Of a stretch of DNA of 64,000 bases, positions 1 to 64,000 are shown one piece after another. Position 1 is the stretch's first letter. Every line of letters begins with the position of its first letter. This DNA is from Rugalucina vietnamica. Taxonomy: Eukaryota; Mollusca; Bivalvia; Lucinida; Lucinidae. The DNA lies in contig OZ024876.1 of the NCBI GenBank assembly GCA_964017185.1, forward strand, positions 16,938,226 to 17,002,225. The letters are read 5' to 3'. The notes under the pieces were generated by a model, which saw only the letters and a program-made list of their open reading frames with translations, had not been told where the DNA came from and searched no databases. The position numbers and the translations under genes are program-made.

Positions 1-725
1 ACAACATTCGTATTAGCAAACCCGTCACTAAGGGCCTAACAAAATCTAGCGAAGCAGCATCCGATACGCTATGAACAGCAGATACATGAGTTTGTATGTT
101 TGGTACCTCTACATTTATATATCGATGTCGTATTGTAACAAAAATGGCGGCAAAATATGTAGCTATGTATACGCAAAAGATAAAAATAATAACCGAGTAC
201 ATTTTCCCTAATTCATGTACATGTAAATAAAAGTAATTATATTTCAGCCTCTTACATGATGCACTGTACGAACTATTAAAACAGGGTGTCCTAAACAAAT
301 GTCTCTGGTAGATTTTCTAATTCTTAATGATCAACTTTTTGACATACAAATAATAAATGAAAATGTCTATGCCATTACCACTTGCTGTGTAACTCTTGCA
401 TTTTGTTTTATGAAAATACATTAATGTCTTCTCATTGTATCATAACGTTAGTTGTACATGTTTAAGGAGAGGACTTACTAATGTTGTAATAACTTGTGTC
501 CAATCCTTTTGTTTATTCACACTGAAATATGACTAAGGTACGAAAATTTAATAAGACTGGCCGCAGTAGTCTTACAGATTGCTTCGCAAAGAAAAGGTTG
601 CGGCCGGTATATTCTTGTCATTTTGATGGCCCGTGTTTATCCTGACATGCATGCAATAAAAGCAAACAGCCTATTAAATCATTGCTACTGTACAGAATTA
701 AATACCTTCGATCAAATGTTATTCA
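1..725. other. Upstream region, no gene seen
   Basis: AT-rich. A hairpin-like GGCCGCAGTAGTC...TTGCGGCCGG at 560-606 is the only structure noted. It may include the ligase promoter, but no element is clear. Confidence 0.5.
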
Positions 726-931
726 TTACGAAAACTTGCCCATGCAATATACATGTATAGAGATTTTTTTCGAGAGCAAAATTGAAAATTTCATGGAAAA
801 TTTATGACATCTTAATGATTTTGCATAAAAATAAGAAAAATAGGTATACGTGACCCCTGCAAACCCCAGATTTTGTACATGAAAGTGGGGTGTAAGGGGG
901 TACACATTTCACGGACATGTTTTCCTGGAAA
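726..931. mobile_element. MITE family B, centre deleted
   Basis: Both ends of family B (ACGAAAACTTGCCCATGC; CACGGACATGTTTTCCTG) with the central palindrome missing. Confidence 0.75.
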
Positions 932-1031
932 CTGATTATCCATATGTTCACTGGAAGTGTGGTTATTTCATTATTTGTCGGAAAGGACAATGCTCAGGCT
1001 ACGAATATCTGATGACGCCCTTAAATATTAA

Positions 1032-1179
1032 ATGAGGTTCGCATCCATTCTTATGTTCAAAGATCGGGTAATCGTAGATGGTGTGAAACAAAACACAGGT
1101 GATAAAGTCAATATAAAATTTAATCTAAACAAAACAGTAAATATGGATTATAAGCCATCTAAAGAAATACGTAATATCC
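1032..1179 (+). CDS. Candidate first coding exon of the biotin ligase gene
   Basis: An ATG directly preceded by an in-frame TAA opens 49 codons and ends at a strong donor, C|GTAAGT. The exon ends in phase 1, which is what the next exon at 3905 needs (C+GT = Arg). The peptide (starts MRFASILMFKDR) has no motif I recognise. Support is only the start, the donor and the phase, so another first exon is possible. Confidence 0.4.
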
Positions 1180-4100
1180 GTAAGTTACATACTTGTAAAA
1201 ACTTAAATTCAAATGTTTTATATTTATAAAAAATTATCATACATGTACTCATTTTCAAAATTCCTCCGAGAAACTCCGCGAAACCGACTTTGATCGACAA
1301 ATCAAGGTAATTACCTTTCTCGGAGAAACACCGAGAAATTTCACCGAGAAACACCGAGGAATTTCGCGCAGACGATTTTGTCTACCTGGCTTATTTCGCG
1401 GTGTTTCTCCGAGAAATGAAAATTTCGCGTTTGCCATGGTTGCGGAGAAACGCGGAATATGTTGTTTTTAATTTACCGGGAGTGTATAAATAATCCAAGT
1501 CACATGACCAAGATGGCCGCCATGCCCATATATGGTAAAAACTCTTCAAAAATCTTTTTCTCTGGAACCGATAGACCAATTTCAATGAAACTTGGCATGA
1601 AGCATCGATGGCTAAAGCACTACAATGTATATATAAATCATGACCCTGTGATGACCTTGACTTATTTTATGGCAAGGTCAACATAGGTCGCCAATGCATT
1701 TGAATGGGGAAAACTTTTAAAATGACATTTAAAGTGAAAGTCTTGCAGGAAATGGGCAGTATTAATGATTCTGAAAAAAATTGGACCCCAGGGGCTCATG
1801 TGCCCCCACCCCGGGGCAATATACATGTATATCTTCACGATATTCAAACGTCTGCTCCTCTGAAACCACTTGACCAATCAAAGCCAAATTTTATGTAATG
1901 CATCAATAGGAAGGGTTAACCAATGTGTATATAAATAATCCAGGTCACATGACCAAGATGGCCGCCATGCCCAAATATGGTAAAAACCCTTCAAAAACCT
2001 TTTTCTCTGGAACCGTTGGACCAATTTCAATGAAACTTGGCATGAAACATCGATGGCTAAAGCACTACAATGTATATATAAGTCATGACCCTGTGATGAC
2101 CTTGACCTATTTTATGGCAAGGTCAACATAGGTCACCAATGCATTTGAATGGGGAAAACTTTTAAAATGTCATTTAAAGTGAATGTCTTGCAGGAAATGG
2201 GCTAAAGGACTGACTATTAATGATTCTGACAAAAAATGGACCACAGGGGCTCATATGCCCCCACCCCGGGGCAATATACTTGTATATCTCCATAATATTC
2301 AAACATGTGCTCCTCTGAAACCACTTGGCCAATCAAAGCCAAATTTTATGTGAAGCATCTAAAGGATGGGGTAATCAATGTATATATAAATAATCCAGGT
2401 CACATGACCAAGATGGCCGCCAGGCCCATATATGGTAAAAATCTCTCAAAAATCTTCTTCTCCGGAACCAGTGGACAGATTTCAAGGAAACTTGGCTTGA
2501 AGCATCGATGGCTCAAGTACTACAATGTATATATAAATCATGACCCTGTGATGACCTTGATGGCGAGGTCAACATGGGTTGCCAATGCATTTGAATGGGA
2601 ATAACTGTTAAAATGTCATTTGAAGGAAAAAGCCAGCAGGAAATTGGCAAATGGACAAAATATTGATTATTCTGAAAAAGAAAAAGGCCCAAGGGCTTCA
2701 TCTGCCCCTGCACTGGGATTAAATACCATAATATTCAAACATGTTTATTGGTATATGCTGCAGATCTCAGGTGAGTGTTTACAGGACCATTGGTCCTCTG
2801 GTTTAACATGTTGGTGCATTCACAGGTGGATCAACACCTATTTTTGGTAGAGTTACACTGCAGCAGATATTTAATGAGCCGCATCGTGAGAAAACCGGAT
2901 TTTTGCCTAGGCGAAAACAAAGGCGCAGATCAGCTTCGCGGTAACCGCGAAGCTGATCAGCGCCTTTGTTTTCGCTACACGGATAGTATATTTCCTCTTC
3001 TTCTTATATCCGAAATTTCAAGCTTCTAGCCTGCTTCTGAGACTGTACAGCCCGGTTTGTGTCGGACCTGGTCGGAAATCCCGAAGACCGGTTTTCTCGC
3101 GTCGCGGCTCTAATATGCACTGCTTATTGAACCTTTTTTCACAGAATTAAAGCATGCAAGAAAAATACTAGAGTTTTTGAATACTCTTTGAAAACTCTCA
3201 ATAGACAAGTATTGCAAAACATACTTCCTATTAGAGCAGGCCCCGAGGTTATAAGAGATTTTTCGTGCTCAGCTCAGCTGAGACTAAAATTTATCCTGCT
3301 CATAAATGTTAAAATGCCAACAATTGTTGGCATTTTAACATTTGTAAGCAGGTTAAATTACAGGCTTTGGTGATCTAAACCTGAAATTTCAATTTATTTT
3401 CACTATTTCTGCATTTATGAGCAATTTGAATTTTGGTCTCAGCTGAGCTGAGCATGAAAAAGGTTTTATAACCTCGGGGCCACGTCTCATTCTCACTCCA
3501 GTCTACAAAACCCTAGTAAGAAGTCTGATAATGTTTTGCAGTAATTAATGTACACATCATTTTTGGGAATGTGGAATACATACTTGGTTTACAGTACCTT
3601 AACATTACAAAAACTTGCCCATGCATTATACAGATTTTTTTTTTCATATGTAAAAAAAGAAAATAATCACTAGAAAAATTTTGATATTTGTTTCCTATTT
3701 TTGCTCAAAACATAGATTGTGGGTACATGTTAGAACTGCCTTGTTGATGCGGTTCTAACGAGTACACACAATCTATGTTTTGGAGCAAAAATAAGAAAAA
3801 TAGATATACCCCTGCAAACCCCAGTTTTTCTATATAAAAGTGGGGTTCAAGGGGGTAAACATTTCATGGACATGTGTTCCTGATGATGTTCATATTTCGT
3901 CTAGGTCAGGCAGATTTCATCGGGAACAGCATTGAGAAGTTCTCCAAACTCCGTATAGATGACATCCACACTATAGTTCATGAGAGTTTCAATGAGTGTG
4001 AAAAACTTCAGCTATTACGTCAAGGCTCAGAACCGGAAGGGATTGTTGAGGACTCAGTTAGTCAGACAAAGAGTTTCTTTGAGCTCATTAGTACCACTAA

Positions 4101-7100
4101 TACTGGCTATAAACAGGCTTTAGACATGACAAGTTCTAAGAACAAAGGTAAATGATCTATCACTCGAGAAAACCAGCAATACGGGTTTCTGACCAGGGCT
4201 CACACAAACTGGCATGTACAGTCCCAGAAGCAGGCTAACAGCCTGAAATTTTGGATTTAAGAAGTATTGCGATTATACTATCCGAGTAGCAAAAACAAAG
4301 GCGCTAATCAGCTGTGCAGTTACCGGTTTCACATATGAAGATTTATGGTTTTCTGATCCATTGGCTTAGATCATAATTTGCAGCATAAGTGAGTATTCTT
4401 GGTATGCAGACACCAATTTCAGAATTGAAATTTGAGCCGCAATGCCAGAAAAAAAACCGGTCTTCAGGGATTCCGAGTAGGTCCGACACAAACCTGCCTG
4501 TGCAGCTACAGAAGATGGCTAGAAGCTTGAATTTTCGGACTTGGAAATCAGTGGAATGGTATTATCCGTTTAGCGAAAACAAAAGGGCTGATCAGCTTCG
4601 CAGTTACTGCGAAGGGGATCTGCATCTTTGTTTTCACATAGGCAAAAATCTGGTTTACCTCTGTCTGTCAGTGCATATGAAATTATTGCCGAGCAGAGAA
4701 TCGCCTGTGCTTGCTATGACAGCCTAATAACAGAGTTTTCCACTGTCTCAGATCTTTCTGAAATGTTTTCTGTTTTTTTTTTTGTTTTTTTTTCTATTTC
4801 ACCAGAAAATTTCTTTTCCATGTGTCTGCCCATTAATTAGAAATGGAGCTTACTAAGAATCAGAACCAAGATTTCTAAAATGAGCCACATCATAATAAAA
4901 AACGGATTTTTGCCTATTCGAAAACAAACGCGCAGATCAGCTGTGTAGCTGATCAGTGCCTTTGTTTTTTCTACTCAGATAGTACAATTCCTCTTTTTCC
5001 TAAATCCAAAATTTCAAGCTTCCAGTCCTTTTCTGTGACTGTATAGGCTGGTTTGTGTTGGACCTGGTCGGAAACCCCGAAGACCGTTTTTTTCCGCATT
5101 GCGGCTCAAATGATGTAGGTGTAAAATAAAAAATGGTCTTGTTCCCACTAACTTGGCACAGATTGGGTAGAGTCAGTAAGTTAGAAAAAATTTTTTCTAT
5201 TTTTTAAAATGTACGTAAAACATTGAGTTTACAAAAATAAAACTTGCTGAGCACAAAAGCTCAGGAAGGGTTGGGTTAGTTGAAACTACAATTTTTTTTT
5301 TTTTTATTTGCACTGTATTTACTTTGAAGCAAGTAGAATATAAATGCTGCATTTAGCCATTTTTGTATCAATGATTTTCAAGGTATTGGGGCCAAAGTAA
5401 AGCAAGGAGAGACACTAGCGGTTCACCAAGCTGTAAAGACTGTGACAAGAATTGTCTCCCCTTGTGATGGACTGGTTACAGATATTACCACTGGAGCTTC
5501 TGGTGAACCAGTCTATACTGTGAAGCCTGAGCAACAGAATCAGTCTGGAGAAATGCATTCTGGGTACAGGTAGTCTTTGAATTTTTAAATTTTTATTTGA
5601 ATTTTAGTTTTCAGCTCAAATAAAAATGGTAAAGTACTGTAAATTCGGAAATTTTCGGGTGACTTTTATTTTGCGAATTTTCTATATACGAATTATTAGC
5701 GAGTTCTTGAATTTGCGAGTGAGTGTCCATGTATTCTATAAATTTTATAGTGACTCTTTATTAGCGAGAACTTTGAATTCGCGAGGCAACCAATACGCAA
5801 ATATTAGCGAAAATTAAGTTCTCGTGAATATTTGTGGATCTACAGTATACAGATGTAGCTTATCATTATATTTGGAGGAAAGCAAATACTTAAAAACTGA
5901 GGTTCCATCCCTGTATGACCTTAGCTGTTGGTGGAATATTAAACCCACACTCACCGACTTGGAATCAATCTTACATTATGAAAACTTGCTCATGCAATAT
6001 AGAGAGGTTTTTCTAGCTGTAAAAAGTTAAAAATTTCTTCAGAAAATGTTTCATATTTTTGCTCAAAACATAGGTTGTGGGTACAGGTAAGAACCGCCGC
6101 GCCAAGGCGGTTCGAACGAGTACCCACAATTTATGTTTTGGAGTGAAAAGAAGAAAAATAGGTTTACCCCTGCATACCCTAGTTTTGCTATATAAAAGTG
6201 GGGTTCAATGGGGTATACATGTTATGGACATGTTATCCTGATGAGAATGTGCAAGCAAAGCAAACCAACTGCTACAGTCCTCCTGACTTGTGCAGCTGAA
6301 AGCAAATACACACATGAGCTGCAACATGAGAAAAGTTTCAGAAAACTAGATTTTTGCTTATGTGCAGCTACTGCACAGCTGATCAGGACCTTTGTTTTCA
6401 CTCCATGGATAGTACAATCCCTCTTCTTCATAATCTTCATAGCTTGCTTCTGTAACTGTACAGGCTGGTTTGTGTTATACTTAGTCAGATACCCCTATGT
6501 CCTGTTTTTTGCTGCCATGGCTCATAAAATTATGTCTTATAAAGTACCGGTATGATTGTTTAGAAAATACAGTTTTTAACTTTGTTCTTTATTTTGTCAG
6601 TAAGCAGATGCCAAACCTACGACAGACACAAAGTGACCTATTTAATATTGAGCTGTTTAAAAGCCAAGTCCAAACAAAAGCCATTGGGCAACAGCTCACG
6701 TACATGGAATCTACTGGGTCCACCATGGATGATGCAAAATTGGCGGCTCAACGAGGTACCGGATTTTTTGTTTGTTTGAAGGATTGTAGTATTGCAAGAC
6801 AATCTAGTTGTCTGAAAAATGTACACAAACATTATATTCTTAGAAACATAATGCAAAAAAAGAAGTTGACCTACATTCGAGCTGCGCCATGAGAAAACCG
6901 GATTTTTGTCTATTTGAAAACAAAGGTGCAGATCAGCTTTGCAGTAAATGCTAAGCTGATCAGCACCTTGTTTTCGCTACACGGATAGTACAATTCCTCT
7001 TTTTCCTAATTCTGAAATTTCAAGCTTCTAGCCATCTTCTTGCTTGTACAGGTCGGTTTGTGTCAGACGTGGTTGGAAACCCCGAAGACTGGTTTTCTCG

Positions 7101-10100
7101 TGTCACAGCTCATTTTGTTGCAGTGACAAAGGCAGCAAACAGGAAATGCCTTACAGACCTGAATTAAATAGAAGCATATTATTTTCTGCTTGTTACAGAA
7201 TCATTCATACTAAACTAGGAAAACACATCAGGAAAACATGTCTGTGACATGTATACCCCCTTGAACCCCACTTTTATAAAGACAAACTGTGGTTTACAGG
7301 GGTATACCTATTTTTCTTATTTTTGCTCCAAAACATAGATTGTGGGTACTCGTTAGAACTGCCTCAGCTAGGCGGTTCTAATGTCTACCAACAATCAATA
7401 TTTTGAACAAAAATATCAAAATTTTTCTACTGAAAATTTTCAGCTTTTACAACTTTAAAAAACCCTGTATATTGCATGGGCTTGTTTTCATAATGTATCA
7501 ATTCTGACAGGTTGTCCTTCTGGCTCAGTCTTTATGGCAGAGACAATGACCAAGGGTCGAGGTCGTCAAGGAAAAACTTGGACTGCTCCACCAAAAGGCA
7601 ACATCTACATCACTTTTGTATTGCGTTTAACAGAAAAGGTACATATTATCACATATGAGCCACCACATGGGAAAACCAACAATCTGCATATGCGAAAACA
7701 AAGACGCAGATCAGCTTCGCGGTAACCGCGAAGCTGATCGGCGCCTTTGTTTTCGCTACTTGGATAGTACAATTCCTATTCTACTTAAATCGGAAATTTC
7801 AAGCTTCTTCTAGCTCTTTTCTGTGACTGTACAGGCCGGTTTGTGTCGGACCTGTTCGGAAACCACATTGTTGGTTTTCCCACGAGGCGGCTCATATAAG
7901 ATATGAGAGAAAGGGTCTGCTTGGTTTCCAACCAAGTCTGACACTAACCAGGGTTTACAGTCACAGAAAAAAGGCTAGAAGAATGAATGATATTTGTTTT
8001 TATCTTCTTAATTCTTGCAGGTGCATGTAATAAGGAGAACCATAAAACACTCTGAAAATGAGTAAGACGGGCCTGTTAACTGCCCTTGAATGTCTGAAAA
8101 AGTCTCCTAGACTTATAGAGGGGAACGTTTTGTAGCCTTGATTTTTCTCATCAATAGGCTAGGTTTACTCAAGAAAGTATCCTTGCCAAAGACCACACAA
8201 TAAGCAATCTATTTCTTCAGTTTACATGGGATTATAGCGGTAAATCTTTATTCCCTGGTGCATTTCAATCGTCAGTTTAAAAAAACACAAAACAAACAAT
8301 CTGTTATCTAACAAAATCCTTACTGCATGCCATGTGATCTTTAATGAAGAAACATTGCTTGTCTGACCCAAGCTTCACAAAAGGTTGTTGTATAATATAG
8401 ACATCTTTCCATTTCAGTCTTCTTGTCTTGTTCAGTTTGCTGCTGCCCTGGCTGTTGCCAAGGCAATAAGGTCAGAGGGTCTAGAGGCCAAGGTCAAATG
8501 GCCAAATGATATTTGGGTCAAAGGTCACAAGGTCAGCGGTATTCTGGTGGAGGCAGAGATGTCAGCAGCTGTCAGCAGTCGTGATACTAACAAGGAAGAA
8601 ACAAAAGGGATTGCAAATGGCAATTCTAGCCAATCAAATCAACCAGAACCGGTGACATTTTATCTAGGAATAGGGATCAATGTAAATGATGACACAAGAC
8701 GAAATCCCGCCCTCAGAAACATGGCAACAAGTATTTCTAGTGAACTCTTTGGTCAGAAGATAACAAGGGAGAGAATCCTTGCCAATTTGTGTTTGGAGTT
8801 GGAATTTGCCCTTGACAAGAGTATGGCAGCCATTTTGACAGAGCTGGAGCCATATTTGTTGTTAAGTAGGTCATCAGAGGTGAAGGTCACGCCCAAAGAT
8901 GATGAAGAATTTACTGCAGTGGTGGAGAACATAGATAACATGGGGAGACTGCATGTCCAAAGTAAGAAAATGAGCCTAAGAAAAACAGGATTTTGTGCTT
9001 AACAATTGAGCCTGTGCATGAGAAAACAAACAATTTGGGTTCAGACCAGGTCCAACACAAACCGAGCTGTACAGTCAAAGAAGATGGCTAGAGGCTGGAA
9101 ATTTTGGATTTAGAAAGAAGAGGAATTGTACTATCCCTGTAGCAAAAACAAAGGCGCTGATCAGCTTCGCAGTTACTGGATCAGCTTCGCAGTTACTGCG
9201 AAGCTGATCTGCGCCTTTGTTTTTGCCTATGCAGATTGTAGGTTTTCCCATGCGGCAGCTCATTGTTGTTGCTCTTACGTTGGGTTTAACATCCCACCAA
9301 CAGCCAAGGACATACATAGCCCAGAATCAAACTATCTGACCCTGGATGACAAGGCCATTGTCTTAACCAATATGCCACAGAGGCTTTTCAGAAATGTCTG
9401 GCACTTGGGAATCTCAGATACATAGATTTGGGTGACTTTAAAGAGCTATGTGCATTGAGCAGGTTTTTTGCCCCTTACAAGCCAAAAATGAAATTCTAGG
9501 TATTTGGATTAAGAATTTTATTGTTTGATGTCTTAAGAGTGGATAAGAGGAATTGAATATCAAGTAGCAGTATGGCAGCAATGCATTGGTGTATAATCAT
9601 GTATGCTAAATGATACCTTCAATGAAATGAATGTTAGTATTTTGAGAAATTGCCTGCCAAGGTTTGTTGCAGTTAGGCTCATATGTGTATTAAAATCCAA
9701 ACAAAAACCATCAATAAATGAGCCTCCTCATGGGAAAACCAACAATGTGGTTTCCGACCAGGTCCAATACAAACCGACCTGTACAGTCACAGAAAAGAGC
9801 TAGATGCTTGAAATTTCGGATTGGATTTAAATAGAACAGGAACTGTACTATCCGAGTAGCGAAAACAAAGGCGCTGATCAGCTTGGCAGTTACTGCGAAG
9901 CTGATCTGCGCCTTTGTTTTTGCATATGCAGATTGTTGGTTTTCTCATGAGGCAGCTCAAATTTTAAAACAATAATCTAATAGCCTACCCGTTACCTCTT
10001 GGAAAGGTCTCCAGTAGATCCCGTATTTATATGAGCCTCATCATGAGAAAACCGACATTCTGCATATGCAAAAACAAAGGGGCAGATCAGCCTCGCAGTA

Positions 10101-13100
10101 GTGCAAAGCTGATCTGCCCCTTTGTTTTGCTACACAGATAGTACAATTTCTCTTCTTACTAAATCCAAAATTTCCAATTTCTGTGCTTGTACAGCTTGGT
10201 TTGTGTCAGACCTGGTGGGAAACCATATTGTTGGTTTTCTTATGATGTGGCTCATATAGTAAAAAGGAAGTTTGAGGGGATAAAGGTGAAATATTAATAA
10301 TTGGATTCTAAATATAAATTGTATTTATTTTCATCAATATTGGTCTGTGTTCTTATGAAAAATACAAATTGTTTAAAAAAATATCTCAAATAGACCAAGC
10401 AACAGACAAGAAGCTCTGGCCCCAACCAACTAAAATGAATAGCTTTAAGTTGGGGCCATCATACAGTCTGAGCCTGACCCACCGACATGCAATTAAAGAA
10501 GGCAGCATAGTTATCAACCATAATTGGGTTAAAAACTAAGCATGCAGACTGTCTCATATCATTGAAGTTATATCCTATATGTTTGTGTTTGTAATGTATA
10601 GTGATTTTTCTAAACTGATATTCTTAATTTTGTAAACCAAGTCATTATAAAATTTTGGTTCCAAAAGGTCATCATGTAAAAGCGCCTTTAACCCAACATT
10701 AAATTTGGAAATCAATTCATAGTGTCTACGATGAAATTTAGAAAAATGTTGTGTTTTTTTTTGTTGTTGTTTTTTTGAAGTTTATGGTATCGATAGCCCT
10801 GCTGGAGAAGTTTGGCCGTTAAACATTTATTTGGTGCATTGAAGTCCATAAATTAGCCCATTACCTTTTGGAGAAAAGTTACATGTACATTTTGCTAAAT
10901 GTTGTCACAACATCATGTGCCATAATATGTTTTCTTGTTTATTTATAGGAACAGATTCTGACCATGAGGTAGTTCTATCTGACCTGATGACCTCTGTACG
11001 ACCTTCACCTTGCCATTATATCTATGTGTATGAAGGTGACGGCTCAAGTAAACAGAGTGTTCATATGTTATACGAGTCATTACTGGTGATGTGTGATGTG
11101 TCAAAGTACATGGTCAAGAAAATCTCACCAGAGGATATAAAACAAGGTAATTTAGCCTTTGCAAGTGAAAACCAACAATTCAGGTTTCCGACCAGGTCTG
11201 ACACAGACTGGACTGTGCAGCCAAGCAGTCTAGAAGCTTGAAATTCTAGATTTAAGAAGAAGAGGAATTGTATTATCTATGAAGCGAAAAAACAAAGACC
11301 CTGATATCTTAGTCTTTGTTTTCGCCTATTATATGCATATTGTTGTTAGCTCACCTGAGCCGAAGGCTCACAAGGTGAGCTTATGGTACAGTAGTCGAGC
11401 CGGCGTCTGTCCGTGCGTGCGTCCACATTTTCAAACTCAAATATCTCTAAGACAACAAGGCCGATCATGATCAAATTTTATCTAAAGCATCATTGAAGAG
11501 GGGGAAAGGTTGCATTAGGTTTTGGGCCAGGTCGGATTGGAACTCTGGTTTCCATGGCAACAGATAGCTCCCATAGACTTACAATGGGAAAAACATAAAA
11601 AAAAAACTTCTTCTCCGAAACCACAAGTCCCAGACCTTTCATATTTTGTGTGTAGCAATGTATAGTGGTCCTCTTTATAAATCCTGCCAACCGTGCCCCT
11701 GGGGTCCATACAGGCCCCGCCCCGGGGGCTTGATGGGGCAAAACATAAAAAAAACTTCTCCGAAACCGCATGGCCCAGAGCCTTCATATTTTGTATGTAG
11801 CAATGTATAGTGGTCCTCTTTATAAATCCTGCCAACCGTGCCCCTGGGGTTCATACAGGCCCCTAGGGGGGTGGGGGGTGGTCATGGGTAAAACATAAAA
11901 AAATCTTCTTCTCCGAAACCAAAAGGCAAAGAGCTTTCACATTCTGTTTGTAGCAATATATAGTGTTCCTCTTTATAAATCCTGCCAACCTTGCCCCTGG
12001 GGTCCATACGGGCCCAGCCCCAGGGGCGTCATGGGAAAAACTTTAAAAAATCTTCTTCTCCGAAACCATAAGGCCCAGAGCTTTCATATTTTGTGTGTAG
12101 CAATGTATAATGGTCCTCTTTATAAATCCTACCTACTGTGCCCCTCGGGTCCATACAGGCCGCGCCCCGGGGGTCATTAGGAAAAACATAAAAAAATCTT
12201 CTTTTCCAAAACCACAAGGCCCAAAGCTTTCATATTTTGTATGTAGCAATGTGTAGTGGTCCTCTATATAAATCCTGCCAATCATGCCCCTGGGGTCAAA
12301 AATGGCCCCGCCCCGGGGGTCATTAGCTCCCATAGACTTACAATGGGAAAAACATAAAAAATCTTCTTCTCCGAAACCACAAGGCCCAGAGCTTCCATAT
12401 TTTGTCAGTAGCAATGTATAGAGGTCCTCTTTATAAATCCTGCCAACCGTGCCCCTGGGGTCCATACGGGCCCTGCCCCGAGGGCGTCATGGGAAAAACA
12501 TAAAAATCTTTTTCTCCGAAACCACAAGTCCCAGAGCTTTTATATTTTGTTTGTAGCAATGTATAGTGTTCCTCTTTATAAATCCTGCCAACCGTGCCCC
12601 TGGGGTCTATATGGGCCCCGCCCGGGGGCGTCATGGGAAAAACTTTAAAAGATCTTCTCCAAAACCACAAGGCCAAAAGCTTTCATATGTTGTATGGACC
12701 AATGTATAATCCTCTTCTTTATAAATGCTGCCAACGGTGCCCCTGGGGTCCATACAGGCCACGCCCCAGGCATGTCATTATCTACCATAATATATGATAA
12801 AATCTTCTCTGCAACAGCATGACACAAAGCTTGTATATTTGATATACAACATTGTCATGTGGTGCTCTACATAAATCCTACCAAACTTGCCCCTGGTGTC
12901 AAATATGGCCCCACCTAGGGGGTCATTATAGGACCCTGACCTTGTTAGATGATTTTTTCACGTGAACCAAAATGGCAGAAAAGAGGATACACAATCCAGA
13001 CAAGAGCTCTTCTGCTGATGTAAGAAGGGTTTCAAGGTCACATGACCAAGGTGGCCGCCATACCCATATATTGTAAAACCCCCAATTACTTTGTCCAGTG

Positions 13101-16100
13101 ACTGTACTTGTTGACTCTCAGGTGAGCGATCGTTGCCCCTGGGCTACTTGTTTTTCTTATGCAGCAGCCCAATATGCTTTATTATGAAAACTTTTTTATG
13201 CAATGTAATACTGTAATTTTTTCAAGTTGTACAAATTGAAAATTTCATTTGAAAAATTATGAAATCTTTAATAGTTTTGCTCAAAACATTGATTGTTGGT
13301 ACAGGTTAGAAGGGCCTCGTTGAGGCGCTTCTATTGAGTACCAACAATCTATATTTTGGAGCAAAAATTCAAAAAATAGTTTACCCCTGTGGCCAAAACG
13401 TGAGAAAATGTAATCAGGAGATGCAGTCTGGTGGATTTTTATGAAACTCTCAATCATTACGAAAACACGTCCATGCAATGTATGGAGTTTTTTTTCATCT
13501 GTAAAAATTGAAAAATTAATTGGATTTTTATTTTTTATTTTTCTTATTTTTACTCAAAAAGTAGATTGTTGGTACACGTTAGAACTGCCTCACCGAGGCG
13601 GTTTTAACAAGTACCAACAATCAATGTTTTGGAGCAAAAAATTGAAAAAGAGGTATACATACCTCTGCATACCCAAGTTTTGCTTCATAAAAGTGGGGTT
13701 CAAGGGGGTATACATTACATGGACATGTTTTCATGATGATATGTGCACTGAATCATTTGTTCATGCAGAGAATAGGAATTATTCTTAAAGTAACTATTAA
13801 AAGAATGATTTTGACCAACACTATTTTCTTTTTATATCAGTGAAACATAATCATTGATTAAAGGTTGATAAAATTTTGACAGTGTCTGGAATTTTGCTTT
13901 CATTACGAAAACATGCCCATGCAATATATGAGATTTTTTAAAGTTGTAAAAATTGAAACTTTTCATTAGAAAAGTTTCGATATTTTTCTTATTTTTGCTC
14001 AAAACATAGATTGTGGGTACACGTTAGAACCGCCTCGCAGAGGCGGTTCTAACGAGTACCCACAATCTATGTTTTGGAGCAAAAATAAGAAAAATAAGTA
14101 TACCCCTGCATACCCCAGTTTTGCTATATAAAAGTGGGGTATAAGGGGGTATACATTATACGGACATGTTTTCGTGATGAAAGTGTTTTGGCACCTTTTC
14201 ATGATATGAAGCATATTTTACTGCTCTCATAATATAAATGAGGGTGGTATGTTTAATGCTAATTACTGTTATAGCTAATCAAAGTTGGAACCAGCATGAC
14301 CACCATTACTGATTTCAGTAATCTCCAGTCATGACATACAGGTGTCTGTTATCTCAATAATTTGTTCTAGGCTTTGAGTCCGAGTAGAGGAATTTCAGCA
14401 AAGTTGCTGTGGGACAGCAAATATATCAGTGTTAAATGCCTTGATGCAAGGCAAAATTCCAAGCAGTGACAAGGGGAATGGATATAAGCTGCTTTGCTAT
14501 ACCTGGCACTATAAAGAATATGAAGCTCTTTGTGAAAATTGGGTACACAATTTAGTTTTTGCTACATGGATAGTACAATTTTTCTTCTTCTTAAATCCGA
14601 AATTTCAAGCTTCTAGCCTGCCTGTGTGACAATACAGACTGGTTTGTGTCAGACCTTGTCGGAAATCCTGAAGACCAGTTTTTTTGCGTAGCGGCTCATT
14701 TTTAAAATACCAACAGTATTTCTGTTAGGACCACCATCTAATTATGTTTTGAGTAAAAACTAATGCCAACCCCAATTTGAGAATACAAGAATATGATTGG
14801 GTTAAAATGACACGGATGTGTAAGCATGTCCTGCTGTAGATGAAGACTGTAGCTTTGTACTTCAGGTCACTGGGTCAACTCGGCTGCTATCTTGGCTATA
14901 GGTGGAGGGTTTGATACTGGCTACATGAGAGCCCTGGGGCCAAATGGTCTCAAAATGATAAAAGATTATGTCCATGCTGGGGGCAGGTACCTGGGTATCT
15001 GTGCAGGGGCATATCTTGCCTGCCGAGAAATTGAGTTTGATAGAGGTGGACCTCTTGAAGTGTGTGGCCAGAGAAGTTTGGAATTCTTCCCAGGTATTTT
15101 CAAAAGAACTTATTGCAAAATGATTGACCCATCCTGAAGGGCAAGGCTACTGTCACTCCTTAAATGATACAAATTATATGAGCCGCAATGCAAGAAAACC
15201 GGTCTTCTGGGTTTCCGACCAGGTCTGACACAAACTGGCTTGTGCAGCTACAGAAGATAGCTAGAAGCTTGAAATTTTGGATTTAGAAAGTAGAGGAATA
15301 GTACTATCGTAGAGCGAAAACAAAGGCACTGATCAGCTTGGCAGTAAACTGCGAAGCTGATCTGCGACTTTGTTTTTGCATAGGCAAAAATCCAGTTTTC
15401 TTGTGATGCGGCTAATATGACTTGCATCATGAGAAAACCTGTCTCCAGGGGCTTCCAGTCAGTTGTGTAGTAATTGCAATGCCTTTTCATCCTAAATTCT
15501 AGATTTCAACCCTCTAATCATCTTCTGTAGCTGTGCAGCCTAGTTCATGCTACACCTGTTCAGAAACCCCAAAGATTTACATTGTTAAGGTGCAGCACAT
15601 AAAGCTTTGCTCTTCAGGATCATGGACCCAGTATTGTTACCTATTAGCCATTGGTGGTGGCTTTGCCTCAGGCTTTATAAGGGCCCTTTCTGATGAAGGG
15701 ATCCAGAAAATCCAAGATTTTGTCAAATCAGGAGGGAGATATCTTGGAATAGGGGCAGGAGCTTATTTTGGAGCACAGGCAGTCGAGTTTGATAAAGGTG
15801 GACCACAAGAGAAATGTAGATCTGATTACCTGTTGAATTTTTACCCAGGTACTGAGTAGTTTAGTATTTTGCTTTGAAAGATGGGATATTTTCGACTGCC
15901 TAAGTCTTTTTTAGATTAATTTCTTTATATAAAATTTTAAGAATTATATTTTCAAATCACAAAAACTTGACATTAAACATCAATATTTGAAAATGTCAAA
16001 TTAAAACTGACAAGCTGCATAAGACTTTAACTTATAAAATTGTTTTTGTAGGCAAATGTATTGGCCCAACCTTCCCTGGCTTTGTTTACAACAGTGAAGC

Positions 16101-16464
16101 TGGTGCCCGAGCTGCAGAAATCAAATGGACTTCACAGGCATCTACAACACAGCAAGAAACCAGCTGGACTGGTTATGTTTACTACAATGGAGGCGGCCAT
16201 TTCGAAATAGACTGTCCAGCCAGTGAAAATGTTGAGACAATTTCTGAACTCCTTAATTCTCCAGATGGGAAAATTCACACAACTGCTGTGAAATGCAAGG
16301 TGGGAAAAGGACTGGCAGTTTTGAGTGGTGTTCATTTTGAATATTTGCTTGAGGATTTGGATGAAACTGATCAGTATTTGAAAGAAATTATGCCCAAACT
16401 TGGAGACACGGTCTCTCAGAGGGACAGGTTTTGTATGACTGTGATGCATATGTTGGGTCTGTGA
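1032..16464 (+). CDS. Biotin-protein ligase (holocarboxylase synthetase-type), rearranged domain order; whole gene
   Basis: Enzyme that adenylates biotin and transfers it to the acceptor lysine of carboxylases. Exons: 1032-1179 (candidate), 3905-4147, 5383-5569, 6601-6755, 7511-7638, 8418-8961, 10949-11146, then 14866-15093 and/or 15618-15848, then 16052-16464 with stop TGA. Every GT/AG junction agrees in phase, giving 747 aa with the first alternative exon or 748 aa with the second. Residues ~131-175 form a biotinyl/lipoyl-like hairpin. The catalytic core includes STGSTM (230-235), GRGRQG (260-265), KWPND (314-318) and GIGINVN (371-377). A BPL_C-like end lies at ~430-487. A BPL_N-like amidotransferase domain spans ~490-747, with GGRYLGICAGAY (Cys580) and GVHFE (His705, Glu707). 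Eukaryotic ligases usually carry BPL_N first, so this order is odd. Its relation to canonical HLCS is unresolved, so no symbol is given. Confidence 0.85.
1255..1465. repeat. Short CGAGAAAC-rich inverted-repeat segment
   Basis: Repeats of CGGAGAAACACCGAGAAATT and its inverse around CAGACGATTTTGTCTACCTGG. It lies in the first intron if the candidate first exon is real. Family unknown. Confidence 0.6.
1485..2806. repeat. CTCACCTGAGC-type element, left truncated
   Basis: Three direct repeats of ~440 bp, each opening near GTCACATGACCAAGATGG (1500, 1945, 2400), ending with CAGGACCATTGGTCCTCTGG. No usable coding capacity. Confidence 0.7.
2876..3110. mobile_element. MITE family A, full copy (reference)
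   Basis: Ends GAGCCGCATCGTGAGAAAAC and its near-inverse TTTTCTCGCGTCGCGGCTC. The centre is a palindrome: AAAACAAAGGCGCAGATCAG, CTTCGCGGTAACCGCGAAG, then the inverse. ~235 bp, no coding capacity. Confidence 0.95.
3239..3481. mobile_element. MITE family D, copy 1
   Basis: GGCCCCGAGGTTATAA at the left, its inverse at the right, subterminal CTCAGCTCAGCTGAGAC, and a central palindrome ATGCCAACAATTGTTGGCAT. Confidence 0.9.
3604..3890. mobile_element. MITE family B, full copy
   Basis: Ends ACAAAAACTTGCCCATGC and CATGGACATGTGTTCCTG; central palindrome ACATAGATTGTGGGTAC returning inverted around GTTAGAAC. Ends ~15 bp before biotin ligase exon 2. Confidence 0.92.
3905..4147 (+). CDS. Biotin ligase exon 2, N-terminal linker
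   Basis: Acceptor TTTCGTCTAG, donor AAAG|GTAAAT, phase 1 to 1, open throughout. It encodes an acidic, probably helical segment (begins QADFIGNSIEKF) of no known domain. A family B MITE ends about 15 bp before the exon. Confidence 0.65.
4163..4362. mobile_element. MITE family A, degenerate
   Basis: Reverse orientation; recognisable GACCAGGGCTCACACAAACT and AAAACAAAGGCGCTAATCAG. It begins ~15 bp after biotin ligase exon 2. Confidence 0.75.
4434..4665. mobile_element. MITE family A copy
   Basis: GAGCCGCAATGCCAG at the left, centre CTGATCAGCTTCGCAGTTAC; right end eroded. Confidence 0.85.
4882..5107. mobile_element. MITE family A copy
   Basis: GAGCCACATCATAATAAAAA ... TTCCGCATTGCGGCTC; centre palindrome shortened to CAGATCAGCTGTG. 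Confidence 0.9.
5383..5569 (+). CDS. Biotin ligase exon 3, biotinyl/lipoyl-like hairpin
   Basis: Phase 1 to 2 (TTTCAAG|GTATTG ... TACAG|GTAGTC). The peptide contains GAKVKQGETLAV, then HQAVKTVT, then SPCDGLVTDI. This follows the hairpin of biotin carboxyl carrier and lipoyl domains, where the modified lysine sits in A-M-K-M or D-K-A. Here the lysine is Lys149 (codon 5436-5438) in A-V-K-T. The usual flanking Met/Glu residues are missing and the first half of the barrel is not obvious, so acceptor function is inferred. Confidence 0.75.
5630..5850. mobile_element. MITE family G, copy 1
   Basis: AT-rich element (TACTGTAAATTCGG ... TCTACAGTATA) with ends in inverted relation and repeated 'attagcgagaactt' motifs. 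It recurs inverted and split at 42182-42289 plus 43499-43612. Confidence 0.7.
5974..6242. mobile_element. MITE family B, full copy
   Basis: GAAAACTTGCTCATGCAAT ... ATGGACATGTTATCCTGATG, with the central palindrome. Confidence 0.92.
6316..6523. mobile_element. MITE family A copy, diverged
   Basis: GAGCTGCAACATGAGAAAAG ... TTTTTTGCTGCCATGGCTC. Confidence 0.85.
6601..6755 (+). CDS. Biotin ligase exon 4, start of the catalytic domain
   Basis: Acceptor TTTTGTCAG at 6600, donor CGAG|GTACCG, phase 2 to 1. It encodes the opening of the catalytic fold, with YMESTGSTMDDAK matching the family motif S-T-x-x-T-x-x-x that contacts biotinyl-adenylate. Confidence 0.85.
6879..7111. mobile_element. MITE family A, full copy
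   Basis: GAGCTGCGCCATGAGAAAAC ... TTTTCTCGTGTCACAGCTC. Confidence 0.93.
7227..7496. mobile_element. MITE family B, reverse copy
   Basis: Starts CAGGAAAACATGTCTGTG, ends TTGCATGGGCTTGTTTTC. It stops ~14 bp before biotin ligase exon 5. Confidence 0.92.
7511..7638 (+). CDS. Biotin ligase exon 5, GRGR adenylate-binding loop
   Basis: Acceptor TCTGACAG, donor GAAAAG|GTACAT, phase 1 to 0. It encodes AETMTKGRGRQGKTW, the glycine/arginine-rich loop that orders around biotinyl-AMP in BirA-type ligases, then the strand NIYITFVLRL. A reversed family B MITE ends ~14 bp before the exon. Confidence 0.9.
7667..7893. mobile_element. MITE family A, full copy
   Basis: GAGCCACCACATGGGAAAAC ... TTTTCCCACGAGGCGGCTC, flanked by ATAT on both sides (4-bp target duplication). 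Confidence 0.95.
7900..8417. other. Biotin ligase intron 5, mostly unique
   Basis: A weak family A remnant (7920-7985), then ~430 bp with no repeat or exon recognised. Confidence 0.6.
8418..8961 (+). CDS. Biotin ligase exon 6, catalytic lysine region and start of BPL_C
   Basis: Acceptor TTTCCATTTCAG, donor CCAAA|GTAAGA, phase 0 to 1, 181 codons. It has AKVKWPNDIWVKG (the family's catalytic KWPND), VSGILVEAE, then a low-complexity Ser/Asn/Glu insert (residues ~335-366) where BirA has a short loop, then YLGIGINVN. The end (FTAVVENIDNMGRLHVQ) enters the SH3-like C-terminal domain. Confidence 0.92.
9008..9261. mobile_element. MITE family A copy with a duplicated arm
   Basis: The arm GATCAGCTTCGCAGTTACTG occurs twice in tandem. 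A stray end fragment (GAGCCTAAGAAAAACAGG) sits just before it at 8972, ten bp after the biotin ligase exon 6 donor. Confidence 0.92.
9720..9958. mobile_element. MITE family A, full copy
   Basis: GAGCCTCCTCATGGGAAAAC ... TTTTCTCATGAGGCAGCTC. Confidence 0.94.
10033..10253. mobile_element. MITE family A, full copy
   Basis: GAGCCTCATCATGAGAAAAC ... TTTTCTTATGATGTGGCTC, flanked by ATAT. Confidence 0.94.
10254..10948. other. Biotin ligase intron 6, unique part
   Basis: AT-rich, no exon or known repeat seen. Confidence 0.6.
10949..11146 (+). CDS. Biotin ligase exon 7, fuses the BPL_C end to the BPL_N start
   Basis: Acceptor TTTATAG, donor CAAG|GTAATT, phase 1 to 1. The first ~18 codons (HEVVLSDLMTSVRP) complete the ligase C-terminal barrel. 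They continue without a break into YIYVYEGDGSSKQS, the first strand of the BPL_N amidotransferase-like domain. One exon thus holds both domain edges, which argues the unusual order is genuine. A family A MITE begins ~8 bp after the donor. Confidence 0.85.
11155..13172. mobile_element. MITE family A split by the 11.3-13.2 kb element
   Basis: Body 11155-11346 and end 13153-13172 (TTTTTCTTATGCAGCAGC). It begins ~8 bp after the biotin ligase exon 7 donor. Confidence 0.8.
11347..13152. repeat. CTCACCTGAGC-type element with ~145-bp tandem units
   Basis: A complete copy: AGCTCACCTGAGCCGAAGG at the left, CTCAGGTGAGCGATCG at the right. Between are about eight units containing TCTTCTCCGAAACCACAAGG and TGCCAACCGTGCCCCTGG. 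It is inserted into a family A MITE, whose halves are 11155-11346 and 13153-13172. Confidence 0.8.
13180..13396. mobile_element. MITE family B, right end missing
   Basis: Left arm and central palindrome (ATTGTTGGTACAGGTTAG...) present; sequence breaks off after TTTACCCCTGTGG. Confidence 0.8.
13456..13739. mobile_element. MITE family B, full copy
   Basis: CATTACGAAAACACGTCC ... ATGGACATGTTTTCATGATG, with the central palindrome. It lies 60 bp from the previous copy. Confidence 0.92.
13900..14181. mobile_element. MITE family B, best-preserved copy
   Basis: Nearly perfect centre: GGTACACGTTAGAACCGCCT, a short loop, then AGGCGGTTCTAACGAGTACC; flanking AAACATAGATTGTG arms are intact. This can form a long hairpin. 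Confidence 0.95.
14553..14697. mobile_element. MITE family A, right half
   Basis: GCTACATGGATAGTACAATT to TTTTTTTGCGTAGCGGCTC. Confidence 0.85.
14866..15093 (+). CDS. Biotin ligase exon 8a, amidotransferase-like core with Cys nucleophile
   Basis: Acceptor TACTTCAG, donor TTCCCAG|GTATTT, 228 nt, phase 1 to 1. It encodes AILAIGGGFDTGYM, then GGRYLGICAGAYLA (Cys580), EIEFDRGGPLEVC and LEFFPG, all typical of BPL_N. It is the tandem paralogue of 15618-15848. The two have interchangeable phases and are roughly half identical in protein by eye, so they are best read as mutually exclusive. Confidence 0.9.
15180..15413. mobile_element. MITE family A, between the duplicated ligase exons
   Basis: GAGCCGCAATGCAAGAAAAC ... 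TTTTCTTGTGATGCGGC. It lies in the 524-bp intron between exons 8a and 8b; a diverged fragment follows to ~15530. Confidence 0.92.
15618..15848 (+). CDS. Biotin ligase exon 8b, duplicated amidotransferase-like core lacking the Cys
   Basis: Acceptor GCTCTTCAG, donor TACCCAG|GTACTG, 231 nt, phase 1 to 1, no stop. It has LAIGGGFASGFI, GGRYLGIGAGAYFG and AVEFDKGGPQEKC. Gly replaces the nucleophilic Cys of exon 8a. The conserved frame and splice sites suggest a functional, non-catalytic alternative rather than a decaying copy. Confidence 0.85.
16052..16464 (+). CDS. Biotin ligase last exon, end of the amidotransferase-like domain
   Basis: Acceptor TTTTTGTAG, phase 1, 136 codons then TGA. It contains FPGFVYNSEAGARAAEI, a signature of BPL_N, YVYYNGGGHFEID, and LSGVHFEY, whose His705/Glu707 fit the His-x-Glu of a class I amidotransferase triad. 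The protein ends ...TVMHMLGL. Confidence 0.9.
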
Positions 16465-16471
16465 TATATTT

Positions 16472-16711
16472 GAGTCACATCATGGTAAAATCAACAATAT
16501 GGTTTTCGAACAGGTCTGACACAAATCAGGCTGTACATGTACAGTTACAGAAGAAGGCTAGAAGCTTGAAATTTTGAATTTAAGAAGAAGAGAAACTCTG
16601 TTATCCTTGTAGCGAAAACAAATGCGCTGATCAGCTTCACGGTTACCACAACGCTGATCTGCGTCTTTGTTTTCGCATATGCAGATTGTTGTTTTTCTCA
16701 AGAGGCGGCTC
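16472..16711. mobile_element. MITE family A, 8 bp after the biotin ligase stop
   Basis: GAGTCACATCATGGTAAAAT ... TTTTTCTCAAGAGGCGGCTC. It probably forms part of the ligase 3'UTR. Confidence 0.92.
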
Positions 16712-16854
16712 ATTTTACTCTGGAAATAGACACAGGATGCACATTTTTTTTAAACAAAATATAAGGTAAATGATGTAACCAGAATATTTTATGGAAAAAA
16801 TAGAAGTTTCCATTTCTTTAAGTTTGTTATAAATGTATTCAGACATAACATACA

Positions 16855-17487
16855 TCAGAAACAATTTGGTTTAATTTTGTTTAGATATTTGTTAACAAAA
16901 TCTGGCACTAAAGGAATCTCAAAACCATTTTTGCAGATTTGGAAGAATGTATGTTGCATTGCATGTGTTTTAAGATCATTGTGGAACAAACGTGTCATAA
17001 GAATACTTAGAATCGATTGGTCAAAACGATGGCAGTCAAAATATACATGATCATTGTGGCAGCCAATCAAATCCACTGGAGCCATACACTGCTCTGTTAG
17101 TGCACATGACACCCAGGGTATCATAAAATATTGCAATATAAAATCATTTGCATAAATTATAATAAATGTTGCCTCGAATTCTTTTATATCTCTGAACACA
17201 CAAGGAGATTCCTGAAGAAATTTGAAGGTTTTCTCACTGGTTCTCGCAGCAATTGGTCCAAATCCAACCGCTGCTTGCACTCCTACTGTTCGTGAATGGT
17301 CAAATATTTTATCCAGATCTTTTGACTTAAACCTCACAGAGGCATCCATCCAAACAACAAATCTGTGAACTTTCAACACCATTTGAATAGCAAGAGGTTT
17401 CCAGCAATATCGTTTGAGGTTTCTAACATGGTCAGGATATTCATGGAATGGAAACTTGATAACTTCACATCTGCAAGTACTGATAAG
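16855..17487 (-). CDS. DUF1647-like gene, last exon
   Basis: 210 codons plus stop, phase 0 start. It holds YCWKPLAIQMVLKV, VVWMDASVRF, VGFGPIAARTSEKTF, then the Cys/His-rich CALTEQCMAPVDLIGCHND and the tail. No poly(A) signal was evident just downstream on this strand. Confidence 0.8.
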   Translation of the reverse strand, partial: LISTCRCEVIKFPFHEYPDHVRNLKRYCWKPLAIQMVLKVHRFVVWMDASVRFKSKDLDKIFDHSRTVGVQAAVGFGPIAARTSEKTFKFLQESPCVFRDIKEFEATFIIIYANDFILQYFMIPWVSCALTEQCMAPVDLIGCHNDHVYFDCHRFDQSILSILMTRLFHNDLKTHAMQHTFFQICKNGFEIPLVPDFVNKYLNKIKPNCF

Positions 17488-20400
17488 CTGTAACAATAAA
17501 ACAAAATATATGTTGTATCCATATATACATGAACAGATCTTTAACTTAAAGGAGTTTTCTTTATTAAATGAAAACTAGAATTGTCAGAGAATCTGACTAT
17601 AGCCCCGCTTCTCAGCTTTTTTGCAGGGTGAAAAAAAAACAATGACAGGTAACTATCACAGGCTATCACAAGCTAGATCTCATCAATATTGATGCTCATA
17701 CAAAATTTGGTCTGATTATGTCAATTCGTTCTCTGTCAAACTTTTGCGAAAAATGACGGTAATAATCCAAAGCTAGATCTTGTCAATGATGATGTGCATA
17801 CAAAATTTAGACGGATTCTGTCAATTCGTTCTGAAGATATTGAGCGGAAACAAAATTCTGAAGTCAATCAAGGGCTGTTAACTCCATCAAAATTTTGTGA
17901 AAAATGACGGGTAACAATCCCAAGCCAGATCTTGTCAATGTTGATGTGCATACAAAATTTGGTTGGATTCTGTCAATTCGTTCTCAAGATATTGAGCGGA
18001 AACAAAATTCTGACGTTAATTAAGGGCCATAACTCTGTCAAAATTTAACAAAAACTGAAGGGTATTACAATCCCAAGCTAGATCTTGTCAATGTTGATGT
18101 GCATACAAAATTTGGTCGGATTCTGTCAATGCGTTCTCAAGATATTGAGCGGAAACGAAATTCTGACGTCAATTAAGGGCCGTAACTCCGTCAAAATTTT
18201 GCGAAAAATGACGGGTAACAATCCCAAGCTAGATCTTGTCAATGATGATGTGCATACAAAATTTGGTCCGATTCTGTCAATTTGTTCTCAAGATATTGAG
18301 CGGAAACGAAATTCTGACGTCAATCAAGGGCCATAACTCCGTCAAAATTTTGCGAAAAATGACGGGCAACAATCCCAAGCTAGATCTTGTCAATGTTGAT
18401 GTGCATACAAAATTTGGTCGGATTCTGTCAATTTGTTCTCAAGATATTGAGCGGAAACGAAATTCTGATGTCAATCAAGGGCCGTAACTCCGTCAAAATT
18501 TTGCAAATAATAACAGGTAACAATCCCAAGCTAGATCATGTCAATGTTGATGTGCATACAAAATTTGGTCGGATTCTGTCAATGCGTTCTCAAGATATTG
18601 AGCGGAAACGAAATTCTGACGTTAATCAAGGGCCATAACTCCGTCAAAATTTTGCGAAAAATGACGGGTAACAATCCCAAGCTAGATCCTGTCAATGATG
18701 ATGTGCATACAAAATTTGGTCCGATTCTGTCAATTCGTTCTCAAGATATTGAGTGGAAACGAAATTCTGACGTCAATCAAGGGCCATAACTCCGTCAAAA
18801 TTTTGCGAAAAATGACGGGCAACAATCCCAAGCTAGATCTTGTCAATGTTGATGTGCATACAAAATTTGGTCGGATTCTGTCAATTTGTTCTCAAGATAT
18901 TGAGCGGAAACGAAATTCTGATGTCAATCAAGGGCCGTAACTCCGTCAAAATTTTGCAAATAATAACAGGTAACAATCCCAAGCTAGATCATGTCAATGT
19001 TGATGTGCATACAAAATTTGGTCGGATTCTGTCAATGCGTTCTCAAGATATTGAGCGGAAACGAAATTCTGACGGTAATCAAGGGCCATAACTCCGTCAA
19101 AATTTTGCGAAAAATGACGGGTAACAATCCCAAGCTAGATCCTGTCAATGATGATGTGCATACAAAATTTGGTCCGATTCTGTCAATTCGTTCTCAAGAT
19201 ATTGAGCGGAAACGAAATTCTGACGTCAATCAAGGGCCATAACTCCGTCAAAATTTTGCGAAAAATGACGGGCAACAATCCCAAGCTAGATCTTGTCAAT
19301 GTTGATGTGCATACAAAATTTGGTCGGATTCTGTCAATTTGTTCTCAAGATATTGAGCGGAAACAAAATTCTGATGTCAATCAAGGGCCGTAACTCCGTC
19401 AAAATTTTGCAAATAATAACAGGTAACAATCCCAAGCTAGATCATGTCAATGTTGATGTGCATACAAAATTTGGTCGGATTCTGTCAATGCGTTCTCAAG
19501 ATATTGAGCGGAAACGAAATTCTGACGGTAATCAAGGGCCATAACTCCGTCAAAATTTTGCGAAAAATGACGGGTAACAATCCCAAGCTAGATCCTGTCA
19601 ATGATGATGTGCATACAAAATTTGGTCCGATTCTGTCAATTCGTTCTCAAGATATTGAGCGGAAACGAAATTCTGACGTCAATCAAAGGCCATAACTCCG
19701 TCAAAATTTTGCGAAAAATGACGGGTAACAATCCCAAGCAAGATCTTGTCAATGATGATATGCATACAAAATTTGGTCCGATTCTGTCAATTTATTCTCA
19801 AGATATTGAGCGGAAACGAAATTCTGACGTCAATCAAGGGCCATAACTCCATCAAAATTTTGCGATAAACGATGGGTAACAATCCCAAGCTAGATCTTGT
19901 CAATGTTGATGTGCATACAAAATTTGGTCAGATTCTGTCAATTCGTTCTCAAGATATTGAGCGGAAACGAAATTCTGACGTCAATCAAGGGCCATAACTC
20001 CGTCAAAATTTTGCGAAAAATGACGGGTAACAATCCCAAGCTAGATCTTGTCAATGTTGATGTGCATACAAAATTTGGTCAGATTCTGTCAAGCCATTCT
20101 CAAGATAATGAATGGAAACAAAAATGTCGGAAGGACGATTCCGGGACATCTCGGCCCATAACAAACTCGGCCCATCACAAACTCGGCCCTTGACAAACTC
20201 GGCCCATGACAAACTCGGCCACCAAATCTAGGACCATACCAACTAGGCCCATACCAACTCGGTCCCTATCTACTAGATACTATGACAACCTCATTGCTGT
20301 GTATTATAGGAAGTTATAAACATTGATTTGATAGAAAAAATTTTTTTTAGTATTAATGTGTTTGAAGATGATACACATTAGGAACCCCAGACTGTTTTCC

Positions 20401-22067
20401 AATCCATATTCTCAATGAATTATAATTGGTATTATGATTTGTAGCTTTAAGAAACAATTTTAAGTACATGTAATGCAGAGTTCCATTACGCTGAGTTTAT
20501 TATCGATGATGGGCATAGTTGAAACAAAGAAAAACGGGAAGAAATGAACATGCGCATTACGATATGTAAAAGAAAGTCAGTCAATTACAAAAGAATAATC
20601 ATTGTCAATGTTTTGTCACACATGACCAGTAATTGGGCAATGGCAGTATTTGTTTGGATGAAGAACTCAGTCAATTATAATAAACAAACAATTAGTGAAC
20701 AAATCAATATAATTATCACAGTTCAGTCTACATGTAGCATATTAATTAAAAGATAATTGGTATTCTTGCATGACTTAAATTGTTAAAATGATTAAATGAT
20801 AAAACAAATATTTATACCTTGTCGTGTGCTCTTTTTTATTTTTACCTTCTTATCTTTGTTCATTAGGTCTGTTCTAATAGATTAAACTTAATTTTCTGTC
20901 ATATTAAAGAGATAAGTCCACCGAAGTCCATAACGTTTTTGTTGGCTATTTGTTTTAGGAAACGCGATTTTCAAACATATAGATCTGGTCGTAATTGGGA
21001 AAAAAATCCAATCACAATGTTAATAAAATTTTCTCACGTTTTAAAATAAATTCATGACTCCTTCTTAATGTCCTCGAATGCTTCTCAAATAAAAATACCA
21101 TATCTTTACAAGTAGAGTATATAAAGACGAGTGTATAAATGATAAGTATATGAAGACTTTGTAATTTGTATTTATCAATACATGTAACTATAACTTTTTA
21201 GACAAGACATTTTATCTGAAGTCGGAAAGTATAAACAGTATAACATTAGCTATGTATAGCTATTAACCGACTACAACATACTCGTATATTCCTTTAATCA
21301 TACTATAAAATTCATATTGTAGCAGCATTATAAATAGAGGCCGAGTTGGATATGGGCCGAGTTTGTCATGGGCCGAGTTAGTATGGGCCGAGTTTGTTAT
21401 GGGCCGAGTTTGTCATGGGCCGAGTTTGTTATGGGCCGAGTTGTCCAGTTACCGGAAGGACGGAAGGACAGAAGGACGGAATAACAGAATAACGGAACTA
21501 CGGAAGGACAGGGTGAATCCAGTATAGCCCCCACTTTTTCAAAGCGGGGCTATAATAAATGATATTGACAATTAGCAAACAATGGAAGAAACAATATCCA
21601 GACATTAGCAGTTAACTGTTATGTAAAAAACCAAGAATATGAAAGCACATTTTATGCTGATATTAATCAATTTACCTATTGAAAATTCTAACAAAACTTA
21701 AAAAATTATAATAATACCTGTTTCTTCTGACTGCTGGTAAGTCCTAGATCAATGATATAAAACTTGATGTCCTGATAGGCTGATCGTACCACTGTATTAA
21801 TGTTTTCTATGAGGTCCGTGGCTTCTATGAAATGATTGGCTGAGAATGCTGTCACCAGTGCTGGTAGAGTTGGCAGCGATTGGTCTATATTATTTTGCTT
21901 AATAGGTTGCCAAGCCCTGTTTAATGTGAAGTTAAGTGGCAGTAAGCGTTGGAGAAATGGCTTTGACAAAGAAAATGGATAGGACTGAATTTTCTGCAGA
22001 TCTTCCAGACGTGTTTGTCCCAATCTCCCTGAACATGTTTTTGTGGAATTAAGTAGCAATTCGTGTT
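16855..22067 (-). CDS. Glycosyltransferase-like protein (DUF1647-like), two terminal exons, 5' incomplete
   Basis: Exon 21718-22067 (acceptor ATTTTCAG, donor AAACAG|GTATTA) joins in phase 0 to 16855-17487 (acceptor TTGTTACAG, stop at 16855-16857), giving about 326 residues. Visible motifs are LVTAFSANHFIEATDL, IKFYIIDLGL, CEVIKFPFHEYPDHV, RYCWKPLAIQ and FVVWMDASVRF. This pattern is what I associate with the nematode/mollusc DUF1647 family and GT-A-like transferases, with D-A-S near the usual DxD. Such proteins are normally type II membrane proteins of the secretory pathway; that and the activity are inferred. The intron contains a 4-kb transposon with a satellite array. The stop lies ~390 bp from the biotin ligase stop (convergent genes). 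Confidence 0.75.
17633..20118. repeat. 151-bp tandem array (~16 units)
   Basis: The unit contains TCAAGATATTGAGCGGAAAC and ATCAAGGGCCATAACTCCGT. From 18236 to ~19700 three variant monomers repeat as a 453-bp higher-order unit about three times. Overlapping ~83-codon frames in each unit arise because 151 is not a multiple of 3; they are not genes. Confidence 0.95.
20138..21455. mobile_element. Element whose inverted ends are short tandem repeats
   Basis: Left end: repeats of CTCGGCCCATNACAAA (20148-20265). Right end: the inverse, GGGCCGAGTTTGTNAT, about six times (21337-21450). The ~1.07-kb interior has no gene. It sits between the 151-bp array and the right end of the carrier. Confidence 0.8.
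21718..22067 (-). CDS. DUF1647-like gene, penultimate exon
   Basis: Starts in phase 1, ends in phase 0, 116 full codons. It carries the stem and the first strand of the transferase fold (ALVTAFSANHFIEATDL; FYIIDLGLTSSQ). The exon in front of it was not found with confidence. Confidence 0.75.
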
Positions 22068-22139
22068 CTGAAAATAAAATTAAAATAAGCATTACCGGGG
22101 TATGTGTGCAACTACATTTACAACTACATTTACATGTAA

Positions 22140-22642
22140 AATAATTTTAGAAGGGTTAAAAAATTATGATGTTATTTTAAGTAGTGCACAAGGAGAATAA
22201 CATCTTTTTTTTGTTATGTGTATACTATATGTGCTTGAACTCTATAACTATGAAAATCCCATCTAAAGACTAACAAAATTTGAATATATTGCCTTGTATT
22301 TCATTGTTTTGTATGCTAGATTTGAAGGTTTATAATATTGACAGAATGGCCTTTAACTAGAAGATAAATCTTAGTCTGTTTTCATCACATGTAAATTCTA
22401 GTTTTTTGTGCTTCCCTTTGGTTTATGCAATGCATCAGCAATGTTTGAACATCTGGTGGATACTGTGTTGCTGAATTCGAGTGGGGCATTTGCTTCTTTT
22501 ACACAGATGAGATCTTTATGGGCGTATATTAGATAAACTTTATCTTTTTCAAAACACAAATCTCCCTATTTGGGCCAAAGAAGATATCACATGTATGGAT
22601 AAAGCATCAAAATATCTAAAAATATGTACATTCTTGTATATC
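22140..22642. other. No gene seen
   Basis: AT-rich; would be an intron of the DUF1647-like gene if 26176-26269 is its first exon. Confidence 0.5.
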
Positions 22643-22801
22643 CGGGGCCAGTTGTTCAAAATTAACGACATCTTTAGTTAATGATTCATCATTTCAAACA
22701 TGAATATTACAAATACACTGTTATTTTTTGTTGACAAAATGAACGAGTTGAGGTCTTAATGATGACGTTATGGTAACGAAGTTTTGAAAAACTGGACCCG
22801 G
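22643..22801. mobile_element. MITE family E, copy 1
   Basis: GGGGCCAGTTGTTCAAAA at the left, near-inverse TTTTGAAAAACTGGACCC at the right; interior AATACACTGTTATTTTTTG. Confidence 0.8.
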
Positions 22802-23084
22802 GTCTTTTAAGTCCTTCGTTTTCGACACACTAGTGTCAAAGATGCTGAGGAGAGGAGTGTAATCACAAATGTACATGAAACTGTACTATGGAAGTATAGC
22901 ATACACAAAGCCAAAATGAAATCAGTGTGCGATGAGATCGGTGTATTTGGTGTTCTTTCAGTAGTTAAACCGTCATTATAGCTGGCCAAGAAATTCTCAA
23001 ATCAGACGACCAATATTTACTTTGACATAAATTATAATGGAGATTGAAAATCAGGAGGATGATACTAATTAAAATGGTCTTGAT

Positions 23085-23245
23085 TGACAGACTCCTTAAC
23101 CCATTAATGACGAATGGATTCACCCAGCGTTATCATTTGGGTGAGTCCACTTTCATTGTTAGGGGCACCAGGAGTGATTTAAAAATTTTATTTCGTTTTT
23201 CGAAGACTTTCCTCGGCGTTACATCTGGGGCTATACTGTTTGACT
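23085..23245 (+). repeat. Relic of a dispersed repeat-encoded peptide
   Basis: The plus-strand frame reads LNPLMTNGFTQRYHLGEST, a phrase I associate with repeat-derived predicted proteins in marine invertebrates. It is short and isolated; not called as a gene. Confidence 0.35.
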
Positions 23246-23438
23246 ATGTCTCATAAAAAGGACACCAGTCTTAAATGTGTTAACATCCTACATAAGTTGT
23301 GAGAGTAATGCTCAGACCGGGATTAGTCGGCGTGGCACTGAATCTCTCCTTTTCTCATGAATAGACTCAACTGCGTGATATTTACCAACAGCTCTTTGTA
23401 TACAGATCTAAATCAGTTCCGTCAGTTCTCTCACAACT

Positions 23439-23670
23439 GAGCCTGTGCCTGGGAAAACCAACAATTTGGGTTCGACCAGGTCCGACACAAACCGGGCTGT
23501 ACAGTGACAGAAGATGGTTAGAGGCTTGAAATTTTGGATTTAGAACGTAGAGAAATAGTACTATCCTGTAGCGAAAACAAAGGTGCTGATCAGCTTCGCA
23601 GTTAGTGCGAAGCTGATCTGCGCCTTTGTTTTCGCCTAAGCAGATTGTTGGTTTTCTCATGCGGTGGCTC
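23439..23670. mobile_element. MITE family A, full copy
   Basis: GAGCCTGTGCCTGGGAAAAC ... TTTTCTCATGCGGTGGCTC. Confidence 0.94.
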
Positions 23671-23809
23671 AATTATAAGGATCACCAGCATTGTTAGAGT
23701 TTTGGCTCAGCGTGCTAGTCAACAGCTATGGTCATGTCTTATGGTCATGTCTGGACGTTGCTCCCATTTTATTGGAGTCATCATTATTTCATGACTCCCA
23801 AAGTGTGCT

Positions 23810-24246
23810 TCATTGACTAGTTAGAGATTCACCACGAGGACCAAACAGCTAACTAAATGTTGTGAACCACTGCAGAAGATGAGGGCGAAGTTTGGGCCCA
23901 GTAAAACCGGTTAAAAAAGGCCTCCCAAGTAATTTTATATTTCTGATCGTTCCAATGCGATACTTCTGTTGTGGTTCTATTTGTTTTTTTAAGCCTTATG
24001 TTTTATGAGTCGATTTTTGTGCTGTTTGAACTTTATGTATGTATTCATATTTTTGGTTAAGTTCAGGTAGCTGAGTGGCCGCCTATTGGGAAATAGCTGC
24101 TCACTCGGCTTACGATATGTTTTCTTAGTATATAAGTACCTACATGTAATTGTCAATTTAGTCTTTTTCCCACCTTGGTTTTTGGAGTGGGACTTTCTTT
24201 CTTATTGCGCCCTTTCCTGATCATTGCCTACTTGTACTTTCTTATA
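23810..24246. repeat. Dispersed repeat F, copy 1
   Basis: Begins near TTCATTGACTAGTTAGAG and ends near TGATCATTGCCTACTTGTAC. It matches 41344-41765 over ~430 bp with scattered differences. It contains no open frame of note. Confidence 0.7.
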
Positions 24247-24711
24247 AGCGGTTAACCAATAATCAGATAATAGTGAGTCAGTTGTTTAAAGGTTTGCCTG
24301 GTGACACATGTATGCGGCCCATTTATTTCTCTGTGTCCCTCAGGATGATGGTCAAAACACGTAGTTTGCTTATTTCACTGTTACCTTTGAGCTCTGCTGT
24401 ACTTGGTGTGAAAACTGCAACAAAAGAAAAAGTTAATAATTGTGTTGTGCGCCAATAAGCGATTACATACTGGAGATAAACCTTATAATCATTGCGCGTA
24501 AATTTTTATGGCTCAGCAATAATGGATAAATATAATTTTAAAGTTTTTAAACCTTCTTTGGAAAGACAAAAAGAAATATTTTGTTTTCTTATTTAATGTA
24601 AAATATTTTTCTTTCTTATAGGCGCGATGGTTCAGCTTGAAACGCGTACTCACAATCTCGCAAACGCAGCTCACGCCCGGTAAAGTGCAAGTGGTCAACG
24701 TACAGAGTAAA

Positions 24712-24738
24712 ACAACAACAACAACAAAACAACAACAA

Positions 24739-24776
<38 letters not shown>

Positions 24777-24900
24777 AACAACAACAACAACAACAAAAAA
24801 AAAAAAAAAAAAAAACAGTTGAATTGTATCCGGTGGTCATTTTGAGCATTTTATGTTACTAGTTTTCGCGAATCTGTCTGTCTGTCTGTCTGTCTGTCTA

Positions 24901-24955
<55 letters not shown>

Positions 24956-25019
24956 GAAAAAAAAAAACAACAACAAAACAACAACAACAACAACAAAAAA
25001 AAAAAAAAAAAAAAAAAAC
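24712..25019. repeat. Compound microsatellite
   Basis: A-rich/(CAA)n at 24712-24816, then (TCTG)n and (ATCT)n at 24878-24954, then A-rich/(CAA)n again to 25018. Likely unstable. Confidence 0.97.
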
Positions 25020-25514
25020 GTGTCACATCGCTTGTGTCCTGTTTGATCGGTGGTGAAAACGAAAGTAGAATCGGGACAAAACCAGGCTAGAATGCACTGA
25101 TTGTGCCGTTAAAAGTTTTTAGTAACCAATGTTCGTTGAAGTAAGCTTCATCAATAATAAACATTCAAGCTTTGATCGATTTTTCTACTGATGTAGCCCG
25201 GTCAAAATAAAGATATATTTGCGAAACCCAAAACAAATTGTAACACAAATGGTCCTTGCATTTTTGTAGAGAAACAACCTCCCTAGATAACATACTAAAA
25301 GTAGGATGAAATCGGAAGATATGAAATTTGATTTTTTGGCCATTTTTCGGAGCATCATTCGCCTCTTTGTGCTGTTTCTAAAACGCATCAATATTATTGT
25401 CTGTATAATTACTCAGCATTTTCTAGGCATCAAATATGTCAAAGATTATTAGAACATAATTTATTCACACACAGTTGCAAATGTGACTTCAGAAAGCTTA
25501 ATTTCTCAAAAACA

Positions 25515-25561
25515 GCAATCGGTCGGAACCCAAATTGTTGGTTTTCTCACGCACAGGCTCA
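25515..25561. mobile_element. MITE family A end fragment
   Basis: AATTGTTGGTTTTCTCACGC and CAGGCTC only. Confidence 0.75.
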
Positions 25562-25742
25562 TATGTATTCGCGTTCTCATAATCTGAATCTGCCAAGTAC
25601 TCCAAACACCTCATAAACAGAGTATTACATGGAGCTCCCATCACTGAAGTTATCTTTTTGAGAGGAGAGAAGCCAGTGCTTGCCTTATTAATGCTGAGCG
25701 CCAAGCAAGGTAGCCACTGGTACCATTTTTAACGTCTTTGGT

Positions 25743-25815
25743 ATGACGCGGCCCGGATTAGAACCCGCGCCTCCCGCTTCCGAAGCGAACGCTCTAACCA
25801 TTACGCTATCGGGAT
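25743..25815 (-). tRNA. tRNA-like sequence (CGG anticodon position), probably pseudo or SINE-derived
   Basis: On the minus strand: A box TAGCGTAATGG, anticodon arm TTCGC-TTCGGAA-GCGGG (CGG would read Pro), B box GGTTCTAATCC. The acceptor stem does not pair and the T stem has mismatches, so a working tRNA is unlikely. Confidence 0.45.
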
Positions 25816-25930
25816 CGGTAAATTGTACTCTAAAACTTCATTTTGCAAATAAACAATGACTTTTTGTCTCAAGTTAATAAATTATAACCCTATTATACTG
25901 TCAAACAGGGCACAAGCGATTGCAGTGAAA

Positions 25931-25931
25931 C

Positions 25932-25973
<42 letters not shown>
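25931..25973. repeat. Poly-T tract
   Basis: More than 40 consecutive T, a possible retroposon tail on the other strand. Confidence 0.9.
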
Positions 25974-26175
25974 CAACTACCACTTCGGGTAGATAGAAAA
26001 TTAGAAAATTATAGTACCTTTCTCCATATAGTACGTTAATCTCGCGAAAATGTAATAGGAAACGCTCAAAATGACCACCGGATAAAATTCTTTTTTTTTT
26101 TTTTACATTGACCAGTGGTCAATTTGCACTTTACCGGGCGTGTACTCCTGCCTCGGTATCAAATGACATACTTAC

Positions 26176-26269
26176 AAAAAAGCAGGACATATATGGCAAC
26201 TATTGTCAACAAAGAACCAAAAATTATCTTGGTTGTAGTCGCTTTTTTAATAATCCTTTTCATCATCAT
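26176..26269 (-). CDS. Candidate first exon of the DUF1647-like gene, signal anchor
   Basis: Three tandem ATG codons open MMMKRIIKK, a basic head, then a hydrophobic stretch TTTKIIFGSLLTIVAIYV and LLF, ending at a strong donor T|GTAAGT. This is what a type II Golgi protein would start with. The phase-1 end cannot join 22067 directly because T+AA makes a stop, so at least one exon in between would be needed. Confidence 0.35.
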
Positions 26270-26639
26270 ATGCACAAAAATATCCGACTTTTCTACTGAT
26301 ATATTTGTGTTGAGACATAGAAATTTTTGTGTACACTTGTAAAATCTGATAACAAAGTTAACTACCGAATAGCAAACACAATGGATTGATTTTAGCAATA
26401 GGTAAATGAATTACTGTAACCTGAACTAATACTATACTAACCGACAAAAGGAACCCGACACCCACGTTTGTAGGCAAATATAATTATGAAATACTGCTTT
26501 AAGCACGCTCAAACCACAACGTATTAACCAACGTATGAGTAGCGTAACCCAGTACGTTGATACCATGATATTTACATTTTTATTGCAATCGCCCTAGATG
26601 AAAGTATCTTTCTTGATGTTTTTCATTTCCCAATGAAAA

Positions 26640-26780
26640 ACATTATGTCACGTGGTCTAGAGGCCACGCCTATGGGCGGGTCGACGTAAAAACGTTGTTT
26701 GTTTACTCTTCTTGTTGTGACGTTGGTCGCGTATCGCCATGACGTTAGGCGGGAAATTTTGACGTTTTGGCTGTTCCAAA
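26640..26780. promoter_or_regulatory. CpG-richer segment, possible promoter
   Basis: GTCACGTGGTCTAGAGGCCACG (palindromic around TCTAGA), GGGCGGGTCGACG and several TGACGTT motifs, unlike the AT-rich surroundings. It is ~400 bp upstream of the candidate signal-anchor exon on the minus strand. Inference only. Confidence 0.25.
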
Positions 26781-26885
26781 ATTACGTTAAGTCGAATTTA
26801 ATGTCAAATAACGTGAAAATGAGCGGTGATATGCGCAATTAAAAATCTGATACTTGATTGATAATATAAAATGTAAATATAAGTA

Positions 26886-27153
26886 TTGAAATTCAGATTT
26901 TAGCTTTCACTGGATGATGAAAAACATTAGCTGTTTTAATGTCTCCGAGAAGCCCTTCGGGCTTCACAGACATTAAAACAGCCTAATGTTTTTCATCATC
27001 CAGTGAAAGCTAAAATCTGAAATTCAGATTTTAGCTTTCACTGGATGATGAAAAACATTAGCTGTTTTAATGTCTCCGAGAAGCCCTTCGGGCTTCACAG
27101 ACATTAAAACAGCCTAATGTTTTTCATCATCCAGTGAAAGCTAAAATCTGAAT
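26886..27153. repeat. Two tandem copies of a ~130-bp perfect-looking palindrome
   Basis: Each copy runs AAATTCAGATTTTAGCTTTC ... GAAGCCCTTCGGGCTTC ... GAAAGCTAAAATCTGAATTT. The arms match almost base for base and the copies appear identical by eye. Confidence 0.93.
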
Positions 27154-27312
27154 TTCATTCCTTAATTAACAAGAAAAACTATAACATGTGCTACATGTTA
27201 TATACGGCCTTGTTTCATTTTAGTTAATGCTAATATTGAGTGGCCGATCAAACATGCCTTTTCACGCATTTACGATATACTCTCGACATAATCTCGACAT
27301 GTTGTAGCAATG

Positions 27313-28271
27313 TACGAAGGGCGTTCAAAAAGTTCGCGGAAAAATGCCACCATATTCTTATTTTGTAAATCAGCTGAATTAAACTATCGCAGTTATATGG
27401 ACAAACATTATTTGTACGTATACAGCAAATTTTGCTGCTCTGGCATGAATACAATGTTAACAGTGGTTGCTATGGAAACCGTACATCACGATTACCGGCA
27501 CACTTTTGTTCATTTTTGCAAAAAGTCGATGTTTAATGATGACGTTGCATTTGATAGTTTCACCAAACTTTATATGAGCAAAGTTCAATATGTTTGCGGT
27601 GAGAACATGGCGTCATATACGGGTAAGTGTGTGACGTCATTTGGGCGTACAGCGGCCATATTGTTCAGTGGGTGTGCCTAAAATGCGAAGGGAACAACGG
27701 TATTCGATAAATTGTGTGTTTGGAAGGGACTAAAAAAGAAAGAAACACTGCTAAGAGCAGAAAGTGCATATGGCAACAAGGAAATTAAGAAAACGGCAAT
27801 CAGCAAGTAGTATGCATGATTTCTACACGCCAGAAAAGCGTCCATGTCGACACGCGCAGCGTAACGTCAAATAACGTTATACTGTCGAAAATGATCGGCG
27901 TGATAGAAAAGAGTAGAATTCGTAAAATACACAACATATCGAATTGTAGTTTCGGCACAATTCATCGCATTATACACACAGAACTGACAATAAGACGCCC
28001 GTATGCCAGATAGATTCCAAAAATGCTTAAGAGGTAGCCAACAGCGGCATGAATGCGTACAGCATGACGTCGTTATGACGTTGGGCCGGTTTTACTGTTG
28101 CTACCTTAGAAACGCACGTGATTTAACGCCTAATTTTCATCCGATTTTATTCAAATTTTGTGCATATGTTAACTATATGTTAATTTACAACATGCACAGA
28201 GAACGTAAATTTTCCATGACAATTACAAATTTGGCAGCACTTTTCCTCGAACTTTTTGAATCCCCCTCGTA
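27313..28271 (+). mobile_element. Decayed mariner-like element
   Basis: Left end TACGAAGGGCGTTCAAAAAG, inverse of right end CTTTTTGAATCCCCCTCGTA (a few mismatches), with TA at both edges. In broken frames the interior gives CSFGTIHRIIHTELTIR, like the mariner transposase N-terminal helix-turn-helix, with several stops. Confidence 0.75.
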
Positions 28272-29560
28272 ACATTTGTAACAAAACATATGAAACATAA
28301 TGTAACGTATGTGACATAATACAACATATATAACATTGTACTACATAACATAATATGCACGCCATGCAACATATGTAATATATATATATGTACGTATGTT
28401 ACAAACGTAACATATAACGTATTATATGTAATATATGCAACATTACAAAACATATGTAACATAGCATGTTACAAAGTTAATCATATGTTACATACTGTAA
28501 AAGTTGTAACATAACGCAGTGTATGTAACATATTTGTGCGTGTAAGATTTAAAGAGTAAACATACTTTCTGAAGTGTTTGAAGAAAAGACGTCTTTAATA
28601 TCAGGTTTCCATTGATTTTGAAATGACCTCACGATTTTTACAATTTATTTTCATTATCTATACTAGTTATTTTTATCGTTGTCGACGAATCGTATGATAT
28701 ATTCTCGACATTGCGCATAGTTAATCAATGTAAATATCATGCAACATATGTTACATATGTACGTATGTTACGTATGTTACATACGTAACATATATAACTT
28801 AACATATATAACATATGCAACATTACAAAACATGTATAACATAGCATGTAACAAAGTTTATCATATGTTACATAGTGTAAAATATGTAACATAACGCAAT
28901 GTATGTAACATATTTGTGCGTGTAAGATCTTTAGGAGTAAACATAATTTTGCAAAAATAAACATTAGATAGCCCTCCCCCAAATAAATTAACATAGCTAG
29001 CTATTTATGGCATAATGGTGTAAACAATTAATTCAATATCAAAACAATACATGTTCCACGTATATATATACACTCTCTCATGCTCTCATTCACATATGTG
29101 GTGTCGTTGCATCTTAAGAATTTTCATACATTCTGAAATAGCGTAGCTCATCAAAGATACACACAAAACAGACAGTGTTGTTATAGTCAAATCTATGATA
29201 TCTTGATAAATCTCAGTATTGAATACATTATAAACGGAAGTAACGTATGTGACATAACGTGTGTGACATAAGTTATGTAATGTATGTAACATAATGTATC
29301 AAAACGCAACATATGTAACAATATGAATGAATCAGCACCCGTTATGCAACATAGCGTTATGTTTGTAGCAAAACACGTAACATAATGCATCTTATATAAC
29401 GCATGTACCATAACGTAACAGATGTAACATAAAATTACATATGTAACATAATATATGCAATATAACATAACGCCACATATGTGAAATAACATGTCACAGA
29501 ACACAGTGCATGTAACTGAACATAACATAGCATTTAATATGATACATACATAATGTATTT
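28272..29560. repeat. ACATATGTAACATA-rich degenerate repeat tract
   Basis: Dense runs of 'gtaacatatgtaacata' with drift. A ~110-bp block at 28437-28548 recurs at 28816-28927 (TTTGTGCGTGTAAGAT). Open frames rich in Tyr, Cys and His here are products of the repeat. Confidence 0.85.
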
Positions 29561-29662
29561 CTTATACCAACGTACAACAATACAGACACGACTACCTGGA
29601 AGTCACACTCAACAGTGCCACCAAGCAGTCACAATCAAACGGACTACCAGACAAAGTCACAA
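29432..29662. repeat. Segment duplicated at 30945-31190
   Basis: Both copies run from the ACATATGTAACATA zone through GACACGACTACCTGGAAG, GTGCCACCAAGCAGTCACAA and CGGACTACCAGACAAA. Confidence 0.88.
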
Positions 29663-29869
29663 TCAAAATGACTACAAGGGAGAGCGTTAACGTTGTCAGC
29701 AGTTTAAGTGTGTGTTTTATACATTGTATTTTTACTGTGACAGTGTGTTTACCCTTCATTTTCAATAAGTTTATGTTGAATAGACACAGAATGGTTCAAT
29801 AGTAGCATGTATTGACTCTTTGTACGTATAACTTGGTTAATAATTCAAAAAAAATGATAATTGCTCTGT

Positions 29870-30890
29870 CGTAAATGCTCATCACAGAAATAAGGCTAAA
29901 CTGTACTATATGAATTATAAGTTTACGAGTTGGTTATGTGAATATCTAAATGCCCAGTCTGCACATCGAAAATGAAGTTTCTGAATTTACAGTGCCAATT
30001 CCACATTAATGTCAGGTTGAGCGCAATAAATAGTAGTGGGCAAGTTAGTCGTCAGCACGACAGAAACGCATGCAACACGGACTGTAGAGTTGTTTCATTG
30101 TTGTCATAAAAATAACCATAAACTCTTGGGTACAAAAAAAAAAAAAAAAAACAAAAACAAAAACAAAAAAAAAAAAAACGGAGACATCGTCGACGCATTT
30201 AAATTAAAGTGACATAAGCTACAGCGCCGAGATATAACCCTATTAGTACCATGACGCATGTAGGTCAGCGGTTAATAGCGGTCAACTTTAATTTTCATGC
30301 GTTCTAACATTTTCAACAATCAATGACTTTAGAGACATTATTCGAAACTGGGCGTGATTTGTTATTTTGGATTTGGCCTCTATCAACAGTCACACCATTT
30401 CTCAAACACGGAGTAAGGCAAGCGTTAAAAAGTGTTAAGAGCTTTTTGTTTGTTCAGTGCATGTCTGTTTATTTAGTCACTCACATGTAACTGTATGAAC
30501 GTAGCTATATGGAGTACAATAATACACACTTGTGCATTTATTTGATTTGATACCAAACGCAACAGCTTTGGTTATGTCGGGACTGGGTCATCATTTCTCA
30601 ATTACAACAACAAAATGCCCGCAATATACGTGTTTAGGCGTCAAGAAGCTCGTCTTTTTCTTACGACCTTATGGTCAATGAAGATGTAATATTTATTTAA
30701 TTATAGCTAAAAAGACCCCATTTGCGGATCCATGGGCGATGCCGCATATTTCGGTCAACGTTTGGCGATTCATGATTTATTCATTATGATTTTTATTTGA
30801 TTCAACTTTTTTTATTCAGAAATCTTAACCTTAGGACGAAGTGACTCATACTAATTGATGTATTTTACCCTATTTAAGACGACGCACTCA
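29870..30890. other. No gene seen
   Basis: About 1 kb of AT-rich sequence with an A-rich tract at 30136-30178. I found no exon or repeat family here. Confidence 0.6.
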
Positions 30891-30898
30891 AAATCTTA

Positions 30899-31358
30899 GT
30901 TATGGTGTTCTGGAAGGGTCAAAATGGCATAATGTACAGATGTAACATAATATTACATATGAAACCTAACATTATATATGCAACATAACATAACGCCACA
31001 TATGTGAAATAACATGTCACATACACTGTGCATGTAACTGAACATAACATAGTATTTAATATGATACATACATAATATATTTATTATACCAACGTACAAC
31101 AATACAGACACGACTACCTGGAAGAGTCACACTCAACAGTGCCACCAAGCAGTCACAATCAAACGGACTACCAGACAAAATCACAATCTATGACGGTGTA
31201 CCGGCATTCTAGGGGTTAACCTCTATCTTAAAATAGGGGTGAACCTCTAAATATGTTTGTGCACCCCTATATTTGCGGGTGCATGTCTATTTCGAAATAG
31301 GCATGGACAGTTCGGTTTACCACTTCGGTCATTTTGACCCTTCCAGTACACCATACTT
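30899..31358. mobile_element. 460-bp TIR element carrying the duplicated segment
   Basis: ATGGTGTTCTGGAAGGGTCA at the left returns inverted as TGACCCTTCCAGTACACCAT at the right. It encloses the copy at 30945-31190. Confidence 0.8.
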
Positions 31359-31433
31359 GGTGATGTATTTTACCCAAAGTGCTAGGAAGACAATCTATTT
31401 TTGGAATATTGGATTTGCCCATTCTATTGACTT

Positions 31434-31880
31434 ACAGGTATAATAAGAAAACAAACTAAATTACATATAGTTCTACATACTAAATGCTAGATTTTTGTCA
31501 CAAGTTGTCTTTGAAAAGACATTTTCTCGTGATTGGAGATTAATGAACATGAGTTATAAAATAGAAAGCAACGGAAGCATGCGGAAGCATTTGTTTACAC
31601 CCCTGTGCAGCAAATGGAACAACCCTTCATTGATAATTGGTAGTAAGTGTGCTGGAAGTTTGGAGTAGTCTATTATAGTGAATAACACGTTTTACAGGTA
31701 TGTCAAGTGAATAAAACAATCATTCAATTTCTACATTCTAAGAACTAGATTTTGTTCATTATAATTTCAAAATGACCAATTTGGACCTTCCTTATATACA
31801 CCCCGTTTCGATTATACACAGTTATGAAACAGAAAGCAGTGAATCATGTTCATTCTTTTCTTTACACCCCGTTTCGATTG
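31434..31880. repeat. Two diverged ~260-bp direct repeats
   Basis: 31434-31620 and 31696-31880 share TTACAGGTAT, CTACATACTAAATGCTAGAT-like and ACACCCC motifs. No coding signal. Confidence 0.55.
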
Positions 31881-32560
31881 AAGGCAATGTTGTAACGGTC
31901 TCACATGGACCAGCCCATATTGATTTAATGTCAACCAAAATAATAAAACTAGTTGCTTTGACACTATATTCTATGTAGCAATGCTTTGATAATAGAATAC
32001 GTTTCATCCTAATACAATGATTATTAGGATACAGCATGAATTACTCCTGAAATATGATCACTAAATATAAATCTATGAATGAAACTGCTTCATGAAAGGA
32101 CGCCATTATTAAATTAATGGAACTGCTTCCTGACTTATGACGTATTTCGAAGTTGGTAGTCCAAGGGTGATTCAGGTACTTCTTAATCAAATTTCGAAAA
32201 GCAAAAACTCACTGTATAGACAAATGAGTACCTTTTAATTTTTACAGAGACCACATAGTATCAAAACATCAGCTTTTGAAACTCGTCAAAATTCAATAAA
32301 TACACTTTTTTTTGCAATAATTCAGAAGTGAGCACACCCACTTCGGAATAGTCCATTGCAAAACTGGTTTTAAGTATAGGCCTATAAAGGTATTAACTCA
32401 AGAATAACTAGAAAGAGATTCTTGTTTCAATAATACACTAAGGCCGTAGAAAATACGGAGCGCACAGAACGTATGTCTAACGTATGAGTAGCTGAAATAT
32501 TCATAACGTATCCTTGACGTAGCATGATTATAACTGCGTACGCCCAGCATTAGCATACAG
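31881..32560. other. No gene seen
   Basis: AT-rich spacer; nothing recognised on either strand. Confidence 0.6.
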
Positions 32561-33404
32561 GGCCGTCGTCGGCTTTTGAAAAGTGGTCCGGCCATGAAAG
32601 GTCAAAGACATTCTCGAGTGCCGAAGGCACGAGTAGGGGGAGAGCACGACAGGGGGCGTTGCCCCCTCTCGTAAGGGGGTTTCGGGGGATCTCCCCCGAG
32701 AAAATTTTATATTTTCGGACGTCCGTAGAAACGATTTTAATGCACTTTGAGACAATTTTTGTTACATGATGAAGCCATGTACTGGTCGAAAACTGTGAGG
32801 CCTGAAATCTCATACTCACAGGATTCCCCTTGCCTAAGGAACGCTCAGTGAATTAGAAAGACGTCAGTTGATTAGGAACCGGCGGTATATGTTTCATGAT
32901 ATAATAATAACATGCACGTTTTAACAAATTTTGGAATATGAAGAAAAATGATATTGCCAAAATTTAATATGTAAAAGATTTTTCGGCATTGTTGATTTAA
33001 TGCAATAATAAACAGTGATTGAGTTATTGATAAGTAGACATTTCAACTGTGGAATATAGCTTAACACTTAAAAAAATGTTCTAAGATCACTGAGAATCGG
33101 TTTTATTCACAATGAATGCACCTTCTCTTCAAACGATAATCCGTCAAAATCCAATAATTTTTAATACAGGTGTCATTTTCGTGATTGTTTTTATAACGAC
33201 CGTCATTCACACCCTCGGACAGAGTCACTGAGCACGCTTAATATCAATTAATTGGGCCACCGCACTTCAAAAAAAAAAAGTTGAAAAGGCAAACACGTTT
33301 TCGGCCGAATAATCGAAAATTGTGGTCCGGCCGAAACCATTTTCGGCCAAAAAAGTGGTCCGGCCATGGCCGGACCGGCCGGACCGCCGACGACGGCCTT
33401 GGCA
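32561..33404. mobile_element. 840-bp element with GGCCGTCGTCGGC ends
   Basis: GGGCCGTCGTCGGC at the left, GCCGACGACGGCC at the right; repeated AAGTGGTCCGGCCATG at both ends. The interior has a GC-rich hairpin (GCCCCCTCTCGTAAGGGGG). Confidence 0.8.
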
Positions 33405-33944
33405 TAGCGTACGTGACATAAGGGCCGTGTGCACAACGCACGTCTGACGTATTCCAAACGTACACAGTTCTTCCAAAGAACTCGACGTTCGTCAAAAAGA
33501 GGCAAACATATATCCAAAAATAAAAAGTGAAAATAAATAAATAAATAAAAGGAAATAAAAATGACCAAAAAATGAAAATAAAATCTGCACACCTGATTAT
33601 TCGGGTGTATTTTGTGGAACTCTTATATCGTTTCTTAGTGTTACTCATGACTTATTGTATGGACCGTCCGTGTGTAATACTGGCACCAAAAGCTCTCCAT
33701 CTTGCTGTGGTGCTTCAGAAGGAAAGGAGACTGATTTCTCAGCACCGAATTCGGCATATTGTTGGCCAGATTAAAGAATTGTCGGTTGTCTGTGGTGCTT
33801 TGCAGCCTGATTTTGCCATTTAGAAACTGACGCTGATGCAGGAAAAGCACCACAGCCAACCAAACCATATCATGCTGTCCCAGAATGTGTAACGTTGGAC
33901 TATACCGCGGTTTCGGCTACTAAAGCCTCATCAGTGACCAAACT

Positions 33945-34036
33945 TTCAAGCCTCTAGCCTGCTTCTGTCTGTACAGGTCGGTTTGTGTCGGAGCTGGTCG
34001 AAAACCTAGATTGTTGGTTTTCTCACGCGAATGCTC
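33945..34036. mobile_element. MITE family A, right third
   Basis: TTTCAAGCCTCTAGCCTGC to GTTTTCTCACGCGAATGCTC. Confidence 0.8.
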
Positions 34037-34687
34037 AAATTAAACAAAAAATTCAACATTTCAAGTAGAGTATTTTAAACGCACCGGCGCACACAGACAA
34101 AACACTTTCAAAGGCTTAGTCATGTCGGAGTCACAACTTCCTAAAAAATGGAGTGCCGTTTACTGCCTCTAAACTTTCAAAGAAAACACTTTTAACGTCC
34201 CAGACAACACACTTTCCGACATGTCGGACAATAAAGCCATAGAGTTGAATCACGCTGACTAAGGTTACTTTGGCTTACAGTTGGATTATTCTATACTAAG
34301 CACAAAAACGAAACACAGTTATTATTGGTATTTCAGGCAAAATGTATATGGATTTGCAAATTCTTACATGTAAATTGAAAATGCTGCTAATTTTAAGAGA
34401 AAAAGATACGCTAATTATATAGAGTAGTTGGTTCTATAAAATAAGGCCGTACGACTAGCCAATTACTAATAGTATCTTTAGCTTGTATTGGCTACGGGGC
34501 CTTATCTCCAGCCACTGAGCTGCAGTTGTAGTTGTACTCGACTACAAGTAAGTAAAATTGCAGTTGCATTTGTATTCGAGAGTAAGAGTTAGCTAACACC
34601 TTAAGCCACTGTTTTTTTGATTACCCTGCTATTATGTAAAACTATCTTGTGTACTTGATCTGTGTATTTTCGTCGTGTTACTTTCAG
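34037..34687. promoter_or_regulatory. GEN1 upstream region, probable promoter and 5'UTR intron
   Basis: Lies between repeats and the GEN1 start. A possible UTR donor ACAA|GTAAGT at ~34548 pairs with the acceptor at 34687. No TATA box is convincing. Confidence 0.35.
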
Positions 34688-34709
34688 AAGGTACTGCATA
34701 TCTATCATC

Positions 34710-34870
34710 ATGGGAGTGACATCCCTGTGGGAGATCCTGGACCCTGTAGGACAGAAGGGGCTCAGTTTGTCCGAGCTCTCTGGGAAGACGCTGGCCGTAG
34801 ATCTCAGTGCGTGGCTGGTTCAGATGAAGACTGCTGGATCAAAAGCAGGATTCCATAACATGTACATCAG
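34710..34870 (+). CDS. GEN1: GEN1 exon 1 (first coding), XPG-N
   Basis: The ATG follows a spliced 5'UTR segment (acceptor TTACTTTCAG at 34687) and has A at -3 and G at +4. The peptide starts MGVTSLWEILDPV and includes LAVDLSAWLVQ (Asp31). Donor CATCAG|GTAAAT, phase 2. A possible upstream UTR donor, ACAA|GTAAGT, lies near 34548. Confidence 0.93.
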
Positions 34871-37800
34871 GTAAATTATTTTGGTCACAGGTTAAGCAAA
34901 CAGTGTACATAACAGGGATGAATCTGTCGATCTTGATCTGTGTCTAACTGAACTTTTCTTGTGCGAATATATTGATAAGGCACTGAATGCTTCAATATAA
35001 AAATATGTCATCCTATAAATGAAAGCATGTAATCAGATCCGGACTAGATCCAGGATTTGAGCCGCGTCATGAGAAAACAAACAATGTGGTTTTCCATCAG
35101 GTCTGACACAAACTGAGCGGTGCAAGTACAGAAGATGGCTAGAGGCTGGAAATTTGGGGTTAAGAAAGTAGAGGAATTGCACTGTCCATGTAGCGAAAAC
35201 AAAGGTGCTGCGAAGCTGATCTGCGCCTTTGTTTTAGCATATGCAAAATATTGGTTTTCTCACAACACGGCTCATTTATTGGAAGGGGTTTGGATTTATC
35301 AAATGGGATTCATTTTCTTTTAGGTCATATAATCTTTTGAAATTTTTTTAAAGAGATCTCTTTTAACCTACGACAGTTGCTCATTAATGCAGACTTCTTT
35401 ATCCTTATTAATATATTATTCATAATTATGTTTTTTTTTTGTGTGTGTTAGCAAAGCGTAGGTAAAACAAAAGCTAAATGCAATACTTGCCTGTACCTGC
35501 TTTTTTTCAGAAAAATGTTATGATTTTTATGGTTAACCAGGTTATATACATGACAGGCGATGTCACATTGCTAATTGGTATGCTAATTTAATTTGTAGGA
35601 GTTTATTTTTCCGAGTGCTAGAGTTTCTAAAGCTGGGTATCCAACTTGTGTTTGTGGTTGATGGTAGGGCCCCGAATGTGAAACACAAGACAATGGTACA
35701 GCGGCAACAGCAACAGTTTGGGTCGGCAGCCACTTGTCTCAGCTCACCTGACAGACTGTGGATGTCATCTCAAGTTGATAAGGTTGTTACAAAAACTTGC
35801 CCATGCAATATACAGAGATTTTTTAAGGTTTAAAAATTGAACATTTTCAGCTGAAAAATTTTGATATGTTTGCTCAAAACATAGATTGTGGGTAAAAAAA
35901 CATAGATTGTGGGTACGCGTTAGAACCGCCTTAGCGAGGAGGTTCTAACGAGTACCCACAATCCATGTTTTGGAGCAAAAAGAAGAAAAATAGGTTTATT
36001 TACCCCCGAATACCCCAGTTTTACTATATGAAAGTGGGGTTTAAGGGGGTATATATTACATGGACATGCTTTCCTGAGATGTCAACTCAAGTTTATAAGG
36101 TAGAATTCATTAAGATGAGCCTTTTCACAAAAAAAAAACTATCTTTGGGGTTTCCGACCAGGTCTGATTTAAACGGACCTGTACAGGCACAGAAGTAGGT
36201 TAGAAGCTTGAAATTTTGGATTTAAGAAGAAGAGAGATTGTACTGTCTGTGTAGCGTTTGTTTTCGCATAGGCAAAAATCTGGTTTTTTCACAATGCGGC
36301 TCAATTGTGACTGTTTTTGTCTACTTCATTGTGGACATATTATATTCTTCATGAAAATTTGTATTATTGTTATGGACATCGTTGATGGCATTACGAAATC
36401 TCATATATGTGTTTATATACACGTGTGCTCATAACATAATTTTTTTGTTTTATTAATAAAAAGAGGTATTTTCAGTATAAGAGAGAACTTTCAATTTCTA
36501 TGGTAGCAAAGTCAGGAATTTTAGTGATATTGAATTGAGCTGATGCATCATAAAATCAACAATCTGCATTTGCGAAACCAAAGACACAGATCAGCTTTGC
36601 AGTAATTGCATAGCTGATCAGTGCCTTTGTTTTCACCCCATCCCTCTTCTTTCTAAATCCTAAATTTCAAACTTCTAACTATTTTGTGCAGCTATATCAG
36701 CATGGTTTGAGTCAGACCTGGCCCAAAGGTTATAAAACTTTTTTTCATACTCAGCTGAGCACAAAATTTAAACTTCTCATAAATGCTGAAATAACCCAAA
36801 TAAATGGAAATTTCAGGTCTAGATCACCAAAGCCAGTAATTTATCCTGCTTATAAATGTTAAAATGCCAACAATTGTTGGCATTTTAACATTTATGAGCA
36901 GGATAAATTTTAGTCTCAGCTGAGCTGAGCATGAAAAAAGTTTTATAACCGCGGGGCCTGGTCTGAAACCCAGATTTCAAATTTTAAGTACATGTAATTG
37001 TTTGCTATATTTGCCAGTGTGTGGAGCTTCTGGACTGTCTAGGGATCCCATATGTATACAGCCCGGGGGAGGCTGAGGCCCTTGGGGCTCATCTCAGCAA
37101 GCTCAAGGTAAAATGAGCCATGTCATGGAAAACCAGACTTTTCCTTGTAGCGAAAACAAAGGCACAGATCAGCAGTTCAGTAATCACCACCTTTTTTTCA
37201 CTACATGGCTAGTACAAATCTTCTACTACTTGTATACAAATTTCAAGCTTCTAGCCTTCTTCTGTGAGTGTACAGACCCGTTTGTGTCAAACCTGGTTGG
37301 AAATACTGAAGACTGGTTTTCTCTCGCCATGGCTCAAATATAAACATTATAAGAAAACTCGAGTATAGAATAGACAACAATTTTACTGTTGCTAAGAATG
37401 TTTAGCTTTAGTTGAAAAAAAAGATGTTTCTTATTGATTGTGTGGATACATGCTGGAACTGCCTGGCCAAGGCGGTTTTAACTAGTGCCCACAGTCAATA
37501 TTGTTAGGCAAAACTGAAAAAAAAGTATTTCCCTGTACACCCCAGTTTTAACCACATAAAAATGGGATGTAAGGATTATGCATTACAAGGACTGGTTATC
37601 CAGCTGATCCGCAGCAAAGCTACTCTGCAAAATGCTGGTTTTCTCTTTAGAAGGCTCAGTGTTATCAAAAGCCACGCCACGAGAAGACCGGAAGATTAGC
37701 GCCTTTGTTTTTGCTTCACAGATAGTGCAATCCCTCTTCTTTTTAAATCTATAATTTCAAGCATTTAGCCTGCTTCTGTGACTGAACAAACAGTGTTTTT

Positions 37801-40800
37801 AGGGCCTGGTCAGAAACCCCAAAGATTGGTTTTCTCGTGCATGGCTCATAGATTATTTTCTGAGGATTCCATTTGTATACAGCCCAGGTGAGCCCAAGTC
37901 TCTAGGGTCTTACCTCAGCACACCACTCTAGGTAAATGACATGATAAAACTGGCCTTTGGGGTTTCTGAGCAGGTCTGAAAGAAACAGGCTTGTACAGCG
38001 ACAGAAGAAGGCTAGAATCTTACCATAGTTACCGCACTGTGTATCTATATGTTTGTTTTCACATATGCAAATATCCAGTTCTCACTGCATGGCTGAAATA
38101 GTGTGATATTTGTTTGTATTGTGCTTTAGCACCCCAGTCAACAATTTTTCAGTCATGATGGATTTGAGCCACAGCTTCCTTTTAGATCAGGGCCCATTAA
38201 AATTTCAAACATGAATATTACAAATACACTATTATTTTTTGTTGATAAAATGTGAGAATCCTTTGCATTGCAAAATTACAGTGTATTTGCTTATGTAGAC
38301 GGCATTTACTTAACGAGGTGAGGTCTTAACCATGTCGTTAAGCTATCAAAGTTTTGAACAACTGGCCCCATATCTTCTTCATTCATTATGAAAACTTGCC
38401 CATGCAATATGCAGAGATTTTTAAATTTGTAAAACATGAAAATGTTCAGCCTCGGTGAGGCGGTTCTACTGAGGATCAAAAAGAAAAAAAAAGAAACACA
38501 GACATGTTTTCATAATGCTTGGCATTAATAAGAACAGCCACACTGTCCTGGATGAGTTCCAGTTTAGACCAGATTCGACCTCAGACTGCTAAGGTAGCTG
38601 CCTTTGAGTGTCTGAAAAAAAAAATCCTGATAGAGTTTTGATGGTTAAAATGTTTATCCTGTTGATTCTCAGATGAGGGACTGTTGCCCTTTTGGCTTCT
38701 TGTTATAAGCTTACCTGAGCTGAAGGCTCATATGATACTGGAGGCGGCATCTGTCGATGCGTCCATCCCTCCATCTGTTCACATTTTTAGCTCACCTGAG
38801 CCGAAGGCTCACAAGGTGAGCTTATAGGATAGCCATGATCCGGCGTCCGTCCGTCCGTCGTCCGTCGTCCGTCGTCGTCCACAATTTCAAAGATCTTCTT
38901 CTCTGAAACCGCTTGGCCGATCTAGTTGAAATTTTATGTGGAGCCTCCTTGGGTAGTGGCATTTCAAGTTTGATCGCGAAATCCAGGTCACATGACCAAG
39001 ATGGCCGCCACGCCCATATATGGTAAAAACCACTCAAAAATCTTCTTCTCCAGAACCGGTGGGCCGATTTCCACGAAACTTGGCATGTAGCATCGGGGAC
39101 TTCAGCCCATCATAGTTTGATAAAATGATGACCCTTGGATGATCTTGACCTATTTTACGGCAAGGTCAAATTTGGAAACATAGGCTTTTACATAGGAAAA
39201 AGTGAAAACTATGGATTTTTTGAAAACTATTGCAGCCTGAGGCCTGAAATGTGGTAGATGCAAACAACTAATGAAGTAGATGAAGGTATGTGATTAATAT
39301 AGGTCAAGGTCATCTCTTGACCTTGGCCAGTCTGTTGTCCATACACACTTTTCAAAGATCTTCTTCTCTGAAACTGCTTGGTCAATCAAAGTGAAATTTT
39401 ATTTGGAGCATCCATGGGTAGGGGAGACGAAAGTTTGATCGCGAAATCCAGGTCACATGACCAAGATGGCTGCCACGCCCATATATGGTAAAAACCACTC
39501 AAAAATCTTCTTCTCCAGAACCGGTGGGCCGATTTCCACGAAATTTGGTATGTAGCATTGGACCTCAGCCCATCATAGTTTGATAAAATGATGACCCTTG
39601 GATGACCTTGACCTATTTTACGGCAAGGTCAAATTAGAAATATAGGCTTTTACATAGGAAGAAGTGAAAACTATGGATTTTTTGAAAACTATTGCAGCCC
39701 GAGGCCTGAAAAGTGGTAGATGCAAACAACTAATGGAGCAGATGAAGGTATATGATTAATTTAGGTCAAGGTCATCTCTTGACTTTGGCCAGTCTGTCGT
39801 CCATACACACTTTTCAAAGATCTTCTCTGAATCTGCTTGGCCAAACAAAGTGAAATTTTATGTGGAGCATCCATGGGTAGGAGAGACGAAAGTTTGATCG
39901 GGAAATCCAGGTCACTTGACCAAGATGGCTGCCACGCCCATATATGGTAAAAACCGCTCAAAAATCTTCTTCTCCAGAACCGGCAGGCCGATTTTCATGA
40001 AACTTGGTATGTAGCATTTGGGACTCCAGCCCATCATAGTTTGATCAAATGATGACCCTAGGATGACCTTGACCTATTTTACGGCAGGGTCAAATTTGGA
40101 AACATAGGCTTTTACATGGGAAAAGTGAAAACTATGGATTTTTTTAAAACTGTTGCAGCCTGAGACCTGAAAAGTGGTAGATGCAAACAACTAATTGAGT
40201 GGATGAAGGTATGTGATTAATTTAGGTCAAGGTCATCTCTTGACCTTTGCCAGTCTGTTGTCCAAACACACTTTTCAGAGATCTTCTTCTCTGAAACTGC
40301 TCGGCCAATCAAAGTGAAATTTTATGTGGAGCGTCCATGGGTAGGGGGAACGAAAGTTTGATTGCGAAATTCAGGTCACATGACCAAGATGGCCGCCATG
40401 CCCAACTATGGTAAAAACCACTCAAAAATCTTCTTCTCCAGAACCGGCTGGCCGATTTACGCGAAACTTGGTATGTAGCATTTGGGACTCCAGCCCATCA
40501 TAGTTTGTTGAAATGATGACCCTAGGATGACCTTGACCTATTTTACGACAAGGTCAATTTTGGAAACATAGGCTTTTACATGGGAAAAGGCGAAAACAAT
40601 GGATATTTTGGAAGCTGTTGCAGCCTGAGACCTGAAAGTTGCTAGATGCAGACAACTAATAGAGTCAATGAAGGTAAGTAATTAATGAAGGCCAAGGTCA
40701 TTTCTTGACCTTGACCCAAGGTCGTTTAAGTATCAAAATTAAAATTATGGTTTTCTCAGAAATCACTGGGTTTGGAAACTATTGCAGCCTGAGACCTGAA

Positions 40801-42359
40801 ACTTTGCAGATGCAGACAACTTATGAAGTCAATAAAGGTGAGTGAGTATTCAAGGTCAAGGTCATTTCATGATGACTTAATACTCCAAGATCAGGCTTCA
40901 GGTGAGCGTTCTCAGGACCAATGGTCCTCTGGTCAAAGATGTTCTCTGAAACCGCTTGGCCAATCAAAGCCAAAATTTATATATGGAGCACCTATAGGAA
41001 GGGGGAACCAATGTGTATATGAAAAATTCAGGTCACATGACTAATATGGCCTCCCTGTCATCTATGGTAAAAGTCCTAAAAATCTTCTATAATGGACTGA
41101 CCGGTGGGTCGGGCGTCAGACTCTATGATGGCCCCGACATAAAGCTATTCATTTTAGTTGGTTGGGGCCGGAGCTTCTTGTCTGTTGCTTGGCCCACCGG
41201 GGTCCAACTGGTGTTTTTCTTTTGCTCCGGAGTTAGTAGGTTATTCGGCGCCCAGGGATCTCCATCGTCGGGCAGCTTACTCAGTCTGTGAGTCCTGGTT
41301 TTTGATTCATCAGGATGTTTATCATGATTTATTTGTTTGTTCTTGATGATTCATTGACTAGTTAGAGATTCACCACGAGGACCGAATAACTAACTAAATG
41401 TTATGAACCACTGCAGAAGCTGAGGGTGAGGTTATGGCCATGTAAAACCGGTTTAAGCCCGCCAGTAACTTTGTGTTACTGATCGTTCCAAGTCGATACT
41501 TCTGTGGTGGTTCTTTTCGTTTTATGTCTTGGTGTTTGAAAATTTTTTTGTGCTGTTGGCGCCTTATGTATGTTTTCATATTTTTAGTTAAGTTAAGGTA
41601 ACTGAGTGGCCACCTATTGGGAAAATAGCTGCTCATTCGGCTTACGATATGTTTCATGGTATAAGTACCTGATTGTTGGTTTGGTTTTTTCCCACCTCGG
41701 TTTTTGGAGTGGGAATCTTTTTCTGATTGCACCTTTTCCTGATCTTTGCCTACTTGTACCTTTTTTTCATCGAAACTTGGCATATAGCATTGATGACTAA
41801 AATACTACAATTTATGTATACCATATTCATTCTAATTAGCGCACATGCTCCAGTAAGCATACACTCTGGCTATTTCCAAAAAATTTTGTGCATAAGCACA
41901 CACTGATCCACTTGCATATTGGTATTTTATACCAATTTTATACATTTATACTGTATTAGCCGCATTCATTCCTTCAGTGATCAGATACTATTTTCCGATG
42001 ATTGGACACTTATTTTTTGGCAAGGTCAGCATAAGTCGCCAATGCATTTGAATAGGAAAATCAGTTAAAATGTTATTTAAAGGGAATATGTTGCAGGAAA
42101 TGGGCAATTGGACGAATATTTATGATTCTGAAATAAAAACTGAACCCCAGGAATTTATCTGACCAAACCCAGGGATAATGTGTACTGTAGATCTGGAAAT
42201 ATTCGCGAGAACTTAATTTTCGCTAATATTTGCAAATTGGTTGTCTTGCGAATTCAAAGTTCTTGCTAATAAAGAGTCACTATAAACTTTATTATACCCC
42301 CGGCATATACAAAGTACATGTATATAGGGGGTATATAGTTTTTGAATTTTCTGTGAAGA

Positions 42360-42439
<80 letters not shown>

Positions 42440-45400
42440 CTTTTTTTTCTGTCAAAGATTTCTCTGGAACTGCTTGACATAGGATGATGAAATTTGGTAC
42501 AAACATTGGGTATGGTAAGTTGTATTGTGTAAGAAAGAATCAGCCATATCCAGCTTATCAGTCCCTTTATTTGTCCATTTTTCTTTCTCTCTGATTGAAA
42601 TTTCTGTCACAGATCTCTCAGCTCCTATTTATGCCAGCTTCTTCAAATTTTGTATACATCTAGACAGTGTCCAAGTGTAATGTGTTAGAGAAAATCAGAT
42701 GACCAGTATTTGTTTTTCCATTCTTTTTCCTCATTGTAGTTTTTCCATCTGTCACTCCTGTATAATGAATATGGAAATTTCTGTCAAAATTTTCTCAGGA
42801 ACTGCTTGACATAGGATTATGAAATTTGGTACAAACATTGGGTATGGTAAGTTGTATTGTGTAAGAAAGAATCAGCCATATCCCGCTTATCAGTCCCTTT
42901 ATTTATCCATTTTTCTTTCTCTATGATTGAAATTTCTGTCACAGATCTCTCAGCTCCTATATATGCCAGCTTCTTCAAAGTTTGTATACATCTAGACAGT
43001 GTCCAAGTGTATTGTGTAAGAGAAAACCAGATGGCTAGTACTTGTTTTTCCATTCTTTTTCCACTTTGTAGTTTTTCCATCTGTCACTCCTGTATACTGA
43101 AGATGGAAATTTCTTTCAAAAATTTCTCTTTTTCCACTTTGTAGTTTTTCCATCTGTCACTCCTGTATACTGAAGATGGAAATTTCTTTCAAAAATTTCT
43201 CAGGAATTGCTTGACTAATCATTTGATGACTAGATGTATACCTTTTTCTGTAATCTGTTTTTTGTCTCAAAGTGATATGACCTCTGATGGCTACCGCTGG
43301 GGGTATGTGAGCTTTGCTCACTTTTGCTATTCACCATTTTTGCATTATCCGCTGGTTCCCAGCTTTAGAAAAATCAATATTGGAAAAACAGGTAACCAGA
43401 ACCCCCCTAACCTCAAAGGTCAGGGGGGTTCTGGTTACCTGTTTTTCCAATATTGATTTTTTGTAAGCAGGAAACCAGTCGATAATGCAAAAATGGTGAA
43501 TATTAGAATACATGGACACTTGGACACTCACTCGTGAATTCTAGAACTCACTAATAATTCGGTAATAGAAAATTTGCGAAATAAAAGTCACGCGAAAATT
43601 TACAGTATATGTGTATATTGCCATAATATTCAAACATCTCCTCTGAAACTGTTTGGCCAATCAAAACCAAATTTTATATGAAGCATCTATAGGAAGAGGG
43701 AACCAATGTGTATATAAAAATCCAGGTCACATTGACCAAGATGGCCGCCATGCACATATATGGTAAAAACCCAACGACTTTTCTTTTGTCCAGAGTTACT
43801 GTAAATGTTGATTCTCAGGTGAGTGTTGTTGCCCTTTGGGCTACTTGTTTTTGATTTACAGTGGTGTTATGACTAAAAATCCATTTTTGCTGTTTTAACG
43901 GCTAATTTTTTAATGGCTAATTGTAAAATTTCGTGGCGAAATTGTGTGAAAAATAAAAGTCAGCGCGAAATTCTGCCGCGAAATTTACGGATTTCGCGGC
44001 GGAACACGGTGAAAAAAGTATACCTGTCTGTCCTGTCATTACGCATAAAAATCAATTGACATGTGTTTCGCGGCGAAAAAGACGACAGGCACAAAAGTTT
44101 TTTTTTGTTTTTTTTTTTAAATTTTATTTTAATTTGGATGTATTTACATGTTGTATTTCATTTCGTCGTATCAATATTTTGTTTTCATTTCAATTTTGTA
44201 TAAGTATCGTTTAGTCCCAACAGTCACAAAAGTTTTATTGTTTAAATTTCATTTTAATTTGCATGCATTTATTTCTTTTCAAGTTGTATAAATATTTTGT
44301 TTTCTTTTCAATTTTGTCTAAATAATCGTTTATGTTACGTGTTTTATTCGTGTCTTAACTGCTTTGAAGTTTCTGCAACCCTAATTATCGGCTTTGTGTT
44401 TATTTTCATGCTTCTTTTTCAGATTAATCAGACTAACCCAAATTATTAGATCCTATTATCTAGTTTAATTAACAAAACAAAAACTTAAAGCGGCGTAAGC
44501 AATTTTCATGGGATGATTGCCCACAGATTTGTTTGTTTGCATTGAGGCTGAACGTCCAAAACACCAATTTTTCAGTCATGTCTGGACAGAGCTACTGTTT
44601 CCTGGGTATTAACTAGTACTGTGGGTAGTTAATGTGCCTTGCTCAAGGACACAACACGGTGTTGCCAGTGCGGATCGAACTCAGGACCTCTGGATTCGGA
44701 GTCTGATGCACTACAACTATGCCTCCGCGATCCCAACCCACAAATCTATACAAGTCTTTGGATTCAACATGATGAAGCAATCGGCTTCAACTCTTCTTTA
44801 GACATTTAATCGCCTGTGGTAATGATACCGTTAAAAGCATCAGTGAATTTTCGATTACGTCAAGTGAATGACGTTTCGTTGAAATCAATTTAGTCAAAAC
44901 GACATTTGGTTGCATACGACCTTCACCGGGTCGATACGATATTCGGTTGAATTCGAGCAATACAGCAACGTTCATGTACAAAACTGTGTCGAAATTGTCA
45001 ATAACTGACTGGTTCTTTTGCTAACCGTTTTGAGTTAAACAGTGTGTTGTGTGCCTTCTGAAATCCACATGTACGGATGGCTTGGATTACGTACATGTAG
45101 ATACATGTCGAATGTCAAAATCTTGTTGTATACAAGTCACAATGACACTAGAAAAAGGGAGGATACTGTGTTTAAAACAAAGTATTGTAGTTCATACTTG
45201 TACACTTTTTTTTAAAGAAATTCGTCATACATGTATGAAGTTTTCAGTTTATTTCGGAACACATATATACAGTAAGGGCCACGTGCACGCACTGGCAATT
45301 CCGCTTATCGGAAAAGATAGCGATGACGTCATCGATAACATTACCTGTGAACTCACGGGTACAGAGTCAATAAATACACAGACTTAATACACATATTTGT

Positions 45401-48400
45401 GCGGGTAAATGTGTCTTAAATTGTAAATATACATTGAAATCAAAGCTGAATAACTGAAGTAAATTTAACTTAATATAAGAACCACTGAAAAAGAATTATC
45501 CGCCATCTGTCTGAAAATTTATTCTGGCAAGATTTGTTTTAACTTCGGAAAACTGAAGGAGCTATAGAGAAAGAGTAACATGTAATTGGATAACTTTATC
45601 AAATGTATTCACTTATTAATTTCAGCTCGCATTTAAGATTTGTTTTTATCTAAGGACAGCTTATATTTCACGATTTTATTTGTAATTATGATAATTTAAT
45701 ATAACAATAGATAGTACAATATTCGTGCCGTTGAAGTTGTTGGAGTTTTAAAATCCAAGCAATGCGTGGTATGTTATTTAAAATCTTAAATATGTCTCCT
45801 CCAAAAACAGATCCTACAAAATGACAGCAGAAATACTACGGCGTAAGATATTCATAAAATTTCAATTTGATTTGAGACTGAAGTGCCTGAAATTGTGTGC
45901 ATATTAAATAACGAGAGCTCAAAGCCACCTGCGCTTGTCGAAAAATCAGAATATTTAACATGTAAATAAACACGGAAATATTGCGCTATTCACGATATTT
46001 TCCTTCCAAATTCAAAATATATGCATTCTGGAAACAATCTTTCCTCATTACACAACAAAACTTTTAAAGATGTTAGCGTTTTGTGTCATTTGTGCAAATA
46101 AAATATGACGTTTATTGGCTTTTCATAAAGCCGCCATTACTGATTTGTACCCGTGAGAGTGACCCGGATGCTGGCTGATGATGTCACGCCATCTTTTCCG
46201 ATAATCAGAATATGAGCACTTGCTGCATAATTCGATGGTGAATAGATTAATTAGAACAAAATTGAGCGCAGAAGCTTAGTGGTGGATTGTAGGAATTGAC
46301 CGGAATCAAAATGTCCTGTGTTCGATTCCTATATTCGTTGGGTTTCATACATGAGCAAAACCGGTATACATGTATTACCCTAAAAGTGTTGTCGCCATGG
46401 GACTTTAACATTGTTGACTTTTCAGCTGAACTCTGCATGATATTTGCTAGTTGTACTTCTACAAGGCAAGTTCAATGTATAAATGTGCTGGCATTCATAG
46501 AGGGTGATCAGAGTGGTAACCAGCAAGCCCAAATGTCAGCATGTCTGTTTATGTTTTGTCGTTTTTAAATGGTTGACCTCAAATTAAGTTATCGTAGTTC
46601 ATACCTTAAACGCTATAAAGTGAAGAAATTGAGGAAAATGTTAAAATAGAAAGCAAGGAATCTGACTGTTAATTGAGCAATACCCTTTAGACAATGTTTG
46701 TGCTACAAAACTAGGCACAAAGTTAGATGGCCCCTGCCCATTGGGACCTAAAGAAATAGATTGTCTAATTGTGCCTCCAGGCAAAGCTTATACGCTATTG
46801 ACTGATCATCTGATTACTGGTTTACCGCTCAGGTCTGTGCCTGCCTAGTAAAATGGTTTCAAGTCAAACCGTCCATACATATAAGCAGTATAGACTTAGA
46901 ATATTGGTTATATTTCAAACACTTGTTGGATATCATGGCAGCCCATAAAATGAAGGCAGCATCCCGAAATGACCAGTGCTGTTGATTGGTACGTAAAGCA
47001 TATATTCAAACAAACAAACAAAGTTAGATTCAACGAGCTGACGCATAACGTTATAAATAGTTTCGTCTATCCGTGATTATCGTACCATGTAATACCAATG
47101 GAAAAGTCGCATTATGCATGTTTTTCATTTCTATACATGCATAATCATACATATTATTAATGTGCACATAAATCATGATCTGTATAAGGAACAGTTGAAT
47201 CATATTGTGGTCATTAAAATAAAAATAAATAATTTTATCTTAACATTTCTAGGTATTTCGCCGTGTTTCGCGGCGAAATAGAAAATTTAAAATTACCGTT
47301 TGTAAACGTTAAAAAACGAATTTCACCGCAAACCACTGCAAAATTTCACCGCGATAATCCGATTTTCGCGGCGAAAATAACGTTTAAAATTTCCCTGGGT
47401 CGGTGAAATCTCGCTTTGGTTTCGCTGCAAAAAATCACAAGTGATCAGCGCGAACTGTGCAAAAATGTGTTTTTAGCCATAACACCACTGTACTTTCAGA
47501 AAATTGATGGCTTTATATCTCCAGACAGTGACTATTTCTGCTATGGTGGACATACACTTATAAATAATGTGTATAAGGAAAACAAGGTAAATTGTATTTT
47601 GTATTGTTGTTTAACATTCTAGACAGTAGTTTTTCTGTTATGTGGCACCACTTCCTGTGTATTACATCAAGATAACATGCAGCGATCCTTCCCATGGGAA
47701 AAACCAACAATCTGCATTGGTGAAAACATAAACATAAATTGTGGGTTTGCTATAACTGCCTCACTGATGCGATTCTAACATATACCCACAATCTATGTTG
47801 GCGAGGTGGTTCTAACATACATCCACAATCTATGTTGGCGAGGTGGTTCTAAAGTGTACCTATAATCTGTTTTGAGCAAAACTACGCTATTGATCAAAAC
47901 TAGGGTAAGAAAAATATCAATGTTTTCAACTAAAAAACTTTCAATTTTTACAACTTTGGAAAAATCTATATATTACATTGGCATGTTTTTAATGAGACAC
48001 GATGTTTCAATAGGTGTTCTGTGATATCTGTCAGCACTGATGGGAATGACCTGCATTATGCAGATTGTTGGTTTTCCCATGCGATGGCTCAAATAAAGTG
48101 TGGAAGATATTACAGATGTCTATAAATAGATCAAGGGAAACTACTGAAGGTTTAGCAACACAGTCTAAAAACATTTGTTTTTTTTTTTTTTCAAAGTTTA
48201 TTAAAGAATAATTATCATCAAGTAAAGCAGCTACAACCTCCTTACAAAATCCATAATCACTTTGACATTAGTTTAATAATGCTGAGCTATCACAGAAGTG
48301 GATAGAGATCATGAAGTGTAACAGCGAAGCTGATCAGCGTCTTTGTTTTTGCTACACAGATAGTACAATGCCTCTAAAATTTCCAGCCTCTAGCCATCTT

Positions 48401-51400
48401 CAGTGCTTGTGCAGCTCAGTTTGTGTCTGACCTGTTCGGAAACCACATTGTTGTTTTTCTCATGACACGGCTCATACCTCTTACAGACCTACTACTATGA
48501 CATCTACAGCATGACAGACATTGAGAGAGAGCTTCAGTTAAACCAACGGGATCTGATAAGCCTAGCCCTACTGTTGGGATGTGACTATGGTAAAGAGGGG
48601 GTCAAATACATAGGCAGGATGAAAGCTATGGAGTTGATAGAATATTTCAAGAACAAGTCACTAGATTCATTGGAAAGGTATTTTTTTTTATAGAGATTGA
48701 TTGATTGATTGCAAGCAGACTGTTACTATTAATGGCTCATTTATCACGATAACATGTCCGTGTAATTTATATCTCCTTATACCCCACTTTTAAAACTGGG
48801 GTTTACAGGGTTATATTTATTTTTCTTATTTTTGCTACAAAACATAGGTTGTGGATACTCTTTAGAATCGCCTTGCCAAGGCGGTTCTAACGTGTACCCA
48901 CAATCTATGTTTTGAGCAAAAATAAGAAAAATATCAAAACTTGTCTACTGAAAATTTTAATGTTTTACAACTTCAAAAATCCCTGTATATTGCTCGGGCA
49001 TATTTTCGTAATGTATGGTCATTACTGGATGCCATGCAAAGCATGTGCTAAACTACATGTATAAGAAAATGAACATCTGAAATGAGTGTATTAGTATATA
49101 AGCTTAAATGTTGAGATTTTCAAATGTAGCGCACCAGTATTTGAGCCACGATGTGAGAAAACTGGTCTTGGGGGTTTCCCACCAGGTCTGACACAAACCA
49201 ACCTGTACAGTCACACAAGCAGGCTAGAAGCTTGAAATTTCGGTTTTAAGAAGAAGAAAAATTGTACAATCCAATTAATGAAAACAAAGGCGCTGATCAG
49301 CTTCGCAGTTACTGCGAAGCTGATCTGCACCTTTGTTTTGGCTTAGGCAAAAATCTGGTTTTCTCACAATGCGGCTCAATTCTGTCTCTGCTGAATTCAT
49401 ATAGCATTGCTGAATTGATGCAAAATAGCTATCAAACTTGATTTTTTTCATTCATTAACATTTACAAGCTCCCTTAGATAGTATTGAACACTACACACCC
49501 TGTATTCAAGACTTCCCTCAAGATCTATTAATGAATGGAGAACCATATGAGCCGCATCATGAGAAAACAGGATTATTGCCTGTGCGAAAACAAAGGCGCA
49601 GATCAGCTTCACAGTAACTGCAAAGCTAATCAGCCCCTTTGTTTTCGCTACTCGGATAGTACAATTCCTTCTCTACCTATTTGCAAAATTTCAATCTAGC
49701 CTACTTCTGTAACTGTACAGGCCGGTTTGTGTCGGACCTGGTGGGAAACCCTGAAGACCGGTTTTCTCACATCAAGGCTCATATTTGACCCCTCTATTGA
49801 TCAGGATAGTAGGTTGGCATGACAACAAGGAGTTAGACGATATAGAGGAAGCAATGATGAACCGGGAACAGAGAAGACCCCACTGCACTAGGTGTGAACA
49901 TTTAGGTAGGTTTCATAGGTACCTGCATCTTCTGTACCATCTATAGCTGGGAGACAAGAATACTTGAGCTGCATCATGAGAAAACCAACATTGTGGTTTC
50001 CGTACGGGTCTGATACAAAAGGTCTGTGCAGTCACAGGAGATGGCTAGAAGCTTGAAATTTTGCATTTAGAAAGAAGAGGAATTGTACTATCCATGTAGC
50101 GAAAACAAAAGTGCTGATCGCTTCGCAGTTACTGCAAAGCTGATCTGCACCTTTATTTTCACATGCGCAAAATCTCATGAAGCAGCTCACATGTTTGTCC
50201 ATATGATAACTTACAGCCAGTCGTCACTCTAGATTTCAAATCATTGACATCAAATTTCAGCCAATGGCCCTAAATACATAAGTGTCAATAATTGACGTAC
50301 TTTATTCAATCTTTAATTTTGACTCCACCCCCGTACAGAAATCCTGTCTTTAAAATAGAGGACAGAAAATGTATACAGAATACAAAATATTCCTAGTGTA
50401 GTTTTTCTGCTGCCATTTGAATTTATACCAATGATTTTGATTTGATTTGTGGTCTTGGCCACATATAGTCATATAGTTTAATAGGACATTAAAACACAAA
50501 ACAAACAACCTTAATTGAGCTGCATTGTGAGAAAACCAGATTTTTGCCAATGCGAAAACACAGGCGCAGATTAGTTTTGCAGTAACTGCGAAGCTGATCA
50601 GCGCCTTTGTTTTTGCTACTTCGATTCTTCCCAAATCCGAAATTTCAAGCTTCTAGCTATCTTCTGTTGCTGTACAGGCCCGTTTGTGTCAGACATGGTT
50701 GAAAACGCCGAAGACCAGTTTTGTCGCAACGCGGCTCATTTATTACAGGTAAAGTGACTGAACATAAGACAAGTGGCTGCCAGGATTGTGCAACAACCGT
50801 CCATTGTAAGAACCAGTATGACACTGTACCATGTAATTGTCCCTGGCATACACAGAGGCGACACCTAGACACATATAAAGTGGAGATAAATGTGAGAAGG
50901 AAAACATGTACTGAATGTGCCAGTGACTTTCCAAACAAAGAGGTATGGCGAATTTTTCATAATAAATATCGCAAATGTCATGAGAACAAATGCACAGATC
51001 TGCTGTACAGTAACTATGTTGTTGTGCAGCTGATCAGTGCCTTTCATTTTGTTTCGTAGATAAGTTTAAGTTTTCTTGTTAAATCCAGAATATTTGGTCT
51101 AGACATCAGCTTGATTTCTAGCTCACCTGAGCAGTAGGCTAACAAGGTGAACGTATAGGATAGGCAGGTTCCTAGCATCCATCTGCTATCGTCTACCATT
51201 TTCAAAGATCTTCTTCTCTGAAACCACTTGGCCAATCAAAGCCGAATTTAATATGAAGCATCTACAAACGTATAGGAAGGGTGAACCGTAAATAAACCAG
51301 GTCAAATGACCAAGATGGCCGCCATGCCCATATATGGTAAAAACCCTTCAAAAATTGTCTTCTCCAGAACTGCTGGCGCAATTTCAAAGAAACTTGGCAT

Positions 51401-54400
51401 GATGCATCAATGACTAGAGTACTACAGTGTATAAATAAATCATGACCCTGTGATGACCATGACCTATTTAATGGCAAGGTCAACATAGGTCACATGTGCA
51501 TTTGAATGGGGAAAACTTTTAAAATGTCATTTGAAGGGAAAACCTGCAGTGATTCGGAAAATTGGCAAAATAATAATGATTCTGAAAAGAAATGGACCCC
51601 AGTTGGACTGCAGAGGTTGGTCTGCCCCACCCCAGGCAATATGCATGTATATTATCATGTTATAATACCATAATATGTGGCATCCATCTATCATCAGTCT
51701 GTCATCATCCCCATTTTCAAAGATCTTCTCTTAAACAGCTCGGCCAATCACAGCCAAATTTCATATGTAGCATTTATAGAAAGGGGAACCAATGTGCACA
51801 TAAATAATCCAGGTCACATGACCAAGATGACCACCATGCCCTTATATGGTAAAACCCTTTTAAACTATCTTCTTCCCTGGAACCAGTAGACGGATTTCAA
51901 CGAAACTTGGCATGTAGCATTTGGAAGAAGAGTATTACAATGTGTATATAAATCATTATCCGGTGTTGATCTTGACTTATTTTATGGCAAGGTCAACAAA
52001 GGTTGCCTATGCACTTGAATGGGGAAAACTGTTAAAATGTCATTTGAAGGGAAGAACTTGTAGTAAGTAGGCAAATTTACAGATTAATAATAATTGTATA
52101 AAAAATATGACCCCAGGGCTTCGTCAGCCTGCTCTGGGGCTGTATACCATAATATTCAAACAAGTTAATTGGTGTATATGTAAGACTCACAAACTTTGCC
52201 AGTCCCACAAGCAGTGCCAATTCCACAAACTGGGCTGAAAATATATCTTGAATTCCCACAAACTGGGCCAATTTTCTTTCCATGGTCAAATTAGCTTGAC
52301 ATTACTTTGCACCCTTTCAAAGCTATTTATTTTATTCAAACATTGGAATTTTGACAGAGACAGCGTAAGGTCAACAAGCATAAAATTGTGTGAAAATATC
52401 CGCCACACAGTCAAACATTTGTGGAGGAATTTCTACAGAGCAATGGTGGAAAACCGAACAATATTATTGTTTTGAGCGGCTTTTATACTGTATATTTTGT
52501 GTTAGAATGGAAATGGACAAGTTATAGTGCTAGACTTGTTGAGAAATAAATCACTGTTCTTTGGCCAGTTGTAAGAATGCATCATCTTGTAACCTATGAA
52601 AAGATTTGCCTACATTTATTAGACTGACCCAATTTGTGGAAATCCGCTCTGAATTTAGCCCAGTTTGTGGGATTTCACGCCACACCAGTGGAACAGAAAC
52701 CTAGGCCTGTTCCTTACTACCTGCAAGAACCACTGCGGAAATGGCTTGAAGAGTGCGTCAACGAAGATATCTTTGAGAAAGTCGAGCCAGGCGAACCAGT
52801 TACATGGTGCTCGCCACTGGTGGTCCAGCCCAAGCCAAGATACGGTAAAGTCGGTAAAGATGACTTAGAGCCACACATGATCAGGGCCAGTGTTGATCTA
52901 CGAGTCCCAAACAAGCAGATGGAGCGTAACAGAATCACACAAGCGCCAGTCGTGGAGGACTTCACATGTAAGTTTCATGACTGCAAAGTATTCTCCAAAA
53001 TTGACTTAAAGCAAGGCTACCATCAACTGGTCCTTCACCCTGATTCTAGAGCTATCGCTACATTTAGTACACCCTGGGGTAACATGAGACCGAAACGATT
53101 AATATTCGGCGCAAAGTCATCACAAGATTTATTTGACGAAGCGATGTATAGAATATTCGGAGATATCCCTCACTGTCTGAACCAAAGAGATGACATTTTG
53201 ATCGGTGGCAAGACATTGGTTGAACACAATGCAACACTGGAAACTGTTCTGCAGCGAGCAGCTGACTTTGGCATCACGCTCAACAAAGAGAAATGCATTT
53301 TTGGGGTTCAAGAGCTTGAATTCTATGGCTACAGATTTACAAGCGAGGGTTTGAAACCGACACAAGAGAAAGTCATAGCGGTGAAAGAATGCAAGCCACC
53401 AGGTTCAAGGGATGAGGTGAAGAGCTTTCTTGGCATGATCGGCTACCTAGCAAAGTTCATCCCATGTTATTCCGTCCTGACAGCACCACTGAGAAGACTA
53501 ACAAGCCAAGATGTTCCATTTTCTTGGGGTCCTGAAGAAGATGTAGCTTTTCAAAAGTTAAAAGATAGCATAACCAGCGATGACACTATGGCATTCTTCG
53601 ATCCAAGGAAACCAATAGTGGTACGCACAGAAGCTAGTTTCCACGAGGGATTGTCTGCAGGATTGTTCCAAAGAACGTCAAAAGGCCTACAGCCAGTTCA
53701 CTACATAAGCAGGTCGATGACTGGTGCTGAAAAACGATATAGTCAAACGGAAAAGGATGCATTGGCTGTAAAATGGGCGAAATCAAGATTCAGCATGTAC
53801 CTGCTAGGAGCACCAAAGTTCACGATCATGACCTCGCACAAACCGCTGATCCCAATGTTCAACAAATCGTGTACAAAGCTACCTCCTAGAATAGAAAAAT
53901 GGATCATGGACATGCAAGACGTCGACTATGAGCTTGTGTATGAACCAGGCAAGGATTCAGCAGATCCGCTGGACTATTTGTCGCGACACCCACTTCCGGA
54001 AACTGAGAACGATGACACAAATAAACTGATTAACTTGATAGTCAGCAATGAGCACGGAGTCATTATGAGAAGCATAAAAGAAGCAACGACGTCAGATCCT
54101 GTTCTTCAAGAGGTCTTGCGCATTATGAAGAAAAACGACTGGGATAGGCATAAGGATAGGTCGGAAATAAAGCCATATTTCCTAGTTCGGCATGAACTAA
54201 GCAAAGCAAAGGGGATGCTTCTACGCTGCAGACAGATAGTAATCCCAGAGAAACTGCAAAAGCACGTCATTACAGCTTCTCACAGCATGGGTCATTTCGG
54301 GATGACGAAAACAAAGCAGATGCTACGGGCCAAGTATTGGTTTCCGAGACTCAACAGTATGGTTGAGGACGCTATTTCAAAATGCTACGAGTGCCAGATA

Positions 54401-57400
54401 TGCACTGAAGAACACAGACAGGAGCCAGTAAAACCAACAGACATACCAGAGACAGCTTGGCACACGTTATCTGTTGACTTCGGAGGTCCGTACCCGGATG
54501 GTCACTACAATCTAGTAATAATTGATAAGCGGACAAGATTTCCAGTGGTCGAGCAATTGACAACAACCTCAGCAAAGGCTACATGTGATAGACTGAGAAA
54601 AATATTCGCCATGCATGGAATACCGGTAAGGCTTGAATCAGACAATGGACCACCATTCAACTCAATAGACTTTAAAACCTTTGCCGAAGAAATGGGATTT
54701 CAGCACCACAGAGTGACCCCGGAACATCCAAGAGCGAATGGAGAGGCCGAGAGATTCATGAAGGTATTAAATAAAACAGAGCAGATAGCGCATAGCGAGG
54801 GGCGATCCAGTAACTCTGCACTGCAAGACATGCTCATGGGCTACCGGTCAACGCCACATCCTGCAACAGGCTATTGCCCATACGAAGCCCTAATGAAAAG
54901 AAATGTTAGAACCAAATTGGACTACGACTCTTTTTCCATGAACAGAAACTATCACAAAATGGAATTGGAGATAACGCAAAGAGATAAAGAGTACAAGCGT
55001 AGTTGGGAGAATCAGCATAGACATCCAACAGTCCAGAAGCACCGGTTCAAGATTGGGGACAAAGTCCTGCTGAAGAAACGGAAGATAAATAAATGGTCCC
55101 CGGCTTTCGAGAAAGAGTTCTACAAAATAACCGGGATACGTGGATCAACTATACAGGCGAAAAGGAAATCAGATGGACGAATGATGACAAGAGATGCTTC
55201 AAAGTTTAAGCTGTTCAATGAAGCCCGGGGCAAAGACTGGCGAGAGCGCTTGTTGAGGTCATCCAGGCGCAAACCAACGATAACTACAGATGGAAGAGAA
55301 CCACTAACACAGGAGGAACGAAATGAGGCTAGGGAAGAGGAAGAGAGACAAGACGGCTACAATGAAGAAGAGAATAGGAACCACCAAAATGATGTCGAAA
55401 CAGAGCGTCAACATAATAGGCGACAAGAACCACCGAGAAGACAACTTCCACAAAGAACACGAAGACCACCGCCTAAACTTAAGGACTATATAGTGGGCTT
55501 CAAAAACAGAGAGACAGAACTGTAATCAAAATTTACCACAAACATTTGTGATTTATATAACAGTGATTTTGTAAACCATTTTGCAAACAATATAATTTCT
55601 TTAAAAAGAACTCTACAGTTGCATCTACTTCGATTGAGGTTACTTCTTTTAAAATTAGGGAGAAATGTGGTATTGTTATATTTATAGAATTCTAATTATA
55701 GATAACGTCGGTTCCGTGCGGCGTTACTAACGTCATTATGTATTGTAGATTGCTAGAGTAATGGCTGATTAAATTAACATTCATGAACTTTAGTTATTAA
55801 TCAAGCGACACAACAGTTTCACGGTCCAGTTTCATGGACTGGTCCAGTTTGTGTGTCCTACAGATATAGCAAATCTCCGATGAGCATTTACAGGACCTTT
55901 GGTCCTTTGATCAATTACTTTGCAGATAATAGATGAGTATTTACAAAGCAACGCAGAGTTGAGCAAGGAAGCCATAAAATGGACCAACCATGATCCAAAC
56001 ATCCCAAGAATCGTCAGTTTTCTACAAAATCATCTTTCATGGGAAGGTCAAAAGGTCATGGAGTACTTGTACCCGGCTGTAATACTTTCTAGACTCAGAA
56101 CACGGGAAATGTTGGCTTTGGACTTGAAACCTGTGAAGTAAGTGAGCCATATCATGAGAAAACAGGCTTTTTGCATATAGAAAAACAAAGACGCAGATCA
56201 GCTGTGCAGTAACCTGTTTTTGCTACAGTTCCTGTTCTACTTACATTCATCAGAAACCCTGATGACACATTTTCTGACAATCAATGTAAAGCAATTTGTA
56301 CAGTAAGAAAATAAAGAGCCATATTCTCAGAAATCCAGTCCGATTCCATATTTCAGTCTAGGTCCCGAGGTTTTAAATTTTTGTTCATGCTCAGCTCAGC
56401 TGAGACTAAACTTTATCCTGCTCATTAATGTTAAAATGCCAACATTTATAAGCAGGATAAATTGCAGGCTTTGGTGATCTGAACCTGAAATTATGTCCCC
56501 CCAACCAAAGGTGGGGGACATATTGTTTTTGGTGTGGATCCCGTCGGCGTCGGCGCCTGCGTAGCTTCTTTCCGACGCAATATCTTTTGAACCAGTGGAT
56601 GGATTTTGACCAAACTTGCATAGGTACATGGTTGGGAGGGGGGAAAGAGTTGATTAGATTTTGGTGACCTTGACCTCATTTTCAAGGTCACCAGCCCATG
56701 AAAACTGATCAAATTAGGTTTTCTGATGCGATATCTTCTGAACAAATGAATGGATTTTGACCAAACTTGCACAAGAGCATTATTCGGAGGAGGCTCAGAG
56801 TTGATTAGATTTTGGTGACCTTGATCTAATTTTCAAGGTCACGAGTCCATAAAAAATGTTGAAATAAGTCTTTCCAACGCAATATCTTGTAAACCAATTG
56901 ATGGATTTTAACAAAACTTGCACAGAAGCATTGTTGCGAGAAGGCTCAGAGTTGATTAGATTTTGGTGACCTTGACCTAATTTTCAAGGTCACGAGTCCA
57001 TAAAAAATGTTGAAATTAGTCTTTCCAACGCAATATCTTGTAAACCAATAGATGGATTTTGACTAAACTTGCACAGAAGCATTGTTGGGATGAGGCTCAG
57101 AGTTGATTAGATTTTGGTGACCTTGATCTAATTTTCAAGGTCATGAGTCCATAAAAAATGTTGAAATTAGTCTTTCCAACGCAATATCTTGTAAACCAAT
57201 TGATGGATTTTAACCAAACTTGCACAGAAGCATTGTTGCGAGAAGGCTCAGAGTTGATAAGATTTTGGTGACCTTGACCTAATTTTCAAGGTCATGAGTC
57301 CATAAAAAATGTTGAAATTAGTCTTTCCAACGCAATATCTTGTAAACCAATTGATGGATTTTGACCAAACTTGCACAGAAGCATTGTTGGGAGGAGGCTC

Positions 57401-60400
57401 AGAGTTGGTTAGATTTTGATGACCTTGACCTAATTTTCAAGGTCACGGGTCCATAAAAACTGTTAAAATTAGTTTTTCCAATACGATATCTTGTAAACTA
57501 ATTGATGGATTTTGACCAAACTTGCACAGAAACATTGTTGGGAGGAGGCTCAGAGTTGATAAGATTTTGGTGATCTTGACCTAATTTCCAAGGTCACTAG
57601 TCAAAAACTGTTGAAATTAGTCTTTCTGACGCAATATCTTGTAAACTAATTGATGGATTTTGACCAAACTTGCACGGAAGCATTGTTGGGAGAAGGCTCA
57701 GAGTTGATAAGAGTTTGGTGACCTTGACCTAATTTCCAAGGTCACTAGTTCATAACTGTTGAAATAAGTCTTCAGACGCGATAACTTGTAAACCAATTGA
57801 TGGATTTTGTTCTGACTTGCACAGAAGCATTGTTGTGAGGAGGTTCAGAGTTTATAAGAATTTGGTGATCGTGACCTAATTTTAGACAGGGTCCAAAACA
57901 AGTTTAAACTACCACACCATACAGAACAAGATGGGCATGGTGTCTTCCATAGAAAAACTTCATATCACAAGGTAACTACACTTCAATTACTAAACGGTTG
58001 GGGGGACATAGTTTTCCTCAGAAAACACTGTTTTAATTTCAATTTCTTTGGGCTATTTTGTCATTTATGAGCAGCTTAAATTTTATGCTCAGCTGAGTGA
58101 GCTTGAAAAAAGGTTTATAACCTTGCGACCTGGTCTGTCACAAAACAGCATGTAGAGTCACAGAAGATGACTATAAAAGCTTGAAATCTCTGTTTTTGTG
58201 TATGGAAAAAGCAGGTTTTCTGATGATGCATCTCATCTAATCTGACATTCATCACAAAAACTCACCCATGTAATATACGAGCCGCCTCGTGGGAAAACCA
58301 ACAATGTGGTTTCCGAACAGGTCTGACACAAACCGACCTGTGCAGCTATAGAAGATGGCGAGAAGCTTGAAATTTTGGAGTTAAGTAGAGGAGGAATTGT
58401 ACTATCCGAGTAGCGAAAACAAAGGCGCTGATCAGCTTCGCGGTTACCGCGAAGCTGATCTGCGCCTTTGTTTTCGCCTATGCAGATTGTTGGTTTTCCC
58501 ATGAGGCGGCTCATACAAAGATTTTTATAGCTGCAAAAATTGAAAATTTTCATTAGATTTTTTTTTCATATTTCTAAAAGTTTTGTTGAAAACATTGTTT
58601 GTGGGTCCCTGTTAGAAGCACCTAACTTGTACCCACAATCTATGTTTTGGATCAAAAAATAAGAAAAATAGGTATACCCTATATACCCCAGTTTTACTAT
58701 ATAAAAGTGGGGTTCAAGGGGGTATACTTTTCATGTACATGTTTTCTGGTGTTGATTTCTGGACCATTGAACAGCGCATAAACATATGAGCCTCCTCATG
58801 GGAAAACCAACAATCTGCATAGTCGAAAACAAAGACGCAGATCAGCTTCGCGGTAACCGCGAAGCTGATCAGTGCCTTTGTTTTCGCTACTCGGATAGTA
58901 CAATTCCTCTTCTTCTTAAATCCGAAATTTCAAGCTCCTAGCTCTTTTCTGTGGTTGTACAGGCTGGTTTGTGTCGGACCTGTTCGGAAACCACATTGTT
59001 GGTTTTCCCACGAGGCGGCTCATATTGTAAGTTTGAAGTGTTAGAAATTAGTGATAGTCACCTCTTAATGGAAATAAAAGTTGCGACACAGAGGATCTTG
59101 CCCTTTATTTTTCATGTCTGTGTAAAGCTGATTTACTCAAAAAGAGGACTGAATGATCTCTTCAAAAGAATGCCACTCCAGTGTGGCATTTGGAAGACTC
59201 TGTGCAAATGTCTTGGAAAAAATTGAAATCAAGCTGCACAGGATCAATCAAAGTGGTGCTGTAGCATCAATAATTACCACGAATTTTGAATTGCCTCGAA
59301 TTTCAAAGGTTCTGCCATATGTGATAATTGTCTTGATAGGGGCTTCTATAGTGTATTATTTCACGGACATGTTTTCCTGATGTTTTCAGAATACTCAGAT
59401 CCTGTAAGGACAACCATTTGGAGTGTTATGAAGTAGAATGGTCAAAGCTTGGTAAGTTTCATTTCAATATGGTTGGTTATCTCTGATACATTACAAAAAC
59501 TTGCCCATGCGATATACAGAGATTTTTTAACGAAAAATTGAAAATTGTCAATGGATTTTTATACCCCGCCACTTAAAAAAAGTGCGGGGTATTATGTTAT
59601 ACCCTCCAAAAAAATTTGCGTTCGAGTGTCCATCCGTCCGTCCGTCTGTCCGTCTGTCTGTCCATCCGTCCGTCAGCGTTTCGTTCGTTTCCGGGCTCTA
59701 TCTTGAACATTCATTGACCGATTTTCTTCAAACTTTGTATAGGAGTTCATACCAAGAAAGGAGTGGTCTGGGATTGAAGACGGGTAAATTTCGTCAAATA
59801 AGTACTGAGTTATGGCCCTTGATTTACGTTAAAATTTCGTTTCCGGGCTCTATCTTGAGCATTTATTGACTGATTTTCTTCAAACTTTGTATAGGAGTTC
59901 ATACCAAGAAGGAGTGGTCTGGGATTGAAGATGGGTAAATTTCGTCATATAAGTACAGAGTTATGGCCCTTGATTTACTTTAAAATTTTGTTTCCGGGCT
60001 CTATCTTGAGCATTTATTGATCGATTTTCTTCAAGCTTTGTATAGGAGTTCATACTAAGAAGGAGTGGTCTGGGATTGAAGACGGGTAAATTTCGTCAAA
60101 TAAGTACAGAGTTATGGCCCTTGATTTACGTTAAAATTTCGTTTCCGGGCTCTATCTTGAGCATTTATTGACCGATTTTCTTCAAACTTTGTATAGGAGT
60201 TCATACCAAGAAGGAGTGGTCTGGAATTGAAGATGGGTAAATTTCGTCATATAAGTACAGAGTTATGGCCCTTGATTTACTTTAAAATTTTGTTTCCGGG
60301 CTCTATCTTGAGCATTTATTGATTGATTTTCTTCAAACTTTGTATAGGAGTTCATACTAAGAAGGAGTGGTCTGGGATTGAAGATGGGTAAATTTCGTCA

Positions 60401-63400
60401 AATAAGTACAGAGTTATGGCCCTTGATTTACGTTAAAATTTTGTTTCCGGGCTATATCTTGAGCATTTATTGACCGATTTTCTTCAAACTTTGTTTAGGA
60501 GTTCATATCAGGAAGGAGTGATTTGAGATTCAAGATGGGTAAATTTCGTCAAATAAGTACAGAGTTATGGCCCTTGATTTACGTTAAAATTTTGTTTCCG
60601 GGCTATATCTTGAGCATTTATTGACCGATTTTCTTCAAACTTTGTATAGGAGTTCATATCAGGTAGGAGTGGTTTGGGATTGAAAATGAATAAATTTTGT
60701 TAAATAAGTACAGAGTTATGGCCCATGATTTACATTAAAATTTCGTTTCCTGCCTCTGTTTTGTGCATTTATCTACCAATTTTCTTCAAACTTTGTATAA
60801 AAGTTCAAATCAGGAAGTAGTGGTTTGGGATTGAAGATGGGTAAATTTTATCAATGTATACAGACAGGAGCCTATAATCTCTCCCGGGGCTATCACCTGG
60901 TGTTAGCGTTAGGTTTAGGAAGATAGGGGTCTATTGGCTGTTGTTCCCAGCAGAGATTGCAAGGTATCTGTCAGTTTAATAGGCTTATTTCAAGAAAGCC
61001 TTGTCCTGGGAATTTTTCCAGTATTTAATTCAAAGTGTTTTCTGATAATTATGGTTGAATACTGTTGTATTCCGCAATTTTAATCAACTTCATGTGAAAG
61101 GTGGTGTAAATAGTGCATTATAGTGCATGTTCTGACTTTGAATGTTCTAACATAAAAGTTTGTTTTGCTTGACTGTGGCCAATAAGATGCTGCAGCTGTA
61201 TATTATCCATTAAAATATGTTTACACTAGTCATGTCATGAACTTGAAAATGGCTAATAAAACAAATGATACTGATAGCATTCTGATAAACTCTTCTCTAG
61301 AAATCCAATGCTGGAGAGTTTGCCATCACACTAGGCCTTCACAATACTATAGAGAAAGCTACTAGCTCCGTGAGAAGGTTATATGCTCCTGATACAGAGT
61401 TATGGTCCTTCATTTATGACAAAATTTGGTTCTGCTCTTTATCTTGAGAATTTATTGACAAACATTTTTGCTAAATTAAATTTGCGTGGCGGGGTATCAT
61501 GCATGCCTGCAGCGCTTTTATTATTTATATTTTTCTTATTTTTGCTCAAAACATAGATTGCGGGCACACTTCTAACGAGTACCCACAATCTATGTTTTGG
61601 AGCAAAAATAAGAAAAATAGGTGTACCCCTGCATACCCCAGTTTTGCTATATAACAGTGGGATTCAAGGGGGTATACATGACATGGACTTGTTTTTAGTG
61701 ATGTGAGGTTCATATCTGTATGATAAAAGTTTTCTAGAGAACACTTGTGCCCTGGCATGAGAAAACCACAATTTGGGTTTCTGATCAGGTCAGACACAAA
61801 CTGGGCTGTACAGTCTCAGAAAAATGCTAGATGCTTGAAATTTTGAATGTAAGTTGAAGAGGAAATGTACTATCTGTGTAGGAAAACAAAGGTGCTGATC
61901 AGCTGTGCAGTTACTTCACAGCTGATCAGTGTCTTTGTTTTTGCATATTCGAAAAGCCGGTTTTCTTATGATACAGCTCATTGATTGTTACATAGAAGGA
62001 AAATTATCTTGTTGCCAAAATCTCTCAGATTGTTCTAATACCACAGGCTTTTCGATCCCGCACACAGATATTGGGTACTGGATAGAAGGGCAAGGGCCAG
62101 CCATGATTTATGTTTTGAGCAAAAATAAGTAAAATATAAAAAAAAAAAAATCCAGTAAAAATTATCATTTTTCACAGCTGAAAAATTACTATGTATTGCA
62201 TAGGATTGTTTTCATCTCATCAGTAAAACATGTCCGTGAAATGTATACCCCGTTAACCAAACTTTTATATAGAAAAACTGCGGTTTGCAGGGGTGTACCT
62301 AATTTTCTTTTTTTTTTGCTCCAAAATTTGTATCCACAATGTATGTTTTGAGCAAAAATATTAAAAATATCAGAATTTTCCATGTGAAATTTTCATTTTT
62401 TACAGCTGAAAAAAAAATCTCTGTATATTGCATAGGATTCATCTTACTTATTTCAGCATGTGATCGGTGGACAGTATTGGATACTGTGATTGTGAAGGTT
62501 GAGAAACAGTTACTGGAGGAGAAGTTTGGGGAACTAGTCAAATCATTCAAAGTTCAGACACAGTCATCCAAGAAATCAACAGGTATTGTAAACTTTAAAT
62601 GGGCTATGGCGTGAGTAAACCAACAATTTGGGTTTCCGACAAGGTCTGACACAGACCAGCCTGTACAGTCAAAGTAGCAGGCTTGAAGCTTGAGATTTTG
62701 GATTTAAAAAGAAGAGGGATTGCACTTTCTATGTAGCAAAAACAAAGGCGCTGATCAGCTCTGCAGTGTTGTAATGTTTCTTTACTAATTCACCTTTGTT
62801 TTTGCAAATGCAAATTGTTGGTTTTCCGATGTGGTGGCTGAAATGTTATGTGAATCATTCCAATTCAGAACAGACAAATATTGACTCATCTGTGTCTAAA
62901 GTGTTATAAAAAAGCTATATTTCCTAGTAAGGTCAGAATATCCTATGGTAAGTCACATTGAGGTTCATTTGAGCTGTGACGCGAGGTTTCCGACCAGGTA
63001 TGACACAAACTGGCTGTGCAGTAACAGAAGACTGCTAGATGCTTGCAATTTTGGATATCAGAAGAAGAATTGCACTGTAGTGAAACAACTAAAAACTAAC
63101 AATATTTGATGTAATTCAGGAATGAGTTGCTCAAAACTTTGTTCTTAACATCATCATTAAGCCCTGAACTCTTTAAATAAATGTCGACTTCATAAGCAAA
63201 TACACTGTTATGTTTTGTTGATAAAATGTGAGAATCCTGTTACTTTTTGAAGATAAAATGTGAGAATCCTTTGCATTGCAAAGGAATCTCACATTTTATC
63301 AACAAAAAATAACAGTTTATCTGTAATATTGCAATTTGAAATACTAACGAATCGTTAACTAACAACATCGTTGATTTTGAACAACTTGGCCCAGAAGTCT

Positions 63401-64000
63401 TGTTAAAATTTTCTGGACATTATGCAATATACAGAGAATTTAAGGTATAAAAAAAATAAACCATTTTAGATGATGATTTTTTTTTTGTTTTTTTTAATAA
63501 TTATACCCAAAACATAGGTTGTGGGTACACGTTAGAACTGCCTCTGCGAAGCGGTCCTAACAAGTACACACAATCTATGTTTTGGATCAAAAATAAGAAA
63601 AATAGGGTTACCCCTGTAAACCCCAGTTTTATTAAATTCGTATAAAAATGGGGGTATAGGGGGTATATATTACATGGATATTATATCCTATTAGATGATA
63701 CTAAACAATGGAACTTTCATCAAGAAAACATGTCCGTGCAATATATACCCCCTTAAACCCCACTTTTATATAGAAAAACTGGGGTATGCAGGGGGGCTTA
63801 TTTTTGCTCCTAAACATAGGTTAAGGGTACTCGTTAGAATCGCCTCGGCGTGTGTACCCACAATCTATGTTTTGAGCGAAAAAAAGAAAATATCAAAACG
63901 TTTCTACTGAAAAAAGCAATTTTTTATAACTTAAAAAATCTATGTATATTGCATGGGCATGTCTTCGTAATGCATTTGTTTTAGGCAAGAAGAGAAAGCC
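34710..64000 (+). CDS. GEN1: Flap endonuclease GEN homologue 1 (Holliday-junction resolvase); 3' end outside window
   Basis: XPG/FEN1-superfamily nuclease that cuts four-way DNA junctions symmetrically during recombination and replication-fork repair. Exons: 34710-34870, 35599-35782, 37018-37107, 47500-47586, 48487-48677, 49805-49905, 50749-50942, 55926-56137, 59390-59451, 62457-62582 and 63985 onward; all phases agree. The XPG-N domain starts MGVTSLWEIL (Asp31 in LAVDLSAW). XPG-I has SPGEAEA (Glu133, Glu135) and SPDSDYF (Asp154, Asp156). The helix-hairpin region has LLLGCDYGKEGVKYIG (Asp207). These match the family's metal-binding acids. A Cys/His-rich insert (residues 264-328) and a chromodomain-like part (ca. 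337-424, LDLKPVK...YEVEW) set it apart from FEN1 and EXO1. Introns hold a Gypsy element, 151-bp arrays and many MITEs. The C-terminal tail is cut by the window edge. Confidence 0.93.
35059..35273. mobile_element. MITE family A copy in GEN1 intron 1
   Basis: GAGCCGCGTCATGAGAAAAC ... TTTTCTCACAACACGGCTC; one centre arm deleted. Confidence 0.92.
35599..35782 (+). CDS. GEN1: GEN1 exon 2, rest of XPG-N
   Basis: Acceptor AATTTGTAG; R-SLFFRVLEFLKLGIQ, LVFVVDGRAPNVK, RQQQQFGSAATC. It ends ...MSSQVDK|GTTGTT in phase 0, matching the next exon. A family B MITE begins just after the donor, and the last 23 bp of the exon region recur beyond the MITE at 36078-36100. Confidence 0.88.
35785..36077. mobile_element. 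MITE family B in GEN1 at the exon 2 donor
   Basis: Full copy (with a small internal repeat of ACATAGATTGTGGGTA). It is flanked by a 23-bp direct repeat, 35761-35783 and 36078-36100, differing at two positions. The left copy is the end of exon 2 with its donor. Confidence 0.92.
36117..36302. mobile_element. MITE family A, centre deleted
   Basis: GAGCCTTTTCACAAAA ... TTTTTCACAATGCGGCTC. It starts ~17 bp after the repeated exon 2 end at 36078-36100. Confidence 0.88.
36537..36975. mobile_element. MITE family A split by family D
   Basis: 36537-36719 and 36959-36975; family D copy 2 lies between. Confidence 0.85.
36720..36958. mobile_element. MITE family D, copy 2
   Basis: Inverted relative to copy 1 and inserted in a family A copy (36537-36719, resuming at 36959). 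The same central AACAATTGTTGG palindrome is present. Confidence 0.9.
37018..37107 (+). CDS. GEN1: GEN1 exon 3, XPG-I with catalytic GEAEA
   Basis: Acceptor ATTTGCCAG, donor CTCAAG|GTAAAA, 30 codons, phase 0. It encodes CVELLDCLGIPYVYSPGEAE, the metal-binding Glu pair of XPG nucleases. A family A MITE starts 7 bp after the donor. Confidence 0.93.
37115..37335. mobile_element. MITE family A, 7 bp after the GEN1 exon 3 donor
   Basis: GAGCCATGTCATGGAAAACC ... TTTTCTCTCGCCATGGCTC. Confidence 0.9.
37424..37600. mobile_element. MITE family B, left end missing
   Basis: Central palindrome (GATTGTGTGGATACATGC...) and right part (CCCCAGTTTTAACCAC). Confidence 0.75.
37671..37847. mobile_element. MITE family A copy, one centre arm missing
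   Basis: GCCACGCCACGAGAAGACC ... TTTTCTCGTGCATGGCTC. An end-only fragment lies at ~37600-37657. Confidence 0.82.
37862..37940 (+). pseudogene. Decayed duplicate of GEN1 exon 3
   Basis: This stretch mirrors the 3' part of exon 3 and its donor (IPFVYSPGEPKSLG versus IPYVYSPGEAEALG, then GGTAAATGAC versus GGTAAAATGA). The catalytic Glu pair is lost, and the frame ends in a TAG just before the donor-like GTAAAT. It lies ~830 bp downstream within intron 3. It looks like an old tandem exon duplication with no remaining function. Confidence 0.8.
37937..38095. mobile_element. MITE family A, degenerate
   Basis: Recognisable by TGAGCAGGTCTGAAAGAAAC and TTTGTTTTCACATATGCAAA. Confidence 0.7.
38190..38370. 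mobile_element. MITE family E, copy 2
   Basis: Same interior (AATACACTATTATTTTTTG) and right end TTTTGAACAACTGGCCCC. Confidence 0.8.
38382..38517. mobile_element. MITE family B, internally deleted
   Basis: Left arm GAAAACTTGCCCATGCAAT and part of the centre (CCTCGGTGAGGCGGTTCTA), right end ACATGTTTTCATAATG. Confidence 0.75.
38657..38788. repeat. CTCACCTGAGC-type fragments
   Basis: The tail of one copy (CTCAGATGAGGGACTGTTGC) is followed by the head of another (AGCTTACCTGAGCTGAAGGC). Together they show serial insertion of this family at one place. Confidence 0.6.
38789..40935. repeat. CTCACCTGAGC-type element, full copy
   Basis: Left end AGCTCACCTGAGCCGAAGG, right end CAGGTGAGCGTTCTCAGG. It has four direct repeats of ~460 bp (GTCACATGACCAAGATGG or close variants at ~38987, 39451, 39911, 40376). 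It lies in GEN1 intron 3. Confidence 0.8.
41100..41765. repeat. Dispersed repeat F, copy 2 (longer)
   Basis: The 3' ~430 bp match 23810-24246. The 5' ~240 bp (GGGTCGGGCGTCAGAC onward) are more GC-rich and absent from copy 1. It interrupts a CTCACCTGAGC-type element. Confidence 0.65.
42290..43498. mobile_element. Inserted element with GT tract and ~335-bp repeats
   Basis: Left end TTATACCCCCGGCATATAC, right part CCGCTGGGGGTATG. Direct repeats run ~42450-42785 and ~42786-43107, with a third partial unit after them. The unit contains GGAACTGCTTGACATAGG and GATGAAATTTGGTAC or a close variant. Confidence 0.65.
42361..42437. repeat. (GT)n microsatellite
   Basis: About 37 uninterrupted GT units, likely length-polymorphic. 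Confidence 0.98.
43326..43503. mobile_element. Near-perfect foldback element
   Basis: TATTCACCATTTTTGCATTA at the left returns inverted at the right. The centre is AACCTCAAAGGTCAGG flanked by ACCCCCC/GGGGGGT arms. It can fold into one hairpin of ~85 bp arms. Confidence 0.85.
44500..44740 (-). repeat. tRNA-derived SINE-like sequence
   Basis: On the minus strand the head reads like a tRNA with a GAGTTCGATCC B box and a CTCCGAA anticodon loop. The body includes TGCCTTGCTCAAGGACACAA on the plus strand, a motif widespread in SINEs of aquatic animals. Borders are approximate. Confidence 0.6.
45280..46220. repeat. Inner inverted repeat of the 3.6-kb element
   Basis: TTATCGGAAAAGATAGCG ... CTCACGGGTACA near 45303-45362 is matched inverted at ~46147-46205. 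The spacer (~800 bp) has no recognisable gene. Confidence 0.65.
47500..47586 (+). CDS. GEN1: GEN1 exon 4, XPG-I with DxD
   Basis: Acceptor TACTTTCAG, donor AACAAG|GTAAAT, phase 0, 29 codons: KIDGFISPDSDYFCYGGHTL. Asp154/Asp156 match the family's second acidic pair. The 3.6-kb TIR element ends 9 bp before the exon, so the acceptor's pyrimidine tract touches the TIR. Confidence 0.92.
47675..48090. mobile_element. MITE family A split by family B
   Basis: Left arm 47675-47722 (CATGGGAAAAACCAACAAT), right arm ~48048-48090 (TTGGTTTTCCCATGCGATGG). Confidence 0.8.
47723..47992. mobile_element. MITE family B, reverse, with triplicated centre
   Basis: The central arm 'atctatgttggcgaggtggt' occurs twice in tandem. 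The copy is inserted in a family A MITE (47675-47722 and ~48048-48090). Confidence 0.8.
48322..48473. mobile_element. MITE family A, right part, 13 bp before GEN1 exon 5
   Basis: GCGAAGCTGATCAGCGTC to TTTTCTCATGACACGGCTC. Confidence 0.88.
48487..48677 (+). CDS. GEN1: GEN1 exon 5, helix-hairpin DNA-binding region
   Basis: Acceptor CCTCTTACAG, donor GAAAG|GTATTT, phase 0 to 2. It encodes LISLALLLGCDYGKEGVKYI, including the conserved GCDY (Asp207) of XPG nucleases. A family A MITE ends 13 bp before the exon. Confidence 0.94.
48737..49014. mobile_element. MITE family B, reverse full copy
   Basis: Starts CACGATAACATGTCCGTG, ends TTGCTCGGGCATATTTTCG; central palindrome intact. Confidence 0.92.
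49143..49377. mobile_element. MITE family A, full copy
   Basis: GAGCCACGATGTGAGAAAAC ... TTTTCTCACAATGCGGCTC. Confidence 0.94.
49549..49780. mobile_element. MITE family A, full copy
   Basis: GAGCCGCATCATGAGAAAAC ... TTTTCTCACATCAAGGCTC, flanked by ATAT. Confidence 0.94.
49805..49905 (+). CDS. GEN1: GEN1 exon 6, start of the Cys-rich insert
   Basis: Acceptor TTGATCAG, donor TTTAG|GTAGGT, phase 2 to 1. It encodes IVGWHDNKELDD and REQRRPHCTRCEHL, the first CxxC of the GEN1-type cysteine cluster. Confidence 0.9.
49966..50188. mobile_element. MITE family A copy
   Basis: GAGCTGCATCATGAGAAAAC ... AAATCTCATGAAGCAGCTC. Confidence 0.92.
50517..50737. mobile_element. MITE family A, 11 bp before GEN1 exon 7
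   Basis: GAGCTGCATTGTGAGAAAAC ... TTTTGTCGCAACGCGGCTC. Confidence 0.93.
50749..50942 (+). CDS. GEN1: GEN1 exon 7, Cys/His-rich insert
   Basis: Acceptor TTTATTACAG, donor AAAGAG|GTATGG, phase 1 to 0. It carries GCQDCATTVHC, PCNCPWHTQRRH and KTCTECASDFPNKE. The order CxxC, C, CxCxWH, CxxC fits vertebrate GEN1 and suggests bound zinc. A family A MITE ends 11 bp before the exon. Confidence 0.92.
52190..52676. repeat. Inverted-repeat element bordering the Gypsy ORF
   Basis: CCACAAACTGGGC occurs twice near the left end (52220-52275) and inverted twice near the right end (52630-52672), around ~350 bp with no gene. Its right arm supplies the first codons of the Gypsy frame. Confidence 0.55.
52634..55525 (+). 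mobile_element. Ty3/Gypsy-type retrotransposon polyprotein, 5' truncated
   Basis: A 963-codon uninterrupted frame. It has reverse transcriptase (KIDLKQGYHQ, Asp124; DDILIGG, Asp186-187), RNase H, an integrase zinc region (His550, His554, Cys584, Cys587), an integrase core (Asp615, Asp670, Glu706, spacing D-35-E) and a basic C-terminal tail. Gag, protease and the 5' LTR are missing. The first ~14 codons derive from the end of an inverted-repeat element at 52190-52676, so the first Met is not native. In RNase H the usual Asp is Glu333 and the Asp of the TDHKPL motif is Ser401, so that activity is probably impaired. It sits in GEN1 intron 7 in the same orientation as the gene. Confidence 0.93.
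55666..55862 (+). repeat. Probable 3' LTR of the Gypsy element
   Basis: A purine run (AGGGAGAAA) directly precedes TGTGGTATTG, the expected polypurine tract followed by LTR start TG. The end is placed at CCTACA, the last CA before the host repeat resumes; an earlier CA (~55811) is possible. There is no second copy in the window to confirm the borders. Confidence 0.5.
55926..56137 (+). CDS. GEN1: GEN1 exon 8, start of the chromodomain-like region
   Basis: Acceptor ACTTTGCAG, donor GTGAA|GTAAGT, phase 0 to 2, 70 codons: IIDEYLQSNAELSKEAIKW, then RLRTREMLALDLKPVK. It aligns in order with the region between the nuclease and chromodomain in GEN1. The preceding intron received the Gypsy element; a family A MITE starts 6 bp after the donor. 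Confidence 0.9.
56144..56272. mobile_element. MITE family A, partial, 6 bp after the GEN1 exon 8 donor
   Basis: GAGCCATATCATGAGAAAAC and CAAAGACGCAGATCAGC; right half eroded. Confidence 0.85.
56361..58130. mobile_element. MITE family D, copy 3, split
   Basis: Left part 56361-56492 and right part 58031-58130, separated by the 1.5-kb array-bearing element. Confidence 0.85.
56493..58030. mobile_element. Array-bearing element with TGTCCCCCCAACC ends
   Basis: ATGTCCCCCCAACC at the left and GGTTGGGGGGACAT at 57996-58009. Inside are about eight 151-bp units (CTTGACCTAATTTTCAAGG at a 151-bp period). It is inserted in family D copy 3. Confidence 0.85.
58247..58757. mobile_element. MITE family B split by a family A copy
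   Basis: 58247-58278 and 58513-58757. The inserted family A copy is flanked by ATAC on both sides; removing it and one ATAC restores the family B sequence. Confidence 0.9.
58279..58512. mobile_element. MITE family A inserted in family B
   Basis: GAGCCGCCTCGTGGGAAAAC ... TTTTCCCATGAGGCGGCTC, very well preserved, with a clean ATAC target duplication. Confidence 0.96.
58788..59021. mobile_element. MITE family A, full copy
   Basis: GAGCCTCCTCATGGGAAAAC ... TTTTCCCACGAGGCGGCTC, flanked by ATAT. Confidence 0.96.
59022..59352. other. GEN1 intron 8, unique part
   Basis: Contains a short open frame starting near 59150, but no donor/acceptor pair matches GEN1 phases. No function assigned. Confidence 0.5.
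59353..59382. mobile_element. MITE family B, right-end fragment
   Basis: TTTCACGGACATGTTTTCCTGATG, 7 bp before GEN1 exon 9. Confidence 0.75.
59390..59451 (+). CDS. GEN1: GEN1 exon 9, chromodomain strand
   Basis: Short exon, acceptor TGTTTTCAG, donor CTTG|GTAAGT, phase 2 to 1: ILRSCKDNHLECYEVEWSKL. LKPVKILR joined across the intron and ECYEVEW match the GEN1 chromodomain core. A family B end fragment stops 7 bp before the exon. Confidence 0.88.
59482..61704. mobile_element. MITE family B split by the 2-kb array element
   Basis: Left part 59482-59558, right part 61519-61704 with ACGAGTACCCACAATCTATG. The array-bearing element 59559-61518 lies between. Confidence 0.88.
59559..61518. mobile_element. 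Array-bearing element with ACCCCGCCAC ends
   Basis: ATACCCCGCCAC at the left and GTGGCGGGGTAT near 61485-61496. It holds about eight 151-bp units (TTTCCGGGCTCTATCTTGAG) from 59690 to 60850, ~500 bp of other sequence, then a diverged last unit. It splits a family B MITE cleanly. Confidence 0.85.
61747..61979. mobile_element. MITE family A copy
   Basis: TGGCATGAGAAAACCACAAT ... TTTTCTTATGATACAGCTC. Confidence 0.9.
62097..62222. mobile_element. MITE family B, reverse half copy
   Basis: Only the arm after the centre: TTATGTTTTGAGCAAAAATAAG to TTGCATAGGATTGTTTTC. Confidence 0.75.
62226..62447. mobile_element. MITE family B, reverse, reduced centre
   Basis: Starts AAACATGTCCGTGAAATG, ends TATTGCATAGGATTC, about 10 bp before GEN1 exon 10. 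Confidence 0.85.
62457..62582 (+). CDS. GEN1: GEN1 exon 10, helix after the chromodomain
   Basis: Acceptor TTATTTCAG, donor CAACAG|GTATTG, phase 1 to 1: ACDRWTVLDTVIVKVEKQ, then LLEEKFGELVKSF and SSKKST. It joins in phase to both neighbours. A reversed family B MITE ends ~10 bp before the exon. Confidence 0.78.
62599..62840. mobile_element. MITE family A copy after GEN1 exon 10
   Basis: GGGCTATGGCGTGAGTAAAC ... TTTTCCGATGTGGTGGCT; it begins ~16 bp after the exon. Confidence 0.88.
62970..63084. mobile_element. MITE family A, left half
   Basis: GAGCTGTGACGCGAGGTTTC to GAAGAAGAATTGCACTG. Confidence 0.75.
63148..63394. mobile_element. MITE family E, copy 3
   Basis: Shares TTGATAAAATGTGAGAATCC, present twice plus once inverted, and ends TTTTGAACAACTTGGCCC. 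Confidence 0.75.
63419..63692. mobile_element. MITE family B, full copy
   Basis: Centre CATAGGTTGTGGGTACACG ... ACAATCTATGTTTTGG; right end ACATGGATATTATATCC. Confidence 0.88.
63719..63972. mobile_element. MITE family B, reverse full copy
   Basis: Starts AAGAAAACATGTCCGTGC, ends TTGCATGGGCATGTCTTCG, 12 bp before GEN1 exon 11. Confidence 0.9.
63985..64000 (+). CDS. GEN1: GEN1 exon 11, start only
   Basis: Acceptor TTTGTTTTAG, then G-KKRK in the phase required by exon 10. The basic run suits a nuclear localisation signal of the C-terminal tail, but the exon continues past the window. Confidence 0.7.

Follow-up and report, generated by a model that had tools for sequence, protein, structure and literature searches.

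A gene at positions 6601–16464 of a 64,000-nucleotide stretch of the Rugalucina vietnamica genome (hereafter, the window; C8:16938226-17002225 in a genome of 1.09 Gb and 47 contigs) was originally predicted to encode a biotin ligase with its domains in swapped order. Class III ligases (yeast Bpl1 and human HLCS) likewise combine a BirA-type catalytic domain with a BPL_N/GATase-like domain, but their GATase-like domain is N-terminal to the catalytic domain, whereas BPL_N is C-terminal at this locus. This raised the questions of whether both domains belong to one protein, what else that protein contains, and whether it is a rearranged copy of the ordinary ligase. We estimate a probability of approximately 55% that the locus is a single gene for a four-domain protein consisting of an FAD monooxygenase, an H-protein-like carrier, a BirA-type ligase, and BPL_N; the estimate includes the mechanism proposed below and the alternative use of two duplicated exons. 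Our confidence is moderate for the single four-domain gene and low for the mechanism.

Exon structure and domain content

The exon model was made by hand, and the 20 kb before the window were scanned for upstream exons. Four further exons found there extended the frame to an ATG located 15.2 kb upstream of the window, and the composite gene spans C8:16923073-16954689 on one strand. Its exons are listed below by window position (for U1–U4, relative to window position 1).

U1, -15152 to -14978, + strand: frame continuation to the ATG
U2, -8649 to -8122, + strand: frame continuation
U3, -7051 to -6888, + strand: frame continuation
U4, -2825 to -2651, + strand: frame continuation
Exon A, 3905–4147, + strand: end of the monooxygenase similar to kynurenine 3-monooxygenase (KMO) and start of the GCV_H-like carrier (phases, AG/GT, PDB alignment, and Pfam)
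Exon B, 5383–5569, + strand: remainder of the GCV_H-like carrier (Pfam GCV_H)
Exon 1, 6601–6755, + strand: start of the ligase domain (AG/GT, phase, and Pfam)
Exon 2, 7511–7638, + strand: ligase with the GRGRxG loop and a Met codon at 7546–7548 (alignment to other ligases)
Exon 3, 8418–8961, + strand: ligase with KWPND and KxxGIL, the remaining catalytic domain, and the start of the C-terminal cap (Pfam)
Exon 4, 10949–11146, + strand: presumed end of the C-terminal cap and first strand-helix-strand of BPL_N, with an in-frame ATG at 10987
Exon 5, 14866–15093, + strand: BPL_N core with the nucleophile Cys (codon 15000–15002, GICAGAY)
Exon 6, 15618–15848, + strand: tandem duplicate of exon 5 with a Gly codon at 15752–15754 (GIGAGAY)
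Exon 7, 16052–16464, + strand: end of BPL_N with His (16333–16335), Glu (16339–16341), and the stop codon

Each isoform comprises 12 exons. The chain U1-U2-U3-U4-A-B-1-2-3-4-5-7 encodes 1045 aa and the version with exon 6 encodes 1046 residues, each with a single, terminal stop. Every intron of the chain has AG/GT borders, and the phases match across all junctions. A single Pfam scan of the 1045-aa product retrieved four domains, each above its cut-off: FAD_binding_3 at 6–343 (72.6 bits), GCV_H at 408–471 (23.2 bits; cut-off, 22.2), BPL_LplA_LipB at 529–632 (54.0 bits), and BPL_N at 791–1045 (224.4 bits). One transcript probably covers all exons. A candidate first exon at 1032–1098 was dropped in favor of the chain via U4, which fits both the phase and the KMO homology.

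The original prediction was borne out for the seven exons in 6601–16464, which have AG/GT borders and matching phases, and for BPL_N running to the stop codon (TGA at 16462–16464, closing exon 7). The exons and phases of the predicted gene thus stood, but its start at 6601 did not, as exons A and B and U1–U4 precede it. Its ligase and BPL_N content was likewise correct, but the monooxygenase, the carrier, and the duplicated exon had been overlooked, and these change the likely nature of the gene.

Monooxygenase and carrier

The nearest solved proteins to residues 1–375 are kynurenine 3-monooxygenases (6lkd, 1.9e-26, PDB), which share the flavin motifs of the composite protein. GAGPVG, DG, and GD motifs are present, and we take these to be the flavin motifs of the monooxygenase part. 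The composite gene differs from KMO in reading PFLGQGLN, where KMO has PFFGQGMN or PFYGQGMN, and in apparently missing the C-terminal membrane part of KMO. The KMO alignment stops at residue 375, approximately 25 residues inside exon A, and in four tests the KMO-like tail in this exon was matched by only 0–2 of 5000 shuffles. Exon A alone retrieved no KMO from the PDB; its best match, myosin-Va (E 0.16), was taken as noise. As exon A carries both the KMO-like tail and the start of GCV_H, the join between these two domains sits within one exon.

The carrier in exons A and B reached 26.7 bits with Pfam GCV_H (cut-off, 22.2), covering profile positions 19–82 of 122, and 28.2 bits when the piece was trimmed. 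The TIGR00527 gcvH equivalog was not reached by the carrier (20.9 bits vs. a cut-off of 115.85). Its putative attachment lysine (codon 5436–5438, exon B) lies in the context QAVK...(10)...G. This Qx2Kx10G context (QAVKT) is neither the lipoyl Ex2Kx10G (PMC4518038) nor the biotin MKM consensus, and a change from Glu to Gln at this motif position in human PDH is described as blocking lipoylation (PMC2753649).

Ligase domain and its substrate

The ligase domain was retrieved by BPL_LplA_LipB (PF03099) with 56.5 bits (cut-off, 21) and by TIGR00121 birA_ligase with 107.7 and 112.5 bits in two scans (cut-off, 83.1). BPL_C remained at 15.7 bits, under its Pfam cut-off of 21. The nearest solved relative is 1wnl (3.1e-16, PDB), which we take to be a P. 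horikoshii structure. The domain keeps GRGRxG, KWPND, KxxGIL, the Trp, and the Ser-Thr pair. Among the contacts to the ureido ring of biotin, Ser, Thr, and Arg are kept and Gln is replaced by Met, and Gln occupies that position in all seven other rows of the alignment (six of six bacterial ligases and the HLCS of the same genome on contig C6). In the S. aureus ligase, Ser, Thr, Gln, and Arg are given as biotin contacts, and this Gln is named as contacting the ureido ring (PMC5039522). Because the ligase has Met for this conserved biotin-contacting Gln, biotin appears doubtful as its substrate. Both the ligase and the carrier depart from the standard at specificity positions. These departures would suit a ligase and a carrier that are private to each other and handle a different ligand, but they could instead reflect loss of function.

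Join between the ligase and BPL_N

The claim that the catalytic domain precedes BPL_N in one phase-consistent chain was confirmed, as BPL_LplA_LipB (1.4e-14) is followed by BPL_N (2.8e-87). Exon 10949–11146 had further been claimed to bridge the two domains by containing the end of BPL_C together with the start of BPL_N. Its phase, splice signals, and BPL_N start were upheld; the BPL_C end was no better than chance. When RTDSDHEVVLSDLMTSVRP, the claimed piece of this exon, was compared with six bacterial BPL C-termini, 461 of 5000 shuffles scored at least as well, and its summed score against these C-termini (55) was similar to those of the exon 3 read-through (52) and of the 19 exon 4 residues that follow it (57).

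Splice sites were scored with general consensus frequencies. Among 920 GT sites in 17 kb, the exon 3 donor was at the 97.1st percentile, and among 997 AG sites in 17 kb, the exon 4 acceptor was at the 98.5th. This acceptor was third among the 141 AG sites from the end of exon 3 to the end of exon 4, and the acceptors of exons B, 2, and 7 were weaker (66th to 74th percentile). The join between the ligase and BPL_N thus rests on splice signals and phase, without a significant sequence bridge.

The in-frame ATG at 10987, directly ahead of BPL_N, would also suit a locus of two or three neighboring genes on one strand, in which the ligase ends after exon 3 and a BPL_N gene starts from this ATG, or the monooxygenase ends with exon A. 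Reading through exon 3 leads to a stop after 13 codons, which would suit a ligase gene ending there, as would the chance-level resemblance of the exon 4 start to BPL C-termini. In addition, none of the 10 bacterial BPL_N ORFs scanned with Pfam (E 0.001) had a biotin-ligase domain, unlike the composite gene. We nevertheless regard separate genes as unlikely, since the phases match at every junction, both splice sites of the join score highly, exon A spans the KMO tail and the carrier, and the ATG at 10987 lies in a weak context (C at -3).

Duplicated BPL_N core exon

Exon 5 has 228 bases and exon 6 has 231, and both are of phase 1-1. Their products are identical at 38 of 75 aligned residues, with pS of 0.76 and pN of 0.33. 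Saturation at synonymous but not at non-synonymous sites indicates an old duplication in which both copies were kept coding. This pattern also bears on whether the locus is a decaying gene or an assembly artefact. The introns are repeat-rich, as might be expected of such a locus; however, the 3.4 kb of coding sequence is open in every exon, the saturation at exons 5 and 6 is limited to synonymous sites, and all exons lie in order on one contig of 63.7 Mb. Decay or artefact is thus highly improbable.

With both duplicates included, BPL_N was retrieved with an E-value of 2.8e-87, and the single-exon versions gave 6.4e-68 and 1e-63. With either exon alone, the match to BPL_N extends over profile positions 3–263, and mutually exclusive use is therefore the simplest reading. 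The Cys-His-Glu triad is complete with exon 5, and Cys is replaced by Gly with exon 6; His and Glu are supplied by the common exon 7. Exons 5 and 6 are probably mutually exclusive, and their divergence suggests that they are old alternative exons.

Alternatively, a transcript might retain both exons, so that the domain would be enlarged and would consist of one catalytic and one non-catalytic half. Their lengths are divisible by three and their phases are equal, and joining them keeps the frame and gives 1122 aa; the 524-base intron between them would be no obstacle. Bacterial proteins provide a precedent for paired active and inactive copies. Three loci (L036, L038, and L039) encode two whole BPL_N domains in tandem, of which the first lacks the Cys (GVGAGAY, GVGAGCY, and GISAGGY, with Gly or Ser in its place) and the second is complete, and these Cys-less copies beside complete ones resemble exons 6 and 5. 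The bacterial copies, however, double the whole domain with its own His-Glu, whereas here the core alone is doubled, and either exon alone already completes the profile. Joint inclusion is accordingly the less favored arrangement, although it is the most plausible of the competing readings considered here.

Under the preferred exclusive use of exons 5 and 6, the gene would yield triad-complete and triad-less versions of one domain. In human tandem-exon swaps, key functional residues are described as mostly retained (PMC9741552), and the loss of a catalytic Cys by such a swap would thus be unusual. A comparable case is coq-2 of helminths, annelids, and molluscs, a metabolic enzyme whose core is likewise altered by swapping mutually exclusive exons (PMC7434440). 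For coq-2, this is shown by RNA and mutants and the choice of substrate is altered (PMC7434440), whereas the alternative use of exons 5 and 6 is predicted from sequence and would remove a catalytic residue.

A BPL_N domain without the Cys is not new. In yeast Bpl1, the triad is C89, H215, and E217, glutaminase activity was not found, and the relevance of the triad is called unknown (PMC12582158). Of the sequences compared in the same source, seven from fungi and two from animals have the full triad, and for four more, only His and Glu are stated to be kept (PMC12582158). The notable point would rather be the occurrence of triad-complete and triad-less versions within one gene.

Other copies in the genome and origin of the gene

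The exon-by-exon genome searches described here give lower bounds. With PF09825, three matches were retrieved from the whole genome, corresponding to exons 5, 6, and 7 of the composite gene. With PF03099, five matches were retrieved, in the composite gene (two exons), on C6 (two), and on C13 (one); the C13 match reads RRKSGGGTVYHD and is presumably lipoyltransferase-like. The GCV_H search gave two matches, a canonical GCSH exon on C9 (ESVK) and exon B, which alone stayed under the cut-off (19.5 bits). The KMO part gave six matches, of which five were its own exons and one was a weak match on C4 (E 0.37) that reads GDAAHAMVPFYGQGMN and was taken as KMO by motif.

A second, canonical HLCS had been suggested as something to look for in the same genome, and it was found on the minus strand of C6 with a human HLCS query. 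Its domains are in the usual order (NTD, catalytic exons, and C-terminal cap exon). Its NTD piece reached 28.8 with BPL_N (cut-off, 24.2), although the genome-wide search had missed it, and by eye it has GLGSGF at the position of the nucleophile Cys. As ordinary HLCS, GCSH, and KMO-like exons are present elsewhere, the composite gene is an additional gene and not a rearranged sole HLCS. We therefore rejected the possibility that the sole HLCS had recently undergone circular rearrangement.

The ligase domain was 26.1% identical to the HLCS of its own genome, whose piece was joined by eye for this comparison, and 21.6–30.3% identical to six bacterial ligases. Against a 24-row profile of bacterial BPL_N, the BPL_N of the window scored 104 bits (exon 5, 60.5 bits; exon 6, 50.0 bits), and the 87-residue HLCS NTD piece scored 1 bit. 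In an 8-row ligase tree, the two animal ligases joined with support of 80/83, which is not firm. Of the two origins originally put forward, a separate fusion or a circular rearrangement, the separate gene was supported, and a recent rearrangement of HLCS was contradicted by the ligase identity and the gap in the profile scores. The gene may have arisen by an independent fusion or from a class III ligase that was permuted long ago.

These data also bear on whether the gene might be a second ordinary holocarboxylase synthetase, i.e., an HLCS copy in which BPL_N moved behind the catalytic domain and which still biotinylates carboxylases. Both genes have BPL and BPL_N, the two ligases join weakly in the tree, and most ligase motifs are intact. 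A canonical HLCS is already present on C6, however, and the identity to it is within the range found for bacterial ligases, the biotin-contacting Gln is replaced by Met, a carrier and a monooxygenase are fused to the ligase, and BPL_N is distant from the NTD piece of HLCS. A second ordinary HLCS is accordingly improbable, and the four-domain protein is preferred.

Predicted function and comparison with known systems

Relative to class III ligases, the composite gene has duplicated BPL_N core exons, an added monooxygenase and carrier, and Met in place of Gln. In the mechanism that we propose for the four-domain protein, the ligase would activate a small carboxylic acid (biotin or a related compound) with ATP and load it onto the carrier lysine of its own chain, and the carrier arm would then serve the FAD monooxygenase. 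BPL_N would either recognize the carrier, as has been proposed for this domain of class III ligases, or act on the amide bond of the carrier via Cys-His-Glu. The choice of exon 5 or exon 6 would swap the Cys-bearing piece and thereby produce a triad-complete or a triad-deficient isoform. We infer these catalytic steps from domain content and motif states.

A bolder version is conceivable, in which one animal polypeptide acts as a self-loading machine for carrier-bound oxidation: the ligase would charge its own carrier with neither plain biotin nor lipoate, the KMO-like enzyme would oxidize the cargo, the amidase-like domain would remove or edit it, and the splice choice would toggle this last activity. 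We regard this version as speculative and would not expect it to hold in full.

The nearest functional analogy is the extended SirTM operon of S. aureus and S. pyogenes, a module that combines flavin oxidoreductases with an H-like carrier and the ligase dedicated to it (PMC4518038, PMC11490716). The parts described are GcvH-L, LplA2, a luciferase-like monooxygenase, and an old yellow enzyme (PMC4518038). The operon differs from the composite gene in having separate genes, an LplA-type ligase, other flavin families, and a sirtuin and a macrodomain, and no BPL_N is named among the parts described (PMC4518038). The likeness is one of parts and not of membership. Among the literature matches listed, no title or abstract opening described such a fusion.

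If the proposed reading is true, the carrier, the ligase, and the oxygenase would form a module on one polypeptide, whereas the SirTM operon has its parts in separate genes. Natural triad-complete and triad-less isoforms made by exon choice, if real, would also allow the role of the triad to be tested, and with it the reason why eukaryotic biotin ligases carry a GATase-like domain whose triad is intact.

BPL_N proteins in bacteria

Of the 33 bacterial loci, 30 encode a copy with a complete Cys-His-Glu triad, among them the three tandem loci described above; this corresponds to 28 of the 31 distinct ORFs. All 33 loci were counted, and 24 of these rows had served to build the profile. The exceptions were L043, which has Gly, and L044 and L045, which have the Cys but lack the aligned His-Glu part. 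Within one phylum, 26 of 149 genomes had a BPL_N match at E 0.001 or better, vs. one of 14 control genomes, and the distribution of BPL_N across bacteria is patchy. It had no match in the plasmids and none in the viral contigs that were searched. A pattern search of genome contigs returned 465 matches, which yielded one locus.

BPL_N domains in bacterial proteins

Two tandem BPL_N domains were found per ORF in three of the bacterial loci fetched for comparison (L036, L038, and L039). In the first domain, the nucleophile Cys is replaced by Gly or Ser, and in the second, the Cys-His-Glu triad is complete. Two adjoining genes with BPL_N were located in a Thermoguttaceae MAG (L015, 4770-6290 and 6364-7887); in each, the N-terminus is occupied by a BPL_N part (scoring 57.5 bits in one and 51.4 in the other, Pfam), and the C-terminal halves of both returned no match in the Pfam scan at E 0.001.

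Separate lipoate machinery

The genome-wide PF03099 search retrieved an exon (RRKSGGGTVYHD) on the minus strand of another contig of the same genome (L007, C13:32841540), which we take to be lipoyltransferase LIPT1-like; therefore, lipoate machinery is present separately from the composite gene.

Repeats and neighbors of the composite gene

The following features lie in or near the composite gene or elsewhere in the window:

1485-2629, tandem repeat of a 455-base unit, upstream of the exon at 3905-4147
11584-12767, tandem repeat of a unit of ~146 bases, within intron 4 of the composite gene
16858-17574, minus strand, ORF of 239 aa, tail to tail with the composite gene
52628-55522, plus strand, long ORF of 965 aa whose Pfam domains are reverse transcriptase, RNase H, and integrase
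2911-2975, 9859-9923, and 58413-58477, examples of an inverted-repeat element around GCTGATCAGCGCCTTTGTTTTCGC, found throughout the window

The match of the 239-aa ORF to DUF1647 was below the threshold (23.8 bits versus a cut-off of 25.7). The domain order of the 965-aa ORF is that typical of Ty3/Gypsy-type retrotransposons. The inverted-repeat element, which looks like a MITE-type repeat, was counted in 36 copies across the window (at most 3 mismatches), compared with a shuffle mean of 0.00; the copies often form facing pairs ~40 bases apart, and several introns of the composite gene contain the element.
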